From assembly GCF_030408355.1 (NCBI RefSeq), contig NZ_CP046606.1:2311454-2375453 (forward strand): a DNA stretch of 64,000 bases. Direction: 5' to 3'. Each line of letters starts with the position of its first letter. Position 1 is the stretch's first letter. The stretch comes from Corynebacterium afermentans subsp. afermentans (GTDB lineage: Bacteria; Actinomycetota; Actinomycetes; Mycobacteriales; Mycobacteriaceae). The notes below the pieces were generated by a model. The model searched no databases. It was not told the origin of the DNA and saw only the letters and a program-made list of their open reading frames with translations. A program made the translations under genes and the position numbers. Below, piece after piece: positions 1 to 64,000 of this stretch.

Positions 1-115
1 GCGTCGGCCGTCCCATGATCGCGGCGAAATCTGCTTCGCTCCAACCACGTTCTTCCAGTTCCTCCGCGAGGAAATCTCCTACTGGGAACGCTTCTGCCAA
101 GGGTTGAGTAGCCAC
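1..115 (-). CDS. higA: HigA-type antitoxin, partial (cut by window edge)
   Basis: Seen: a reading frame from a GTG codon at 115 runs off the left edge. Its first residues read MATQPLAEAFPVGDFLAEEL, followed by EERGWSEADFAAIMGRP. Known: this is the N-terminal signature of HigA-family XRE antitoxins, which bind their own operator and neutralise the HigB mRNA-cleaving toxin. A GGAGGTG ribosome site lies a few bases upstream. It follows a HigB remnant on the same strand in the usual toxin-antitoxin order. The rest of the helix-turn-helix lies outside the window, so integrity cannot be judged. Confidence 0.8.
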   Translation of the reverse strand, partial: MATQPLAEAFPVGDFLAEELEERGWSEADFAAIMGRPT

Positions 116-127
116 TGTTCACCTCCG

Positions 128-223
128 TCAGTGGTAGTCGACCATTTCAATAACAACTGCGATGCGTCCATCTTCGCTAGTTTCAAATCGAATAACAAGG
201 CGATATTGCTTATTCAGCCACCC
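128..223 (-). pseudogene. higB: HigB toxin remnant (C-terminal 31 codons only)
   Basis: Seen: the frame ending in TGA at 128-130 reads GWLNKQYRLVIRFETSEDGR then IAVVIEMVDYH. Known: WLN-QYR-FRF followed by a VDYH terminus is the end of HigB/RelE-fold toxins of about 93 residues. The frame is closed upstream by the TAG that ends the neighbouring gene at 224, so about two thirds of the toxin, including the start, is missing. The intact HigA start lies 13 bases downstream. Inference: the toxin was truncated by arrival of the neighbouring gene, leaving an antitoxin that may still act on other targets. Confidence 0.75.
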
Positions 224-1030
224 CTACGCCAGCCGCACGCGCGCCCGCTCTAGCCGGTGCGCCTGCATAACCTTCTCCACCGCGTACACGATCTCCCGCA
301 GCGCGCCGAACCCGGAACGCTTCGTGGACAGATCCACCGTCACTTGCACGCTGCCGACCCACATCTCCAGCACCACGTCCGGCTCCGCCTTGTTGGGTCC
401 GAACAGCGGCAGCGGAAAGTAGATGGTGCTGGGCTCGGGCACGATCTCGACGCCGCGAACTTCTTCGCACTCGAAATCCATGCGCATGCCCGCAAGACCT
501 GCGCGCTTCGGGCCTCCAAGTGTCGGAAGCGTCACTTCACTGATTTCGACCCGCATTGCATGGGCTACTGCGCCAAGACGCACCGGCTGGGGCAGAGCCC
601 ACGAGATGCTGGTGCACAGCACCGGCATGAATTCCATGATCCCCTGTTCAGCCTGCTCACGTGCCGTGACAGCAAGCGAGTAGATAGCAGCGAACCTCGG
701 CTCAAGAGCCATCGCTTCCCTACATATCTCCGCGAGCATCCCCGCTGCACGCGCCGCCCTGTTCGCAGTCCTCGCGTCGCGCAGCATCATCAACGGGACG
801 CCAGCCATCACGGTGTAGCTGACCAGCTCCTCAGCGCGCTCCCCGGTGACCGGCTGACTATCGTCCACCGTCCGCCACTGCCTCGCCGTGCGGTTCACGG
901 CATCCACAATTTCCTGCCCGAGCGCCCGCGCAGTCGCGTTCAGCTCGCGCCCCGGATTCTCAACTATTACCCGGCCCCCAACGTGCGTTCCCGCCGCCTT
1001 GGCCCCAATTTTCCAAGTTTTCATCCCCAT
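224..1030 (-). CDS. Hypothetical protein, paralogous family member A
   Basis: I do not recognise this family. The product is about 268 residues, without signal peptide or membrane segment. Its C-terminal 60 residues (YFPLPLF, EMWV, VDL, YAVE-V-QAHRL-RARVR) match the second copy at 2246-2950. Its N-terminus (MKTWKIGAKAAGTHVGG) matches the fragment at 4373-4500. The frame can be read from a TTG at 1060, but the ATG pair at 1030/1024 is preferred because the paralogue has the same one. The upstream region, including the dyad repeat at 1129-1172, is also shared with the paralogue. The gene truncates the HigB remnant. Confidence 0.6.
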   Translation of the reverse strand: MGMKTWKIGAKAAGTHVGGRVIVENPGRELNATARALGQEIVDAVNRTARQWRTVDDSQPVTGERAEELVSYTVMAGVPLMMLRDARTANRAARAAGMLAEICREAMALEPRFAAIYSLAVTAREQAEQGIMEFMPVLCTSISWALPQPVRLGAVAHAMRVEISEVTLPTLGGPKRAGLAGMRMDFECEEVRGVEIVPEPSTIYFPLPLFGPNKAEPDVVLEMWVGSVQVTVDLSTKRSGFGALREIVYAVEKVMQAHRLERARVRLA

Positions 1031-1128
1031 GCCGCGCAGCCTACGGGGCAGCCTGCTCAAGCACAGCCCCTCGAGTGCTCATTTCAGTGGACATTTGCCT
1101 ATCGACGCACCAAAGGTTTCCAACGCCC

Positions 1129-1172
1129 AACAGTTGGTGCGCACCCAGTTGTCCGCAATGCGGAGTCCGCAA
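1129..1172 (+). repeat. Dispersed dyad repeat, copy 1
   Basis: Seen: a 44-base element made of a near-palindrome around GTTGGTGCGCACCCAGTT followed by the palindromic core TCCGCAATGCGGA and a second TCCGCA. It lies upstream of the gene at 224-1030. Full or nearly full copies are at 4599, 4909, 43411, 43831 and 43924, with degenerate ones at 5898 and 43796, all in the same orientation on the + strand. Function unknown; an operator or a small recombining repeat are both possible. Confidence 0.8.
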
Positions 1173-1281
1173 AGCCCTCGGGCAGGTGGCGGATTTCTAA
1201 ATCACAGAACGTATCTGTTTCGCTGCAGGTGAGAGCGCCGTTATAGTGTCATGCGCAAATCCATTAGCAGGGAGGTGTTAG

Positions 1282-1947
1282 GTGGCTTTTAGCGCCCTAG
1301 TGACCCTTATGGGCGTGTGGTTCGCGGCGATGGCGTCACCGGGTCCAGACGTAATGCAAATCATTCGCTTAGGTGCGCGCTCTACGCGCGCAGCCGTATG
1401 GGCGGCGCTGGGTAGTACCACCGGCCTTACCATCTGGACCGTGGCCTCCTTAGCGGGGCTGTCCGCATTGATTTCTGCGCACCCTGGCATCCTCGTAGCA
1501 CTGCAGGTTGTCGGTGGCAGTTACCTGCTGTGGATGGCCTATACCGCAATTACCGGTGGCATCAAGGAGCGCCGCGCGCCCGCAACTGTAGTGGGTACCG
1601 ATACCCGCGCCCCGCAGCCGCGCGGGTTTACACCGGACGGCATCATCAAGGCATCCACCGCTTTTCGCATGGGATTTATCTGCGATCTTTCGAACCCCAA
1701 GGTGGTCATTTTCTTCGGCGCCATCTTTGCCAATTTCATCGATCCCGGCATGGGCATCGGTGCCAATCTCATGGTGGGTGCCGTATTGATTCTGGAAAGC
1801 CTTGTGCTCTTTGTGGGTGTGGCTTTGGCTACCCGCGCGGTTGCGAAGTGGATGGCTAAGAACTCCGCCTGGGTGGATATTGTCAGCGGTGTGGTCTTCC
1901 TTCTGCTGGGTGTGATTATCCTTTTTGAGGGCTTACGTTCTCTTTGA
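1282..1947 (+). CDS. LysE/RhtB-family amino-acid exporter
   Basis: The 221-residue protein is a hydrophobic carrier of the LysE/RhtB translocator family, which exports amino acids or derivatives across the cytoplasmic membrane. Seen: the family N-terminal signature MASPGPDVMQIIRLGARST near residue 15-35, about six hydrophobic segments, SYLLWMAYTAI near residue 80, and NPKVVIFFGAIFANFI near 140. The GTG start at 1282 follows a GGAGGTG ribosome site at 1271. It stands alone on the + strand in the accessory zone. The exported substrate cannot be read from the sequence. Confidence 0.88.
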   Translation: MAFSALVTLMGVWFAAMASPGPDVMQIIRLGARSTRAAVWAALGSTTGLTIWTVASLAGLSALISAHPGILVALQVVGGSYLLWMAYTAITGGIKERRAPATVVGTDTRAPQPRGFTPDGIIKASTAFRMGFICDLSNPKVVIFFGAIFANFIDPGMGIGANLMVGAVLILESLVLFVGVALATRAVAKWMAKNSAWVDIVSGVVFLLLGVIILFEGLRSL

Positions 1948-2245
1948 GGGCTTTGACCAACACGATCGAGCCGAGGAAATATGGCTCCTCCGCCCGCCAC
2001 GCTACCGTCCCGGCCGGAGGCCTCGGCGAACTCGTCGAGCAACGCGAGAACGTCAGGGTAGCGCTACCCACGATGGGGTTTATCCAACTGCGCGGAGGTG
2101 ACGAGTCCGTCGTCTTCCAGCCTGTCCAGAGCATTTCGGCCAGTGCATACGAGGGCGTCTACCAAACTTATGCCGTTATCCTTGGCGGTTGCTCACGGAC
2201 ACCAAACTTATCGACGGCTAAAGCGGTCCCCGGCACAGACCCCCA
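1948..2245 (-). pseudogene. Decayed coding remnant of unknown family
   Basis: No intact gene is visible here. On the minus strand one frame reads DNGISLVDALVCTGRNALD, then RLEDDGLVTSAQLDKPHRG, a stop, then YPDVLALLDEFAEASGRDG. This looks like a degraded protein-coding stretch interrupted by a stop codon near 2058. I cannot name the family. One copy of the GCYTATCGACG-type motif lies at 2207-2215. Confidence 0.35.
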
Positions 2246-2950
2246 TCACGCCGGCCGCACCCGCGCCCGCCCCAGCCGGTGCGCCTGCACAACCTCCTCC
2301 ACGGCATACACCATGTCCCGAAGAGCACCGTACCCAGCGAGCTTCGCCTCGAGGTCCACGATCACCTGCAGGCCATCGACCCACATCTCCATAACCACGC
2401 GCGGTTCCGCCGTCCCCGGCGCAAACAGCGGCAGCGGGAAGTACGCTGAGCCGGAGTCTTTACCGATTTCGCCGCCATCTACCTCGCTGCATTTGTAGTT
2501 CAGGCCCATCTCCGCCAGGCCGTCGCCAGCCAATTCAGCGCTAGGTTCCGGGAAGTCAACCTCCCGGATTTCCACCCGCATCGCGCGATCCGCCTCGCCC
2601 GCGCTGGAGAGAGGTTGCGGCAACACGCTGGAGATGGTATCGCAAAACGGCCCCATCATGTCCAGACGGCCGGCGGCGGCGCATTCCCGGGCGGAGATCG
2701 CTAGCCCGTATACGCCTGCAAACCGCGGTTCCTGTGTGAGCGCCTCCCCGCTGATCTCCACCATCAACCTGGCTGCCGAACCCGCTGATTCTACGGTTGT
2801 TGCTTGCCGCATCAGCAGCAGCGGCAAGCCAGCCATCAAGGCAATGCCTGCGAGGTGCTCAGCCACCTCACCTGCTTCCGGCTGCTTCATACTGACCGTC
2901 CGACACTTTCTGGCCGCCCGATTTAGTCCGGCAACAACCGCTTGGGTTGC
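2246..2950 (-). pseudogene. Paralogue B of the unknown family, 5' end lost at an IS element
   Basis: Seen: the frame continues upstream of the first ATG (2890) as DATQAVVAGLNRAARK-RTV up to the insertion-sequence border at 2951. That segment matches LGQEIVDAVNRTARQWRTV of the paralogue at 224-1030, so the gene once began further upstream. The remaining 235 or so codons are intact to ARVRPA and the stop. An ATG at 2890 could still start a 214-residue product. Its missing N-terminus resembles the fragment at 4373-4500 on the other side of the IS, but the two pieces overlap in homology, so they may come from different copies. Confidence 0.65.
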
Positions 2951-4372
2951 GTCCCTTAGTGTGGTGTAACGCTTGCTGATGGTGGGCCCTGGGAAATACA
3001 GGGGCGGCCATCGTCAGTAACCTTTCGACTCAACTACCACATCTCACCGAAAGGCACATGACGATGACCGCTGCACCGCATTCTATCGACCCGACAACCT
3101 ATCTGGATGATCTGCTCGCTCAAGCCTCCCCGGATCTGATGCGCCAGATGCTGCAAGGGTTTATCAACCAGATCCTCTCCGCCCAGGCCGACACCGTCTG
3201 CGGCGCCGAATACGGCGTTGCTTCCACCGAGCGGGTCAACCACCGCAACGGGTACCGCCACCGCGACCTCGACACCCGAGTCGGCACCATCGATGTCGCG
3301 GTGCCGAAGCTGCGCCACGGCGCGTTCTTCCCGGACTGGCTGCTAGAGCGCCGCTCACGAGCCGAACGGGCACTATCGACTGTGATTGCCACCTGCTACC
3401 TCAAAGGGGTCTCCACCCGCCGAATGAACGATCTGGTGGCAACCCTTGGGATTTCTCACCTGTCGAAATCGCAAGTCTCGCGCATGTCGGAAGAACTCGA
3501 CGAGATGGTCGCAGACTTCAGAAACCGCCCACTGGATCCCGGCGGGTACTCCTACCTGTCGTGCGACGCGTTGACGATCAAAGTGCGCGAAGGCGGCCGG
3601 GTGGTCAAATGCTCCGTGCTGCTTGCCACCGGTGTCAACGCCGACGGGTACCGCGAAATGCTCGGCATGCACGTTGCCACTGCGGAATCCAACGCGTCGT
3701 GGAAAGGCTTCTTCCAAGACTTAAAAGCCCGCGGGCTTCGCGGTGTCTTCCTTATCACCAGTGATGCTCATGAGGGCATCCAGCACGCGATATCTGAAGT
3801 GCTGCCTGACGCGTCCTGGCAGCGGTGTCGCACCCATTTCGCGAAAAACCTTTACGAAAAGGTGCCGAAAACCCAGTGGCCGATGGTCTCGGCGATGTTC
3901 CAGACGATCTTCCAGCAACCCGACGCCCAATCCACCTGGGGACAAGCCCGCGAAGTCGTTGACCTGTTGGAGCCGAAGTTCCCCCAGGTTGCGGCGTATC
4001 TGGAGGAATCACTCGATGAGGTGCTGGCGTTTACCGCAGCGCCGAAACCGGTCTGGACGAAGGTGTGGTCAAACAACCCCACCGAGCGGTTAAACCGGGA
4101 GATCCGCCGGCGCACCGACGTCGTGGGTATCTTCCCGAACCGCGAATCGATCATCCGGCTTGTCGGCGCCGTCCTTGCCGAGCAACACGACGATTGGATC
4201 CAACAAAAACGCTACATGTCACTATCTGCACTCGAGCACACCAAACACCTCATGCACCAACCCAACCCCCACACAGGAGATGATCATGGTGACCACCACC
4301 AGCTAACCGCCTAACAACCCCCCAACTTCATACCGAGCCGAAAGCACAAACGGCTACACCACTACACGGGAC
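2951..4372 (+). mobile_element. IS256-family insertion sequence with imperfect terminal inverted repeats
   Basis: Seen: a single mutator-type transposase gene is flanked by GTCCCTTAGTGTGGTGTAAC at 2951 and, reading inward from the right end, GTCCCGTGTAGTGGTGTAGC ending at 4372 (about 16 of 21 positions agree). The element is about 1.42 kb, a usual size for the family. The bases directly outside the two ends do not form a matching 8-9 bp target duplication. Known: IS256 elements normally make such a duplication. Its absence suggests a rearrangement next to the IS rather than a simple insertion. Confidence 0.85.
3058..4314 (+). CDS. IS256-family (mutator type) transposase
   Basis: The 418-residue protein catalyses cut-out-and-paste movement of the surrounding IS. 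Seen: the N-terminal part has GAEYGVASTERVNHRNGYR, the family R-NGYR signature near residue 50-65; DTRVGTIDVAVPKLRHG follows; the DDE core includes SCDALTIKVRE near 170, ITSDAHEGIQHAI near 235 and WSNNPTERLNREIRRRTDV near 345. The length is full for the family and there is no frameshift, so it may be active. The start ATG at 3058 is followed by ATG at 3064; a GAAAGG site precedes them. Confidence 0.95.
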   Translation: MTMTAAPHSIDPTTYLDDLLAQASPDLMRQMLQGFINQILSAQADTVCGAEYGVASTERVNHRNGYRHRDLDTRVGTIDVAVPKLRHGAFFPDWLLERRSRAERALSTVIATCYLKGVSTRRMNDLVATLGISHLSKSQVSRMSEELDEMVADFRNRPLDPGGYSYLSCDALTIKVREGGRVVKCSVLLATGVNADGYREMLGMHVATAESNASWKGFFQDLKARGLRGVFLITSDAHEGIQHAISEVLPDASWQRCRTHFAKNLYEKVPKTQWPMVSAMFQTIFQQPDAQSTWGQAREVVDLLEPKFPQVAAYLEESLDEVLAFTAAPKPVWTKVWSNNPTERLNREIRRRTDVVGIFPNRESIIRLVGAVLAEQHDDWIQQKRYMSLSALEHTKHLMHQPNPHTGDDHGDHHQLTA

Positions 4373-4500
4373 TTGACCACCGCTTGCCCAAGCTCCCGCC
4401 CAGAAGCGTCAATCTCACCGAAACGGTTCGCAACAATTACCCGGCCCCCAACGTGCGTTCCCGCCGCCTTAGCCCCAATTTTCCAAGTTTTCATCCCCAT
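4373..4500 (-). pseudogene. N-terminal fragment of the unknown paralogous family
   Basis: Seen: on the minus strand an ATG pair at 4500/4494 starts MKTWKIGAKAAGTHVGGRVI, nearly identical to the start of the gene at 224-1030, and continues through GEIDASGRELGQAVVKSR to the IS end at 4372. The upstream flank (4501-4640) is also about 90% identical to the flank of the first gene. The homology at its 3' end (LGQAVV) overlaps that at the 5' end of the fragment beyond the IS (ATQAVV), so the two halves cannot be simply rejoined. Confidence 0.75.
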
Positions 4501-4598
4501 GCCCGGCAGCCTACGTCGCACCCCGCGCGAGCACAGCCCCTCACGTGCTCATTTCAGTGGACATCCGCCTATCGACGCACCAAAGGTTGCCAACCGCA

Positions 4599-4639
4599 AA
4601 CAGTTGGTGCGCACCCAATTGTCCGCAATGCGGAGTTGT
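4599..4639 (+). repeat. Dispersed dyad repeat, copy 2
   Basis: Seen: AACAGTTGGTGCGCACCCAA followed by TTGTCCGCAATGCGGAGTT. It lies between the truncated paralogue (upstream of its start) and the stop codon of the VapB-like gene, whose last base it overlaps. Same orientation as the other copies. Confidence 0.8.
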
Positions 4640-4833
4640 TAGAGCCAGTCTGCGCCCTTGTCATCGAGATCGACCAATGGCGGCCCACCGCAGTCGTACG
4701 CTGGTAGCTCATCTGCAGCATTTGACCCCGCCGATTCCCCAGCCCGCCCCAGCACCTGACGAAGGTCGCTCTTTACAGCCGCCACCTTGGCTGCCTCGAG
4801 AATGTTCGAGGAGAGATTGATGGAGGTGCTCAT
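4639..4833 (-). CDS. Orphan VapB-like ribbon-helix-helix antitoxin, possibly decayed
   Basis: Seen: from ATG at 4833 the 64-residue product reads MSTSINLSSNILEAAKVAAV, a basic-poor ribbon-helix-helix type start, and ends in LPAYDCGGPPLVDLDDKGAD plus WL. Known: VapB antitoxins have the same plan, with a C-terminal LP-F-GG--PGVDLDD element that binds the VapC PIN toxin. No VapC gene follows; the stop runs into repeat copy 2. The open frame extends to 4893 but the ATG at 4833 fits the family better. Inference: a solitary antitoxin or antitoxin relic bracketed by two repeat copies. Confidence 0.5.
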   Translation of the reverse strand: MSTSINLSSNILEAAKVAAVKSDLRQVLGRAGESAGSNAADELPAYDCGGPPLVDLDDKGADWL

Positions 4834-4908
4834 GCCGAAGAGCCTATTGAGCGTCAACGCTTCAGGCAATAGCTCCATGTCCGGCAGTTTCAAAACTTGG
4901 CGGACTCA

Positions 4909-4952
4909 AACAGTTGGTGCGTACCCACTTGTCCGCAATGTGGAGTCCGCAA
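4909..4952 (+). repeat. Dispersed dyad repeat, copy 3
   Basis: Seen: AACAGTTGGTGCGTACCCAC followed by TTGTCCGCAATGTGGAGTCC and GCAA. It lies between the HTH gene (4963-5187) and the VapB-like gene, so that the latter is bracketed by copies 2 and 3 in direct orientation. Confidence 0.8.
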
Positions 4953-4962
4953 GGGGCGACGC

Positions 4963-5187
4963 TCAAAATCGCCCCAGCTCATCAGCTCTATGCACGACGG
5001 GTTCAAGGTCGTACCCGAGCACGGCAAGAACGTCGATCACCTTGCCAATCTCGGCCGTCGGCTTACCGTGCTCCAGCTCCCGAAGGAACCGGTCCGACAC
5101 GTCGGCAAGCTCGGCGACCTCCAGTTGGGTCAGCCTCCGCTCCTTACGCTGGGCGCGCACAAAGCTGCCGAGTGCCTCTATGTCCAC
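4963..5187 (-). CDS. XRE-family regulator, HipB/Y4mF-like orphan antitoxin
   Basis: The 74-residue product is a compact Cro/C1-type helix-turn-helix protein. Seen: SFVRAQRKERRLTQLEVAEL followed by ADVSDRFLRELEHGKPT, then a short helical tail (VIDVLAVLGYDLEPV). Known: this is the pattern of Y4mF/HipB antitoxins, which normally sit upstream of a HipA kinase. Here no HipA gene follows; the repeat at 4909 does. Upstream, a GGAACGTTC palindrome near 5220-5228 may be its own operator. Inference: orphaned antitoxin that may act as a stand-alone repressor. Confidence 0.75.
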   Translation of the reverse strand: MDIEALGSFVRAQRKERRLTQLEVAELADVSDRFLRELEHGKPTAEIGKVIDVLAVLGYDLEPVVHRADELGRF

Positions 5188-5410
5188 GTGTCTCGTCTCC
5201 TCGCTGACCGTATGCTGTTACGGAACGTTCGCACCGAATCTGTTCCTATAGGCCGTGAGGTTAGCGCAAAACAGCGCATTTCGGTGTGTTCGCTCCGACT
5301 TGGAGGCACGCGCCCTCATTTTCAGATCGGCACGTTCGTTCCGCCGAGGGCAAGCTGGCAGGGTGGTCTCGGCCGCATACACGCAGCGATCTGCCTATCT
5401 ACGCACCGGC

Positions 5411-5797
5411 TTAGCCCAGCGGCGCGTAGCCAAAGTCACCGCGCTGCACCTGACTGCGGGCATTCGGGTCGAAGGTTGCGCACAGGGCTGCCGCCACGTA
5501 GCGCACACCGCCTGCCGGCGAAGAGGAGCCGACGCGCTCGGCGCAGTTCTCCAGGGCTGGCAGGCCGATACTCTCCCCGGGCGAAGTCATGGAGAAGAAG
5601 GACGCGGCCATCATGGTGTTGCCATCGGCGCGCACGTATTCCGAAGAGCCCTTAATAGCTTGCCAAGCAATCGCCCCGACGGGATCGGTGCGGAACTGGT
5701 CCCGCTCAGTTGGGGTCAGCTCGGCGTTAGCAGCAGGCACGGACAGTGTTGTGATGAGCAGTGCTGCTGTTGCAGCAAGGAGAGGAAACTTTTTCAT
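5411..5797 (-). CDS. Small secreted protein of unknown function
   Basis: The product has 128 residues. Seen: a classical signal peptide MKKFPLLAATAALLITTLSV with a likely cleavage after PAANA, then a mature domain of about 100 residues with two cysteines (ENCAERV and ALCATF) that could form a disulfide. Motifs include TDPVGAIAWQAIKG and GGVRYVAAALCATFDP. A GGAG-type site precedes the ATG. I do not recognise the domain. It stands alone between the XRE gene and the defence island. Confidence 0.7.
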   Translation of the reverse strand: MKKFPLLAATAALLITTLSVPAANAELTPTERDQFRTDPVGAIAWQAIKGSSEYVRADGNTMMAASFFSMTSPGESIGLPALENCAERVGSSSPAGGVRYVAAALCATFDPNARSQVQRGDFGYAPLG

Positions 5798-5897
5798 AGG
5801 AACACTCTATCTCCCGCGCCACAGTTTTCCTCGGCATTGCCGACCCCGGCTTAACTGATGGCGCTGCGCAACTGTCGAATCTCGGCAGGCCCCACAC

Positions 5898-5919
5898 GGC
5901 GCAATGCGGAGTCCGCAAG
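5898..5919 (+). repeat. Dispersed dyad repeat, partial copy
   Basis: Seen: only the right half of the element is present (GCGCAATGCGGAGTCCGCAA). It lies upstream of both the secreted protein (minus strand) and the GIY-YIG gene (plus strand), at the left border of the defence island. Confidence 0.6.
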
Positions 5920-5988
5920 GGCCGACGCATCGGTAACCTCCGTCACCTCAAGCTGAGTCGGTTTGGGTTTCGGATTACGCTCAACCAC

Positions 5989-6945
5989 ATGGGTTCCCCG
6001 AAGACGCTGCAGCTTTTCATGATGGACGGCACCGCCGCCGGGCCGATCAAGGCTTCAATTCGAAATTGGGTCGGGCGGGTGTATTCGATTCCGCGAACCG
6101 AGCTCAATTCGGAAGAGTTGCGCCGCCGCCCTGAGCTCAACCACCCGGCGGTGTACTTTCTGGTGGGCACAAACCCGGAGACGGATAAGCCACGGATCTA
6201 CATTGGGCAGACCGCACCACGGCAGAACGGGGTAGCGTTCGCCCGCGCCGCCGAGCACGCGCGCAGTGAAGACAAGGACTTCTTCAACCGCATCATCTAC
6301 GTAGTTGTTGTGGATGACTCCTGGGGTGCCACCGAGATCACCTTCCTGGAAAACGCGTTCCACCAGCGCGCTATCAGAGCAGACCGATATGAGATAGCGA
6401 ACGGCAACACCCCGTCCGCCGGCAGTGTCAGCGAGGAGACGCAGGCAGAGCTCGACGAGTTCATCGAGAACACCAACCTGATCATCAGCGCATTGGGTAT
6501 CTCCGCGTTTCAACCGAAGGCGACCGCGGGGAAGTCGTCGGCTGTGCACTCCTCAGGCACAACCCTGAATCAACAAGCAAAAGAGGAAGAACCGACGTTT
6601 GAACTTACCGTTCCACGGCATGGAGTACAGGGCCTGGGCCAACGCACCGCAGACGGCTTTTTAGTGCTGGCAGGTTCGACGCTCCGGAAAGAGCTTCTGC
6701 CCAGCGCCGCGCGAGGTGTCCACGCAACCCGGGACCGCTATGCGGACCAGATTCAAAACGGCACGTTGCTCTCAGATCTCGAATTCACAAGCCCATCGGC
6801 TGCTGCATCGTTTCTCGTCGGCGGTGCTGCGAATGGGCGAAGGCTTTGGCACCTCCAAGAGGAGCCAACCACCACGCTGGCGGATTGGGAGGACCGCGAA
6901 GGCGACGAGGCAGACCACCAGGCAGCGCAGCCCGAAACGCTCTAA
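5989..6945 (+). CDS. GIY-YIG nuclease-fold protein with C-terminal DUF4357
   Basis: The 318-residue protein has a GIY-YIG fold in its first half: AVYFLVG near residue 55 and RIYIGQT near 70 stand for the two strand motifs, followed by an arginine, HARSED and an ENAFHQRAI helix with the expected acidic residue near 125. The C-terminal third (GFLVLAGSTLRKELLPS, LEFTSPSAAASFLVGG) is DUF4357. Known: such proteins are common in phage-defence islands; nuclease activity is likely but not shown. It is the only + strand gene of the island and converges with the UvrD gene: the two stop codons overlap (TAA at 6943-6945, the other TAG at 6942-6944 on the minus strand). Confidence 0.8.
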   Translation: MGSPKTLQLFMMDGTAAGPIKASIRNWVGRVYSIPRTELNSEELRRRPELNHPAVYFLVGTNPETDKPRIYIGQTAPRQNGVAFARAAEHARSEDKDFFNRIIYVVVVDDSWGATEITFLENAFHQRAIRADRYEIANGNTPSAGSVSEETQAELDEFIENTNLIISALGISAFQPKATAGKSSAVHSSGTTLNQQAKEEEPTFELTVPRHGVQGLGQRTADGFLVLAGSTLRKELLPSAARGVHATRDRYADQIQNGTLLSDLEFTSPSAAASFLVGGAANGRRLWHLQEEPTTTLADWEDREGDEADHQAAQPETL

Positions 6946-9278
6946 CCCTCCGGCAGCAGCTCCGACCGCTCGCCGACGGTAGTCACCACCAGTGCGTCGC
7001 GGGCGCGGGAGGCCGCCACGTACAGCAGTGAGCGCTCGCGTTGGAGGGCGGCGCGGGCGTCCTCCTCTGACAGGTTCTTTAGGCGGAAGCGCAGCGGCAT
7101 GATCTCCTTGCCCACGCCCATGAGGATCACGTGGGTGAACTCCATGCCCTTGGCGCCGTGCATGGTCATCACACTGACCTGCTCGTGGGAGGCCAGTTCC
7201 GCATTTTTGGTCTGCACGGCGTCGATGCCGTGGTCTGCAAGTCCGGCCACCACGCGGGAGAGCTGCCCGCGGGTGCGGCACATCACGCCGACGCGGACCT
7301 CCTTGTGCGTGCCCTCCTCGGCCGCACGCTCGGCTTCCTCCAGCCACACGTTGATCAAGCCAGCGGCTACGGCAAATTCTTCGTCCTCGGACGCCGCGGT
7401 CACGATCATCGGCGCTGGGCCGGACCTCGCGGAGCGGTACTTCCCAACGGAATCCTTATCACCCTCCGCGTCCAGGAACTCCATGTCGCCGCCAACCAAG
7501 ATGCGCAGCGCATAATCCAGGTTCTCCTTGGTGGTGCGGTAGTTCAGCGTCAGGCGCTGGGATGCTCGCCCGCGGGTGGAGATGCCGAAGTGCGACAGGG
7601 TCAGCGGATGGCCGTAGATGCGCTGGTGGGAGTCCTCGGCCAAGAACACGTCGTTAGGCCCATGCGCCACGCACGCGCGCAGGAAGCGCCAGTGCCCGGC
7701 GTTGAAGTCTTGGGCCTCGTCGACCACCACGTGGTCGAACAGCGACCCGCCGCCGCGCTCGTAGCGCACGTTCAAAATCTCTGCACCCACGGCGGACATG
7801 GTGGGCCAGAACAGCTGGCCATCGATGGCTTGGGTCTGCATCAGCGACTCCAGCACGGCCCACACCTGCTTGCGCTGCTTGCGGTTCAGGGGCGTGCCGC
7901 GGCCGGTGCGGGCGACCTTCAGGTACTCCGCCAAAGACACAATCCCGTTGGCCAGCACCACGGTCTCGTACTCGGCCTGCAGGAACGCCTCATTAGCAAT
8001 CTCGCGCGGCAGCTCCTCCGGGGCGGACTCCACCGCGCCCTCCCACACCTGGCGCGCTGCCATGTCGGTGTACGGGCGCACGCGCGGGGCGGTGACGCCG
8101 AGCACGCGCCGGGTGGCCTCTTCCGTCTCCTCCACAGAGCCGAGGGAGACCACCTTGCGCACCACGGCATCGATGTTGTCCACCCACACGCCGTCCTCAC
8201 CAGGCTCGCCGGCCTCCGGGTAGGAGGGACTCAACGCGTTGAGCTGGGACTTCAACCCTTGCGCCAGACCCTTGGTAAACGTGGTCAGCAGTACGCGCGG
8301 GCCGGCCCCCGCAATATGCCCCGCGGCCAGGTTGTTCGCGCGGTGCACCGCCACCACCGTCTTGCCGGTACCAGCGCCGCCGAACACGCGCGCGGACCCG
8401 GAGTAGGAGTTCTCCGCCATACGGCGCTGCTCCGGGTGGATGTACACGCGCCATTGGTCGAAATTGCCGGACTCGATCACGCTGCGCAGGGACTCGGTCT
8501 CCACGTCGTCCACGTACGCGAACTCCAGCTCCGCAGCCGCCTGACGCAGGCCCGCCAGCAGGCGCGCATCCTCGGACTCGGCAGCCTCCGCAGCCGAAAC
8601 CTTGCGCAGCCCCAGCGACTCGCGCGTTTCCTCCACCGAGTACCCCGCCACCAGAGCGAGCACCGCTTCGTGCTCCCACTTCGGCCGGGAGGCAAGCAGC
8701 GCGTCCAGCCCGTCCTCGGACTCGAGTGCGAGCACCTGCTCAGTCAGCGCGGGATCAATGCCCAGCTCGTCCCACAGCATCGAAGGCGTGAGCCCTTCCA
8801 GCGCCTCACGGGGCGCGGGCGATGGCTTATCCGCGAGCTCCGCAACAACCCCCTGCTGCGCCGCCAGTTCACGCGCGGCCTGGGCTGCAGCTTCCGCCTT
8901 CGCCTGCGAGTCCTCGACAGGCTGAACGCTCTCAACCGCATCTTCCTTGATCAGCGTCGTAATACCGTTGATCGGGTTCACGTCCAGGCGCAGCCGCGCC
9001 GGGTCCAGCCGCTCAGCCTTGAGGTTGCCTTCGTCGTGCGAGTCCACGTCCACAAGCACGAAGTGGTGCGTGTCCTTGTCTTTGATCTCAAAGAGCACGG
9101 CGCGGAACTGGTCGTTGACGCGGCCGGTACGCACGCGCTTGTCCACGGCGTTCGTGAGCGTCTTGATCTTCAGCGACGGGTTCGTCGGGTCCACCGAGAG
9201 CTTCTGCAGGAAGTTCATCGTCGGCTTCATCAGCGCGCCGTCGATGTCCAACCCGCTGTACAGGCTAAACGTCACCAT
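6942..9278 (-). CDS. UvrD/Rep-type SF1 helicase with RelE-like N-terminal domain
   Basis: The 778-residue protein has two parts. Residues 1 to about 95 (FLQKLSVDP, RVNDQFRAVLFEI, HHFVLVDVDSHDEG) resemble the RelE/ParE fold found at the front of some helicases in defence loci. The rest is a superfamily 1 helicase: Walker A GGAGTGKT near 300, DEAQDF near 518, SVMTMHGAKGMEFTHVILMG near 705 and LLYVAASRARDALVV near 755. ATG 9278 is preceded by AAGGAG that overlaps the end of the upstream helicase gene (stop at 9285), so translation is probably coupled. Inference: the last gene of the minus-strand defence operon, acting on DNA ends or stalled phage DNA. Confidence 0.88.
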   Translation of the reverse strand: MVTFSLYSGLDIDGALMKPTMNFLQKLSVDPTNPSLKIKTLTNAVDKRVRTGRVNDQFRAVLFEIKDKDTHHFVLVDVDSHDEGNLKAERLDPARLRLDVNPINGITTLIKEDAVESVQPVEDSQAKAEAAAQAARELAAQQGVVAELADKPSPAPREALEGLTPSMLWDELGIDPALTEQVLALESEDGLDALLASRPKWEHEAVLALVAGYSVEETRESLGLRKVSAAEAAESEDARLLAGLRQAAAELEFAYVDDVETESLRSVIESGNFDQWRVYIHPEQRRMAENSYSGSARVFGGAGTGKTVVAVHRANNLAAGHIAGAGPRVLLTTFTKGLAQGLKSQLNALSPSYPEAGEPGEDGVWVDNIDAVVRKVVSLGSVEETEEATRRVLGVTAPRVRPYTDMAARQVWEGAVESAPEELPREIANEAFLQAEYETVVLANGIVSLAEYLKVARTGRGTPLNRKQRKQVWAVLESLMQTQAIDGQLFWPTMSAVGAEILNVRYERGGGSLFDHVVVDEAQDFNAGHWRFLRACVAHGPNDVFLAEDSHQRIYGHPLTLSHFGISTRGRASQRLTLNYRTTKENLDYALRILVGGDMEFLDAEGDKDSVGKYRSARSGPAPMIVTAASEDEEFAVAAGLINVWLEEAERAAEEGTHKEVRVGVMCRTRGQLSRVVAGLADHGIDAVQTKNAELASHEQVSVMTMHGAKGMEFTHVILMGVGKEIMPLRFRLKNLSEEDARAALQRERSLLYVAASRARDALVVTTVGERSELLPEG

Positions 9279-9284
9279 GGTGTT

Positions 9285-12200
9285 TTACTCCTTACCCAGC
9301 AGCGCCGCCGGGATCGTCTCTGGCGAGAGTGTATCGGGGTACAGCAGCGTCCAACCTTGCTCGCGAAGCTTGGCTTCGGCACCCGCGTAGGAGGCGTCCT
9401 GCTCAATCAACAGCGCAATGCGCAGCTCGGTCCAGGACACGGCGGTGGGGATGGAGCCGATTTCCTCGCCGATCTCCTCGGTCGGCGCCGCACCCGCGTC
9501 CACGAGGGTGCGCAGCGCGGCGGCCACGTCGGCTTCGTCCTCGAACTCCTCGATCGCCTCGGCCCACAACCCACTCACCGCGGTCTCGACGGCACTTTGC
9601 TTATCGACGACCTCCGGTTGCCCAACCATCTCCCCATCACCGACCGCAACAGTGACGGCGTTGTTGGCCAGCCACATGATGTTGGCGAAGCGCAGGAAGT
9701 CGCGCCAGTTGTCGGTGGTGATGGAGCCGGGTTCGGTGGCGTCGACGTGCAGGCGGCGCAGGGCCACTGCACCATCCGCCAGGGTTCCGTCGAAATGGAC
9801 CTCGCTGCGGAAGGTCAGGCGCCCACCACCCGGGATGCGTGAGGGGCGAAGCGACCCGCTCAGCATCCGCAGCAACGCCTCGTCCATGAGCGCGTACGAG
9901 GCCCTGTTCGGCTCGGCCAAGTAGGTCAGCAGCTGGGTGATGGGGGAGGCCTTGAGGAAAGCAATCTCGTTGTTGCCGATGCCCTCCATGTCACGCGCGC
10001 GTTCCTCGGCCTCCTCGCTCACCCACGTCGGTGCTGCGGCACCGACCTTCACCTCTTGCGCGAACCAGTCCAGGCCGGCATCAGTGACGTTCCACGGCAG
10101 GATCTGCTTATCGGTGTGGTGCAGGCTGTTGCGCTTTTGGATGTCCGAGGGGAAGCGGTAGTGCTGCGGGCTGAAGTGGAACGCGGCGCCGTCGGTGTAC
10201 ACGGCCACCGGCCGCACAAGCGGGTTACGGCGGTGCTGGAAGAGGAAGTCCGGGCGGGTGTAGCCGTAGTCGTGCTGTTCGCGCATGGACCACTCCTCAC
10301 CGGACGAGAACGTGATGTGCCACTCCACACCGCCGGCGTTGGCGATGTCCTTGACGGTGGCGTGGCGCGCCTCCAGGGTCTCGCGCAGCATCTCGCGGAA
10401 GCGCACCTCCAGGTTGGAGGACTGATCCAGCTGCGGCGCCTCCGTCTGCGGCTCCCACGTCACCTTTAGGGGATCGGTCTCTGCCGAGGGGTGGTCCTGG
10501 TTAGTCAGGATCGCACGCAGCGCGCGTTCTGCGGCGGCGCGGGAGGTAACGTCGATCTGCTGCCAGCGGGTGTACGGCAACAGGCACTCGGGGCAGGCGA
10601 GGCGCTCGTCATCCTGGCAGGTGCACTCCGCGACCTTCGTAAACGCCTTTTCCAACAGCCGGCGAACGTCTTCGGGCGAGGCGAACTGGGAGAGGTAACC
10701 GGTGCCGCCGGGGACGTTGTCGTGCATGAGCAGCGCCTCGACGGTGCCGCCGCGGTCATCCGGCACGCGGACGGTAACCACACCCAGGTGGTCCGGATCG
10801 CCGCCGAGCACCTCCTTGAAGCCGAGCTTGATCGCGGCAGTCAACGACGGGATGGTCGCCTTGTCGCCCGCAGTGAGCATCACCGGCACGTGCAGCAGCA
10901 CGCCCTGGGTCTGCAAAGTGCGAGACAGCGCGACGGTGACGGACTCCTCCTCGCGGGCGTTGCGCTTCGGGCACCAGGGGCGGTGGTCCCACTTGGAGTT
11001 CGTGCCCTTCTGCGAGTCCAGGTGCCCGCAGTAGTTGCAGACGGTGAACATGGGCGCATCGATCTCAGTGTTGGCGAAGATGCGCTTCATTGCGGGCCCG
11101 CGGCCCAGGTTGAACCAGCTCAAGTTCACGTACCGCAGGTACTCCGCGCCGAAGCCTTGGGAGAGGAACCATTTACCACCGTGACCGCCTTCCGGCACGG
11201 AGAAGCTCAGGGCGGTGTGGTAGTTCAGTTCGCGGCGGTCGTCGCGTGAGTCGTCGATAAGCGCATTGCCCCGATCCACCTCCGCTGACACGCGGCGCAT
11301 GCGCACCGTATCCAGCACCTGGCCGTTGTCGGCGAAGGTGTCCGCACTGCAGGAGGGGCACGCCCCGGCTGTGGCCCCTTTGCGCACGGGCTCGGCGTAG
11401 GAGCACTCGGGGCACAGGCGCCACCGCTCGATGTCCGCGCCGTTGAAGCCGACCTCGACCGCGTCCACGGTGGCGGCGATGCCGCGGGCGTAGAAGGTGT
11501 TGCCCGGCGCGAGCTCGTGAAGCGCGGAGGACACACCGCGGGAGAGTTCGAAGGAGTCCGGGTCGATCTGCATGGTGGTCGGGTTGAGCTGGGAGACCAC
11601 CACGGACAGCTCCACCGCATCATCCAATAACGTGAAGTTGGGCAGCAGCCCGTAGCGCTCCATGGAGCTGATCCAGTGTTCGCCGAGCAGGATGTCGTTG
11701 AGGTCCTTGGCAGTGCGGTGGTACGCCGCCTTCGTGCTGCGCTTGTCGCGCTCCAGCTCCGCGTCGGCGTTTTCGGTGCCCGCGTTCGGGTCCACCTTGG
11801 CATCCAGGGCACTTAGCTGGTCTTGGAGGGTGCTCAGCCGCGTGGTGAACGCCTTGACTTCGCCGTCCCAGAGTCTGCGGGTGCGCTCCATCTCGCCCGT
11901 GAGCGAGTCGGGTCCCTGCCCGCACGCCCATGCGCGCACCCCGTCCACGGTGGTCGCGTCCACGGACCCTGCCACCGTGGCCAAAAACGCGTCCACGCGG
12001 TCCTCCACGCCGGCCGCGATGTCCTCGCCGAGCGCCTCTACCAGCGAGACCTTGCGGGTGCTGAATACGTCGCGCGAATACTTCACATCCAGCCCGCTGT
12101 TGCGGAACGACAATGTGTCCACCAAGTACGCCGTGGTCTGCCGGCGCAGGATCTCGGTGGCGGAGAGGAACGCCGCCGGCGGCACCACGGTGCCCGCGAT

Positions 12201-15200
12201 CACAGACAGCGGCTGGTTCAGCTTCGGCAGCATGCTCCCGCGTCCCTGCACGAATGCGAGCACGAGCGAGTTGCCGGTGAGGCGCCCGGCGCGACCCACA
12301 CGCTGCACGTACGAGGACACGGTGGTGGGCAGCGAGGCGAGCATGACCGTGGACAGGTCGCCGATGTCGATGCCCATCTCCAACGTCGGCGTTGCCACCA
12401 GAACGTTCGGCGCGTTCGGAGCCTCAGCGCCGCCGCGGAACGCCCGCTCGAGCGCAAGGCGTTCCTCCTTCGGGATCAACCCGGTGTGCTCGCGCGCCAC
12501 CACCGCGCGCGGGTTGGTGGAGGTGTACAGCTGCGAGTAGTAGTTCGCCTCGATCGGCTCGTCTTCGAGCTCGCCGGGGCAGCCGGGCGTGGGGCACGGC
12601 AGGCCCGCGAGCAGCGAGCGCAGTTGCCTATCGACGCCCAACGGTGCATGACACACCCCACACTGCAACATCGCCGGTTCACCTTCACCAGCCACCACCA
12701 CCTGTTGCGAGGCAATGGCGTACATCGTGCCGCCGGTGTCCGTGGACACGGCCATGAGCACCTCGCGCCGGGCGAGCTCGCGGAACACGTTGGTGAGCAC
12801 CGTCGCCGCGTCGTGGGTGCCGATCCCCAGCACCTTGGAGGTCCACCGCGCGTAGCGCCCGCGCGGGCTGCCCAGCGGGGTCACGCCGCGGTCTTTGTCA
12901 TCTACCGCCGGCCCGGAGCGCGGGAACTCCGGCGCGCCGCCCTTGGCAAACCGGCGCATGCCGCGCGCCTTGGCGTAGCGGTTATGCAGGCGCCACGTGT
13001 TGCCGTCGTCCTGCAGGTAGGACTTGAACATTGGCGTGTACACGCCGCCGCGTGCGCGCACCTGCTCCAACAGCCCGCGCATCCAGCGCAGCCGCACTTG
13101 CGGGTCGGCGGCGTCCACCACCTCGAACAGGCCGCTGTCGATGCTGCGCAGCGCCTCTTCCGCCGCCTCGAGCAGCACTGCGTCATCCGCATCCACCCGC
13201 GGTGTGAGTGCACCCGTGGACACCAGGGAACGCGGCAGGTCCGCCTGCTGGCCGAACTCGAGCGCCGCATCCAGCTCAAGGCGCTCCAGCACCGCCGCGG
13301 TGGCCGCGCGCCGGGACGCATCGTCAGCGTCCTTCTCCCAGAACGCGCGGAACGTGGGCGTCTCCGCGATCTCCTGGGGCAGCAGCTCAAACCGCGCGCG
13401 CAATGGGTCCTCAGCGGCGTCCGCGCGCTCGAGGATCCGCAGTGGCAGCTGCGCCACGGAGACCTCACCTTGTACTCCATTGTCGGAGCTTGCGACGACG
13501 CTGCGCATCAACGCGCGGATGCCAAACGCGCGCGCCCTGGCCTGCACAAACCCCGCACGGTGCGCCGCGTCCTGCACGGAGTCCGCGAACACGAGGGTCT
13601 TCTTCGCCTCCTGCTCCAGCTGCGGCATGCCGAACAGGTTGGACAGCCCCACCGACAGCAGCGTGGCCACACGCGAACCGATGTAGCGGATAGTGTCCGT
13701 CTCCCCGCACGACGGGCACACCTGCTCGCGGGCATACTCGCCGGCGTCGAGCCCGGCATAGGTGATCACGGGCACCGACAGGCCCTCCGCCCGCTCCCGC
13801 TCGTCCGGCTCGCTCGCGGACAGCGTGCGGGTCTGCGTGTGGAACCACATCAGGGCCCGCTTGCCCTCGTCGTCGCCGAACTCCTTCATCTCCTTGCCGT
13901 CTTTGAGCGCCCGGCGGTATTCATTGGTGGCATCGATGAGGGGGCGCACGAGCTCAGGCTTATCCACGCTCGCTTTGCGGATCTCCCCGCCACCAAGCAC
14001 CACCGCGTCCGTGCCGGGCTCCAACGCCGTCATCCACCCGGCGCGCCCGCACTCGCGGCAGTAGATGGCTGGCAGCCACACCGCAGCGTCGTCCCCGCCG
14101 AGCTGGCCGTCATCCGCGAAGCGAAACACCTCGCCGTCCTCAGTCGGCGTCACCGTGCGCTCGATGCGGGAGACCTCCCGCAGCCACAGGTGCGTTTCCA
14201 CACCCGGCAAGCGCTTGCCACCGAAGCCGTACTTCTCGCCCGCCAGCGCCCGCACGTGCGCGACCGCGGTGAGCAGGTGGGTGACAAACTCGCGCGCTGG
14301 GCCCTCCTTGAGGCTGCGCACCACAATCTCGCCAAGTACCGCCGCCGGCACCGTCGTTTCCTTCTCGCCTTCGCGCTGGATAAGCGGTGCCGCGTTCTTC
14401 GCCGCCTCCAGCAGCGCGCGGGTCAGCGGGTGCGCCGCGTACGCCGCGATGATCTCTTCCAGCGTCTCGCCGGCGTCCCACAGCTGCGTCCGGAAGACCT
14501 CAAGCACCACGTCCGCGTAGTCGCGGCCCGAGGCATCGTTTGCAATCGTGCTGTTGATCTGCTTGATCTGGTCGATGTCCGGCAGCGGAGTAGGGGAGTG
14601 GCTCCCGAAAGTCTCCGCGATCTCGTCGACCCACTGCTCGTACGTCAGCGTGCGCTCGCCGACCAGCGCGTCCGCGCTGAACTGCTCCCCGAAAATCGTG
14701 CCCGCGAAGTCCAGTACCTTCTGCGTGTCGTCTTTGCCGCCAAGCGTTGCCGACGTCGCCACCGGCGTGACCCGACCCAGCGGATTGGATGCGTACTCGC
14801 CGAGGAATCCCTCCTGCTGGTGTGCTTTAAGCATCAACCCCAACCGACGAAGCAGCAGTGCCACGTCCGTGCCCTGGGCGCCGTCGTACGTGTGGAACTC
14901 ATCCAGCACCAGGTACTGCAACGATGTTGCGGAGCGCTTCCAGATCTCCCGATCCTCTTCACGCAACAACAGCTGGTCCAGCATCTTGTAGTTGGTAAGC
15001 AAGATGTCTGGCGGATCCGCGCGCATCTGGTCACGGTCAGTGATCAGCGAATCCCGCGTGACCTTGCGGACGGTGCCCTTCGACTCACCCGTGTAGATAC
15101 CCGCCGTCACCCCAGCCAACGCCGGCTCGCTGGTGAGCAGCTTAGCCAGGCGGTCCGCCTGGTCGTTCGCCAGCGCGTTCATGGGGTACAGCAACAGTGC

Positions 15201-15611
15201 CTTGGTGCCGCGTTGCCCCTCAGCGCGAGCCCGCGCCGCGTGGTCCAGCACCGGGTAGAGGAACGACTCCGTTTTACCGGAGCCAGTACCCGTGATCACC
15301 AGCGTCGGCTCTGGGCGACGAGCACCCTGATCATCCCGGCTGCGCAAACGCCGGAACGCCTCCGCCTGATGGTGGTACGGGGTGAACCATTCCGGCATCC
15401 AATCCAGAATCCCGTCCCACCCGATCGCCCGCGCGTACGGCAACCGCGTGCGCACGTACGGCCCGTGGAACATGCCCCGCTCCGTGTCCTCCAAAAACGC
15501 CTTCAGCGCGTTAGACGTCTCCGGATTCGCAAGCGAAAACGCAGTGGCCAGATACTCAGAGACGCCCCCGAGGACGTGCTCCGATGCGTGAACGGGGATG
15601 AGGGTAGACAC
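9285..15611 (-). CDS. Giant DEAD/DEAH helicase with DUF1998 and probable Vsr-like nuclease domain
   Basis: The 2108-residue protein is the largest of the island. Seen: Walker A TGTGSGKT at 107-114, DEFH at 237-240, a helicase C domain with TLEMGIDIGDLSTVMLASLP and YVQRVGRAGR near 1075-1110, several zinc-ribbon cysteine pairs (near 514, 630, 985, 1400, 1525), a DUF1998 block near 1600-1700 (HDNVPGGTGYL, CPECLLPY), and near 1780-1815 RPDFLFQ followed by VAVYTDG, the pattern of Vsr/DUF559 PD-(D/E)XK nucleases. Known: helicase plus DUF1998 occurs as DruE of Druantia and as separate DrmA and DrmB in DISARM. GTG start. A 417-bp copy of its 5' end lies at 18448-18864. Confidence 0.88.
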   Translation of the reverse strand: MSTLIPVHASEHVLGGVSEYLATAFSLANPETSNALKAFLEDTERGMFHGPYVRTRLPYARAIGWDGILDWMPEWFTPYHHQAEAFRRLRSRDDQGARRPEPTLVITGTGSGKTESFLYPVLDHAARARAEGQRGTKALLLYPMNALANDQADRLAKLLTSEPALAGVTAGIYTGESKGTVRKVTRDSLITDRDQMRADPPDILLTNYKMLDQLLLREEDREIWKRSATSLQYLVLDEFHTYDGAQGTDVALLLRRLGLMLKAHQQEGFLGEYASNPLGRVTPVATSATLGGKDDTQKVLDFAGTIFGEQFSADALVGERTLTYEQWVDEIAETFGSHSPTPLPDIDQIKQINSTIANDASGRDYADVVLEVFRTQLWDAGETLEEIIAAYAAHPLTRALLEAAKNAAPLIQREGEKETTVPAAVLGEIVVRSLKEGPAREFVTHLLTAVAHVRALAGEKYGFGGKRLPGVETHLWLREVSRIERTVTPTEDGEVFRFADDGQLGGDDAAVWLPAIYCRECGRAGWMTALEPGTDAVVLGGGEIRKASVDKPELVRPLIDATNEYRRALKDGKEMKEFGDDEGKRALMWFHTQTRTLSASEPDERERAEGLSVPVITYAGLDAGEYAREQVCPSCGETDTIRYIGSRVATLLSVGLSNLFGMPQLEQEAKKTLVFADSVQDAAHRAGFVQARARAFGIRALMRSVVASSDNGVQGEVSVAQLPLRILERADAAEDPLRARFELLPQEIAETPTFRAFWEKDADDASRRAATAAVLERLELDAALEFGQQADLPRSLVSTGALTPRVDADDAVLLEAAEEALRSIDSGLFEVVDAADPQVRLRWMRGLLEQVRARGGVYTPMFKSYLQDDGNTWRLHNRYAKARGMRRFAKGGAPEFPRSGPAVDDKDRGVTPLGSPRGRYARWTSKVLGIGTHDAATVLTNVFRELARREVLMAVSTDTGGTMYAIASQQVVVAGEGEPAMLQCGVCHAPLGVDRQLRSLLAGLPCPTPGCPGELEDEPIEANYYSQLYTSTNPRAVVAREHTGLIPKEERLALERAFRGGAEAPNAPNVLVATPTLEMGIDIGDLSTVMLASLPTTVSSYVQRVGRAGRLTGNSLVLAFVQGRGSMLPKLNQPLSVIAGTVVPPAAFLSATEILRRQTTAYLVDTLSFRNSGLDVKYSRDVFSTRKVSLVEALGEDIAAGVEDRVDAFLATVAGSVDATTVDGVRAWACGQGPDSLTGEMERTRRLWDGEVKAFTTRLSTLQDQLSALDAKVDPNAGTENADAELERDKRSTKAAYHRTAKDLNDILLGEHWISSMERYGLLPNFTLLDDAVELSVVVSQLNPTTMQIDPDSFELSRGVSSALHELAPGNTFYARGIAATVDAVEVGFNGADIERWRLCPECSYAEPVRKGATAGACPSCSADTFADNGQVLDTVRMRRVSAEVDRGNALIDDSRDDRRELNYHTALSFSVPEGGHGGKWFLSQGFGAEYLRYVNLSWFNLGRGPAMKRIFANTEIDAPMFTVCNYCGHLDSQKGTNSKWDHRPWCPKRNAREEESVTVALSRTLQTQGVLLHVPVMLTAGDKATIPSLTAAIKLGFKEVLGGDPDHLGVVTVRVPDDRGGTVEALLMHDNVPGGTGYLSQFASPEDVRRLLEKAFTKVAECTCQDDERLACPECLLPYTRWQQIDVTSRAAAERALRAILTNQDHPSAETDPLKVTWEPQTEAPQLDQSSNLEVRFREMLRETLEARHATVKDIANAGGVEWHITFSSGEEWSMREQHDYGYTRPDFLFQHRRNPLVRPVAVYTDGAAFHFSPQHYRFPSDIQKRNSLHHTDKQILPWNVTDAGLDWFAQEVKVGAAAPTWVSEEAEERARDMEGIGNNEIAFLKASPITQLLTYLAEPNRASYALMDEALLRMLSGSLRPSRIPGGGRLTFRSEVHFDGTLADGAVALRRLHVDATEPGSITTDNWRDFLRFANIMWLANNAVTVAVGDGEMVGQPEVVDKQSAVETAVSGLWAEAIEEFEDEADVAAALRTLVDAGAAPTEEIGEEIGSIPTAVSWTELRIALLIEQDASYAGAEAKLREQGWTLLYPDTLSPETIPAALLGKE

Positions 15612-15648
15612 GAATATTTACCCTAGTCAGGATACTCCGGTCTAGCTC

Positions 15649-16566
15649 TCAGAAGAGCGTTAGTGTGCCCAGAGTCGTTCCTTCAGAGTCAAACTTTAAT
15701 GATTCCTTCTTGACGTAACCGAAACTATCCAAGGTGCGTTCATGAACGACAATCCAAGAGACCCGGTCGCCGATGAACTTGCCGAGACCGTTGAAATCTT
15801 GCATCGAAACAGAAACAATCTGTTTCCTCCCTTTGGGAGTAGGGTCGTTCCGCAGCGTAACCCGGTATGAATTATTTTCATCCAGCGCTAGCTCAGTTAT
15901 AAATCCTTGGACTGTTTCCTTTTCAGTCTCGTTTTCAATCCTCTGTTCGAGTTCCTCTAGGTACCTAAAACTTTGTTCGCTGACACGACTAAAAGAGGTA
16001 CGACCGCTGGACGAAAACCAAGCGAAGTCAGCTACTAAATCCTTGGTCTTCAGCTCATGGTTCAGCTTTTTTAGACTTTTTATCGACTCTGCCCATTCAC
16101 GAAGCGATCGGCGCCCTTCCAACGCATTCAAGAGCTTGAAGGCATTCTCCATCGCAGCTGCGTTGGGAGTACTACGAACCTTAACGGTCTCGTCTTCTAG
16201 CACGTTGTGGCTTTCAGTGTTAGGCGCCGAAGGCTCGAATACCATGATGGTACTTCCAGGCTCCGTGCGAACCATCTTCAAATCGACCTTGAACGGTTTC
16301 TCTGCGAAAAAAACCCTTATCGCTTTCTGAACGCTTTCAAGATCCTTATCAATGCCCGCAACTTCCGCAGCATCGCCACTGAGATGGACTTTTAACTTCT
16401 CCCCGAAAGAGGGATTTATCCCATAAGCCCCTCTAAGCATCTTAAAAGTTTGTTCCCTGGTAAGGGCCTCATCTTCCAGAGGGGCCAAAGCAGCTGTGTC
16501 GTTAAGCCAATTTGGATCGGATTCGTCGAGGTGCGAGATCAGCCGTTTACGAATTTCCGGATTCAT
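15649..16566 (-). CDS. Unknown protein, accessory module 2 of the defence island
   Basis: I do not recognise this 305-residue protein. It is soluble and charged, with no signal peptide or membrane segment. Visible motifs are FFAEKPFKVDLKMVRTEPG near 90-110, a helical stretch with ELKTKDLVADFAWFSSSGRT near 190, a glutamate-rich coiled-coil-like part (RYLEELEQRIENETEKETVQ) near 225, and a beta-rich end (WIVVHERTLDSFGYVKKESL). It overlaps the upstream nucleotidyltransferase-like gene by 4 bases, so the two are probably made together. The giant helicase starts 37 bases downstream. The G+C content is lower than that of the neighbouring helicase, which suggests separate acquisition. Confidence 0.75.
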   Translation of the reverse strand: MNPEIRKRLISHLDESDPNWLNDTAALAPLEDEALTREQTFKMLRGAYGINPSFGEKLKVHLSGDAAEVAGIDKDLESVQKAIRVFFAEKPFKVDLKMVRTEPGSTIMVFEPSAPNTESHNVLEDETVKVRSTPNAAAMENAFKLLNALEGRRSLREWAESIKSLKKLNHELKTKDLVADFAWFSSSGRTSFSRVSEQSFRYLEELEQRIENETEKETVQGFITELALDENNSYRVTLRNDPTPKGRKQIVSVSMQDFNGLGKFIGDRVSWIVVHERTLDSFGYVKKESLKFDSEGTTLGTLTLF

Positions 16567-17156
16567 AGGATCACCTCGACATATCCTCTCCGTGTAGCAG
16601 CCGATGACTCAGTAGGGGCATCAGTGTGGCTGTCGCGCAGACGCTGCCACCACTCATCCCATGCTCCTCTTTCCAACAGGTAATTGCGCTCGGCATTCCC
16701 GAGCTCACTCAAGTGGAAAACAGACTTTACCGGATAGTAATCAACCCGTATAGGAGATATTCCAGAAAAATTTGCATCCTTTGACAATGAATCACGCGCA
16801 AAAGCTTTGTTGCGTACCCACCCGCTACCTTTCTTGCCTTTTAGCTTCTCCAATGCGGGGCCGTTGAGGAAGACGGTCACGTCGAGGTTGCGGGGCGCTA
16901 TCTTGTCACTTATGAAACTCCCGCCCAACCACACGTACTTAATGATCTCCTCATCATCGTCCAGCCAGCCAGAATCGATTGCTTTTTGTTCGATATCTGC
17001 AAAGTGTGCGAGATAGTTCTGAAACTTTCCCCACAATGCTAACCGTGCTGCCCGGTCGGGAAATTTGTCCACCCACTCTTGCCGGACGTCATCTAGGCAC
17101 ATCCTGACTCTCCCCGGCATGGGGGCTTGATACGTATTCTGCGGAGCATTCATCAA
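16563..17156 (-). CDS. Nucleotidyltransferase-fold protein (DUF6932-like)
   Basis: The 197-residue product contains KYVWLGGSFISDKIAPRNLD followed by VTVFLNG near residues 70-95. Known: GGS plus a spaced D-V pair is the active-site pattern of the nucleotidyltransferase fold used by MNT-type toxins or antitoxins and by DUF6932 proteins. A later R-VDYYPV could supply the third acidic residue. It overlaps the 305-residue gene by 4 bases, which suggests a two-gene unit, perhaps of toxin-antitoxin or effector-regulator type; this is inference. ATG 17156 is followed by a second ATG. Confidence 0.6.
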   Translation of the reverse strand: MMNAPQNTYQAPMPGRVRMCLDDVRQEWVDKFPDRAARLALWGKFQNYLAHFADIEQKAIDSGWLDDDEEIIKYVWLGGSFISDKIAPRNLDVTVFLNGPALEKLKGKKGSGWVRNKAFARDSLSKDANFSGISPIRVDYYPVKSVFHLSELGNAERNYLLERGAWDEWWQRLRDSHTDAPTESSAATRRGYVEVIL

Positions 17157-17289
17157 TGGTGAGCTTACAAACTTAGAGGGGGAGAGTAACCGATTAGGAC
17201 GATCTGCGAAAAGAGACGGATACGCGCTTTAGCGTGGTACCCCACAACCACCTCCGACACCACTTGCTTTTTGCAGACCAAGTTTTTCC

Positions 17290-18021
17290 CTACCATTTTG
17301 CGTCAATCACTCGTGGAGAGAACCCCGCCGGAGGCGTGACTGAGAATCCGAGCTCCTCCAGCGACTTTGCCGCGGCTTCCGGGTAGTCCCTTGCTGCGGC
17401 AGCCGTTTGCTTGAACAACCATTCTTGCCGTCGTCGCAGCAAGATCGGCTCCCAGCCCGGTTTGCCCCGAAACCCGCACTCGGCGATAACGAAGTAGAGG
17501 AATTCTTCGAGCGACGGGCGAAACCGTCTGTCACCCACCGGTAAGTGCAGTTCTTCCAGCCGTCCTTTCTTCCTCGGGTTTCCAGACTTCTCCTGGAAGT
17601 TCTGCATTAGGGCTGGGCTCAGCAATCCAGTGACTCCCGAGTAATGAATGTGGGCGCATGGAGCGCTGGTAAATCCCCGTTCGTATTCAAACCGAATGCC
17701 TGGGGACGTAGCTACCCGCAGCTCGAATTTACTTCTTTCCACGGCGAGGAACGTGCCGGTGGAATCGGAAGTTAATTCGTAGCGGACGATGACGAGGAAT
17801 AGCTGGCTGTAGTCTTGGCTATCAACTTCGCTTTCAAGCTGACCGGCACCGTGGATAACCGGGGCATCAAATTCACCGACAACGATGTTCGTATCGGCGT
17901 TAAGCCACGCCCCTGTTTCGATATCCCTTTCAGGTGCGAGTGGGAGAGCATCTATAAGCGTGCTTCTCACCGCATCGAGAAACAGCTCAGCCTCGTCACG
18001 CAGATTCAAGTTGTCCCTCAC
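17290..18021 (-). CDS. Unknown protein, accessory module 2
   Basis: The 243-residue protein is not recognised. It begins at a GTG with an acidic helical stretch (NLNLRDEAELFLDAVRSTLI), followed by a beta-rich central region (YSQLFLVIVRYELTSDSTG, HIHYSGVTGLLS) and a helical C-terminus rich in arginine and alanine (LLRRRQEWLFKQTAAAARD). No signal peptide, membrane span or catalytic motif is evident. It overlaps the upstream 76-residue gene by 26 bases, so the two are translationally linked. The pair precedes the nucleotidyltransferase-like pair by 134 bases. Confidence 0.7.
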   Translation of the reverse strand: MRDNLNLRDEAELFLDAVRSTLIDALPLAPERDIETGAWLNADTNIVVGEFDAPVIHGAGQLESEVDSQDYSQLFLVIVRYELTSDSTGTFLAVERSKFELRVATSPGIRFEYERGFTSAPCAHIHYSGVTGLLSPALMQNFQEKSGNPRKKGRLEELHLPVGDRRFRPSLEEFLYFVIAECGFRGKPGWEPILLRRRQEWLFKQTAAAARDYPEAAAKSLEELGFSVTPPAGFSPRVIDAKW

Positions 18022-18226
18022 CCAACAGCATCAATACGACGCTTAAATCGTCGTACAAGGCCCGCTCGGACTTATCTAGCATGCCCGAGTGGGCGAGCGT
18101 ACGTAGTTCTTCAATGCTCGCAGAGGGCTGGCGTGTAGACCTGCGGAGAGCAGTGAGATAGTCTCGCTTCTTCTCCCAGAGTTCCTTGTTGTTGGTGGTC
18201 TTAATTTCAATTGCCGTGTCAATCAC
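17996..18226 (-). CDS. Small unknown protein, accessory module 2
   Basis: The 76-residue product starts at GTG 18226 (MIDTAIEIKTTNNKELWEKK) and is predicted mostly helical and charged, ending EGQLESA. No family recognised. A small, acidic or charged protein encoded just upstream of and overlapping a larger one is a layout often seen for antitoxin-like or chaperone-like partners, but that is only inference here. A strong inverted repeat at 18285-18322 lies directly upstream and marks the edge of the module. Confidence 0.6.
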   Translation of the reverse strand: MIDTAIEIKTTNNKELWEKKRDYLTALRRSTRQPSASIEELRTLAHSGMLDKSERALYDDLSVVLMLLGEGQLESA

Positions 18227-18284
18227 CTCAGCTCGCTGGGTTGTCGTTCTAGTCGCGAATAATAGTTAACGCCGCGCCACCGGC

Positions 18285-18352
18285 GACCCGCGCTGTAGAA
18301 TGTTTGTTCTACAGCGCGGGTCGAGATGTTCGCACACAACACTGATCTCGAC
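18285..18352. repeat. Two consecutive inverted repeats, including a perfect 16-bp hairpin
   Basis: Seen: GACCCGCGCTGTAGAA at 18285-18300 and its exact complement at 18307-18322 with a six-base loop. The stem runs into a second, wider dyad: GTCGAGAT at 18320-18327 and ATCTCGAC at 18345-18352. Neither has a T-run after it on either strand, so a simple intrinsic terminator is unlikely. The structure sits between the methyltransferase-end remnant and accessory module 2. Confidence 0.8.
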
Positions 18353-18390
18353 GAGACAGATGCGCTCGTGTTTCACTCATTGCTGGGCGT

Positions 18391-18447
18391 TTAACCCATC
18401 CCCTCAAACCACGCATACGCCTCCCGCATATCCGCCTCCCGTGCCCT
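18391..18447 (-). pseudogene. Diverged copy of the methyltransferase 3' end
   Basis: Seen: the minus strand reads AREADMREAYAWFEGMG and a TAA stop at 18391. The intact methyltransferase at 20891 ends [18 protein letters not shown]. At DNA level a 25-base core, beginning ACGCCTCCCGCA on the + strand, differs at one position. Only the last 18 or so codons remain. Because the copy is diverged, it probably derives from another allele of the same system rather than from a recent duplication. Confidence 0.7.
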
Positions 18448-18864
18448 GGCAGCGCCTTGGTGCCGCGTTGCCCCTCAGCGCGAGCCCGCGCCGCGTGGTC
18501 CAGCACCGGGTAGAGGAACGACTCCGTTTTACCGGAGCCAGTACCCGTGATCACCAGCGTCGGCTCTGGGCGACGAGCACCCTGATCATCCCGGCTGCGC
18601 AAACGCCGGAACGCCTCCGCCTGATGGTGGTACGGGGTGAACCATTCCGGCATCCAATCCAGAATCCCGTCCCACCCGATCGCGCGCATACGGCAACCGC
18701 GTACGCACATACGGGCCGCGGAACATGCCCCGCTCCGTGTCCTCCAAAAACGCCTTCAGCGCGTTAGACGTCTCCGGATTCGCAAGCGAAAACGCAGTGG
18801 CCAGATACTCAGAGACGCCCCCGAGGACGTGCTCCGATGCGTGAACGGGGATGAGGGTAGACAC
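18448..18864 (-). pseudogene. Truncated, frameshifted copy of the 5' end of the giant helicase gene
   Basis: Seen: about 417 bases match 15195-15611 at roughly 98%, from the GTG start (18864) through the Walker A codons and on to GTKAL. The copy keeps MSTLIPVHASEHVLGGVSEY but lacks two bases near 18685 (CCGATCGCGCGCATACGG against CCGATCGCCCGCGCGTACGG), which shifts the frame after about 60 codons. Most substitutions lie in a 45-base patch around that site. Homology stops exactly at the start codon. The copy is fused downstream to a remnant of the methyltransferase end. Confidence 0.9.
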
Positions 18865-18915
18865 AATCGGAATCGTAGTTCAGATCGGATATCATTCACT
18901 TCGTCAGCAACTTGG

Positions 18916-20661
18916 TCACCTATACGATGCATCTTCGTCCACGTTTATCACCCTAGACGCTGCGGATGCCACATCTGCACAGAATGAAAGCACAGCTTCA
19001 TTCTCATATACCTTGCTATCAATAGCCTTCCTGGCCCAAAGGTTTTTATCGCCAGAATCGAAAAGGGACCGATCAAAGCCCTCGAGCTCTCCAACTGGTA
19101 AAAGTAAGATCCCAATACTTGCCAAGCTCTTCAGCAGCTCCTCGACGAGACGTCGGATTTCCTCATCCTTATGGTCAGCCTTTATATCCTTGGCTATTCT
19201 GCTTTTGAGCTTGCCCTCGCTATTTTGTTTCGAAATCCCTTCGAATTCGGCTGAGTAGACTTCCCGAAAACGATCCCAAATCGCTGCTGCCAAGGAATCA
19301 ACCTCCGAATACTTGTGCCGCCCCATCACCGAAACCGTATTCAACAGGCGCTTCTTTTCAGATATCAGGTCTAGATCGCCCACGATGAGGGTGGGAGTCC
19401 GGAGCCGTCGCAATAGATCTGCGATGGAGGCGAAGTTACCGTTCCCATTTGTGGGGATGAAGATTATCGAATCGTTTAGTGCATGAGCCTGGGGAACGGT
19501 GGAACCAGACTCATAATTATCGAATGCTTCCTCGAAGAAAAGCGCATCGTTCTCATTTTCAACCAGAACAGCGACCGCTGAGAAGAGGGACTCAAGGATC
19601 GGTGTGTAGCGGATCCGACTTTTTGCTCTAATGTCTTCGAAAGCATCAGGCTGCACGTTCGTCGACGAGTATTGATTGACCACGTCCCCCTTGTACGAAA
19701 GTCTGTGGACAACCAGCTGTTTAGAGCCTTCTCGGGCCATCCCACTTAGTAGATTCCTGTCGTGAGTTGCGCAAACAATTTGCCGCTTTTCCTCCTGGCA
19801 TACTCTTTGAAGCACCTGCCCCAGCCGATATGCTTGTGGTGGATGCAGAAACGCCTCCGGTTCATCTATCAGCACTACGCTCCGCGAGTCCGTGTAGAGG
19901 CGCATCAATAGCCCAACTACATTCCGCATTCCGAGGCCTTGCTGATCGATTGTTCTCGCACTCTTAAGGAACTCAATTACATTTACCGAATTAGCGTCGG
20001 CGATCGAGGGCATTTCCTGCGGACGAGGCCCAAGGAAAAACGTCAGTTTCCCTTCGTGAAAATGGAAGTGGATTTCCTCATTGAAGATGTATTTGAAGGC
20101 CTCTCGCACCGCGTCATAAGCATCCTTTTGATCCCGGAGCTTTACGATCGCATTTCCGTAGTCCTCGAGCGATTTCCGGTCAGACTCAGTTATTCGACTC
20201 AAAGGCTCATCGAATCGAACAAACGTCTCGATAAACACACCAAAACGGTTAAACGGGCTATCCCATCTCGAAAAGTTTTCCTTATTTATCAAAGGGGAAC
20301 TTCCGTAGACTGAATAGGGTAGTTCAGGATCGTAGTGAGTCCCGGCATCCTTGAAGTTACTTTCAGCGACCTGTCGTAGATAACTTCGCAAATCGCCCGT
20401 CGGCCAGCGGACCTCTACTGATTTAATCAGACCACGGTCGATACTTGCGGACGCAATTGATTTCCCATAGAGAATCGCGCGCAGTTGCTTGATGAAATAT
20501 GACTTACCCGAGTTATTGGGGCCAACCAAAGCGAGGATTGAATTTGCTTCAAGACCAATCTGCTCTTCGGATTTCAAATGGATTGTTTGAAGAGTCGGTT
20601 GCTCTGGGTTTTGGACTGGTTTACCTGCCCAGTCGGAATCGCTCCCAATCACAGTTGTCAC
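18916..20661 (-). CDS. OLD-family ATPase with TOPRIM nuclease domain (GajA-like)
   Basis: The 581-residue protein has an ABC-type ATPase domain: Walker A GPNNSGKS near 47-54, a signature-like QQGLGMRNVVG near 245, Walker B SVVLIDEPEAFLHP near 263-276 and CATHD near 300. A TOPRIM domain follows: VAVLVENENDALFF near 370 supplies the acidic start, and VGDLDLI near 430 the D-x-D pair. Known: OLD proteins are DNA nucleases of phage defence; GajA of Gabija has the same plan and size and works with a UvrD helicase, and a UvrD gene ends this operon. GTG start at 20661 behind GGATGGGG. The gene forms accessory module 1 between the methyltransferase and the helicase fragment. Confidence 0.88.
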   Translation of the reverse strand: MTTVIGSDSDWAGKPVQNPEQPTLQTIHLKSEEQIGLEANSILALVGPNNSGKSYFIKQLRAILYGKSIASASIDRGLIKSVEVRWPTGDLRSYLRQVAESNFKDAGTHYDPELPYSVYGSSPLINKENFSRWDSPFNRFGVFIETFVRFDEPLSRITESDRKSLEDYGNAIVKLRDQKDAYDAVREAFKYIFNEEIHFHFHEGKLTFFLGPRPQEMPSIADANSVNVIEFLKSARTIDQQGLGMRNVVGLLMRLYTDSRSVVLIDEPEAFLHPPQAYRLGQVLQRVCQEEKRQIVCATHDRNLLSGMAREGSKQLVVHRLSYKGDVVNQYSSTNVQPDAFEDIRAKSRIRYTPILESLFSAVAVLVENENDALFFEEAFDNYESGSTVPQAHALNDSIIFIPTNGNGNFASIADLLRRLRTPTLIVGDLDLISEKKRLLNTVSVMGRHKYSEVDSLAAAIWDRFREVYSAEFEGISKQNSEGKLKSRIAKDIKADHKDEEIRRLVEELLKSLASIGILLLPVGELEGFDRSLFDSGDKNLWARKAIDSKVYENEAVLSFCADVASAASRVINVDEDASYR

Positions 20662-20692
20662 ACCCCATCCGTTAGTAGGCCGTTTTGGCGCG

Positions 20693-20709
20693 TCCTAGTC
20701 AGACTAGTC
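20693..20709. promoter_or_regulatory. Palindrome upstream of the OLD-type gene
   Basis: Seen: CCTAGTCAGACTAGTCC contains the dyad CTAGTC-A-GACTAG about 35-45 bases upstream of the GTG start. The 229-base gap between methyltransferase and OLD genes is AT-richer than the flanks, and this placement would suit an operator or separate promoter for the module. No other gene is visible in the gap. Confidence 0.35.
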
Positions 20710-20890
20710 CTACATCCAGACAAACTCGTGGGTTCTTAACTCACCCTTTTGAGAATTGGTGAATGCTTCGCATTTGGGACCATAGAATCGATCCCCCTTA
20801 GTTGCCCGCACTGAAGTTGGGACTTAATGAAAGTATCTAAATTCCCGCTCTGCCCTGTCGACTGGAATCTGGTTGGAAGGTATTCGGCGT

Positions 20891-23800
20891 CTAGTCTCCC
20901 ATCCGCGCAAACTTCTTATACGCCTCCCGCAAATCCGCCTCCCGGTCCAGCTGCCTAAACGGATACTCGTAGACGTACTCCACACCCGACTGCGGATGCG
21001 TCCACGTCCGATCCGCCACCGACAATTCCGCACCGTCCTTCAACTTCGCATCCGCCTTCACAATCTCCTTCGGCACCTTCCGACCATTCGCATCAAACCG
21101 ATCCTCCTGGTCATAACGCCGCATCACCGGAAACTGCGTCCGGTAAATCATGCACAACTCATCCGCCGTCACACCCAACGACAACGCCACAATCGCATCA
21201 ATCTCCACCTGCGCAGCACGCCGCTCCTCATCCTTACGTAAAGGCGTATCGACGCCCCAAGGTTCCCCCACAACCTCCTCCCACAACGGGGCATAGGCCT
21301 CGGTGAGGCAGTTGAGGCGGAGGTAACTACGTAACAAGTGAATGTAACCCGAGAATTTTCGTCCGAAGACTAATCCTTCCACAACAGCTGGTCGGAGATG
21401 ACTCACACCTGAAGCACGAACGAGAAAATCCACGACGAGACTCGATAGCGTCGCTCCCACGAGAACAGTGTCCGCAACGTCTTCCGTGCTGGCTGCGGAA
21501 CCAACGGTATCTACGTGGGTCGCCCCAGGAGGAACTAGCGAGGGATAGGTCGTCCGGTACCCCGTTGTCGCTGCCATAACCCGCCACCCGACACGGTAAA
21601 AGTCTCGCGACGAAACGGTAGCACCATCCAACACCCAGCGGGTGTAATCAGCGTCGTATCTCGGCTGGTTCGTCCGATCCGGCTGGTATGCGGTCGCTGG
21701 AATGAAGCTAGCGGTCATCGATTCGAGGTCGATCTCAGACCAATCCTTATTACTCTTTAGACTGGGGTTCGGCTGCTTGACCATTGGGGTCGAGACGCCG
21801 AGGTGCGGTCCCTGAAGAATGACATCGTTCCACGAGGTAGGATGCGCCCAGCCGGTATCAAAATATCCCGCCTTCTTGTCAGCAGATTCGTGCCAGCCCG
21901 GGGAAAAATTCAGTTTGAGCTCGCGAATACGCGGTGCAGCTGCAAGTTTCTCGAGCACGGCCGCAGCTTCAGTGTTAACGGTGTAAACCATGCGGGACTC
22001 GACAGGTGGCACGGCGGTGTCCTCCAGAACCGAATGCCACACACCGAGTGCATTCTCATCGACAACTTGAATTCGGTCGCGGTGGGGGCGGACATCCCAA
22101 TTGCCACTATCATCCTTTAGACCAGGCAGATTACCGGAGCCATCATGGGTCAAAGAGTCGGAAATGGTCGAAGAGTGATAAACAGATGTTGCTTGTTGGA
22201 ATGAGGGCTTGTCCCGCATCGAACCGTACACGTGGATTCCGTACGTCACCAGATTATGCACGTCGAACAACCGGAGCTCATTGATGAACTGCCAATGCCT
22301 CCGTAACCGCAGGTACGCTCCTCGGCGCAGGGGAGCGGCCTTCTTCTCGGTGAAGTGTGATTCTGGGTGTATTAGCGAGGTAATGCCCTCATCGAATGAA
22401 TTACCCCAGGTTCGTTCCATGAATCCTCGGTAGAGATCCGGCTGCTGGCCAGCTAGGTGGGGATAACGAGTGACGTCACCAAGAACCGCTGAAGTTGCTA
22501 ACGCCTCGGCTAAACCGCGATATACAATCTCACGGGTCGGTTGATCGTGGTTCCACTGTTCCCGCCGCGATTTCTTTTCAGCCTGCGTCGGTTTGTGCGC
22601 GAGGGAAAACCACGCATCCGATTCGGAATAGAGCGCGTCCAAGTCAACGGTGGGCCGCACCCACGGCGGGTTGCCTACCTGGAGGTCGAACCCACCACGA
22701 GCGAAAACAGCGGCAAAATCCAGGTCCCAGTGGAAGAAGCCCTGCTCGGCGGCCACCGTGCGGACCGTGTTCAGCCACGGGTGCCTCTCCAAGACGATGT
22801 CGATCTTGCGTGCACCAGACAGCTCAATCTCGGTGCGCTCGAGCTGAACCAGTTCATCCCATCTGTCGGCGCGGCCAAGCTGTCCCTGCGCAGCATCTCG
22901 TGCGGTGATCTCAGTGCCCAAGATGTCGGTCAGCGTAGCGATCCACTCGTCGAAGTCAGGCAGCTCGTCGGTGGCGGTAAGGGGCCAGAAGGTCAGGGCG
23001 TTCCAGGCGTCCATGGCAAGGCGGAGACGCAGGTAGGCACCTTCGGCGTCGTGAAGCAGTTCCCGCTCGATCTGCTCGCGGCGCACGTTCTTGGCGGTGT
23101 GCTCGGTCTCGCGGCCCCAGAGGTCGATGTCGCGGCGGATCTGTTCTTCTGCGATGCGCATCTTCGACAGCGTGATGGCCCACAGGGACTCCACGCGGGC
23201 GGCGAGGTTGGTCAGCTTCTTCGTCTGCTCCTTAGTGGGTGCCTTGCCGGTGACGGAGCGTCTCCACGCCTTCATGGCGTTGATCTCGTCCTTGGCCAAG
23301 GTCTTGAGGTCCTTCGCGTCCGCAGCAGCTCCCCAGGTGGAGGAGGGGAGCAGGAACTGGTGGATGCGGCCAGCGGCGTTTATGTCCTTGGTCTCGCCGG
23401 CATCGATAGCCTCGGCCAGGTTCTGCACCGGCTCTCGGCGTGGCACAGAGCTGAGCCACTCGCGCTTCTTCAGCTGCGCGACTGCGTAGGTGGACCGCAG
23501 CGCGCCGATGAGCGAGTTGCCGCGGCGCAGGTGCAGGCCGAACCACGGGGCCTTGAGCTGGCTGGTCATGGTGTCCAGCCACAGGGAGATCTCGGCGAGC
23601 TCCACGGCGGTGGGGTTGAGGTCCACGCCGTAGACCTGGTGCAGAGCAATGTGGGCCTTGACCTGCTGCAGCTCAACAGCGCGGGTCTCGGGGTCGACCT
23701 GGGTGTCTAGCTCGTCCTCGCGCAGCTTCAGGTACAGCTCCGCCAGCTGACGCACGGCTTCCACGGCGAAGGCGCCGGAGCCCATGGCGGGCTCGCAGAT

Positions 23801-25444
23801 GGTCAGACTGAGCACGTCATCGGATGTTTCGATGCGTCCTTCTTCCTGGAGCACCTCGATGGCCTGGCCGACGGTGAACTCGGTGAGCACCTGCGGGGTG
23901 TAGAAGGATGCGGAGCGCTCGCGGTCGCGGCTGGACTGACGGAACACGAAGGAGCCGGCCGGGTGCTCGCGGCGCACCTTGGAGGTGCCGCCTTCCTCCA
24001 TCTGCTTGGTCTCCATGACAAAGCTGTCCTGCGGCACGGTGTCCGCGGCGTGGGTGGGCAGCACCCAGGAGCCCTTGGAGGCGTCGCCCTTCGGCGCGAC
24101 CTCGTACAGGTCTTCCTGGGCGATGAAGCCGTGGTAGGACATCAGGCCCTCGTAGACCTGGCCGAGCTCGGTCACGCCCAGGGTGGCGTACGAGATGAAG
24201 CCGCGGTCCTTGCCGGCGGAAACCTTGGACAGCAGCAGGTTCTGCAGGACGTGGGTGAGGGCGTCGTTGGAGAGCTTGACTTCGTCGATGAGCGAGGTGG
24301 CCTCGCGCTTGAACAGGTCCGCCTCCAGGTTGCGAAAGGTCAGGCCCTCGTTCTGGGCGTCTTGGTCGGCACCAGCGACTTCGTGCGGCTCGTGGCCGTC
24401 GTTGACCTGGGTGAACAGCACCTGCAATGAGTCGTACAGGTGGGTACCCCGGCGCGCCTTGTCGGTCACGGGCGGGTTAAGGATCTGGTCGCGGAGGCGG
24501 TCCAGGCCGTAGCCCTCCACGTACTCCGGGGCGCCGGTGGGCAGGATGGCCAGCTCCGGGGAGGCCTCGGCAAACAGGAGGAACAGGATCCGGTAGAGGT
24601 AACGCAGGGACTGGTGCGCGAGCTCGTTGCCGTCGACTCCGTCGAGCGAGAGGTTCTGGTCGAGGACGTCGTTGCCGATGATCTCGATGGACTCGCGCAC
24701 CGCGTCGCGCAGGTCCCCGGAAACCTTCACGGCGTGCTGCTGGGATTCCTCGCGGGTCTCGGCCCACCAGGTGGTGCCGTCCGCTGCGCGCTCAAGGTTC
24801 TCACGCGCGAGGATCACCGCGACGCGCTCGAGCTCGCCGGCCTTCTTGGTGTCGTTGCGCTCCACCGCCAGCTGCAGGCTCACGGCGAGGTAGCGCCCGA
24901 GCGGCCAAGACTCGCGCTCAGCGACGACTGCCCACGCGCCGGCGAGCACCACAATGAACTCCGGTGGTTCGGCGGCGAGGAACAAGTCGCCGACGAGCTT
25001 GGACACCTTCGCGTTCTCGGGCTTCTTGCCCTCGGCGGCGATGCCACCGGTGATCGGGAGCGTGGTCAGGTCCTCTTCGGTGGTGTCCTCGTTCGGTTCG
25101 GCACTGATCACCACCAGGGTGCCGGCGTTGCCCACCCAGCCCTGGTAGGTGAACGTCTCGCCTGCGCGGGTGTAGGTCTGCGCTGTGGGTGCGCCGTAGC
25201 TGAATGCGGTGCGCACCAGGGCGTCGGTAGGCGATTGCGTCGCAAAGGCTTGCTGGAGCTCACCGCGCGCGGCCTGGAAGCGTTTGATGGGGGAGGGGGT
25301 GTTAGATTCCTCCTCCAACTGTGCCCACTCCTTGGTGCGGTTTTTCACGCGTTTGGTGAAGGATTCGCCCTTGGTTTCGTCAGTGGTGAAGTAGTGGTCA
25401 CTGATCCACTCATCAACGTTGATGATTGAGTCGTAGGTAGCCAT
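20891..25444 (-). CDS. Eco57I/PglX-like N6-adenine DNA methyltransferase
   Basis: The 1517-residue protein is a long class I adenine methyltransferase. Seen: the SAM-binding motif [15 protein letters not shown] near residue 550, a long helical insert, and the catalytic NPPW in [12 protein letters not shown] near 925; the N-terminal 500 residues are helical and the C-terminal 350 probably hold the target-recognition part. Known: PglX of BREX and DrmMI of DISARM class 1 share this plan. The chosen ATG at 25444 has AAGGAG nine bases before it; a longer frame to 25507 would overlap the SNF2 gene. The SNF2 stop lies 4 bases upstream, so the two are coupled. No separate restriction subunit is visible. 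Confidence 0.88.
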
Positions 25445-25448
25445 TGAT

Positions 25449-28322
25449 CTACTGCTCCTTCGGCAGGACGAGGACGAGCGGGCGGATAAGTTCACGGTCT
25501 GGTTCAAGCGAGGCGATCAGCGCGCGCTCCTCGGCGATGAGGTTCGCGGAGCGGCCAGCGCGCACGGTGGTCTGGCCGCCGTCCTTGGCGTACTGCCATT
25601 GATCCGCGCGGTCGATCCAATACTCGATGCGCTGTGATGCGTGATTGCGGGCCGCGGCCATCATCGGCTGGAGCTGGTTGTACGCCACCTCCACGGAGGA
25701 GGCGACGAGCTCCTGCGCGTTGTCGGGCAGGGTGAGCGTCTCCGGGTTGATGGCGTTTTCAGTCAGTCCGACGCTGCGAAGCCAGGCCACCGGGTCCTCG
25801 ATGGTCTTGGGCAGCATGCCGCCTGCGACGGTGACAAAGGCGCGCGAAACCACCTGGCCGCGCTTGTTAGTCAGGGTCGCCATGAGCAGCACGGTGGGCA
25901 TGTCCACCTCGCCCGCGATAGCAGTGATCTGGCCGGCGGACAGGGACGCCAGAGCGCGGTCGGCGGCCCAGTCCGTCACCGGGTGCAGGGGTCCTAGGAA
26001 GTGGGCCTTGGGCCACGTGGAGCCGTCCTGTCCCGTGCGGGCGTTGCGCAGAATCGTGTTGCCCACCGCGGTGTTGGTGGCCAGAAGGAACTTCTCGCGC
26101 ACCTTGCGGTCCGCCAGGTAGTCCTGCGGCAGGATGTCCAGGCGACGGCACAGGTCCTCCGGCGGTGCGAGCTCAGCCACGCCGTTGTTGCCCAGTTCGT
26201 AGGCGACACCGTTGGCGCCGAGGGGTTTCTCCGGGGCACCGTAGAAGGCCTCTTTCAGGGCGTCTTCGAGGTAGCTGATCTCCGAGGCGTACAGGCTGGT
26301 GGTGTGCGCTGGGGCGACGGTTTGGCCCGGGGCGGGGGTGTCCGAGGGGTCGCTGCTAAGCCCAAAGCCCGACAGCCAGAAATCGATGAGGTCCTCCTCT
26401 GACTCCGCGTCGGTGTTGGCGATCTGCTCCGGGGTCTTCACCACATCGTCGAAGCCGGCCTGGTTCTGGATGACCTTGCGGATCTCCTCTTCCTCGCCGT
26501 TGATGGTGTGCTTGCCGATGAGCGAGCCGACGTCTCCAAGCAACGCATGCGCCTCGTTCTCACGGTTGATCAGCTTGGCCAGCACGTGCAGCTCGCCCAC
26601 GTAGCCGCCCTGCTTCGTGTCCAACAGGAGTGCCGCGATCTGCGGGGGCTCCGTCTGCCCGTAGCGGTCCACGCGGCCGTTGCGCTGCTGAATGCGGATC
26701 AGCGACCACGGGATGTCGTAGTGGATCAGGTTGTGGCACAGGGTATGCAGGTTCACGCCTTCCGACGCCACGTCGCCAGTAATGAGGATGCGCAGCTTGG
26801 AGTCCTCTCGCTTGAACTCGTCCACCAGACGCATCTGCTCTTCGTCCGAAAGCCCGCCGTGCATGACCGCGACCGCAGCCGCCGGCATCTTCAGGTCCTT
26901 GGTCAGGTGCTCCTTGAGCCAATGCAGCGTGGCCACGCGCTCCGAGAACACCACCGCCCTAGTTTTCTTGCCCTTGCCCACGCCGATCTCCTGCAGGTAG
27001 TTCACCAGCGAGGCGTACTTGTTGGAGTTTTGGCGGGTGACCTTAGCGTTGAGCGTTTGGAGACGCTCCAGGGCCTGACGCTGATTGGTGTCAGATTCTG
27101 GGACGCGCTTGAGACGGTTGTCGATGGTCTCACCGAGTGCGGCGGGGGAGGAGAGGAACGCCTTGACCAACGTCCAGGGGAACAGGCGGTCCTGCGCCGG
27201 GTTGGCGTTCGTGTGGATCCAGGTCTGCTCCAGCTCGCCAGCGACGGCGTTTTCCTCCGCGGAGGCTTCCACCGGGATGTTTTTGGGCTCCTTGCGCTCC
27301 GCCCACTGCTCGCCGACCACGCTCGCCACCTCGTCGCTGTGGCGATGGCGACGGATGAGCAGGCGGGAGACCGCGTCTTTGTCGATCTCGCCGTTGGGCA
27401 GCACGGCGGTGGGGTCGAGCAGACGCAGGATCTCCTTGAAGCTCTCCGGATCGCCGTTGTGCGGGGTGGCAGACGCCAGCAGCAGCGCCTCCGTGGTGGG
27501 GGCGAGGGTGCGGGCCAGTTCATTATTCTGGGTGCCCACGTTGGTGGCGTTGTGGATCTCATCGATCACCACCGCGTCCCAACGCACCTTCTCCAGCTGG
27601 GCGCGGTACTTCGGGCTCTTCAGCGTGTCCATGGACACAATCACGCGGGGGAAGTACGTAAACGGGTTCCGGCTGGCCGGCAGCATCTGGCGCACGCGCT
27701 GGATACCCGTGGAGTCCAGGCGCACCAGCGGGATGGCAAAGCGGGACCACAGTTCCTGCTGGAACTGCTCCATGATGTGCTTCGGCGTGACCACCAGGAT
27801 GCGCTCGCCGCGGCCGCGGCGAATCAGCTCGGAGAGGATCATGCCGATCTCGAGAGTCTTGCCCAGGCCGACGGCATCGGCGATGAGGACGCGGGGGCGG
27901 AGGTTGTCGTCGGAAAGCGCCTTGCGTACGGCGGTGAGCTGGTAATCCAGCGGATCCATGAGCATCTGATCCGCCACCGAGAGCTGCTCCTGGTACAGCG
28001 GAACCGGGGTTTGGCGCAGGGTGGTCTCCAGCCACAGGCGCGTCGTGCGGTAGCCGGGGGAGCGGTCCGGGACGACCTCCATCTTGGCGGGGTCAAAAAC
28101 CTCCACGTCATCGATGGCGGTGTAGAAGCTCGCCGTGGTGTCGCGCACGTAATCCGACAGACCGCGAACCTTGAGCAGGTACCCGTCCACGGACTGGGTG
28201 ACGCTGGTGATCAGCCACAACTCGTCGCGGACCTTAACCATGAGGCCGGGGGCGAAGGCGGTGGAGTTCGCCGCGTTGTCGGTGCGCGCTTCCGGCGCTG
28301 CTTCCTGCGTGGGAGAAGACAT
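25449..28322 (-). CDS. SNF2-family helicase/translocase (DrmD-like)
   Basis: The 957-residue protein is an SF2 Swi2/Snf2 ATPase. Seen: DAVGLGKTLEIGMILSEL with the Walker A lysine near 155, DEIH at 254-257, SATPHNGDPESFKEILRLLD near 280, and a C-terminal helicase lobe with VVFSERVATLHWL, GDVASEGVNLHTL and IQQRNGRVDRYGQ near 540. Known: in DISARM class 1, drmD of this type precedes the adenine methyltransferase gene, as here; BrxHII of some BREX types is also similar. It is the first gene of the operon. No ribosome site precedes the ATG; a GATAAC hexamer ends nine bases before it, so a leaderless transcript is possible. A parS-like site lies 78 bases upstream. Confidence 0.9.
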   Translation of the reverse strand: MSSPTQEAAPEARTDNAANSTAFAPGLMVKVRDELWLITSVTQSVDGYLLKVRGLSDYVRDTTASFYTAIDDVEVFDPAKMEVVPDRSPGYRTTRLWLETTLRQTPVPLYQEQLSVADQMLMDPLDYQLTAVRKALSDDNLRPRVLIADAVGLGKTLEIGMILSELIRRGRGERILVVTPKHIMEQFQQELWSRFAIPLVRLDSTGIQRVRQMLPASRNPFTYFPRVIVSMDTLKSPKYRAQLEKVRWDAVVIDEIHNATNVGTQNNELARTLAPTTEALLLASATPHNGDPESFKEILRLLDPTAVLPNGEIDKDAVSRLLIRRHRHSDEVASVVGEQWAERKEPKNIPVEASAEENAVAGELEQTWIHTNANPAQDRLFPWTLVKAFLSSPAALGETIDNRLKRVPESDTNQRQALERLQTLNAKVTRQNSNKYASLVNYLQEIGVGKGKKTRAVVFSERVATLHWLKEHLTKDLKMPAAAVAVMHGGLSDEEQMRLVDEFKREDSKLRILITGDVASEGVNLHTLCHNLIHYDIPWSLIRIQQRNGRVDRYGQTEPPQIAALLLDTKQGGYVGELHVLAKLINRENEAHALLGDVGSLIGKHTINGEEEEIRKVIQNQAGFDDVVKTPEQIANTDAESEEDLIDFWLSGFGLSSDPSDTPAPGQTVAPAHTTSLYASEISYLEDALKEAFYGAPEKPLGANGVAYELGNNGVAELAPPEDLCRRLDILPQDYLADRKVREKFLLATNTAVGNTILRNARTGQDGSTWPKAHFLGPLHPVTDWAADRALASLSAGQITAIAGEVDMPTVLLMATLTNKRGQVVSRAFVTVAGGMLPKTIEDPVAWLRSVGLTENAINPETLTLPDNAQELVASSVEVAYNQLQPMMAAARNHASQRIEYWIDRADQWQYAKDGGQTTVRAGRSANLIAEERALIASLEPDRELIRPLVLVLPKEQ

Positions 28323-28399
28323 ACTAGGCAGGTTATCCGGCGTGTGTGGGATGGGGGAGGTTTATATCGGACGGGTGTTTGGGCGGGGACTGGCGGGGG

Positions 28400-28415
28400 T
28401 GTTTCACGTGAAACT
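28400..28415. promoter_or_regulatory. parS-like site (15/16)
   Basis: Seen: TGTTTCACGTGAAACT. Known: the ParB-binding consensus parS is TGTTTCACGTGAAACA. It sits upstream of the defence operon, between it and the 181-residue gene. Confidence 0.85.
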
Positions 28416-28436
28416 GCGTTGGTGTTGGGGCGCCAG

Positions 28437-28982
28437 CTAGATGACTGGCTGGTGGGTGTAGCCAGCCTCTGGCGTGTAGGTCCACTGCTCGTTGAGGTGG
28501 TCGATGAAGCTGATCTTGTCCACGCGCCAGGTGTTGGCGTACACCACGGGCTTAAACCTCTCGTTCTCGTTGATGGAGACGAGATTGCCCCAGCCATACT
28601 TCGTCGTTTTGTGCTCGATGAAGAACTCACCCACCGGAAGCGCGACCATCTGGTGAGACTCGTGGCAGGTCCGTTCCTTGTCCTTGCACTTGACCTCCAC
28701 CCGGAAATCCTTCACCACCGTCGCACGCGGGCCCTTGTTACTGATCACCACTCCCCACTGGTTATCGTCCCGCTTCGCCCAGTAGGCGTAGACGCTCATC
28801 GCAACCGCATTGCGCCGTTGCTCCTCGTCCTTTTCGCGTTCCTCGTCCTTGAACTTCTGGCTGTCGTCGCGGGTTTTCTCCGCTAGCTCGTTGGCCTGCT
28901 TCGATGTCTGCAGAGCCATGGCGGCCAAAACTGCTGCGGCGACGGCTGCGATCGCCTCAATTAATGAAATGAAGGTTCCCAT
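28437..28982 (-). CDS. Membrane-anchored protein of unknown function
   Basis: The 181-residue product has one N-terminal membrane segment (FISLIEAIAAVAAAVLAAMA), then a charged coiled-coil-like stretch (residues 28-60, rich in K, E, D), and a soluble domain with a Cys pair (KCKDKERTC) and aromatic beta strands (WGVVISNKGPRATVVKDFRV, WTYTPEAGY). The layout of TM, coiled coil and immunoglobulin-like beta domain resembles many hypothetical proteins in accessory regions. It has its own promoter region and lies upstream of the defence operon on the same strand; membership in that system is possible but not shown. Confidence 0.65.
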   Translation of the reverse strand: MGTFISLIEAIAAVAAAVLAAMALQTSKQANELAEKTRDDSQKFKDEEREKDEEQRRNAVAMSVYAYWAKRDDNQWGVVISNKGPRATVVKDFRVEVKCKDKERTCHESHQMVALPVGEFFIEHKTTKYGWGNLVSINENERFKPVVYANTWRVDKISFIDHLNEQWTYTPEAGYTHQPVI

Positions 28983-29250
28983 GAGGGCGAAAGTATCTCG
29001 GAGAGACCGAGTCCGCAGGGCGGGCAGAGGAACGCCTACCGCCCGGAGAAATCGCGCTGACCGAACGGCTGCCGGACAGGCACCCCGGTTTATTGCATCT
29101 CTGCAACTACTCTGCGGTAACGGCTACATAGTTGGCACTAACCGCGAGGTGCCCCTAAGGATGAGCGTCGTGCAGATAGCATTCGACCTGCGCAAACATT
29201 TTCAGAAAAACTTTTTTGCCCTACATGTAGACACACTGAGGGCGATAGTC

Positions 29251-29256
29251 TATATT
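29251..29256 (+). promoter_or_regulatory. Putative -10 box of the 6C RNA
   Basis: Seen: TATATT seven bases before the likely 5' end (about 29263) of the 6C RNA, in an otherwise gene-free AT-richer stretch. Confidence 0.5.
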
Positions 29257-29262
29257 CGCTTT

Positions 29263-29350
29263 TGGGCCCCTCCGCCCACGGTCCATCCCCCCGAGACCGG
29301 TTGAGCACTCACCCACCCCCCCATTTAGAGTGCGAGAAGGCGGAGGGGAT
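29263..29350 (+). ncRNA. 6C small RNA
   Basis: Seen: an outer 10-bp perfect stem, CCCCTCCGCC at 29267-29276 with GGCGGAGGGG at 29339-29348, encloses two hairpins. Hairpin 1 has stem CGGTC/GACCG (29279-29283 and 29295-29299) and the loop CATCCCCCCGA with six C. Hairpin 2 has stem GCACTC/GAGTGC (29305-29310 and 29328-29333) and a loop with seven C. Known: this is the defining fold of the actinobacterial 6C RNA (B11 in Mycobacterium tuberculosis), which acts in trans through its C-rich loops and is linked to cell division and DNA-damage response. It is alone in the 530-base gap between two minus-strand genes. Exact ends are estimated. Confidence 0.9.
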
Positions 29351-29396
29351 TCCGCTATTCTTAGGAGTTTTCAAGCGGATACCCACCAAAAGGAGT

Positions 29397-29429
29397 GGCC
29401 CGCCACCTCGTGTTCTTAGGTGGCGGGCC
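29397..29429. terminator. Strong 12-bp hairpin downstream of the 6C RNA
   Basis: Seen: GGCCCGCCACCT at 29397-29408 pairs perfectly with AGGTGGCGGGCC at 29418-29429 across a nine-base loop. No T-run follows on the + strand, so termination is not certain. It could end a longer 6C transcript or the minus-strand transcript from the DUF5129-like gene, whose stop lies 85 bases to the right. Confidence 0.6.
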
Positions 29430-29514
29430 GCGCTTCGAATTTCTCCGTGTCTAAGTATAAACACGGATTGATTAAAGGGAAGTGTAAACGCGAAATGTGT
29501 GGAAAGTCACACCC

Positions 29515-30954
29515 TTAGAAGCTGGAGCTGCCACCCCCGGCGCTAAATCCCGAGGAAGACACGGAGCTGCTGCTCGACGACGCAGCCTGTTCCGCCTGCA
29601 CGTTGGACTCGTGCCAGGAGTGCATGTGCACGTACGGCACGTACCCGCCGTACCAGAACCCGGACTCGTACACCGCGGGCGCCGTCAGCTTCTCGTGCTC
29701 CTTGACGTCGCTGAACTGCTTCTTCTTCACTTGGTCCAGGATCACGCGGTAGTCGCCCAGCACGCGCACGAAGTCGTCCACGTAGGTGGGTGAGGAGGGG
29801 TTCGCGTCCAGCGCCTCGATGCGCTGCATCAGCAGGTCCAGCTCGCGGCGCAGGCCGGAATCCTCCACATCGCTGCGGGCGCGCAGCACGTCCTCGCGGA
29901 TGGTGCTCAGGTCCGCCCGGCGCGTGGCCGGGTCGCCGTGTTCAACGCCAAAGAGGCGGTCGATGTTGTCCTCGGCGTTGGAGACGTGGTCCACACTCTC
30001 CGCGGCGTCCGCAAGCTGCTTGTGGTGCTTGTACACGTCCTTATCGTCGTCCATGTTGATGGAGCTGAGTCCCTGCGCGCCGTGCACCAGCTCGTTCATG
30101 CTCAGGAAGCGGTCGCGCACCTCGGCCCACTGGCGGCGCAGCGTCTCGTCCGCGAACGCCGAGGACAGCGAGTTCGCCCGGACATCCACCTCGTCCAGGC
30201 GGCCCGCGAGACGGGTGTACTCGTGGGTGACAAGCTCATAGTCCTCGCGGGCTTTCGCAATTGCTTTACGACGGTTATTCCGCACCGCCGCCACACCCGC
30301 ACCAACCGCCGTGGTAACGCCGAACCCGCCCAGGGCGGCGCCGAAAACCGCCCCAGAGCGTTCGCCCTGCGCGTCGCTGAACTTCCGGTCCGAAAGCCCG
30401 TCCGCGTCCAAGGCCAGGTTCGCAGCGCGGAAGAGACCGGAGGGGATGTTCCCATCGTTTACGCCCGGTTTCATCGCATCGAGCAGGGATTCGCGGTACG
30501 TGTCGTCGTTAAGCATGAGCTCCTCGGTGACATCGTCGCCGCCGTAAATGAACGCCTGGCGCGGATCCAGGCCCACGCCCACGATGAGCACTCCGTCGGC
30601 GGGGCGGCCGTTTTCGCCCTTGGACTGGTCGATCAGCTCGGGGTACTGCGAGCGCAGCAGCTCCTCCACATCGTCGAGGATGTTCTCGTGGTTGGTTTCG
30701 AACACCATGTAGTGGAAATCCGTGACCACATCGGCCGCGTTGATGTTGGCGGTGTCGCGCTGGAGGCGCTGCTCGTCTTCAGGGGTCAGGACGTCCTGCG
30801 GGTCGTCGATAGTCGCGCTCGGCGCACCCGCTGCCTGGACGGTGTACTGATCGCGCTCCGGGGCGTCGATGGCGCTGTAGACGGCACCCGCACCACCAAG
30901 GCCGACAAGTGCGGCGACACCAAAGATGGCTGCTATCTCCTTCATCATTCCCAT
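29515..30954 (-). CDS. DUF5129/TPM-like envelope protein
   Basis: The 479-residue protein starts with a hydrophobic anchor (IAAIFGVAALVGLGGAGAVY). A TPM-like extracytoplasmic domain follows with VLTPEDEQRLQRDTANINAA and DGVLIVGVGLDPRQAFIYGG near residues 55-140, then a second membrane segment near 210 (VFGAALGGFGVTTAVGAGVA), a long helical domain with coiled-coil character (270-440) and a Ser-rich tail ending SGFSAGGGSSSF. Known: TPM-domain proteins with a terminal Gly/Ser tail occur in the envelope of actinobacteria; function is unclear. It is divergent from the next gene across an inverted repeat. Confidence 0.75.
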   Translation of the reverse strand: MGMMKEIAAIFGVAALVGLGGAGAVYSAIDAPERDQYTVQAAGAPSATIDDPQDVLTPEDEQRLQRDTANINAADVVTDFHYMVFETNHENILDDVEELLRSQYPELIDQSKGENGRPADGVLIVGVGLDPRQAFIYGGDDVTEELMLNDDTYRESLLDAMKPGVNDGNIPSGLFRAANLALDADGLSDRKFSDAQGERSGAVFGAALGGFGVTTAVGAGVAAVRNNRRKAIAKAREDYELVTHEYTRLAGRLDEVDVRANSLSSAFADETLRRQWAEVRDRFLSMNELVHGAQGLSSINMDDDKDVYKHHKQLADAAESVDHVSNAEDNIDRLFGVEHGDPATRRADLSTIREDVLRARSDVEDSGLRRELDLLMQRIEALDANPSSPTYVDDFVRVLGDYRVILDQVKKKQFSDVKEHEKLTAPAVYESGFWYGGYVPYVHMHSWHESNVQAEQAASSSSSSVSSSGFSAGGGSSSF

Positions 30955-30970
30955 GTGCCCAGGGTAACCT

Positions 30971-31013
30971 CGTGTAAGGCGATGTGATGGTTTGGCGATA
31001 CGCCTTTTACACG
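30971..31013. promoter_or_regulatory. Inverted repeat between divergent genes
   Basis: Seen: CGTGTAAGGCG at 30971-30981 and CGCCTTTTACACG at 31001-31013 form a long stem with two unpaired bases around a 19-base spacer. It lies in the 104-base gap between the divergent genes at 30954 and 31059 and may be an operator or a structured 5' leader for the + strand gene. Confidence 0.4.
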
Positions 31014-31058
31014 TGCCAGATCAGTGTCGGGTACCCGATTCACTAAAAGGAGATTGCC

Positions 31059-31514
31059 ATGAAGCGCATCGCCACCGCTGCAGTTGCCGCAACCCTGTCC
31101 ATGTCCGCTCTTTCCGCTCCGGCGTTCGCCGCTGACGCTGACACCGCCCCGGCCAAGGAGAACCAGGGCAGCTCCGCCCAGGCAGAGGGCGACCAGGCTG
31201 CAGGCGAAAAGGTCGGCTCCTCCGAGGTGTACAAGAAGTGCAAGGAGGGCAAGAAGGCCGAGTCCGAGCAGGGCAAGGACGCCACCGCCGGCAAGGACGG
31301 CGACAAGGCCGAGCCGGGCAAGGAGAAGGGCTCCAACAACGCCACCGGCGAGTGCATTCAGCAGCTCATCGACAACCCGGACACCAAGCCCGGCATCCTG
31401 GGTCTCCTGATCGGCGTGCCGCTCGCCCTCGTTGCACTGCTCGGCGCAGCAGCAGCTTTCTCCGGCTCCATCCCGGGTCTTTCCCTCCCGGCCATTCCGG
31501 ACCTACCGATGTAA
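31059..31514 (+). CDS. Small exported protein with C-terminal membrane anchor
   Basis: The 151-residue product has a signal peptide (MKRIATAAVAATLSMSALSA, cleavage after AFA), a charged low-complexity middle rich in K, E, G and A with two Cys (KKCKEGK and GECIQQL), and one C-terminal membrane segment (GLLIGVPLALVALLGAAAAF) followed by a short tail with IPGLSLPAIPDLPM. The plan recurs in the proteins at 45344, 45989 and 46566, the last of which also ends IPDLPL. AAAGGAG precedes the ATG. Function unknown; a cell-envelope role in corynebacteria is inferred. Confidence 0.75.
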   Translation: MKRIATAAVAATLSMSALSAPAFAADADTAPAKENQGSSAQAEGDQAAGEKVGSSEVYKKCKEGKKAESEQGKDATAGKDGDKAEPGKEKGSNNATGECIQQLIDNPDTKPGILGLLIGVPLALVALLGAAAAFSGSIPGLSLPAIPDLPM

Positions 31515-31546
31515 ATAGGGTCCATCCGGCTTAGCCGCGTAGCCGA

Positions 31547-31583
31547 AATAGCCCGGTTCCCGCAGCGTGGGGGCCGGGTTATT
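31547..31583 (+). terminator. Rho-independent terminator
   Basis: Seen: AATAGCCCGG pairs with CCGGGTTATT around a G/C-rich loop, followed by GTTCT. It closes the transcript of the gene at 31059-31514. Confidence 0.6.
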
Positions 31584-31706
31584 GTTCTGCTACGTACCAG
31601 TACGAAAGTTCTCCCTCCGCTCACAAGGGTTTCGCAGACAGGCTCCGTAGAAAGTTTGTGATCCGGGCGAGACACCCGGGATCAATCCGACACGAGAAGG
31701 AGAATT

Positions 31707-32159
31707 ATGTCTGCAAACACTCGTATTGCCGCATCGGCTACCGCACTCGTGCTGGCTGCCGCCGGCCTCACCGCCTGCAATGACAGTGACGGCGACACGG
31801 ACACCACTGGCGTGAACCCGTCCGGTGCCGTGACCTCCGAGGACCCGGTTTCCGGCGGTTCTTCCTCCGGCGGTTCCATGTCCGACAGCTCCGCTGGTGG
31901 CTCTTCCGCGGGCGGTTCCTCTGTCGGCGGTTCCTCCGCAGACGGCTCGGTGTCTGACGGTTCCGCGGGCGGTTCCATGTCCGGCGGCTCCTCGGCAGGT
32001 GGCTCCTCCGCGGATGGCTCCGCATCCGGCGACACCGGCCTCGGCGGCGCGGAGATGACCGATTCCCCGCTGGGCGACGCTGAAATGACGGACTCCCCGC
32101 TGGGCGGCGCTGAGGCCCCGGAGGCGGTTGACCCGCTGAGCCCGCAGGTCACGCCGTAG
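31707..32159 (+). CDS. Ser/Gly-rich lipoprotein
   Basis: The 150-residue product starts with a lipoprotein signal (ALVLAAAGLTAC) whose lipobox cysteine is near residue 26. Most of the mature chain is a low-complexity run of GGSS, DGS and AGGS repeats (about residues 50-115), then two imperfect copies of TDSPLGDAEM. Such a tail is likely unfolded and could span the cell wall. A GGAG site precedes ATG 31707. It is a monocistron between two terminators. No enzymatic domain is visible. Confidence 0.7.
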   Translation: MSANTRIAASATALVLAAAGLTACNDSDGDTDTTGVNPSGAVTSEDPVSGGSSSGGSMSDSSAGGSSAGGSSVGGSSADGSVSDGSAGGSMSGGSSAGGSSADGSASGDTGLGGAEMTDSPLGDAEMTDSPLGGAEAPEAVDPLSPQVTP

Positions 32160-32176
32160 GCTTAGCACCCGAAAAA

Positions 32177-32219
32177 GGCACCGGCGCGGAATATCCCTTC
32201 CTCCGCGCCGGTGCCTTTT
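32177..32219. terminator. Bidirectional terminator
   Basis: Seen: GGCACCGGCGCGGA at 32177-32190 pairs perfectly with TCCGCGCCGGTGCC at 32202-32215. TTTT follows on the right and AAAAA precedes on the left, so it can stop transcripts from both the lipoprotein gene and the minus-strand gene ending at 32225. Confidence 0.9.
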
Positions 32220-32224
32220 CGTGA

Positions 32225-32932
32225 TTAGAACGGCTCCTGCACCGCGCGGGTAATCACCACGGCGTCGGTATCAATGCGTTCGTGCAACTGCCTATCGTCG
32301 TCCTCCGGTCCATCCGACGTCAACAGCCACCCCGCCCACGCGTCCTTGCCGGGGGAGAAGTGTCCGTCACCCTTGCCGATGATGTTGAGCGTGGCATCGC
32401 GCAGCCACAGAGGACCGACCAACCCCGCATGCTCCGTTCCCTCGAGCGGGGCCACGTACGGCTGGTAGGCGACGGCGTTGAGGTCGGCCACGGTGGCGTC
32501 GAAAAGCCTCTGCGCCAGCAGCATGTGCTCGGGCGAGCCGAGGTAGACGATGGTGGTGAGTGACAGGGGGCCCTGCGGCTCGTCGCGAAGTGTGAGGTCC
32601 ATGAGGCCCCCGAGGCTGGCAGGGAGGTGCGTCGGCGCGTCGTGGTCCTCGAAGAAGAATTTTTCGATGGCGTTGTCGCGGTTGGTGGTGGCGAAATCCA
32701 CGAGCGCGTTGAGCTCGTACAGCCGCATCTGGTCCGGGGCGGGCAGGTTGTCGTATGCGGCCTGGCAGCGCAGGTCCCAGAGGGTGAACTCGTCCTCGAT
32801 AGGGTGCGGGCGAGGGGAGACCGCCGAGATGACGGCGCCGCTCGTTTCGATGCGCTCGCGGTAGAGCTCGTACGCCTCCTCGAGGTCGCGCTCGTGGGCC
32901 ACGAAGTGGGTGGTGACGATCTCGAAGGACAT
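32225..32932 (-). CDS. Conserved hypothetical protein
   Basis: The 235-residue soluble protein is not recognised. ATG 32932 is preferred over an upstream TTG. Features are EIVTTHFVAHERDLEEAYEL at the start, a central WDLRCQAAYDNLP, and GPLWLRDATLNIIGKGDGHF with GWLLTSDGPEDDD near the end. Acidic overall, without membrane segments. A perfect parS site lies 54 bases upstream, and the gene ends at a bidirectional terminator, so it is monocistronic. Confidence 0.6.
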   Translation of the reverse strand: MSFEIVTTHFVAHERDLEEAYELYRERIETSGAVISAVSPRPHPIEDEFTLWDLRCQAAYDNLPAPDQMRLYELNALVDFATTNRDNAIEKFFFEDHDAPTHLPASLGGLMDLTLRDEPQGPLSLTTIVYLGSPEHMLLAQRLFDATVADLNAVAYQPYVAPLEGTEHAGLVGPLWLRDATLNIIGKGDGHFSPGKDAWAGWLLTSDGPEDDDRQLHERIDTDAVVITRAVQEPF

Positions 32933-32985
32933 GCGCAAGAGGGTAGTCGATTGCGCCGGGCGCGGGGTGGTGCGGAGATCGGCGT

Positions 32986-33001
32986 TGTTTCACGTGAAAC
33001 A
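32986..33001. promoter_or_regulatory. parS site (perfect)
   Basis: Seen: TGTTTCACGTGAAACA, the full 16-bp ParB-binding consensus, in the gap between the hypothetical gene and the DAACS transporter. Confidence 0.95.
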
Positions 33002-33010
33002 TGGCAAAAG

Positions 33011-33031
33011 AAAACCGCCCCGGAGGGCGGT
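33011..33031 (-). terminator. Terminator of the DAACS transporter gene
   Basis: Seen: on the minus strand ACCGCCC-TCCG-GGGCGGT followed by TTTTC, 22 bases after the stop at 33053. Confidence 0.8.
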
Positions 33032-33052
33032 CAGTGCGGCAGCAGGGGACTG

Positions 33053-34285
33053 CTACACAGCGGTGGAGCCGGTAGCGGGGGCGGCCGAAGGCTCGTCGAT
33101 AGGCGACTGCTTGTGGATCTTGCCCGACGCGAACTTGTTCACGATGAGCGCGACCGCGCCGTCGCCAGTGACGTTGGCGGCGGTGCCGAAGGAGTCGACC
33201 ACGATGTAGGACGCGATCATGAGCGAGAGCATCGAGTCGTCGAAGCCCAGGTTGGACTGCAGCAGGCCGGCAGCCGCCATGATGGCGCCGCCCGGCACGC
33301 CCGGGGCCGCGATCATCATGATGCCCAGCAGGAGGATGAAGCCGAAGATCTCGCTGCCAGAGACGTCCAGGCTGGCCATGTACACGATGGACAGCGTGTA
33401 GAGCATGATCTTCATCATCGAACCGGACAGCTGGATGGTGGCGCAAAGCGGGACCACGAAGCCGGCGACGTCCTCGTCCACGTTGTTTTTCAGCGTGGAC
33501 TCATAGGTGACCGGGATGCTCGCGGCGGACGACGAGGTGCCCAGGGCGGTGAAGTACGCCGGCAGCATGTTCTTCAGGGCCTTGAACGGGTTCACGCCCG
33601 CGACCGCGCCGGCAACCAAGTACTGCATCAGCACGATGGCCACGGTCATAACCACGGACAGCAGCAGCACCACACCCATGGCGGCCATGGTGTCGCCGAA
33701 GTTCTCGTTCATGCCCAGGCCCAGGAAGGTGCCGAAGATGTACAGCGGCAGCAGCGGAATCACGAACGTGACCACGACCTTGAGCACGACGTCGTTGAGC
33801 TCTTGCAGCACGTTGTGCAGGTTGTCGGACTTCACCGCCGTCATGGCCAGGCCCACCACGAACGCGAGCAGCAGCGAGGACATAATCGCCAGCGGCGGCG
33901 GCATCTCCACGGTGAAGTAGGGGGTCAGGCCACCCTCGTCCGGGTCGGCCACGTTGGTAATCAAGTCCCTGCCGGCCAGCAGCTTCGGGTACAGCGCGGT
34001 GCCGGTGCCCCAGGCGATCAGGCCGGAGATGACGGTGGAGCTGAAGGCCACGCCCGCGGTGATGCCCAGCCACTTGCCGGCGCCGCGGCCCAGGCCCGCG
34101 ATGGCGGGCGCGATGAGCGCGAAGATCAGCACCGGGACGAAGAAGCCGAGGAAGTTGGAGAACAGTCCGTTGAAGGTGATAAAGATGCGAGCAAGCCAGT
34201 CCGGGAAGAACAGGCTGCACAAGAACCCGAGGATGATGGCGACAACTACCCAGAAGAGTAGCGACCCTAAAAGCTTACTTTTCAT
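33053..34285 (-). CDS. Dicarboxylate/amino acid:cation symporter (DAACS)
   Basis: The 410-residue integral membrane protein belongs to the DAACS family (DctA, GltP, SstT), which takes up dicarboxylates or amino acids with sodium or protons. Seen: about eight hydrophobic segments, the serine-rich re-entrant loop TALGTSSSAASIPVTYEST near residue 265, LCATIQLSGSMMKIMLYTL near 305, and the second re-entrant loop GIMMIAAPGVPGGAIMAAAG near 335, followed by DSFGTAANVTGDGAVALIVN. ATG 34285 (MKSKLLG) is the natural start. The substrate cannot be decided. Terminator and parS lie downstream. Confidence 0.9.
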   Translation of the reverse strand: MKSKLLGSLLFWVVVAIILGFLCSLFFPDWLARIFITFNGLFSNFLGFFVPVLIFALIAPAIAGLGRGAGKWLGITAGVAFSSTVISGLIAWGTGTALYPKLLAGRDLITNVADPDEGGLTPYFTVEMPPPLAIMSSLLLAFVVGLAMTAVKSDNLHNVLQELNDVVLKVVVTFVIPLLPLYIFGTFLGLGMNENFGDTMAAMGVVLLLSVVMTVAIVLMQYLVAGAVAGVNPFKALKNMLPAYFTALGTSSSAASIPVTYESTLKNNVDEDVAGFVVPLCATIQLSGSMMKIMLYTLSIVYMASLDVSGSEIFGFILLLGIMMIAAPGVPGGAIMAAAGLLQSNLGFDDSMLSLMIASYIVVDSFGTAANVTGDGAVALIVNKFASGKIHKQSPIDEPSAAPATGSTAV

Positions 34286-34372
34286 GTGTCCAGAGTAGCC
34301 GGTGATTATACAGCAGACTGCATTTTTGGGGGCTTTTCTTTCGTGTCTACCCTCGCCGTATGCTTGGGAGCC

Positions 34373-34822
34373 ATGAGCCCGTTTGAAAATATGAGCACTC
34401 TCAACGTCGTCGTCGGCATTATCTTTATCCTGCTGACCCTGCTTTTGCTCATCCCCGGCGCGCTGGCCTCTCTGGGCAACCTGCCGGGCAACAAGTGGTT
34501 CGGTCTGCACGTTCCGGCGGTGCGCAAGGACCGCGCGATTTGGGACCAGGCCCACAAGGTTGCCGGCCCGTTCTGGGTGTTGGCGGGTGTGGCGCTGGCG
34601 TTCGGCGCGGCGTTTTCCTTCATCGCCTCCGGGTGGATGTGGGTGCCGCCGGCGGTGGCGTTGGTGGCGGCCGTCGTCGCGGCGTCGTTGGGCGGCAACT
34701 TCGGCGCGCGTGCGGCCGCGGCGGTGGAGCAGGCGCGTGAGAAGCAGGCGGATGAGCCCAAGCCCGCAGTGAACATCGATGCTTTGCGACGAGCCGCCGG
34801 CCACGCCGACGAACAGAAGTAG
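34373..34822 (+). CDS. SdpI/YhfL-family membrane protein
   Basis: The 149-residue product has three hydrophobic segments and the family signature GNKWFGLHVPAVRKDRAIWD followed by QAHKVAGPFW near residues 40-70. Known: SdpI-like proteins are small membrane proteins; SdpI itself gives immunity to the SdpC toxin in Bacillus, but most actinobacterial members have no assigned role. ATG 34373 has GGGAG four bases upstream; an open frame continues to 34286 but overlaps the divergent transporter promoter. It precedes the small HTH gene by 6 bases. Confidence 0.75.
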   Translation: MSPFENMSTLNVVVGIIFILLTLLLLIPGALASLGNLPGNKWFGLHVPAVRKDRAIWDQAHKVAGPFWVLAGVALAFGAAFSFIASGWMWVPPAVALVAAVVAASLGGNFGARAAAAVEQAREKQADEPKPAVNIDALRRAAGHADEQK

Positions 34823-34828
34823 GTGTCC

Positions 34829-35038
34829 ATGACCTGGCAAGAAGCGATCCTGACCGTGTTGCGCAAGGCGGGCGAGCCGATGGCGTATAAGGACATTGCC
34901 GCCGAGATCGTCCGCCGCGGTTTAGTGGATGCCCCGCACATGAACCCGGAGATTGCCACCCACGCCGCCATTACCGGCCTGAAGGTGGACGGCGTGGTCG
35001 CCTCAGCGCCACGCGGAAAGTACCGTCTCCCTGAATAA
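34829..35038 (+). CDS. HARE-HTH domain protein
   Basis: The 69-residue product is a single winged-helix HARE-HTH domain. Seen: TWQEAILTVLRKAGEPMAYK, DIAAEIVRRGL and PRGKYRLPE at the end. Known: HARE-HTH occurs in RNA polymerase delta, restriction enzymes and ASXL proteins and is thought to bind DNA. A GTG at 34823 could add two residues. It lies 6 bases after the SdpI-like gene and directly upstream of the trp leader, but a role in trp control is not indicated. Confidence 0.75.
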   Translation: MTWQEAILTVLRKAGEPMAYKDIAAEIVRRGLVDAPHMNPEIATHAAITGLKVDGVVASAPRGKYRLPE

Positions 35039-35064
35039 AAAGCGCCCCGGAGTTTCGGTTCCGC

Positions 35065-35070
35065 TATAGT
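35065..35070 (+). promoter_or_regulatory. trp operon promoter -10 box
   Basis: Seen: TATAGT at 35065-35070. The expected transcription start is near 35077, one or two bases before the GTG at 35079, so the leader transcript may start almost at its start codon. Confidence 0.6.
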
Positions 35071-35078
35071 TGTCAATT

Positions 35079-35120
35079 GTGACGTACATGATTTCTTTGA
35101 ACTGGTGGTGGCTCGCCTAA
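35079..35120 (+). CDS. trpL: trp operon leader peptide
   Basis: Seen: GTG 35079 opens a 13-codon frame reading (M)TYMISLNWWWLA with three consecutive Trp codons at 35103-35111 and TAA at 35118. An ATG at 35088 is an alternative start. Known: stalling at Trp codons when charged tRNA-Trp is scarce prevents the downstream terminator from forming. The lack of a ribosome site and the promoter position favour a leaderless mRNA starting at GTG. Confidence 0.9.
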   Translation: MTYMISLNWWWLA

Positions 35121-35144
35121 CTGGCGCGCCCCCTTCGAAGTCAC

Positions 35145-35184
35145 GGCCCGCCAGCTTGCACCCCAAGCGCCGCGGGCCTTTTTT
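35145..35184 (+). terminator. trp attenuator
   Basis: Seen: GGCCCGC at 35145-35151 pairs with GCGGGCC at 35172-35178, with an inner stem GCTTG/CAAGC, followed by six T. An upstream CGCC-TAACT-GGCG hairpin overlaps the leader stop codon and can compete. The trpE start lies 40 bases downstream. Confidence 0.9.
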
Positions 35185-35223
35185 CACCCTCGGTGCAATG
35201 AATACGACAGAACCGAGGACCAC

Positions 35224-36726
35224 ATGCATTACACCCACCGCGAGGTGCGCTACCACGAGGACGTGGCCAGCCTCTTCGCCCACATCGGTGGACTCGACGC
35301 GGAAGATTCCGTGCTGCTCGAGTCCGCCGACATCACCACCCGTAACGGCCTGCAATCCGTGGCGGTCCTGCGCGCGTCTGTGCGCGTGACCTGCACCGGC
35401 AACCGTGTGACCGTAGAGCCGCTGACCCCATCCGGCGAGGTCATCACAGCGGACCTTGGACTGGAGGAGTACCGGGTGGGGGAGGGCGTTTACGAGTTTC
35501 CCGCATCCATGGCCGCGGACGAGCGCGAGCGTCTCACCGCCCCGTCTTCCGCGGACGTGCTCCGTGCGCTGACCACGCGCGCCGGTTACGGCAACGAGGA
35601 CTTCCCGTTTCTCGCCGGCGGCTTCGCCTACGACTACCTGGACTCTTTCGAGCCGCTGCCCTCTGTGGAGGTCGGCCCGAACACCTACCCGGACTTCCAG
35701 TTCGTGCTCGCCGAGGTTCTCCTGCGCATCAACCATGAAACATCCACGGCGTATCTCGCGGGCGTCGATGCGCATGGTGCTGGCATCGATCTTGAGCCGC
35801 TCGCGTCGCTTATCGACGCCCCCGTGCCCGCCTACGAACCAACCACCGGGGAGGCGAAGTGTGCCGTCGTCAAGGCGACTGTGCCCGACGCCGAATTCCG
35901 CGCGGACGTGGAGGGGCTGAAAGAGCACATCGCGAACGGGGACATCTACCAGGTGGTGCCGGCGCGGGCGTTCACGGCGGAGTGCGCGGACGCGTTCGGG
36001 GCGTACCGCCGGCTGCGGGAGTCTAACCCCTCGCCGTACATGTTCTACCTGCGCGGGCCCGGCTACGAGCTCTTCGGCGCCTCGCCGGAGTCCAACCTGA
36101 AGTTCGACCACGCAACGCGCCAGGTGGAGCTGTACCCGATCGCCGGTACGCGCCCGCGCGGGCTGAATCCAGACGAGACGGTCAACCACGAGCTGGACAC
36201 GCGCATGGAGCTGCAGCTTCGCACCGACGCCAAGGAGGTCGCGGAGCACACCATGCTTGTGGACCTGGCGCGAAACGACATGGCGCGCGTGGCCGAGCCC
36301 CGCACCCGGCGAGTGCGCGAGCTGCTGCAGGTGGACCGCTATTCCCGCGTGATGCACCTGGTCAGCCGGGTCACCGCGACGCTTGCCTCAGACCTAGACG
36401 CGCTGGACGCCTACCGCGCCTGCATGAACATGGGCACGCTCACCGGCGCCCCGAAGCTACGCGCGACAGAGCTGTTACGCGGGGTGGAGGGCACCCGCCG
36501 CGGCTCCTACGGCGGGGCGGTGGGCTACCTGCATGGCAGCGGCGACTTCGACACCTGCATTGTCATCCGCTCCGCGTTCGTGGCCGACGGCGTCGCCACG
36601 GTGCAGGCCGGCGCGGGCGTGGTGCGCGACTCTATCCCGCAGGCCGAGGCCGACGAGACCCTGCACAAGGCCTACGCGGTGCTCCAGGCACTTGCCGCGG
36701 GCCGCGAATTGGAGGTGCGCAAGTGA
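35224..36726 (+). CDS. trpE: Anthranilate synthase component I
   Basis: The 500-residue protein converts chorismate to anthranilate with ammonia delivered by TrpG. Seen: the tryptophan-binding LLES motif in DSVLLESADITTRNG near residue 25, so feedback inhibition is expected; GDIYQVVPARAF near 245; FGASPESNLKFDHATRQVEL near 285; IAGTRPRG near 305; and MGTLTGAPKLRATELLRG near 415. ATG 35224 is preceded by GAGGA. First structural gene of the operon; its stop overlaps the trpG GTG start. Confidence 0.97.
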   Translation: MHYTHREVRYHEDVASLFAHIGGLDAEDSVLLESADITTRNGLQSVAVLRASVRVTCTGNRVTVEPLTPSGEVITADLGLEEYRVGEGVYEFPASMAADERERLTAPSSADVLRALTTRAGYGNEDFPFLAGGFAYDYLDSFEPLPSVEVGPNTYPDFQFVLAEVLLRINHETSTAYLAGVDAHGAGIDLEPLASLIDAPVPAYEPTTGEAKCAVVKATVPDAEFRADVEGLKEHIANGDIYQVVPARAFTAECADAFGAYRRLRESNPSPYMFYLRGPGYELFGASPESNLKFDHATRQVELYPIAGTRPRGLNPDETVNHELDTRMELQLRTDAKEVAEHTMLVDLARNDMARVAEPRTRRVRELLQVDRYSRVMHLVSRVTATLASDLDALDAYRACMNMGTLTGAPKLRATELLRGVEGTRRGSYGGAVGYLHGSGDFDTCIVIRSAFVADGVATVQAGAGVVRDSIPQAEADETLHKAYAVLQALAAGRELEVRK

Positions 36727-37346
36727 TCGTTTTGCTGGATAACCAGGACTCTTTCGTTTACAACCTGGTCGACGCGCTCGCCGGCTTCGACACCGTGGTC
36801 TACCGCAACACCGTCTCCGCCGACACTGTGCTCGGCGGCGGGCTCGGCGCGGACCCGGAGCTCATCGTGCTCTCACCGGGTCCCGGCTACCCCGCGGACG
36901 CTGGCTGCATGATGGAAGTCATCGAGCGCGCCCAGGGCCGCATCCCCATTCTGGGCATCTGCCTGGGCTACCAGGCTCTCATCGAGCACTTCGGCGGGCA
37001 CGTCCAACCCTGCGGCCCCGAGCACGGCACCTCAGTTCCCATGAGGCTTACGGCGCCGCATCCGCTGTACCGCGGCCTCACGGTCGGCGTCGCTCCCGGC
37101 CAACCCGGCCTGGACGTGCCTGTTGCCCGCTACCACTCCCTAGGCGCGACCGAGGCACCCGCCGGGATCACGCCGCTCGCCTGGACGGACACCGCGATCG
37201 GCGAGGTGATCATGGCCGCCGAGACCGACGACGGCTACTCCATCGGCTTCCAATTCCACCCCGAATCCATCCTCACCCCCGCAGGGCCTCAGCTGTTGGA
37301 GCGATGCGTTGAACACCTGGTGCAGAAAGGACGCGACAATGGCTAA
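36723..37346 (+). CDS. trpG: Anthranilate synthase component II (glutamine amidotransferase)
   Basis: The 207-residue class I amidotransferase supplies ammonia from glutamine to TrpE. Seen: LLDNQDSFVYNLVDAL at the start, the nucleophile in GICLGYQALIEHFGG near residue 80, and FQFHPESILTP with the catalytic His/Glu near 180. The GTG start overlaps the trpE stop (GTGA), and its own stop overlaps the trpD start, so synthesis of the subunits is coupled. Confidence 0.97.
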   Translation: MIVLLDNQDSFVYNLVDALAGFDTVVYRNTVSADTVLGGGLGADPELIVLSPGPGYPADAGCMMEVIERAQGRIPILGICLGYQALIEHFGGHVQPCGPEHGTSVPMRLTAPHPLYRGLTVGVAPGQPGLDVPVARYHSLGATEAPAGITPLAWTDTAIGEVIMAAETDDGYSIGFQFHPESILTPAGPQLLERCVEHLVQKGRDNG

Positions 37347-38358
37347 CCACGTGGAGATTTTCCGCCGGTTCATCGACAACCCCGCCCCAACCTTGGAGGA
37401 CGCGGTTGAGGCGTTCACCCCGCTGACCGTCGGCGACTACGACGACGTCCACATCGCGGCACTGCTCGCCACCATCCGGACCCGCGGCGAGACCTTCGCC
37501 GACATCGCGGGTGCGGCGAAGGCGTTCCTCGCCGCGGGACGGCCCTTCCCGGTGACGGGCAAGGGGATCATGGACACGGCGGGCACCGGCGGCGACGGCG
37601 CCAACACCATCAACATCACCACCGCCGCCTCCCTCATCGCCGCCGCCGGCGGGGTGAAGATGATCAAGTGCGGCAACCGCTCGGTGTCCTCCAAGTCCGG
37701 CTCGGCCGATGTGCTGGAGGCGCTGAACATCCCGCTGGACCTCGACCCGGAGCGCGCGGTGCGCCAGTTCGAGTCCTCGAACTTCACGTTCCTGTTCGCC
37801 CCGGCGTATAATCCAGCGATCGCTTTCGTGCAACCGGTGCGGAAGAAACTTGGAGTGAGCACGCTATTTAATACGATGGGCCCATTATTGAGTCCCGCAA
37901 GACCTGAATTCCAAATAATGGGGATTGCCAATTATAAGCTTGCGACCACTATTGCGGAGACCATGAGATCGCTCGGCCGTTCCCGCGCGCTTGTAGTGCA
38001 CGGCGCCGGCACGGACGAGATCGCGGTCCACGGCGAGACCCTGGTCTGGGAGCTCAAGGACGGAGCGATTTCTCACTATACCGTGGAGCCGGCGGAGCTT
38101 GGCGTCGATAGGCATACGCTCGAGGACCTCCGCGGAGGCGACGGCGAGCACAACGCCGCCGCCATGCGCGCGACCTTCGCGGGGGAGGGGCCGGCCGCAC
38201 ACCGCGACGCCGTGGCCGTGAACGCGGGCGCGATGTTCTACCTCTACGGCATTGCGGATTCGCTCGCCGAGGGCACCGCGCATGCGAAGCAGTTGCTTGC
38301 CGACGGCTCCGTGTCCCAGTGGCTCACCACCCACGAGGAGGCGGACTACAGTGGCTAA
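37339..38358 (+). CDS. trpD: Anthranilate phosphoribosyltransferase
   Basis: The 339-residue enzyme transfers phosphoribose to anthranilate. Seen: DTAGTGGDGANTINITTAAS near residue 75-95, the PRPP-binding loop; KCGNRSVSSKSGSADVLE near 110; and NTMGPLLSPA near 180. ATG 37339 with GAAAGG upstream overlaps the end of trpG. Codons between about 37855 and 37965 (LFNTMGPLL to TTIAETMRS) are AT-rich compared with the rest of the gene, which hints at a converted patch. Confidence 0.97.
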   Translation: MANHVEIFRRFIDNPAPTLEDAVEAFTPLTVGDYDDVHIAALLATIRTRGETFADIAGAAKAFLAAGRPFPVTGKGIMDTAGTGGDGANTINITTAASLIAAAGGVKMIKCGNRSVSSKSGSADVLEALNIPLDLDPERAVRQFESSNFTFLFAPAYNPAIAFVQPVRKKLGVSTLFNTMGPLLSPARPEFQIMGIANYKLATTIAETMRSLGRSRALVVHGAGTDEIAVHGETLVWELKDGAISHYTVEPAELGVDRHTLEDLRGGDGEHNAAAMRATFAGEGPAAHRDAVAVNAGAMFYLYGIADSLAEGTAHAKQLLADGSVSQWLTTHEEADYSG

Positions 38359-39712
38359 GATTTTGACCGAAATCGTGGCGAACCGACAACGTCACATTGA
38401 CGGAATTAGACAACGTATCGGTCACGTTGCTTTCGACACGTTACGTTATTCTGAGCGGTCCCTCTACGACGCTCTGGCCGCCCCGGGCGCCTCCTACATC
38501 ATGGAGTGCAAGTCCGCCTCGCCCTCGCTCGGCACGATCCGCGAGGACTACAAGCCGGGGGAGATCGCGAGCATCTACTCGCGCTACGCCTCGGCGATCT
38601 CAGTACTGTGCGAGCCCGACTACTTCGGCGGGAACTACGACCACCTCGCCACCGTCGCCGCCACCACGCACCTGCCTGTGCTGTGCAAGGACTTCATCGT
38701 CGACGAGGTGCAAATCTACGCCGCCCGCTACTTCGGCGCGGACGCGGTGCTGCTGATGCTGTCGGTGCTCTCGGACGAGGAGTACACGCACCTGGCCTCG
38801 GTCGCGGAATCGCTGCGCATGGACGTGCTCACCGAAGTCATCGACGAGGACGAGGCCGCGCGGGCCGCGAAGTTGGGCGCCAGGATCTTCGGCGTGAACC
38901 ACCGCAACCTCCACGACCTTTCCATCGACCTCGACCGCTCCGCCCGCCTGGCCGCACTCGCTCCGGCCGGGGCAGTGGTGGTGGCCGAATCCGGTATTCG
39001 CGGCGCCGCGACCGTTCGCCGGCTCGGCGGACACTCGGACGCGTTCCTTGTCGGCTCGCAGCTGACCTCCCAGCCGGACATCGACCGCGCCTGCCGCGAT
39101 CTGGTGTACGGGCCGAACAAGGTCTGCGGCCTGCGTTCCGCATCCGCTGCCCAAGCGGCGAAGACGGCCGGCGCGGTCTACGGCGGCCTGATCTTCGAGG
39201 AAGCCTCCCCACGCAATGTTTCACGTGAAACGGCCACGGAGATCATCGCCGCGGAGCCGGGGCTGGACTACGTTGCGGTGTCGCGCCGCACCGAGGGCTA
39301 CGACCACCTAGTCCAGCCCGGCATCACCGCTGTGCAGGTCCACGCCCCATACCAGGGCTCGATCGAGGCGGAGCACGCGTTGATCGCGCGCGTCCGCGAT
39401 GAGGTCGAGGTCCAGGTGTGGCGCGCAGTCGACATGACCGGGCCCAATGATGCGGCGGGCGTGGCGGAGCTCGTCGATAAGCTTGTGCTCGATTCCGGCG
39501 CCGGCGGGACGGGGGAGCGCTTCGACTGGTCGCGCATTCCCACCACCGACGCGCTGCTCGCCGGCGGCCTGACCCCCGACAACCTCACCGACGCGCTGCG
39601 TACCGGCTGCTCCGGCCTCGACCTCAACTCCGGCTTCGAAGACCCCCGCGGCCACAAGGACGCCGCCGCCTTGCGACGAGGCTTCGCCACCGTCCGCAAT
39701 TTCCACACTTAA
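38351..39712 (+). CDS. trpCF: Bifunctional indole-3-glycerol-phosphate synthase / phosphoribosylanthranilate isomerase
   Basis: The 453-residue fusion catalyses two consecutive steps. Seen: the TrpC half has [18 protein letters not shown] near 48, [20 protein letters not shown] near 112, [13 protein letters not shown] near 183 and VAESGIRG near 213; the TrpF half begins near 255 with [20 protein letters not shown] and ends with [10 protein letters not shown] and [18 protein letters not shown] 38351 overlaps the trpD stop. The first 35 codons are AT-rich. A parS-like site lies inside the gene, encoding NVSRET at the domain junction. Confidence 0.96.
39217..39232. promoter_or_regulatory. parS-like site inside trpCF (15/16)
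   Basis: Seen: TGTTTCACGTGAAACG in the coding sequence of trpCF, near the junction of its two domains. Confidence 0.85.
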
Positions 39713-39722
39713 GGACAAAAAC

Positions 39723-40916
39723 ATGACCCTGCTCCCTGCCTACTACGGCGAGTTCGGCGGACAGTTCGTCCCCGAGTCGCTCATCCCGGCGCTCGACCAG
39801 CTTGAGCGAGCCTTCGTCGACGCGTTCAACGACGAGGCGTTCATGGCCGAATACCGCGGCCTGCTCCGCGACTACCTCGGCCGACCCACCCCGCTCACCG
39901 AGTGCCGCAACCTGCCGCTGGAAGGCAACGCGCGCATCTTCCTCAAGCGCGAGGACCTCGTCCACGGCGGCGCGCACAAAACGAACCAGGTGATCGGCCA
40001 GGCGCTGCTTGCCAAGCAGATGGGCAAGACCCGCATCATCGCGGAGACCGGCGCGGGCCAGCACGGCACCGCCACCGCGCTCGCCTGCGCGCTGCTCGGC
40101 CTGGAGTGCGTGATCTACATGGGCAAGACCGACATGGAGCGCCAGGCGCCGAACGTCTACCGCATGCGGTTGATGGGCGCGGAGGTCGTCGGAGTGGAAT
40201 CCGGCGCGGGCACGCTCAAAGACGCGGTGAACGAGGCGCTCCGCGACTGGACCGCCACCTTCCACGAATCCCACTACCTCCTTGGCACCGCGGCCGGGCC
40301 GCACCCGTTCCCGAAGATCGTCAAAGAGTTCCACCGCGTGATCTCCACCGAGGCCCGCGCCCAGATCCTCGAACGCACCGACCGACTCCCGGACGTCGTG
40401 GTCGCCTGCGTCGGCGGCGGCTCCAACGCGATTGGCACATTCGCCGACTTCATCGACGACACCAGTGTCGAGCTCGTCGGCGCCGAGCCCGGGGGAGAGG
40501 GCTTCGGCCTCGGCGCCCACGGCGCGGCCATCGCCCAGGGCACGACCGGCCTGCTCCACGGCACGTACTCCTACCTGATGTGCGACGAGGACGGCCAGGT
40601 GCAGGATTCCTACTCCATCTCCGCCGGCCTGGACTACCCGGGCGTGGGCCCGGAGCACGCGCACCTGGCCAAGTCCGGCCGCGCGAAGTACGTGCCCGTC
40701 ACCGACGACGAGGCCCTCGACGCCTTCCAGGCACTGTCGCGCCACGAGGGCATCATCCCCGCGCTCGAGTCCTCCCACGCTCTCGCCTACGCCCTCAAGC
40801 GTGTCGCCGACCACCCCGCCGGCGCGGAGCCGCTGCACATCCTGGTCACCCTGTCCGGCCGCGGCGACAAAGACATCGCCCACGTGCGAGCTTCGCTCGA
40901 CAAGAAGGAGAAGTAA
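39723..40916 (+). CDS. trpB: Tryptophan synthase beta chain
   Basis: The 397-residue PLP enzyme joins indole and serine. Seen: [20 protein letters not shown] at the start, the PLP lysine in [20 protein letters not shown] near residue 83, the GAGQHG loop near 106, and the phosphate-binding [10 protein letters not shown] near 227. ATG 39723 follows AAGGACAAAAAC, 10 bases after trpCF. Its stop abuts the trpA start with no gap. Confidence 0.97.
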
Positions 40917-41732
40917 ATGAACCGCTACGACAAGCTCTTCGCTAAAGTAGAAGGCGCGTTCGTGCCCTTCATCATGCTCTCGGACCCGACCCCGGAGGAC
41001 GCGGTGGAGATCGTCTCCGCCGTCGTCGATGCCGGCGCGAACGCCGTTGAGCTCGGCGTGCCGTTCTCCGACCCCGTCGCAGATGGCCCCGCCATTCAGG
41101 GTGCGCATGTGAGGGCGTTGGCGGGCGGAGCAACCGTCGATAAGGCGATTGCGCAAATCCGCACCATCCGCAGCCGCTACCCGGAGCTGCCCATCGGCAT
41201 GCTGGTGTACGGCAACGTCGCGCACAAGCGCGGCCTCGAGCGCTTCTACGGCGAGTTCAAGGAGGCAGGTGCGGACAGCATTTTGCTTCCCGACGTCCCC
41301 GTGCGCGAATCCGCCCCCTTCAGCGCAGCCGCCACCGCGGCCGGCATCGACCCAATCTACATCGCCCCGGCGAAGGCGTCGAAGGCCACGCTCGAGGCTG
41401 TGGCCGCGAACTCGCGCGGCTACATCTACGCCATCTCCCGCGACGGCGTGACCGGTGCGGACAAGGAGGCGACGGTGGAGGGCCTGCGCGAGGTCGTCGA
41501 CAATGTGCAGAAGTTCGGCGGGCCGCCGGTGCTACTGGGCTTCGGCATCTCGAAGCCACAGCACGTGCGCGACGCGATCGCCGCGGGGGCCGCGGGTGCG
41601 ATCACCGGCTCGGCCATCACCACCATCATCGACACGTACATCGAGGGTAACCGTGTGACCGACATGGACGCGCTGAAAACCGAGCTGAGTGAGTACGTCA
41701 CCGCGATGAAGGGCGCTACGATCGCATCATGA
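40917..41732 (+). CDS. trpA: Tryptophan synthase alpha chain
   Basis: The 271-residue subunit cleaves indole-3-glycerol phosphate and passes indole to TrpB. Seen: FIMLSDPTPEDAVEIVSAVV near residue 18, ELGVPFSDPVADGPAIQGAH with the catalytic acid near 45, LLPDVPVRES with the second acid near 120, and LLGFGISKPQHVRDAIAAGA near 205. The stop overlaps the ATG of the Rieske gene (ATGA). Confidence 0.97.
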   Translation: MNRYDKLFAKVEGAFVPFIMLSDPTPEDAVEIVSAVVDAGANAVELGVPFSDPVADGPAIQGAHVRALAGGATVDKAIAQIRTIRSRYPELPIGMLVYGNVAHKRGLERFYGEFKEAGADSILLPDVPVRESAPFSAAATAAGIDPIYIAPAKASKATLEAVAANSRGYIYAISRDGVTGADKEATVEGLREVVDNVQKFGGPPVLLGFGISKPQHVRDAIAAGAAGAITGSAITTIIDTYIEGNRVTDMDALKTELSEYVTAMKGATIAS

Positions 41733-42094
41733 CCTGTTCACGACGCATGTTCCTGCTCGGCACCGCAACCACGTTTGCCGGTGCGTTCCTCGCCGCCTGC
41801 GGAGAGGCGGCCCCCGAAGAAGTTGCCAAGACCGACGTGCCCGTCGGCTCTGCGGTGATCCTGGATAAGTTCATCATCGCCCAGCCCACCGCCGGCACCT
41901 ACGTGGCCTACTCGAGTGTGTGCCCGCACCAGCAGAAGAAGATCACCAAGGTCGAGGGCGACACCGTCAAGTGCACCGCCCACGGCTCGGTGTTCAACAT
42001 CGCCGACGGCGCCCGCGTCTCCGGCCCGGCCGTCACAGGGATGCGCGAGGTCTCAGTGACCGACGGCGGCGACAAAGTCTCCGTTTCCGAGTAA
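41729..42094 (+). CDS. Rieske [2Fe-2S] Tat lipoprotein
   Basis: The 121-residue protein is exported and lipid-anchored. Seen: a Tat-type signal SRRMFLLGTATTFAGAFLAA with a lipobox LAAC, then a compact Rieske domain with the cluster ligands CPH near residue 67 and CTAHGS near 84, and no extra catalytic domain. Known: such proteins are small electron carriers at the outer face of the membrane. ATG overlaps the trpA stop, so it is co-translated with the trp operon; a link to tryptophan synthesis is not known. Confidence 0.85.
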   Translation: MTCSRRMFLLGTATTFAGAFLAACGEAAPEEVAKTDVPVGSAVILDKFIIAQPTAGTYVAYSSVCPHQQKKITKVEGDTVKCTAHGSVFNIADGARVSGPAVTGMREVSVTDGGDKVSVSE

Positions 42095-43036
42095 ATGAAG
42101 AAGCTCGACCCGCTTCTCGTCGGCATCGTTGTCGCGGCGGCGCTCGCGTTCGTGCTGCCCGCCAAGGGCGCGTTCGCGGACGGGTTCGCCGTCGCGGTGA
42201 AGCTGGGCATCGCGCTGTTGTTCTTCCTCTACGGCGCGCGCCTGTCCACCCAGGAGGCGCTCAAGGGCCTGACCAACTGGCGTCTGCACGCGCTGATCCT
42301 GGCGTTCACGTTTGCCATCTACCCGGTCATCGGCTTGCTCGTGCGCCCGACGACGGCGTTCATGTCCGCAGACCTGTACCAGGGCCTGCTGTTCATGTCG
42401 CTCGTGCCGTCCACCGTCCAGTCCTCAGTGGCGCTCACCGGGGTGGCGCGCGGCAACGTCTCGGGCGCGGTCGTGGCGGCGTCTGTGTCCTCGCTCGTTG
42501 GAGTGGTCGCCACGCCGCTGCTTGTGATGTGGCTGATGGGCGCCGGCGACGGGGTGTCCGTGGACGCCTCCGTGTTCGGCGACATCGCGCTGCAGCTGCT
42601 CCTCCCGTTCATCTTGGGCCAGCTCGCGCACAACTTCGTCCCGCGGGTGGGGGAGCTGGCCAAGTCGAAGGCGACCAAGATCGTGGACCGCGGCTCTATC
42701 TGGATGGTGGTCTACTCCGCCTTCTCGCGCGGCGTCGTCTCCGGCGTGTGGTCGAATGTCTCCGCGTGGGAGATCGTGTTCCTCACCGTGTTCTCGTGCG
42801 TGCTGGTCGTCGCTATGCTGTGGCTGACCCGCATCCTCCCGGAGGCGTTGCACTTCCCGCGTGAGGACCGCGTCGCCATCCAAATGTGCGGCACCCAGAA
42901 GTCGCTCGCGACCGGCCTACCCATGGCCACCGTCATCTTCGGCGGCGCCTCGCTCGGCGTGCTGATCATTCCGCTGATGATCTACCACATGTGCCAACTG
43001 GTCATCTGCTCAGCGTACGCCTCCCGAATTTCCTAG
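42095..43036 (+). CDS. SBF-like (bile acid:sodium symporter-like) transporter
   Basis: The 313-residue membrane protein has about ten hydrophobic segments. Seen: FFLYGARLSTQEALKGLTNW near residue 43, the family MSLVPSTVQSSVALTGVARG near 100, and CGTQKSLATGLPMATVIFGG near 270. Known: this is the SBF-like branch related to YfeH and plant PSE proteins, with roles in ion or organic-acid transport. ATG 42095 directly follows the Rieske stop. It is the likely last gene of the extended trp transcript. Confidence 0.85.
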   Translation: MKKLDPLLVGIVVAAALAFVLPAKGAFADGFAVAVKLGIALLFFLYGARLSTQEALKGLTNWRLHALILAFTFAIYPVIGLLVRPTTAFMSADLYQGLLFMSLVPSTVQSSVALTGVARGNVSGAVVAASVSSLVGVVATPLLVMWLMGAGDGVSVDASVFGDIALQLLLPFILGQLAHNFVPRVGELAKSKATKIVDRGSIWMVVYSAFSRGVVSGVWSNVSAWEIVFLTVFSCVLVVAMLWLTRILPEALHFPREDRVAIQMCGTQKSLATGLPMATVIFGGASLGVLIIPLMIYHMCQLVICSAYASRIS

Positions 43037-43037
43037 G

Positions 43038-43053
43038 AGTTTCACGTGAAACA
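43038..43053. promoter_or_regulatory. parS-like site covering a start codon (15/16)
   Basis: Seen: AGTTTCACGTGAAACA. The GTG at 43046 inside the site is the start codon of the next gene. Confidence 0.85.
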
Positions 43054-43348
43054 TTTCGTCCGCATCCACTACAACGTCCCCGAACTCGGCGGCGAGCTGC
43101 TCAACATCGCCGAACTCGAGGAAATCTCAGCCCACGAGTGCACCATGGTGCGCATGATTGAACTCGACCCGGCCGAGACCATCACCGGCATCTACGTCGA
43201 CGGCCGCGTCATCGGCCAGGCAAACCAGCCCATGGGTACCGTCCCACACCCGCGCACCTACGACTCCATGGAAGGCATCACCGCCACCCACCTCAGCGAG
43301 GAGGAGTTCGAGGGCCTCTGGTCCGAGGCTCAGGCAAAGCTGCAATAG
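43046..43348 (+). CDS. DUF6881-like small protein
   Basis: The 100-residue product begins at a GTG embedded in a parS-like site, with AGGAG six bases upstream. Seen: HYNVPELGGELLNIAELEEI near the start, then MIELDPAETITGIYVDGRVI and LSEEEFEGLW at the end, the plan of DUF6881-like proteins, which have no assigned function. It lies 9 bases after the transporter and ends before a terminator. Confidence 0.65.
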   Translation: MKHFVRIHYNVPELGGELLNIAELEEISAHECTMVRMIELDPAETITGIYVDGRVIGQANQPMGTVPHPRTYDSMEGITATHLSEEEFEGLWSEAQAKLQ

Positions 43349-43365
43349 CTTATCGACGTCCGTCC

Positions 43366-43396
43366 GGCCCGCCCCGCCACCGGCGCGGGCCTTTTT
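43366..43396 (+). terminator. Rho-independent terminator
   Basis: Seen: GGCCCGC at 43366-43372 pairs with GCGGGCC at 43385-43391, followed by five T. It closes the trp-to-43348 gene series. Confidence 0.9.
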
Positions 43397-43410
43397 CGTT
43401 GGTGGACCCC

Positions 43411-43452
43411 AATAGTTGGTGGTGCCGGAATTGTCCGCAATGCGGAGTTGTG
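43411..43452 (+). repeat. Dispersed dyad repeat, copy 4
   Basis: Seen: AATAGTTGGTGGTGCCGGAA followed by TTGTCCGCAATGCGGAGTTG. The right dyad TCCGCAATGCGGA is exact; the left half is degenerate. It lies just past the 3' end of the minus-strand membrane gene at 43467. Confidence 0.75.
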
Positions 43453-43466
43453 GGGGACAGGGTCCG

Positions 43467-43721
43467 TCAGGCAAAGGGACCGGACGACAACGCCACTACG
43501 AGAGTGATCGGCCAGGCAAACAGGGTAAGAACAGACAATATCCCCAGCAGGGGGCGCTTATCCCGCACCGCGATGACAAACCCCAGAACAGATACCGCGA
43601 TCAAGGCAACCCAATAAAGCCATTGGCCCCACACGGGAACGCGGTCCCCCATAAACGGTGTTGCGATCCAAACCGCGAGAAAAATCGGGTAGATATACGC
43701 GGTGCGGTGAGCTTTCTCCAT
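43467..43721 (-). CDS. Small three-TM membrane protein
   Basis: The 84-residue product is almost entirely hydrophobic: AYIYPIFLAVWIATPFM, WLYWVALIAVSVLGFVIAV and LLGILSVLTLFAWPITLVVA form three likely membrane helices separated by short charged loops (RDKR). ATG 43721 is preceded by GGAAGAGG. No family recognised. Like the VapB-like gene at 4639-4833, it is bracketed by direct copies of the dyad repeat. Confidence 0.6.
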   Translation of the reverse strand: MEKAHRTAYIYPIFLAVWIATPFMGDRVPVWGQWLYWVALIAVSVLGFVIAVRDKRPLLGILSVLTLFAWPITLVVALSSGPFA

Positions 43722-43795
43722 AGTCCGGCACCTCTTCCTTACTGTGCGCTACTGACAACCACCATACGTTGTGGCCATCCCAACATTCCCGCATC

Positions 43796-43870
43796 TGTCC
43801 GCAATACGGCACCGTTTCGTTGGCTCTTACCAACTATTGGTGGAGGCGGAATTGTCCGCAATGCGGAGTT
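43796..43870 (+). repeat. Dispersed dyad repeat, copy 5 with a degenerate half upstream
   Basis: Seen: a near copy TGTCCGCAATACGGCACCG at 43797-43815, then the full element CAACTATTGGTGGAGGCGGA and ATTGTCCGCAATGCGGAGTT at 43831-43870. It lies upstream of the three-TM protein gene. The 314-base gap 43722-44035 holds only repeats and the promoter of the HNH gene. Confidence 0.7.
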
Positions 43871-43923
43871 CGGTGTGGTCTGAGGGGCGGGCATGGGCGG
43901 AGCTGACGTCGATAAGCAATAGC

Positions 43924-43966
43924 CAATAGTTGGTGAGTTCCCACTAGTCCGCAATGCGGAGTTGCG
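43924..43966 (+). repeat. Dispersed dyad repeat, copy 6
   Basis: Seen: CAATAGTTGGTGAGTTCCCA then CTAGTCCGCAATGCGGAGTT and GCGG. It lies about 70 bases upstream of the DUF222/HNH gene. Confidence 0.75.
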
Positions 43967-44035
43967 GACAACTTATAGCAATCGCTATAAACCGCATTTC
44001 CGCAGGTCAAAGGAATGTCGGGGGGGAGTTTTATA

Positions 44036-45340
44036 ATGTCCACATTCGCACTCGCATTCGCCTCAAGGGGGCCCGAAATGACCGCCGCAGTTGCCTCAGA
44101 ATCCAACCCAATCGCCATTGCATTAAGCCAGCAAATTGAAGACTCTCACCGCGCAATGACCCAGAGCAAAGCAGAGCTGTTGTCCGCAATTCAAACGTTT
44201 GATGAACTCGCACTTGCTATCGAATGCGGCTCGTCGACCACCGCGCACTTCCTCATGCGCCGCCTGGGCGTGTCATCCTCAACCGCCCACGAGTACGTCA
44301 GCGTCGCGCACCGCCTGAGGCCCTTCCGTTACCTCCACAAACACTTCACTGCCGCTGCGCTGAGCTACTCGGTGGTGCGGCTGCTTCTGAAGTACATGAC
44401 GCCCGAAAATGAGCGTGAACTGGTAGATCTCGCCCTCGGAATGGGTTACCACGAGCTCGAATGCGCGCTGGCGGGGAAGAAGCCGCAGGACGGGGAGGAC
44501 GACGACAGCCCGCAGTACTACCTGAGCCTGCACAAGCGCGACAACGGCGATATCGCGTTCCACGGCAATATGAATGCAGCGGACGGCGCCGGGTTCATCG
44601 CAGCGCTGAAGATCGGGGAGATCGCGTACTGCGACCTCAACGAGGTACTCGAGGACCTGGACCCCGAGGTTAACGGTGAAGTCGACATCGCCCTGGAGCG
44701 CGCCGAGGAGGTGGAGGAAAACCGCCCCGCGCGGAAGACAGTCTCCGGCTACGGGCTGCCGATCGGGCGGATGCTGCTGCGGGCGCTCATGGGCATCGTT
44801 CACATGGCGCGCACGACGCCGCGCAACACACTGACCACCCCGGGCGCTCACGTGAACATTCTGGCCACACCGGACGGTCGCGGGTATATGCCCAACAACG
44901 TGGGCGCGCCATCGAAAGCCATTGCAAGCTTGCTCGCTAACGCGGACATACGCCTATCGACGGTCAACTCCGACGGCCTCATCCTCAACACCGGACGCAA
45001 ACAGCGCCTGGCAACAAACGGGCAAGTCAACGCGCTGCTGGCGATGTGGGGCGGGCAGTGCGCGGCACCGGGGTGCACGCACACGCGCTTCATCGAAATC
45101 CACCACATCGAGGACTGGGCCAGCGGCGGTCTCACCGACCTGGAGAACCTCCTGCCGCTGTGCTCCGCCTGCCACTCCCTGGTTACGGAGGGGTATCTGC
45201 AGACGTTGAAGGAGCGATCAGACATCCACTTCGTCTATCGCGACGGGACGCGCTTCGTGTCCACGAACTACTCCCTGCCGCAGCGCAACGACACCATGCG
45301 GACCATGGAGGAGTGCAACTGGTCCTTCAACGACCAGTGA
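44036..45340 (+). CDS. DUF222/HNH endonuclease-domain protein (13E12-like)
   Basis: The 434-residue protein has an N-terminal DUF222-type helical region (residues about 20-270, STTAHFLMRRLGVSSSTAHE) and a C-terminal HNH domain: CAAPGCTHTRFIEIHHIEDW then SGGLTDLENLLPLCSACHSL near 345-390 with all zinc cysteines and the central histidine pair. Known: 13E12-like genes are present in many copies in actinobacteria and are thought to be mobile or homing-type. ATG 44036 is chosen because GGGGGGAG lies eight bases upstream; an in-frame ATG at 44015 would lack a site. Confidence 0.85.
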   Translation: MSTFALAFASRGPEMTAAVASESNPIAIALSQQIEDSHRAMTQSKAELLSAIQTFDELALAIECGSSTTAHFLMRRLGVSSSTAHEYVSVAHRLRPFRYLHKHFTAAALSYSVVRLLLKYMTPENERELVDLALGMGYHELECALAGKKPQDGEDDDSPQYYLSLHKRDNGDIAFHGNMNAADGAGFIAALKIGEIAYCDLNEVLEDLDPEVNGEVDIALERAEEVEENRPARKTVSGYGLPIGRMLLRALMGIVHMARTTPRNTLTTPGAHVNILATPDGRGYMPNNVGAPSKAIASLLANADIRLSTVNSDGLILNTGRKQRLATNGQVNALLAMWGGQCAAPGCTHTRFIEIHHIEDWASGGLTDLENLLPLCSACHSLVTEGYLQTLKERSDIHFVYRDGTRFVSTNYSLPQRNDTMRTMEECNWSFNDQ

Positions 45341-45343
45341 GGC

Positions 45344-45784
45344 TTAGAAGAACTGCTCAACGGCCGGCACACCCGGGACACCCGGGATCTTGCCCGCTGC
45401 GGCCGCGGCGGCACCTACGAGTGCCAAGACGCCTGCGGCGATGCCGGTGCCGACGAGGATGTCGTAGGTGGTGCCGACCTTGTAGCCGCGGGCTGCGTCG
45501 TTCTTCAACGAGGAGGTGGCGCTCTTCGGCACCTGGTTCTTCTCAGAGGAGCTCTTGAACGGGCCGGAGTAGCCGGTGCCCGGATTCAGTTCTTCGCGGA
45601 CCCTTGCCTGGGCTTTGTAGCCAGCGAGATAGGCGTCGTTGACGTCGGACGCCTTCTTCGGGTTCACTGCCGTCTCCAAGTTCTCCAGCGTGTCGTTCAA
45701 CGTGTCCTCTTCAGCCTGTGCCGGGACGGCCGCAATGGACAGTGCAGTGGTTGCGGCCAAGGTAGCTGCGGTGATGCCCTTCAT
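45344..45784 (-). CDS. Small exported protein with C-terminal membrane anchor
   Basis: The 146-residue product has a signal peptide (MKGITAATLAATTALSIAAV, cleavage after AQA), a polar middle rich in K, S and N (residues 25-105) and one C-terminal membrane helix (IAAGVLALVGAAAAAAGKIP) with a tail PGVPGVPAVEQFF. The overall plan matches 31059-31514. AAAGGAG precedes the ATG. Convergent with the HNH gene, 3 bases apart. Function unknown. Confidence 0.72.
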   Translation of the reverse strand: MKGITAATLAATTALSIAAVPAQAEEDTLNDTLENLETAVNPKKASDVNDAYLAGYKAQARVREELNPGTGYSGPFKSSSEKNQVPKSATSSLKNDAARGYKVGTTYDILVGTGIAAGVLALVGAAAAAAGKIPGVPGVPAVEQFF

Positions 45785-45929
45785 TGGAAACTCCTTTGTG
45801 CGAATCTGACGTTAAATAACCCGGAACCGGGCTCGCGACAGTAAAACACACGTTTCCGCAGGTATTCAACCTTGTCGGAAGGTGTAACACCGGGCTTCCT
45901 AGTGACGATATACATAGCTCCCAATGCGC

Positions 45930-45961
45930 AAAAACTCCCCTCCCGAGCAGGGGAGAGGAGT
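45930..45961 (-). terminator. Terminator of the 122-residue protein gene
   Basis: Seen: on the minus strand ACTCCTCTCCC-CTGCTC-GGGAGGGGAGT followed by TTTT, 28 bases after the stop at 45989. Confidence 0.8.
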
Positions 45962-45988
45962 TCAGATAGTGGGTCTAAGCGGTGGGGC

Positions 45989-46357
45989 TTAGAACGGGAG
46001 CTGGCCAGCCAGCTGCGGCGGCAGAACGCCAGCAGCCTTTGCGCCGTAGCCGATCAGGCCGAGGCCAGCGACGGAGACAGCGATCCAGGTCAGGATCCAG
46101 CCAGCCTGGGTTGCACGGTATGTCTCTTCGGCGGACGAGCCTGCCTCGATAGAACCGCCCATCATCTGGCCAGCACCCTCGGTCTCCGGTGCAGCGCCAA
46201 GACCCTTGTCACCAACGATGCCGAGGAGCTTGAATGCCTCGACACCCTGACGAGCCCCCTCGAGCTCGTTGTTCGGCTTCGGAGCTGCCTGCGCCGGAGC
46301 GACAGCGAGGGACATTGCGGTTGCTGCGGCCAGGGCAGCGGCGGTAAAGCGCTTCAT
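45989..46357 (-). CDS. Small exported/membrane protein, paralogue pair member 1
   Basis: The 122-residue product has a signal peptide (MKRFTAAALAAATAMSLAVA, cleavage after AQA), a 60-residue polar region (GARQGVEAFKLLGIVGDKGL) and a C-terminal membrane helix (WILTWIAVSVAGLGLIGYGA) ending PPQLAGQLPF. From SIEAGSS onward it aligns with SVDAGSS of the neighbour at 46566-46877, so the two are tandem paralogues with separate terminators. AGGAGAG precedes ATG. Function unknown; small envelope proteins of this kind are typical of Corynebacterium. Confidence 0.72.
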   Translation of the reverse strand: MKRFTAAALAAATAMSLAVAPAQAAPKPNNELEGARQGVEAFKLLGIVGDKGLGAAPETEGAGQMMGGSIEAGSSAEETYRATQAGWILTWIAVSVAGLGLIGYGAKAAGVLPPQLAGQLPF

Positions 46358-46520
46358 GGGACTCTCCTAGGTAGAAGCTGACGGAATAATGCCAGAAATC
46401 TGGACTACCGGCATTAAACCACATATATATGCAGCTCACAACTTTGAAAATATCAGTAACGCGACACAAGTTTCTGACGATTAATAGCGCCTTAAAGCAC
46501 CGCGGTGAAACCGGCAAAAG

Positions 46521-46551
46521 AAAATCGCCGCCCCGACAGCGGGACGGCGAT
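46521..46551 (-). terminator. Terminator of the 103-residue protein gene
   Basis: Seen: on the minus strand ATCGCCGTCCCG-CTGT-CGGGGCGGCGAT followed by TTTC, about 15 bases after the stop at 46566. Confidence 0.85.
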
Positions 46552-46565
46552 GTGCGCGGTTGCGC

Positions 46566-46877
46566 TTAGAGCGGCAGATCCGGGATAGAAATCGTGCCGG
46601 CGGGGATCAAGCCTGCGGCCTGCGCGGCGTAAGCGATAATGCCCAGTCCTGCTGCTGCGACAGTGGCCCACAGAACGAACCATCCGAACTGCAGCCAACC
46701 GACAGCGGTGTTGATGCTGGAGCCGGCATCGACAGAGCCCTCGACAGTGGCGATACCCGCACGAAACGCCCCCTCCGTGTTCGGAATCAGGCCTTCCGCG
46801 CTCGCCGGAGAGACGGCGATCCCGGCGGTAAGGGCAGCGGTTGCAGTGGCGATAGAGACAGCGCGCTTGACGTTCAT
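46566..46877 (-). CDS. Small exported/membrane protein, paralogue pair member 2
   Basis: The 103-residue product has a signal peptide (VKRAVSIATATAALTAGIAV, cleavage after ASA), a short polar part (GLIPNTEGAFRAGIATVEGS) and a C-terminal membrane helix (FGWFVLWATVAAAGLGIIAY) ending AGTISIPDLPL. It aligns with the 45989 gene over its last 55 residues and shares the IPDLP end with the protein at 31059. AGGAG precedes ATG 46877. Confidence 0.72.
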   Translation of the reverse strand: MNVKRAVSIATATAALTAGIAVSPASAEGLIPNTEGAFRAGIATVEGSVDAGSSINTAVGWLQFGWFVLWATVAAAGLGIIAYAAQAAGLIPAGTISIPDLPL

Positions 46878-47001
46878 GAGAGCTCCTCAAGGGTAGGTTC
46901 GGGCCAGCTGTGAATTACCTGGCTACCATCTATTAGACACGACCAACGGCCGCCTGTCTCGAGAACTGCGAAATATATTCCTGCTAGACAAACGCCGCCG
47001 A

Positions 47002-47017
47002 TGTTTCACGTGAAACT
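47002..47017. promoter_or_regulatory. parS-like site (15/16)
   Basis: Seen: TGTTTCACGTGAAACT, overlapping the end of the YqgE-like gene (stop at 47016). Confidence 0.85.
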
Positions 47018-47621
47018 AGTTGTCCTCGAGGTGCGCGGGGAAGGTGGCGAACAGGGGCAAAGGCATTGCTTGTCGACGCATCACGTCACCCCACAGATCC
47101 GCACCCGCGGGAGCGACGACGTCGGAGGGCAGGGCGGGGGTGACAAACCAGTCGCCGCGCAGGATCTCGTCGTCAAGTTGGCCCGGCGCCCACTCGGCGT
47201 AGCCGGCGAAGATGCGGATGCCGTCGAGAAAATCGCCGACCTCGAGGGGAGAGGCGTTCAGGTCCACGAGTACGAGGCGGTTGGCCAGGCGGTTCAGGTA
47301 GGGGTTCTCGGACGCGCCGGCCGTCGTCACGCCCAAGCCCACGGCGGATTCCGCACCCACCGGCCCACCGATGTGCACGGCCTGCGGCTTGGCGGCGAGT
47401 TCGGCCCAGCCCGCGTCCATCACGTTGGCGACGGCGACCTCGCTGCGGCGGTTGAGCACCACGCCGAGGGTGTGGTCCGCGTCGTGCTCCAGCACGAGCA
47501 ACACAGTGCGGGCGAACTCGGGCGAGAACATGCCGGGCGCGGAGACGAGCAGCATGCCCGGCTCCGGATCCACCCGCTCCAATGCGTTGAACAGGCGGTC
47601 TGCGTAGAAATACTCAGGCAT
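47016..47621 (-). CDS. YqgE/AlgH (UPF0301) family protein
   Basis: The 201-residue soluble protein matches UPF0301. Seen: GMLLVSAPGMFSPEFARTVL near residue 22, VLEHDADHTLGVVLNRRSEV near 45, HIGGPVGAES near 83 and IRIFAGYAEWAPGQLDDEI near 130. Known: the family is widespread, its biochemical role unsettled. ATG 47621 lies inside the end of the CCA-type nucleotidyltransferase gene (8-base overlap), so the two are co-translated. Confidence 0.92.
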   Translation of the reverse strand: MPEYFYADRLFNALERVDPEPGMLLVSAPGMFSPEFARTVLLVLEHDADHTLGVVLNRRSEVAVANVMDAGWAELAAKPQAVHIGGPVGAESAVGLGVTTAGASENPYLNRLANRLVLVDLNASPLEVGDFLDGIRIFAGYAEWAPGQLDDEILRGDWFVTPALPSDVVAPAGADLWGDVMRRQAMPLPLFATFPAHLEDN

Positions 47622-49074
47622 TTTCCTTCTCCCACCAGGCTTTCAGCTCGGCGACGGCCTCGTCGTGGTCCAGCTCGCCGCGCTCCAAGCGCAGCTCCTT
47701 GAGATACTTCCACGCCTTGCCCACCTCCGGGCCGGGTTCGAGCCCCAGGATCTGCATGATCTCGTTGCCGTCCAGGTCCGGTCGCACCCGCGCGAGGTCC
47801 TCCTTGGCGGCGATGTCGGCGATGCGCTCCTCTAGGTGGTCGTAGGTTCGCTGCAGGCGCGCGGCCTTCTTGGCGTTGCGGGTGGTGGAATCAGCGCGCA
47901 CGAGTTTGTGCAGCTTGGGCAGCAGTTCGCCGGCGTCGGTGACGTAGCGGCGCACGGCGGAGTCGGTCCACTGGCCCTCGCCGAAACCGTGGAAGCGCAT
48001 GTGCAGGAACACGAGTTGGCCCACGTCGGTGATGACGTGCTTCGGGTACTTCAGGGCCTTTAAGCGCTTGCGGGTCATCTTCGCGCCGACCACCTCGTGG
48101 TGGTGGAAGGTCACGCCGCCTCCCTCCTTGGGCGCGCGGGTGGCGGGTTTGCCGATGTCGTGCATCAGCGCCGCCCAGCGCAGCTTCAGATCCGGACCCT
48201 CGTCCTCCAGTTCGGTGGCCTGGCGCAGCACGGTCAGGGAGTGGCGGTAGACGTCCTTGTGCTGCATGTGCTCGTCGGTCTCCAGCTGCAGCGCGGGAAT
48301 CTCGGGCAAAATATACGAAGCCAAACCGGTGGACACCAGCAGGTCGATGCCCTCCCAGGGATGTGCGCCGAGCATGAGTTTATCCAGCTCAGCCTGCACA
48401 CGCTCGGCGGTGATGCGCTCGATCTCGCCCGCCATGTCGCACATCGCGTCGAACACCCGGTCGGCCACGCTGAAGCCCAGCTGGGAGACGAAGCGGGCCG
48501 CGCGCAGCATGCGCAAAGGATCGTCGCGGAACGACACCTCGGGTTCCTGCGGGGTGTCTAAGACCTGCTCCACAAGGTCCGCAAGCCCGTCGACGGGGTC
48601 GTGGAAGGTGGGGGAGAGGCGGAGCTCGTCGTCAAGCGAAAGCTCAATGGCCATGGCGTTGCAGGCGAAGTCGCGGCGGATGAGGTCGCCCTCGAGCGTG
48701 TCGCCGAAGGTGACTTCGGGGTTGCGGGTCACGCCGTCGTAGAGGTCGGAGCGGAAGGTGGTGATTTCCACGGTTTCGCCGCGGCGGATGGCGGAGACGG
48801 TGCCGAACTCGATGCCGGTGTCCCACACCTTCTCGCCCCATTCGCCCAGGATCTCCTGGATCACCTCGGGGCGGGCGGAGGTGGTGAAGTCGAGGTCGTG
48901 CACCCCGCGGCCGAGCATCGCGTCGCGCACGGAGCCGCCGACCATATATAAGGTCTCGCCGCGGTCGGAAAACAGTTGCGCGAGGGGCTCAAGCAGACCA
49001 GCATGCTTGGCCACGACATCCTGCGCCCTCGCCATCAGCGCAGGGGCGGCCAAAGGGTCGGTCGGGTCTGGCAT
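47614..49074 (-). CDS. CCA tRNA nucleotidyltransferase
   Basis: The 486-residue enzyme adds or repairs the CCA end of tRNA. Seen: the class II active-site [20 protein letters not shown] near residue 50-70 with the D-x-[14 protein letters not shown] near 140, [20 protein letters not shown] near 180, and an HD domain ([23 protein letters not shown]) near 300. ATG 49074 is chosen; a longer upstream frame lacks similarity to the family. It is divergent from the NUDIX gene, as pcnA is from mutT4 in mycobacteria. Confidence 0.93.
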
Positions 49075-49158
49075 ATCGAAGAGCTTCTGCGTCACCCGGG
49101 ACACGATACCCGCCACCCCCGCGCGGGAAGTACCACAACCGGCCGAAAGACCGATACC

Positions 49159-49899
49159 ATGACACGAATGAGTGACAACCAGCGCCCGGTACCGGGACCC
49201 TCTAACGGCAAGGGGGGCTCCGGCGGCGGTAAGCGCCGGCCGCGGCGCCGGCGCGGGGGCAAACCCGCCGAGCAGAAACAGCAGCCGGGAGACAAACCGA
49301 AGCGGAAGCGGAATAACCGCCGCGGAAAGAACTCCCGCGGCGGGCGCAAGCAGCACAATCGTCGTAGGTCGAAGTACCAGCAGCACGATTCGTCGATAGA
49401 GACGCGCGACGAGACCTCCGCCGGCGGCCTAGTGGTCTCCGGCATGGCCGAGGCCGTGGGCAAAGACGGCAAGGTGGACATGAGCCGCATCTACGTCGCG
49501 CTCATCGGCCGCTTGGACCGCCGCGGGCGGCTGTTGTGGTCCATGCCGAAAGGCCACGTGGAAAACGGCGAGCACCAGTGGGTCACCGCCGAGCGCGAGG
49601 TGTGGGAGGAAACCGGCATCACCGGAGAGGCCTTCGACACCCTGGGCACAATCGACTACTGGTTCGTCTCCGACGGCGTGCGCATTCACAAGACGGTGCA
49701 CCACAACCTGCTGCGCTACGTCGACGGCGTGTTCAACGACGAGGACCCAGAGGTCACCGAGGTGGCGTGGGTGCCCATGAGCGATTTGATGGAGCACCTC
49801 GCGTACGCCGATGAGCGCAAACTCGCGCGCATCGCCTACGACCGGATGCCGGACTTGGCCAGAAAGGAAAAGAAGGCCGGAAGGGCAACTCCGCGATGA
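49159..49899 (+). CDS. NUDIX hydrolase with basic N-terminal extension
   Basis: The 246-residue protein ends in a NUDIX domain: [20 protein letters not shown] then WEETGITGE near residue 135-160 carries the Mg-binding NUDIX box. The first 75 residues are extremely basic and low in complexity ([40 protein letters not shown]), which suggests nucleic-acid or ribosome binding. Known: mycobacterial MutT4 holds the same position next to the DUF6049-like and murJ genes. ATG 49159 or 49168 may be used; no clear ribosome site is seen, so a leaderless start is possible. The stop overlaps the next start. Confidence 0.9.
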
Positions 49900-52316
49900 A
49901 CCGGTACGCCGCGCTGGCTGCCGTCGTGCTCGCCGCCCCCGCCGTGCCGCTGGCGCCGGACAACCCGGAAGTGACGGAGCACTGGGCGAACCTGACCGTG
50001 CGCCCGTCCGAAGGCGAGCAGGCGAGTGTGGAGGTCGTGGAGGCCCCGCACGCCATCTCCGCCCACGATCCGTTTCACGTGAAACTTCGCGTGACCAACC
50101 ACACCAAGGACACGCTCGAGGGCTTCAGCGTGGTTCCGCGCCGAGCTTCGGCGGTGGCCTCCGTGATGGAGCAGCGCTACGCAACCATCGCCGGCCCGCA
50201 GGAGTATGGGGTGGTGGGGGACGCGCGTGACGTCGATAAGCAATTGGCCCCCGGCGACTCGCTGGAGATCGAGATGGACCTGGGCCTCGACCTGCCGGAT
50301 GTGGGCACGTACCCAATCATGCTGCAGCTTCTCGACGCCTCCGGTGCCCCCCTCGACACCGACCGCTTCCACATGGGCGTCAAGGGCGTCCGGGACAACA
50401 TCCGGGCCGCGGAGCTGACCGCGCTGTACCCGGTGACCGCGGACGTGGACATCCTGCCCGGCGAGACCGGCGAGGCACCCGAGACGCAGCCGCTGGTGCT
50501 GGCGAACGACTCGCTGGCCGGCCAACTCGCGCCCGAGGGGCGGCTGAGCAAACTGGTGGACCAGTACATCGAGGCGGCCCAGACGCCGGAAGTCGGTTAC
50601 GCCACCTGCGTGGCGCTGGACCCGGCGCTGATCGACACCGTGGAGCGCATGCAACACGGCTACACCGTCGACGACGAACGCCCCGCCGTGGTGGAGGAAC
50701 CGAAACGCCTGCGCGACTCCTGGGGAGGAGAAGGCGACCCCGACGGCGAACCCGGCGTCGGCGTAGACGACGCGAAGGTGTGGCTGGACAAGGTGCGCCA
50801 CATCGCTGCCACCGGCTGCGTGGTGTCGCTGCCGTGGGCGAACGCGGACTTGAACGCCGTGGCGCGCACCGGCGACACGTGGCTCATGCGCGAGGCGGTG
50901 GAGCGCGGGCCGTTCGTGCTGCAGCGCGTACTGGGTACCGCCGGCACCCTCAACACCGTGGTCACCGGCGCAGGTTACGTCGAAAACGGCACCGCGCCGG
51001 CGCTGGGATGGGCGGACCATTCGCGCTCCACCGTCATGGACGAAGGCATGCAGGCCGCGTGGGAACGCGCCGAAGCGGCCGAGGTACAGGAAGAACACGA
51101 CGGGTCTGAAAGCGCCCTGGAGCGCGCGGACCTGGCGGATCTCGCCGGGTCGGCCGCACCCGCACCGCAGCAACCAGTGCGCGTGCTGGCCGCCGCCGAG
51201 GGCAGGAACTACGGCTGGATCGCGCCGGGAGTGATGACGGTGGGCTACCAGTCCTCCCTGGCCACCGTGCTGGCCGCCACCGGCGTGGACCCCGAAACCA
51301 CCGGTTTTTCCCAGCAGAACCTGCGCTACAACTACGCCGTGGACTCCAAGGCCGCCCGCGACACCAACGCCGCCGCCGCGGTGCGGCTGGCCGCCCAGTC
51401 CGCCTGGGTGGCGGGAGACTCCGGGGAGCAGCCGGAGCCGGTCCTGGTCGCCCCGCCGGTGAACTGGGACGCGGACACCGCCGCCGCCGTGCTGGGCACC
51501 GTGGCCGAGCTGGTCACCGGCGCGGGCGCGCACCCCATGGCGTTTGGCACCTACCTGGACGCTCCAGCTGATGTTCAGCCGGCGGGTGAGCCGGAGCAGC
51601 GCTCAGACCCCACCGCGTTTACCGACGCCGAGGTGCTCCAGGTGACCCAGCAGGCCGGGTTCATCAACGACCTGACGGGGTTGATGGTGCCCGATCCCGG
51701 CATTGCGCTGACCCGCTACGGGTTCACCCTGCCGCTGCGCCGGGACCTACTGCAGGCGCTGTCCATCGGGCAGCGCCGCGCAATGTCGCGCTACAGCGAC
51801 GCGGCGGCGGCCACTAGCGAGCGCCTCGGCGCCTCCCGCGCCGCGCTGGGAGACCTGCGCTCGGCGGTGGACCTGATCCCGCCCGGGAACGTCTACACGC
51901 GCACCTCCAATTCCAGCCCGCTGCTCATCGTGGCCCGCAACGGATTGCCGCTGCCGGTGGAGACCTCCATCAACTTCTCCGGGCCTGCGGACGCCCGCCT
52001 GCACGTGCCCGGGGTGCTGCGCATCCCGGCCCGCGGGTCTGTCACGGTGCAGATGACCGCGGACCTGCCGGAAAGCTCCCGCGGCACGGACCTGAATCTG
52101 TACCTGGCGAGCGCGAACGGGCAGCCGATCTCGCAGCCCGTGGACATCTCCGTGCGCACCACGCGGATCACGGTGGGCCGCTGGCTCGCCATCGCCGCGC
52201 TGGTTCTGGCCGGGCTGCTGGTGGTCATCGCGTTGCGCGGCGCGCGGGGCAGCCCGCCCGCAAGCAGCGAACGAGAACCACAGCCCAGCAGACGTAAGAA
52301 TCGGAGAACCAAGTGA
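49896..52316 (+). CDS. DUF6049-like envelope protein upstream of murJ
   Basis: The 806-residue product has a signal sequence ([20 protein letters not shown]), a long extracytoplasmic region with immunoglobulin-like beta segments ([20 protein letters not shown] near 55), a large alpha/beta part ([20 protein letters not shown] near 470), and one C-terminal membrane helix ([20 protein letters not shown]) with a basic tail. Known: this matches the Rv3909 position and plan, between mutT4 and murJ. A parS-like site lies within its codons for DPFHVKL. Start and stop overlap both neighbours by 4 bases. Confidence 0.88.
50071..50086. promoter_or_regulatory. parS-like site inside a gene (14/16)
   Basis: Seen: CGTTTCACGTGAAACT; the inner 14 bases GTTTCACGTGAAAC are exact. 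Confidence 0.75.
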
Positions 52317-55300
52317 CGGAACAGGGACTGCGCCGGCGCATTGTCACGCCAGCGCCGCCAGCGCCGGTACCGGCGCCGCGCGAAACCAAACCGGCGCGCG
52401 AGGAGCTCGAGGACGGCGCGCCGGATAAGTCGCTGCTGACCACCAGCCCCAAGGGTGAGACCATCGCCCCGCCGCAGACCGCCGACACCGTAGCCGCGGG
52501 CACAGCAAGCACTGTCGCTGTCGCCGAACCCCAGGCCAGCGAGGAGGAGCCCACCGCCAAGGGCGGGGAGAAGGTCGTGCGCGCCACCGGCTCCATGGCC
52601 GTGGCCACCCTCATCTCGCGCATCACCGGGTTCATCCGCACCGTACTCATCGGCGCGGCGCTCGGCGAGGTGGTGGCGGCGTCCTTCAACACCGCCAACA
52701 CCCTGCCCAACCTGATCACGGAGATCGTGCTCGGCTCCGTGCTCACAGCACTGGTGGTGCCGGTGCTGGTGCGCGCGGAGAAAGAGGATGCAGACCACGG
52801 CGCGGCGTTTATCCGCCGCCTGTTCACGCTGACCCTGACTCTGATGACGGTGGTCACCGTCGCCGCCGTGGCGGCCGCGCCGCTGCTGAGCCGGATGATG
52901 ATGGACGAGGACTCCCTGGGCAACCTCGTCCAAACCACCTCGTTCGCGTATTTGGTGCTGCCGCAGATCTTCTTCTACGGCATGTTCTCCCTGTTCATGG
53001 CAATTTTGAACACGAAGGAGCACTTCCGCCCGGGCGCCTGGGCCCCGGTGGCCAACAACGTCGTCTCCATTGCCGTGCTCGTGGCGTACATGGCGCTGCC
53101 GGGGCGGCTGAACCCGGCGGCGCCGACGTCGATAAGCAATCCCCACGTGCTCCTGCTGGGCCTTGGCACCACGGCCGGCGTGGTGGTGCAGTGCCTGATC
53201 ATGCTGCCCGCGCTGCGCAAGCTGGGCATCGATTTACGCCCGCTGTGGGGCATTGACGAGCGCCTCAAGCAGTTCGGCGGCATGGCGCTGGCGATTGTCA
53301 CCTACGTGGCCATTAGCCAGTTCGGCTACGTCATCACCTCGCGCATCGCGTTTGACGCGGACGCGGCGGCGCAGTTCATCTACCAGCAGCACTGGATGTT
53401 GCTGCAAATGCCGTACGGCATCATCGGCGTCACCCTGCTGACCGCGATCATGCCGCGCATGTCCCGCAACGCCGCGGACGGCGACGACGCAGCCGTGGTC
53501 GCGGACCTGACCATGGGCACGAAGCTGACGTTCATCGCGATGCTCCCGATCATCATCTTCATGACGGCGCTGGGCCCCGACATCGCCCACGCCCTGTTCG
53601 CCTACGGCTCGTTCAGCCCCCAGGCCGCGCACCTGCTCGGCCTGACCATCTCCGCGTCCTCGTTCACCCTGATCCCGTACGCGCTGGTGATGCTGCACCT
53701 GCGCGTGTTCTACGCGCGCGAAGAGGCGTGGACGCCCACGTTCATCATCGCCGGCATCACCGGCACGAAGATCCTGCTGTCCGCGCTCGCGCCGTACATC
53801 GCGCAGGACCCCAGCCACGTGGTGGTGCTGCTCGGTGCGGCGAACGGCTTCGGCTTTGTCGCCGGCGCGCTCATCGGCGCGCTGCTGCTGCGCCGCAAGC
53901 TGGGCACCCTGCGCTCCAGCGACGTGCTGCGCACCTCCATCTGGGCGGTGGCCGCGGCACTCGTGGGTGTTGCGGTGATCTTCGGTGTGCGCTGGCTGCT
54001 TCGCGACGTCGCCGGCCTGCACCTGCCCGAGGCCCTCGGACGCCTCATCGGTGCCCCCAGCCTGGGCAACCTCATCGAGGTGGTCCTGCTGGGCCTGCTG
54101 TTTCTGGTGGTCACCGGCCTGGTGCTGTCGCGCTCCAAGCTGCCCGAGGTGCAGAACCTGGGCCGCGCGCTGCAGCGCATCCCGGTGCTGGGGCGCTTCA
54201 TCCGCCCGGACGAGGACCGCGCGCTCGAGGTGGGCGAGGCGGACCCGCGGGACGTGTCCAACCAGTTCCTCGCCTCCGACACCTTCAACGCCTCCCCGGT
54301 GCCGCCGCCGATGTCGGCCGGTGTGGTCCGCGGGCCGCGTCTGGTGCCGGGCGCGAGCGTGTCCGACGGGCGCTTCCGCCTGATCCGCGACCACGGCGCC
54401 ACCACCGGCGCGCGCTTCTGGCAGGCGAGGGAAGTGGCCACCGGCCGCGATGTGGCGCTGACGTTCGTGGACACCACCGGTGCCGCCCCGATGGCCCCGG
54501 CCACCCCCCGCGAGGCGGCGCTGAAGGCCGCCGGCGTGGCGCGGCGCACCCGCAAGATGGACAAGCTGCACCTGCCTGCGGTGGCCGAGAACATTGAAAT
54601 CCTGTCGTACCGTTCCGGCGCCCTCGTGGTGGCGGACTGGGTGGAGGGCTCCTCGGTCAAGGCCGTGGCGGAGTCCGGCCAGACACTGCACACCGAGGCC
54701 GTGGCCAACGCGCTGGCACCGCTGGCCGGTGCCATGGCCGCGGCGCACGAGGAGGACGTGCCGCTGGGGCTAGACAACCGCCAGCAGCTGCGCATCGACC
54801 ACGAAGGCCACGTGCGCCTGGCGTTCCCGGTGGTGTTGCCGGACGCCACCCCGGCAACGGACGCGGAGTCCTTCGCCTCCGCACTGACGCTGCTGACCAG
54901 CAACGTCAGCTCCGACGACCTGGACGATGTCACCGCCCGCACCCGCGCGCTTGTGGACGCGGACGCGGTGGACCAGGCCGCCTTCCGCGACATCGAGCGC
55001 GCCCTGTACGAGGCGGCGAACCTGCCGGTGCCCAACGAGGACGCCCCGACTGACGAGATCCCGGTGGTGGAGATCTACGAGCCGGTCGAGCCGGTGGCCG
55101 AGCACGTGGAGGACCCGGACGAGCTGCGCGGCGGCTTCGGCGGCCGCACCATGGGCCCGGTGACCATCGGGCTGCTCACCTTCGCCGCGGTCATCGCCGC
55201 GGTGCTGGTGGGCGTGCTCACCACGTACCTGGTGGACTTCGTCTCCGGCGAAAACGTAGTGGACCGTCCGTCGGCCGCGCCCACAACCACCACACGCGAC

Positions 55301-55624
55301 CCGGGCATGCCGGTGGTCATCGGCCCGCTGAACATGGAGGTCTTAGACGACAGCTCCGTGCAGTTCACCCCTGAGGACGGCTCGACGTTCACGCTTGAGC
55401 AGGTGCTTATCGACGCCTCCGGCACCGCCAACTACACCCTGTACGGCGTGACGGCAGAGCAGGAGACCGCGCACCCGCCCGTGATCGCGGAGGGCAAGTT
55501 GCGGGGCGGCCAGATCAGCGCCGACGTCGAAACCAACGAACCATTGTTACGCGTGGTGCTGAAGGTCGACGGCGAGACGGATGTGAAGAACCTCTCGCTG
55601 GTCGGCCACGTAGTTGTCCACTGA
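52313..55624 (+). CDS. murJ: Lipid II flippase MurJ fused to a pseudokinase and extracellular domain
   Basis: The 1103-residue protein moves lipid II across the membrane. Seen: a 100-residue polar start, then a MATE-like/MviN core of about 14 helices (residues 90-600; ATGSMAVATLISRITGFIRT, MLPRLRK-type loops), a kinase-like domain near 685-890 (RLVPGASVSDGRFRLIRDHG, ADWVEGSSVKAVAESG) without the usual HRD or DFG residues, a membrane helix near 950 (GPVTIGLLTFAAVIAAVLVG) and an outer beta domain. Known: mycobacterial MurJ has the same fusion and its pseudokinase binds FhaA. GTG start overlaps the upstream TGA. Confidence 0.93.
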   Translation: MTEQGLRRRIVTPAPPAPVPAPRETKPAREELEDGAPDKSLLTTSPKGETIAPPQTADTVAAGTASTVAVAEPQASEEEPTAKGGEKVVRATGSMAVATLISRITGFIRTVLIGAALGEVVAASFNTANTLPNLITEIVLGSVLTALVVPVLVRAEKEDADHGAAFIRRLFTLTLTLMTVVTVAAVAAAPLLSRMMMDEDSLGNLVQTTSFAYLVLPQIFFYGMFSLFMAILNTKEHFRPGAWAPVANNVVSIAVLVAYMALPGRLNPAAPTSISNPHVLLLGLGTTAGVVVQCLIMLPALRKLGIDLRPLWGIDERLKQFGGMALAIVTYVAISQFGYVITSRIAFDADAAAQFIYQQHWMLLQMPYGIIGVTLLTAIMPRMSRNAADGDDAAVVADLTMGTKLTFIAMLPIIIFMTALGPDIAHALFAYGSFSPQAAHLLGLTISASSFTLIPYALVMLHLRVFYAREEAWTPTFIIAGITGTKILLSALAPYIAQDPSHVVVLLGAANGFGFVAGALIGALLLRRKLGTLRSSDVLRTSIWAVAAALVGVAVIFGVRWLLRDVAGLHLPEALGRLIGAPSLGNLIEVVLLGLLFLVVTGLVLSRSKLPEVQNLGRALQRIPVLGRFIRPDEDRALEVGEADPRDVSNQFLASDTFNASPVPPPMSAGVVRGPRLVPGASVSDGRFRLIRDHGATTGARFWQAREVATGRDVALTFVDTTGAAPMAPATPREAALKAAGVARRTRKMDKLHLPAVAENIEILSYRSGALVVADWVEGSSVKAVAESGQTLHTEAVANALAPLAGAMAAAHEEDVPLGLDNRQQLRIDHEGHVRLAFPVVLPDATPATDAESFASALTLLTSNVSSDDLDDVTARTRALVDADAVDQAAFRDIERALYEAANLPVPNEDAPTDEIPVVEIYEPVEPVAEHVEDPDELRGGFGGRTMGPVTIGLLTFAAVIAAVLVGVLTTYLVDFVSGENVVDRPSAAPTTTTRDPGMPVVIGPLNMEVLDDSSVQFTPEDGSTFTLEQVLIDASGTANYTLYGVTAEQETAHPPVIAEGKLRGGQISADVETNEPLLRVVLKVDGETDVKNLSLVGHVVVH

Positions 55625-55633
55625 AATGCGCAC

Positions 55634-55662
55634 CCGGCCCTAGGCAGGGGGTCTAGGGCCGG
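55634..55662. terminator. Inverted repeat between murJ and sigM
   Basis: Seen: CCGGCCCTAG at 55634-55643 pairs perfectly with CTAGGGCCGG at 55653-55662. No T-run follows. It may slow transcription from murJ or serve as an operator for sigM, whose start is 35 bases downstream. Confidence 0.5.
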
Positions 55663-55697
55663 GGCATAGTGGGGGCAACTGAATTTTTGGGGGGAAA

Positions 55698-56261
55698 ATG
55701 GACTACATCAACGACCGGCAGCTGGTGGCGAACTACCTGGCAGGGGACCGGCAGGCCTTCGCGCTCATCGTGCGGCGCCACCGCAAACGTATGTACTTCG
55801 CCGCCCGCAACTTCGCGCGCAACGAGCAGGACGCCCAAGACATCGTCCAAGACGCCCTGTTCAAGGCGGCGCGCAGCATGCACACCTACCGCGGGGAAGC
55901 GAAGCTGTCCACGTGGCTGCACCGCATGACCATCAACGCGGCGATAGACCACCAGCGCAAAGACGGCCGCTCCGGCGCCCAGTGCAGCCTGGACGACAAC
56001 GACACCGTCGACATCGACGCGAACAAGTACCTCGCCTACAACCCCATGGAGAACATGGAGCGCACGATGGCCATGCGGCAGGCCCTGGCGGTGCTGCCGC
56101 AGGCGCAGCGCAAAGCGCTGTGGCTCATCGACGTCGCGGGCATGAGCGTCGGCGACGCCGCCGCGGAACTCGGGGTGCAACCCGGCACCGTGAAGTCGCG
56201 CCGCTACCGGGCGCGCGAGGCCGTCGCAGCGGCGATAGGGGAGGCGGCGCCGGCGCGCTAA
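55698..56261 (+). CDS. sigM: ECF sigma factor SigM
   Basis: The 187-residue protein is an extracytoplasmic-function sigma factor. Seen: region 2 with [20 protein letters not shown] near residue 37 and [20 protein letters not shown] near 62, and region 4 with [20 protein letters not shown] and [20 protein letters not shown] near 125-165. GGGGGG lies before ATG 55698. Known: corynebacterial SigM controls trxB-trxA, groES and iron-sulfur genes under oxidative stress. No anti-sigma gene lies next to it; trxB follows 11 bases later, as in related genomes. Confidence 0.93.
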
Positions 56262-56272
56262 GATCTGCAACC

Positions 56273-57274
<1,002 letters not shown>

Positions 57275-57284
57275 ACTAGCGCGC

Positions 57285-57608
57285 ATGAACGCACCAGTTG
57301 ATGTGACCCAAGCAACCTTCAAAAACGAGGTCATCGAGGCGGACACCCCGGTGCTCGTGGACTTCTGGGCGGAGTGGTGCGGCCCGTGCCGCAAACTCTC
57401 CCCGCTGCTGGACGAAGTCGCACAGGAAATGGCCGGCCAAGTCAAGGTGGCGAAGGTCAACGTGGACAACGAGCGCGCGCTCGGCGCCATGTTCCAAGTC
57501 ATGTCCATCCCCGCCGTCCTGCTGTTCAAGGACGGCAAAAAGGTCGACGAGTTCGTGGGTGTGCGCCCCAAATCCGAGATCGTTTCCAAGATTCAGGCGC
57601 AGCTCTAG
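57285..57608 (+). CDS. trxA: Thioredoxin
   Basis: The 107-residue protein has the thioredoxin active site WCGPC in DFWAEWCGPCRKLSPLLDEV near residue 33, the cis-proline in MSIPAVLLFKDGKK near 75 and the usual length. It passes electrons from TrxB to cytosolic disulfides. ATG 57285; 10 bases after trxB and 43 bases before the amidase-like gene. Confidence 0.96.
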   Translation: MNAPVDVTQATFKNEVIEADTPVLVDFWAEWCGPCRKLSPLLDEVAQEMAGQVKVAKVNVDNERALGAMFQVMSIPAVLLFKDGKKVDEFVGVRPKSEIVSKIQAQL

Positions 57609-57651
57609 CGGCGCGTAGACTGACTCTGTCCATCCGAATAGAAAGGCCCGC

Positions 57652-58830
57652 ATGCAAGACATTTTGCGCGTTGGCGACTCCAGCACACGGGTCGCCGAGG
57701 TCCGGATGTCCTTAGCCCGCCTGGGCCTGCTAGACGGCTACGAGGGCGAGATCGACTCCACCCGCCGCTTCACCGAAGCCGAGATGCTTTACGACGACAC
57801 GCTGTGCGAGGCCGTCAAAGCCTTCCAACAATCCCGCGGCATCGTGCCCACCGGGACCATCGACTCGGCGACGCTGCGGGAACTGCGCGAAGCGTCCTAC
57901 ACCCTCGGCGCGCGCGTGCTGAGCTACCAGCCCGGCCAGGAAATGGTCGGCGACGATGTCCGGCAGCTGCAATCCCAGCTCCACGAGCTGGGCTTCTACC
58001 CGCACCGGATAGACGGCCGCTTCGGTCCGCACACCTATGAGTCGCTGATGAACTACCAGCTCAACTCCGGGCTGGAAGACGACGGCGTGTGCGGCCCCGA
58101 CACGCTGCGCGCCCTGTCGCTTCTGGGCCGGCGCATCACCGGCGGGTCCGCCCAGGCCATCCGCGAGCGCGAAACCGTGCGCCAGGCCGGCCCGAACCTG
58201 ACCGGCAAGCGCGTGGTCATCGACCCGGACCTGGGCGGCACCGACCGCGGCCTGGTGGTGGACGGCCCGTACGGCCCCATCACAGAAGAAGAAATCCTGT
58301 GGGATTTGGCCCAGCGCATTGAGGGGCGCATGGTTGCCGCCGGCATGGAGACCATCCTGTCGCGCCCGCGCGGCGACAACCCCTCCAACAAGCAGCGCGC
58401 CGACCTGGCCAACGGGTTCAAGGCGGACCTGGTCATTTCGCTGCGCCTGGACTCCTACCCGAATGAGAAAGCCAACGGCGTGGCCACGTTCTATTTCGGC
58501 TCCGAGAAGGGCAGCTCCTCGTTAACCGGGGAGACGCTCTCGGGCTACATCCAGCGCGAGGTCGCCGCCCGCACTCAGCTACAGAACTGCCGTAACCACG
58601 CCCGCACCTGGGAGATGCTGCGCATGACCCGGATGCCGTCGGTGGAACTTGTGGCCGGCTACCTCACCAACCCGGGGGACCTGGCCATCCTCACCGACCC
58701 AAACGAGCGCGACGCCATCGCCGAAGCCGTCGTGGTGGCCGTGAAGCGCCTCTACCTACTCGGCCACGACAACCGGCCCACCGGCACCTACTCCTTCAAG
58801 GAGCTGCTGCGGGAGGAAAAGCACGCCTAG
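57652..58830 (+). CDS. cwlM: CwlM-type N-acetylmuramoyl-L-alanine amidase-like protein
   Basis: The 392-residue protein has two peptidoglycan-binding repeats (residues about 8-70 and 90-155; [20 protein letters not shown] and [20 protein letters not shown]) and an Amidase_3 domain near 185-375 ([38 protein letters not shown]). The usual first zinc-ligand motif DPGHGG reads DPDLGGTD here, so the zinc site is probably lost. Known: mycobacterial CwlM lacks a signal peptide, is cytoplasmic and activates MurA; this gene also lacks one and holds the same place. It converges with parB with a 4-base overlap. Confidence 0.9.
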
Positions 58831-59870
58831 TCGGTGCCCTGGATGAGCCCCATGATGCGCTCGAAGTCGTCCTTGTCGCCGAACTCGACCACGATTTTGC
58901 CCTTGCGCTTGCCCATGGTCACCGACACCTTGGTGTCCCAGATGTCAGCCAGTGAGTCGGCGGCGCGGGTGAGGTACTCCGGCTGCGGGGCGGGCTGACG
59001 CTTCGGCTTGTCCGGCACCTTGCCGCCTGCGTTGATCAGGGACACGGCCTCTTCCGTGGCGCGGACGGACAACCCCTCGGCGACGATACGGTCAGCGAGT
59101 TGGGCCTGGGCGTCAGCGGTGTCGTCGCCAACTTTAATGCCCAACAGCGCACGCGCGTGGCCTGCGGAAAGCACGCCGGCGGCGACGCGGCGCTGCACGC
59201 CCACGGGCAGGTTGAGCAGGCGGATCGCGTTGGTGATCACGGGGCGCGAGCGGCCCAAACGGTCCGCGAGCTGCTCCTGGGTCACGCCGAACTCGTCGAG
59301 AAGCTGCTGGTAGGCGGCCGCCTCTTCGAGCGGGTTGAGCTGGACGCGGTGGATGTTTTCCAAAAGCGCGTCGCGCAGCATGTCCTCGTCGGAGGTTTCA
59401 CGCACGATCGCCGGGATGTGCTTCAGGCCGGCCTTGGAGGCGGCGCGCCAGCGACGTTCGCCCATGATCAGCTCAAAACCCTCGGGCGTGTCGCGCACAA
59501 CGATGGGCTGGAGCAGGCCGAACTCGCGGATGGAGTGGACCAGCTCAGCCAGCTCGTCCTCGTCGAAGACCTGGCGCGGCTGCTTCGGGTTGGGGATGAT
59601 CTGGCCGACCGGGATCTCCTGGTAGCGCGCGCCCACCGGCACGGGCTGGATCACCTTGTCGCGCTTGGCAGACACTGTCGGGGCGCCCTGGACTTTCTTT
59701 TTGGGGGCACCCTTTGGTGCGTCGTCAGGCTTGGGTGCTTCCTTGCCAAAGATCACGTCGGAGGCGCCCCCGCCGATGCCCGGGGTCTTGCCGTTTTTGT
59801 CGATGTCCGACGGCGTCGACGGGATAAGCGCCGCCAGTCCGCGGCCGAGGCCGCCCTTGCGTTCTGCCAT
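58827..59870 (-). CDS. parB: Chromosome-partitioning protein ParB
   Basis: The 347-residue protein binds parS and spreads as a CTP-dependent clamp. Seen: [20 protein letters not shown] near residue 90, the CTP-binding [20 protein letters not shown] near 135, the helix-turn-helix [20 protein letters not shown] near 195, and a C-terminal dimerisation part ([20 protein letters not shown]). The basic N-terminus has [12 protein letters not shown], the ParA-stimulating peptide. ATG 59870 lies 3 bases after the parA stop. Six parS-like sites are in this window. Confidence 0.96.
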
Positions 59871-59873
59871 TGA

Positions 59874-60815
59874 TTAGTCCTCCTCAGAGTCGAGCTGGTT
59901 GTAGACCTCGGGGCTCACGCCGATCGGGCCGGTAGTGGGGTGGGGCTGGTAGTCGCCGCGGGTGGCCAGCTCCTTCGCCGCGTCGAAGTAGGCCAGCGCA
60001 CCGCGGGAGCCGGGGTCGTAATCGATGACGGTCTGGCCGTAGCCGGGCGCCTCGGAGACCTTCACGGAGCGGGGGATGACGTTGTTCAGCACCACTTGGC
60101 CGAACTGGCCGCGCACCTCGTCAGCCACGTCGGCGGCAAGGCGGGTGCGGGCGTCGTACATCGTCAGCAGGATCCCGGAGATGTGCAGGTTGTGGTTCAG
60201 GTGCTCGCGGATCATGCCGATGTTGCTCAAAAGCTGGCCCACGCCCTCGAGCGCGTAGTACTCGCACTGGATGGGGATGAGCACCTCGTCCACCGCGGTC
60301 ATCGCGTTGATAGTGAGCAGCCCAAGCGACGGCGGGCAGTCAATGAACACGTAATCGAAGCCGTGCTCGTCCAAAAAGCCCCGGCGGATCTGGTCGTGCA
60401 GGCGGTATTCGCGCCGCACCATTGACACCAGTTCAATCTCCGCGCCGGCCAGGTCGATGGTGGCGGGGATGCAGAACAGGTTCGGGTTCTCCGGGTGCGG
60501 CTGCACCGCGTCGGAGCCCTCGGCCTCGCCGATGAGCAACTCGTAGCTCGACGTGGTGCCGGAGGTGTGCTCCGCACCGAGCGCGGTCGACGCGTTGCCC
60601 TGCGGGTCCAGGTCGATCACCAGCACCTTCAGGCCCTGCTTGCTCAGCCCGGCCGCCAGGTTCACGCTGGTGGTGGTCTTGCCCACGCCGCCCTTCTGGT
60701 TGGCCACGGTGATCACGCGCGGCTGGTCCGGCTTCGGGAGCGTTTCGCTTCTCGACGTCACACGCGCCGCCCGCATCGCCGCCTCCATCACAGGAGTCTC
60801 GTCGTAGTTTTCCAT
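59874..60815 (-). CDS. parA: Chromosome-partitioning ATPase ParA
   Basis: The 313-residue Walker-type ATPase moves ParB-bound origins. Seen: the deviant Walker A NQKGGVGKTTTSVNLAAGLS near residue 43, VLVIDLDPQGNASTALG near 70, YVFIDCPPSLGLLTINAMTA near 155 and QCEYYALEGVGQLLSNIGMI near 185. The stop lies just upstream of parB. rsmG ends at 60816, directly upstream. Confidence 0.97.
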   Translation of the reverse strand: MENYDETPVMEAAMRAARVTSRSETLPKPDQPRVITVANQKGGVGKTTTSVNLAAGLSKQGLKVLVIDLDPQGNASTALGAEHTSGTTSSYELLIGEAEGSDAVQPHPENPNLFCIPATIDLAGAEIELVSMVRREYRLHDQIRRGFLDEHGFDYVFIDCPPSLGLLTINAMTAVDEVLIPIQCEYYALEGVGQLLSNIGMIREHLNHNLHISGILLTMYDARTRLAADVADEVRGQFGQVVLNNVIPRSVKVSEAPGYGQTVIDYDPGSRGALAYFDAAKELATRGDYQPHPTTGPIGVSPEVYNQLDSEED

Positions 60816-61448
60816 CTACGCCCCCTTCTTTCTGCGCTGGATACGAATCAACGTGGTGGGCTGCTCCAGCACGGATCCGCCCACGGTAAAGATCTCCGCC
60901 TCGCCGCCGCCGGCCTTCGCAATAGCCTTTTCGTCGCGCTCGAGTTCCTCGGCCACGGATTCGCCCTTCATCGCAATCATGTACCCGCCGCCCTGCAGCA
61001 GCGGAATGGACCACCCGGCGAGCTTACCCAGCGGGGCGACGGCGCGGGATGTGACGGCGTCGAACTCCGCCTTCGCCTGCTCCTCAGCGCGCCCACGCAC
61101 CACAGTCACGTTGTCCAGGCCTAGCTCGGAGACGACCTCCTTGAGGTAGGTGGAGCGCTTCAGCAGCGGCTCGATCAGCGTGATGGAAAGATCCGGCCGT
61201 GCAATCGCCAGCGGGATGCCGGGAAGGCCCGCACCGGAGCCGATGTCCGCAACCTTCCGCCCGGGTTCGAACGCCTCCGCGATTACCGCGCAGTTGAGGA
61301 TGTGGCGCTCCCACAAGCGGTCCAGCTCTTTCGGCCCGATAAAGCCGCGCTCGGCGGCCGTGGTGGCCAGCGAGCGGTGGTATGCCTCGGCCAATCCGAG
61401 GCGTTCTCCGAAGACTTGGGCTGCGGCTGCAGGGGAGGTATCCGACAT
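60816..61448 (-). CDS. rsmG: 16S rRNA m7G527 methyltransferase
   Basis: The 210-residue SAM-dependent enzyme methylates G527 of 16S rRNA. Seen: LDRLWERHILNCAVIAEAFE near residue 42, VADIGSGAGLPGIPLAIARP near 70 as SAM motif, RAEEQAKAEFDAVTSRAVAP near 125. ATG 61448 is used; a longer frame begins with unrelated residues. The stop touches the parA start. Loss of this gene is a known route to low-level streptomycin resistance. Confidence 0.95.
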   Translation of the reverse strand: MSDTSPAAAAQVFGERLGLAEAYHRSLATTAAERGFIGPKELDRLWERHILNCAVIAEAFEPGRKVADIGSGAGLPGIPLAIARPDLSITLIEPLLKRSTYLKEVVSELGLDNVTVVRGRAEEQAKAEFDAVTSRAVAPLGKLAGWSIPLLQGGGYMIAMKGESVAEELERDEKAIAKAGGGEAEIFTVGGSVLEQPTTLIRIQRRKKGA

Positions 61449-61478
61449 GCACAACACTGTAGTCGGCCCGCCGACATG

Positions 61479-61508
61479 AAAAAGTCCCGGCCACAAAGGG
61501 CCGGGACT
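61479..61508 (-). terminator. Terminator between yidC and rsmG
   Basis: Seen: on the minus strand AGTCCCGGCC-CTTTGT-GGCCGGGACT followed by TTTT. It lies 20 bases after the yidC stop and separates the rpmH-rnpA-yidD-yidC transcript from rsmG-parA-parB. Confidence 0.88.
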
Positions 61509-61527
61509 ACACGTCGATAAGCTAGTG

Positions 61528-62493
61528 CTACTTACCTTGCTTCCGCTGCTTCTTCGTGCGGCGGTCCTTGGTGCGCGCGCCCGGGGCGGGGGCGGTGGTG
61601 CGCTTGAGCTCCACCTTGCGCGCCTCCTCGGCGGCCTCTTCTTTATCCATCTTGTTGTTCAGCCACATGGACTGGAAGAACGTCCAGACGTTGTTGGTGA
61701 GCATGTAGAACAGCAGGCCGATGTGCCAGATCACGCCGGTGGCAAGAATCATGACGGGGAAGAACCACATCATCATCTTGTTCATCAAGCCCATCTGGCT
61801 CTGCATCATCTCGGCCATCTCGCCCTGCGGCTTCGGGCCCTTGCCGGCAGCCTTGCGGGCCTCCTGGCGCTTGACCATGATGCGTGCGTTGAGGTGCGTA
61901 AACGCCGCACACAGCACAACCAGCGGCAGGCACACAGCGATGATCTGCGCGCGGGTCAGGTCCACGTTGCTGAACGCGGCGTAGGCTTCCTGCGGCATGG
62001 ACATGTACGCAGACAGCGGCACGCCGAAGAAATCTGCGTCCAGGAAAGACTGCACGTCTTCAGCCGGGAAGGCGTAGTTGGCGGTGGAGCGGTTTTCCTC
62101 CACAGACATTCCCAGCTCACTGGTGCGGTTAAAGGAGCGCAGCACGTGCAGCAGGCCGATGAAGATGGGCAGCTGCACAATCGGCACGATGCAGGACGAC
62201 AGCGGGTTCGTGCCGTTTTCGCGGTAGAGTTTCTGCGTCTCCTCGGCGATCTTCTGCTGGTCGCCCGCGTACTTCTCGCGGATCTCCTGCATCCGTGGCT
62301 GCATCTCCTGCATTTTGCGCATGGAGCGCATCTGGTTGACCATCGGCTTCAGCAGCAGCAGGCGCACCGTGCAGGTGAGCAGGACGATGGCCAGGATCCA
62401 GGAGATGCCCGAATCCTTGGAGATGACAAAGCCGAGAACCTCGTGCCAGAACCTCAGCACCCAGGAAATCGGCGAATAAATGAAATTCAGCAC
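61528..62493 (-). CDS. yidC: Membrane protein insertase YidC
   Basis: The 321-residue insertase places proteins into the cytoplasmic membrane. Seen: ISWVLRFWHEVLGFVISKDS as first helix, SGISWILAIVLLTCTVRLLL near residue 30, the coiled-coil cytoplasmic loop MRKMQEMQPRMQEIREKYAG near 62, NPLSSCIVPIVQLPIFIGLL near 95 and MWFFPVMILATGVIWHIGLL near 245, with a basic tail (TKDRRTKKQRKQGK) for ribosome contact. GAGG site before ATG. Nine bases after yidD. Confidence 0.95.
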   Translation of the reverse strand: MLNFIYSPISWVLRFWHEVLGFVISKDSGISWILAIVLLTCTVRLLLLKPMVNQMRSMRKMQEMQPRMQEIREKYAGDQQKIAEETQKLYRENGTNPLSSCIVPIVQLPIFIGLLHVLRSFNRTSELGMSVEENRSTANYAFPAEDVQSFLDADFFGVPLSAYMSMPQEAYAAFSNVDLTRAQIIAVCLPLVVLCAAFTHLNARIMVKRQEARKAAGKGPKPQGEMAEMMQSQMGLMNKMMMWFFPVMILATGVIWHIGLLFYMLTNNVWTFFQSMWLNNKMDKEEAAEEARKVELKRTTAPAPGARTKDRRTKKQRKQGK

Positions 62494-62502
62494 GTTTCGG
62501 TG

Positions 62503-62790
62503 TTACTCCTCACTCATTTCAATGCTGCCCGGCACCGGGTCGTAGCCGCCGGGGTGCCAGGGCCCGCATTTACACAGCCTGGCCGCGGCCATTGCGCCGC
62601 CGCGCACCGCCCCGTGGCGTGACACGGCTTCGAGCGCATATGCACTGCATACTGGCATAAAACGGCACGTCCCGCCCATCTTAAGGGGTGAGATGTACTT
62701 TTGGTAACCGCGAATCAGCCCCACCAGCAGTTTCGCCACAGGCCCCCTCGCGGCGGGGATTTCGCCGCCGGCGAAGTTGAAGTAGGCCAT
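62503..62790 (-). CDS. yidD: Membrane protein insertion efficiency factor YidD
   Basis: The 95-residue protein assists YidC. Seen: LLVGLIRGYQKYISPLKMGG near residue 22, CRFMPVCSAYALEAVSRHGA near 42 with the conserved cysteines, and CKCGPWHPGGYDPVP near 73. ATG 62790 shares one base with the rnpA stop codon (TAATG), so the pair is translationally coupled. Confidence 0.95.
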   Translation of the reverse strand: MAYFNFAGGEIPAARGPVAKLLVGLIRGYQKYISPLKMGGTCRFMPVCSAYALEAVSRHGAVRGGAMAAARLCKCGPWHPGGYDPVPGSIEMSEE

Positions 62791-63146
62791 TATCGTTTCT
62801 TTTGCGCTTTGTCCAGCGCTTTTTCAAGATCGCGCGCGAGCTCGTCGCTAGTTGCGGCGGCGGCGGGCGGCAGGGCGCGGATCACAACATCGCAGGAGCG
62901 CCCAAGCTTTTCGACGAGCTCCCGTTGCAGCACCACATTCCGCAACTTCCGCGACACGGCGTGGCGCGTCACGGCGTTGCCCACCTGCTTGGACACCACC
63001 AGGCCGAAGCGTGGCCCTCCCTGGATGACTACGTCGCCGCGCTGGTGCATATGCACCATTAACGTGCGAGACCCCGCGCGCACACCCTTCCTCATCGCAG
63101 TTTTGAAGTCTGCGGAGGAAGAAAGTTTGTGCGGGCGGGGTAACAC
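62790..63146 (-). CDS. rnpA: Ribonuclease P protein component
   Basis: The 118-residue basic protein supports the RNase P RNA in 5' maturation of tRNA. Seen: LPRPHKLSSSADFKTAMRKG at the start, RFGLVVSKQVGNAVTRHAVS near residue 48 and RKLRNVVLQRELV near 68, the family RNR-type signature region. GTG start at 63146, 13 bases after the rpmH stop. Confidence 0.95.
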   Translation of the reverse strand: MLPRPHKLSSSADFKTAMRKGVRAGSRTLMVHMHQRGDVVIQGGPRFGLVVSKQVGNAVTRHAVSRKLRNVVLQRELVEKLGRSCDVVIRALPPAAAATSDELARDLEKALDKAQKKR

Positions 63147-63159
63147 GCGCGGGTTAAAA

Positions 63160-63297
63160 CTATGCCGTCAGCTTTGCGCGGCCCTTCTTGCGGCGCGCGG
63201 AAACGATGGCGCGGCCGGCGCGGGTCTGCATGCGGGCACGGAAGCCGTGCTTGCGTGCGCGGCGACGGTTGTTCGGCTGGAAAGTCCGCTTAGACAC
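63160..63297 (-). CDS. rpmH: 50S ribosomal protein L34
   Basis: The 45-residue protein starts at GTG 63297 with AAGGAG nine bases upstream: [20 protein letters not shown], then [20 protein letters not shown] and AKLTA. The F-QPNNRRR and HGFR-RM-T--GR signatures are invariant in L34. It is the first gene left of the origin and is transcribed away from it, leading the rpmH-rnpA-yidD-yidC unit. Confidence 0.98.
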
Positions 63298-63673
63298 GGT
63301 GGACTCCTTGTGCGGTCATGAACAGCCGACGGCTCGTCAAAAGCCTCCCGGGGAAGTGGCCGTTCCAAATGTGAAACGTTGCGTTGAGATTGCGGTTCGG
63401 CTCCGAAGTTGGAGCGCATTTCGCGTGCAGCGCCTTCGCCAGCTCGCCTTGGATCAAGCGGCCCGGTGCCCGGCGGGGGCGGTGCTCTCAGATGTACGCC
63501 GGTACAACCGACGTAAAGACGGGGTTAAGACTACGCGAATTTGTCCGCCTCGGCCAAATCAACACGCACACTTTCTTCCAGGGGCGATCGGGTACCCCCG
63601 TAATTACAACGGTGTGTTTTTTCCCAGGTGGCGCGGGAAATCCTCCCCGCACCCTGCGAGAGATCTGAGAGTA
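63298..63673. other. Gene-free stretch between rpmH and the DnaA-box cluster
   Basis: No gene is supported here. It must hold the rpmH promoter(s) on the minus strand. I see no RNA gene or clear palindrome. Confidence 0.5.
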
Positions 63674-63968
63674 TGTGGACAGCTGTTCGACGCGACGAGT
63701 TATCCACAAAAACCCGCCTTGGCGAAGTTTCGACAGTCCGAGGTCGGAGCAGGTAACAATGAAGCAATCACCACAATCGCACAGCCTGGGGATGCACAGG
63801 CCTGTGGATAACTGTGAAGTACGGGTTGAGACTTTCGCCCAGAACTTGTCGTTTAAACAGGTCACAGCGTTACAAAACCTCGCACCCAGTTATCCACAGG
63901 GCGTGCAGTCCCTGTGGACAAACCGCGCTGCTAAAGTATCCACAGCTGTGGATAACTCTGTGGAACAG
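63674..63968. other. oriC: Origin region: cluster of DnaA boxes
   Basis: Seen: TTATCCACA at 63700 and 63890; its complement TGTGGATAA at 63804 and 63947; TGTGGACAG at 63674; TGTGGACAA at 63913; GTATCCACA at 63936; and a weaker TGTGGAACA near 63959. Known: DnaA binds TTATCCACA or TTGTCCACA, and actinobacterial origins lie between rpmH and dnaA or next to dnaA. dnaA itself should begin beyond 64000 on the + strand. Part of the origin may lie outside. Confidence 0.88.
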
Positions 63969-64000
63969 CAGGTGACAGCGCGCCGAGCGGGCGAGCAGAG

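Follow-up and report, generated by a model that had tools for sequence, protein, structure and literature searches.

The window, by which we mean the whole 64,000-nt stretch of DNA analyzed here, contains a four-gene operon on the minus strand that runs from position 28322 down to 6942. The first gene, armA (25449..28322), encodes a SNF2/RapA-type helicase of the DrmD/BrxHII-like kind (Pfam SNF2-rel_dom and Helicase_C; PADLOC DrmD, 7.7e-96, and BrxHI/HII, 9.1e-59). It is followed by armB (20891..25507), which encodes a 1538-aa PglX/DrmMI/type IIG-like N6 DNA methyltransferase with the motif NPPW at residue 946, by armC (9285..15611), which encodes a 2108-aa YprA-family giant helicase with DEAD, Helicase_C and MrfA Zn-binding domains, and by armD (6942..9278), which encodes a UvrD/GajB-like helicase with a conserved N-terminal extension. 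Relatives of the operon keep the order armA-armB-armC-armD once a gap for cargo is allowed. Named relatives of armB itself are found mainly in Corynebacterium and other Actinomycetota; a sequence search of the PDB with ArmB gave no match, and a plasmid search with ArmC returned 179 records, all below 60% identity.

We considered which known defense system this gene set represents. The MrfA Zn-binding domain PF09369, which we take to be the renamed DUF1998, is fused within armC (Pfam, 1591-1677), and in PADLOC the protein scores nearer Druantia than DISARM (DruE3, 268 bits, vs DrmA, 67 bits); its likeness to a Druantia-like YprA helicase with an OB-CON-DUF1998 fusion was judged by this domain and these scores. 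DISARM class 1 has drmC, which encodes a PLD protein. We rejected an assignment to this class, as separate drmB (DUF1998) and drmC (PLD) genes are absent, the Zn-binding domain is part of armC, and none of nine proteins scanned against Pfam has a PLD domain. The gene set and order match published ARMADA Type II (Bell et al., 2025 preprint; PMC12458937), with a BrxHII/RapA-like helicase, an NPPW-bearing PglX-like methyltransferase, a YprA-family helicase nearer Druantia than DISARM and a GajB-like helicase in the same strict order on one strand. The GajB-like helicase of ARMADA Type II is described there as having a RelE-like domain at its N-terminus; the armD extension is conserved over 122 aligned residues, has no Pfam match, and gave no RelE in a PDB sequence search. 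Based on gene content, we predict that the operon is an ARMADA Type II-like anti-phage operon, and anti-phage activity has been reported for an E. coli ARMADA Type II system (PMC12458937).

The armB-armC junction of the window is occupied by three cargo modules, and torn pieces of the two flanking genes lie between them, all on the minus strand. The first module is a single gene for a 581-aa OLD-family ATPase-TOPRIM protein (18916..20661; Pfam AAA_21 and OLD-like_TOPRIM; PADLOC Old, 9.3e-25). Next comes a 415-nt copy of the armC 5' end (18450..18864), which begins exactly at the GTG start codon and aligns to armC (15195..15611) over 417 columns at 98.08% identity, with 6 mismatches and 2 gap positions. 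Beyond it lies a 49-nt remnant of an armB 3' end that includes the stop codon (18391..18439), 45 nt of which match the end of the window's own armB at 84%. Both copies, and an identity of about 98% for the first, had been recognized in a preliminary description of this DNA, which listed the remnant next after the helicase copy; the two are indeed close, but a 10-nt relic of armC codons about 246-248 (18440..18449) intervenes. The same description grouped the four genes that follow into one block of unknown function. All four are present, but a second armB-end vestige, 21 nt long (17240..17260), splits them into a module of orf76 (17996..18226; a small protein, family FAM1, in five genomes) and orf243 (17290..18021; family FAM2, no Pfam or PADLOC match), and a module of orf197 (16563..17156; DUF6932, PDC-M63A-like) and the overlapping orf305 (15649..16566), which is weakly PDC-M63B-like (E 0.0075).

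Comparison with other genomes (G numbers denote genomes of the genus, L numbers the loci compared) indicates where these pieces came from. A chance match of the 49-nt remnant is excluded because the remnant and the next 140 nt align without gaps to the intact armB end of G183 and the cargo that follows it (87.8% of 189 nt); as the preliminary description had proposed, the remnant is a diverged end from another allele, namely one bearing the orf76-orf243 cargo. The 21-nt vestige belongs to a joint between orf243 and armB codon ~1410 that in G095, G187, G183 and G236 runs on into a long armB end. The 10-nt relic is the trace of an older armC-armB joint: it matches G095, where a helicase fragment extends to codons about 246-248 before joining the same armB end, and the joint in G187 lies at the same helicase position. 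An assembly artefact was rejected as unlikely, since this joint recurs in the separate assemblies of G095 and G187. Judged by its distribution over the window and two other species, the helicase-armB joint is old, and the armC copy of the window would descend from it, having lost an internal piece.

Both of the alleles that the preliminary description predicted can be seen in other genomes. G183 has an intact armB that leads into the orf76-orf243 cargo found behind the remnant in the window, and in G152 a relative of OLD (72%) is followed immediately by the armC start, with the same short upstream sequence as in the window. Among 242 genus genomes this is the only close relative of OLD (next best 41%), and it lies in the same slot; across the order, no close relative other than the window was found. 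At 93% or more, orf243 occurs only in G095, G183, G187 and G236, each time beside armB ends (next 69%), and the ARMADA system of G236 has decayed. The single relative of orf305 (39%) is in G034. Several genomes thus carry different cargo at this exact site, and the array of OLD with orf76, orf243, orf197 and orf305 is repeated in no other of the 242. The idea that two alleles of one system, each with its own cargo, recombined in tandem therefore holds in essence, but it has to be extended to at least three alleles and at least two events, given that three genomes have the helicase-armB joint in common and that the window contains a third vestige of armB. When weak matches are included, relatives of orf243 extend to 63 of the 242 genomes and to other genera; in several of these loci a small gene lies just upstream, and none of the seven contexts viewed places the gene beside armB.

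The cargo elsewhere in the slot is varied, and its families recur across species in new contexts. A 529-residue protein with a weak Csx1/Csm6 match follows the intact armB in G079 and an armB-end copy in G187, which also carries a CHAT protein. The cargo set of G095 ends in an FRG-domain PDC-S15 protein of a family common with G052, and a DUF2326/PDC-M68 protein in G134 belongs to a family common with G135. Other genomes carry PD-Lambda-5 (G061), ApeA-like proteins, one with a HEPN match (G210), a STAND-like PDC-S59 protein (G183) or Schlafen/Nhi-type proteins (G236), and the relatives further contribute transposases, a PIN protein and a glutamate symporter. Among 28 cargo proteins chosen by hand from the open reading frames, small ones being left out, 12 have a PADLOC match at E up to 0.001, some of them to generic models (ATPase, helicase, methylase).

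How often the junction is filled was measured at 75 loci drawn from GTDB, 59 of which could be scored between armB and armC. The gap exceeds 600 bp in 19 of these (18 as scored, plus L034, which carries cargo and was mis-scored through fragments), as against one of 71 between armA and armB (L098, 806 bp) and none of 45 between armC and armD, where one value (L069) is meaningless owing to a second UvrD match. Within the genus, some armB match is present in 68 of 242 genomes; 53 places were examined with weak partial armB matches left out, and 9 of them have no match to the armC start. The 44 genomes with both genes comprise 27 in which the slot is empty (2-112 bp), 12 with cargo and 5 with inverted partial copies of armB, the last classed by their armB copies alone. 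Stacking is not universal: cargo is present and stacked remnants are absent in G111, G134 and G135. Likewise, when 20 gaps were searched with the gene ends of their own locus, clear matches were found only in L043 (window clade), L072 (armC start) and L099 (inverted armB), with weak ones in L074 and L090. The L072 match, in the distant genus represented by Actinomyces dentalis, is an armC-start fragment (residues 1-49, about 10080-10224) within the cargo gap, a torn end of the same kind. In G110 (L129), the matches to armC and armD lie about 4.5 kb apart, which is rare at that junction.

The armB gene consists of a variable region, which we take to be the target-recognition region, followed by conserved last 140 codons, and the divergence of these parts bears on how alleles move. 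In seven of 11 relatives (G095, G079, G187, G152, G061, G183 and G210), the fraction of 4-fold sites that differ from the window is 0.03-0.18 over the last 140 codons, compared with 0.13-0.47 over codons 1-900 and 0.50-0.75 over codons 900-1396. G111 (0.36), G153 (0.33) and G052 (0.76, intact armB) are exceptions, and G134, in which the frame is broken, lies outside the measurement. On account of this drop, the armB end is, as far as synonymous divergence can tell, homogenized between species, which is what a recombination arm should look like. No comparable dip occurs in the 5' end of armC, and this measure thus does not mark a right-hand crossover. The cargo itself gives a similar picture, with the orf76-orf243 module 93-95% identical in four other genomes and armC and armD of the window and G183 only 69-78% identical. 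Taken together, the loci compared show a slot that is mostly empty in relatives and holds other cargo elsewhere, and their alignments show, at the level of sequence, that species have exchanged both cargo alleles and the final 140 codons of armB.

The same data bear on another origin of the stacked ends, a tandem duplication in one lineage in which microhomology doubled the segment from the armB end through the cargo to the armC start, giving two slots whose cargoes then diverged. A joint of armC codon ~248 to armB codon ~1523, common to three genomes, is what such an event would leave behind, and in G095 and G061 the closest sequence to the armB-end copies is the genome's own gene (98% and up to 95%, respectively). 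However, the copy in G210 matches G152 at 96% but its own armB at only 89%, both copies in G183 are slightly nearer to G210 (92%) than to their own (90%), and those of G187 and G079 tie between the own and a foreign allele. Moreover, the cargo on either side of the joint is unrelated, which requires at least some entry of foreign alleles. We therefore regard a duplication within one lineage as possible, if on balance unlikely. The helicase copy is 99.6-100% identical to the window's own armC except for a 45-nt patch at nt 146-190 (88%), yet its identity to the fragments with the same joint in G095 and G187 is about 91%; its 98% identity is probably a product of gene conversion and, if so, does not date the event.

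The points at which the armB-end copies begin are not scattered. Of nine distinct joints, with positions read by eye and the four copies with the orf243 joint counted once, seven enter armB within 17 nt of one another, and their upstream flanks are unrelated. Uniform draws over 350 nt reached such clustering in 0 of 200,000 trials, and over 150 nt at a frequency of 0.000255. Three copies had been left out beforehand: the G052 copy, which is cut by its own armB end, the 49-nt remnant of the window, whose joint is with armC, and one copy in G187 at 70%. In the window, the clustered joints correspond to a G-rich, Shine-Dalgarno (SD)-like stretch (21264..21282, minus strand; about codons 1409-1415) that is the sole match to its pattern there. 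Among the loci compared, the G-rich form is seen in the window clade (with one change in G079) and in L041, and most other relatives are without it. The G-rich site may be a recurrent break site.

Two readings of this cluster need to be weighed. The first is that a fixed break or recombination site near armB codon 1410 repeatedly takes up foreign DNA, the incoming copy restoring the armB 3' end and the old end being displaced behind the cargo, much as elements insert in the 3' ends of genes. The cluster, with its unrelated flanks, would be explained, as would the arrangement in window-clade genomes with an intact armB, where the displaced ends are found downstream of that gene, in direct orientation. 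Yet the joints differ in position by as much as about 16 nt, no common motif is apparent by eye on the cargo side, the armC-armB joint and two of the nine joints fall elsewhere, and Pfam recognized transposases but no tyrosine or serine site-specific recombinase among 30 chosen cargo proteins. We consider such site-directed capture improbable. An integrase-carrying element lodged in a gene 3' end was rejected, given the lack of a recombinase in the scanned proteins and joints that are inexact and not att-like. Equally speculative, in our estimation, is a related scenario in which breakage or recombination at the G-rich site (codons about 1409-1414) keeps the slot 'hot', and repair from a foreign armB captures cargo without an integrase, changing specificity and accessory genes together while a leaderless promoter insulates armC.

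The second reading is that the armB 3' copies are functional mini-genes, with an internal SD sequence and start codon, retained alongside each cargo to supply, for instance, the C-terminal domain on its own. In the window clade, a GGAGG-like stretch is indeed followed in frame by ATG or GTG within armB codons 1409-1413, and the joints cluster near it. But by eye only about three of the seven clustered joints keep both the SD sequence and the start codon, and several copies contain stops or frameshifts or are truncated. The ratio pN/pS against the nearest intact gene is 0.05-0.57 for the seven usable copies (G061b and G236a being left out), overlapping the range for intact pairs (0.14-0.40), and the lowest value belongs to a truncated copy. 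A coding function for these pieces therefore seems to us very unlikely.

If DNA enters and leaves the middle of the operon, the question arises how armC and armD continue to be transcribed. A TAnnnT sequence 6-8 nt before a start codon marks leaderless promoters in actinobacteria. The window has a predicted -10 element of this form, TAGGGT (15620..15625, minus strand), 8 nt before the armC start, which constitutes a putative leaderless promoter. Across 43 genomes (G013 was dropped by the filter), TAnnnT occurs 6-8 nt before armC in 10 of the 12 that carry cargo, G134 and G135 being those without it, in none of 26 with an empty slot and in none of the 5 with inverted copies; the background, counted along the operon strand in the part of the window that was scanned, is 0.8% per position. 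We accordingly predict a leaderless armC promoter in the cargo-bearing clade. In several genomes, cargo open reading frames point against the operon, which fits a separate promoter for armC.

We suggest that the locus is very probably an ARMADA Type II-like operon whose armB-armC junction serves as an internal docking slot for accessory genes, often for defense, with the cargo exchanged by homologous recombination and modules occasionally stacked by one-sided joins. The cargo would be swapped by homologous recombination in the armB 3' end to one side and in armC, or sequence downstream of it, to the other, which would at times bring along a new methyltransferase target-recognition region. Where only one end is homologous and the other illegitimate, the new block would come to lie stacked beside the old one, with the torn 3' end of armB or 5' end of armC between them; such a join could arise by homology-facilitated illegitimate recombination, through a Campbell-type circle or by tandem duplication. 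These repeats could then recombine with the intact genes by gene conversion, and precise loss of a module should be possible. The -10-like element is placed such that, with a leaderless armC transcript, DNA could enter or leave without silencing armC-armD. The cargo, for its part, probably adds layers of defense to the core system or guards it.

Genes embedded in restriction operons are already known. In Type I restriction-modification loci, prrC lies within ecoprrI and has a role in defense (PMC12707154), and the rlo and mlo genes lie within hsd of Campylobacter jejuni (PMC5183652, citing Miller et al., 2005); BREX loci, which are PglX-type systems, contain auxiliary nucleases as extra effectors (PMC12839542). 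These cases have other core systems, and the relevant sections of the Type I reports mention neither stacked ends of the armB/armC kind nor a leaderless promoter, just as those of the BREX report do not mention a single swap slot with partial copies of its borders. For ARMADA Type II itself a strict gene order is described, and the word 'accessory' is absent from the main text (PMC12458937), whereas the junction in the window holds variable cargo and stacked ends. A search of open-licence papers found no description of a stacked, insulated slot in ARMADA. Homology-facilitated illegitimate recombination, with one homologous and one illegitimate end, would yield such partial duplications; it is described as a laboratory mechanism in the pertinent part of PMC3240628, and in the window its operation is suggested by structure.

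The arrangement suggests how a multi-gene defense operon could act as a docking station without recognizable mobile-element machinery. The conserved methyltransferase end would provide a homology arm, the private promoter would insulate the downstream half, and the torn ends would record the order of events. Turnover of methylation specificity and of accessory defense genes may be linked in a single recombination event. Several cargo proteins have no family match, and the slot should be a good hunting ground for new defense genes.

Some related loci differ in ways that deserve mention. Of 5426 E. coli genomes, 518 match the armB-armC junction of plasmid p4M18F, and in 509 the match covers 80% or more of the query; each of the 60 matches viewed is one contiguous piece, and the slot looks empty. 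In 59 of these 60, compared with L156 (upstream of about 4216), the armB match starts only about 560-600 nt before armC, a pattern which suggests that the region upstream has been swapped and the 3' end conserved. Inverted partial copies of the armB 3' part lie beside armB in G041, G045, G127, G165 and G217 (L121, L119, L123, L124 and L122, respectively) and in L099, L105 and L093. The inverted matches have 71-93% identity, and in some cases the copies include the variable region; they are possibly old or slow cassettes for inversion of specificity. At the other end of the operon, a gene at 5989-6945 of the window, convergent with armD, matches the PADLOC candidate PDC-S14 (2.1e-86), and G079 and G052 likewise have relatives of it near armD, the one in G079 being split into two pieces.
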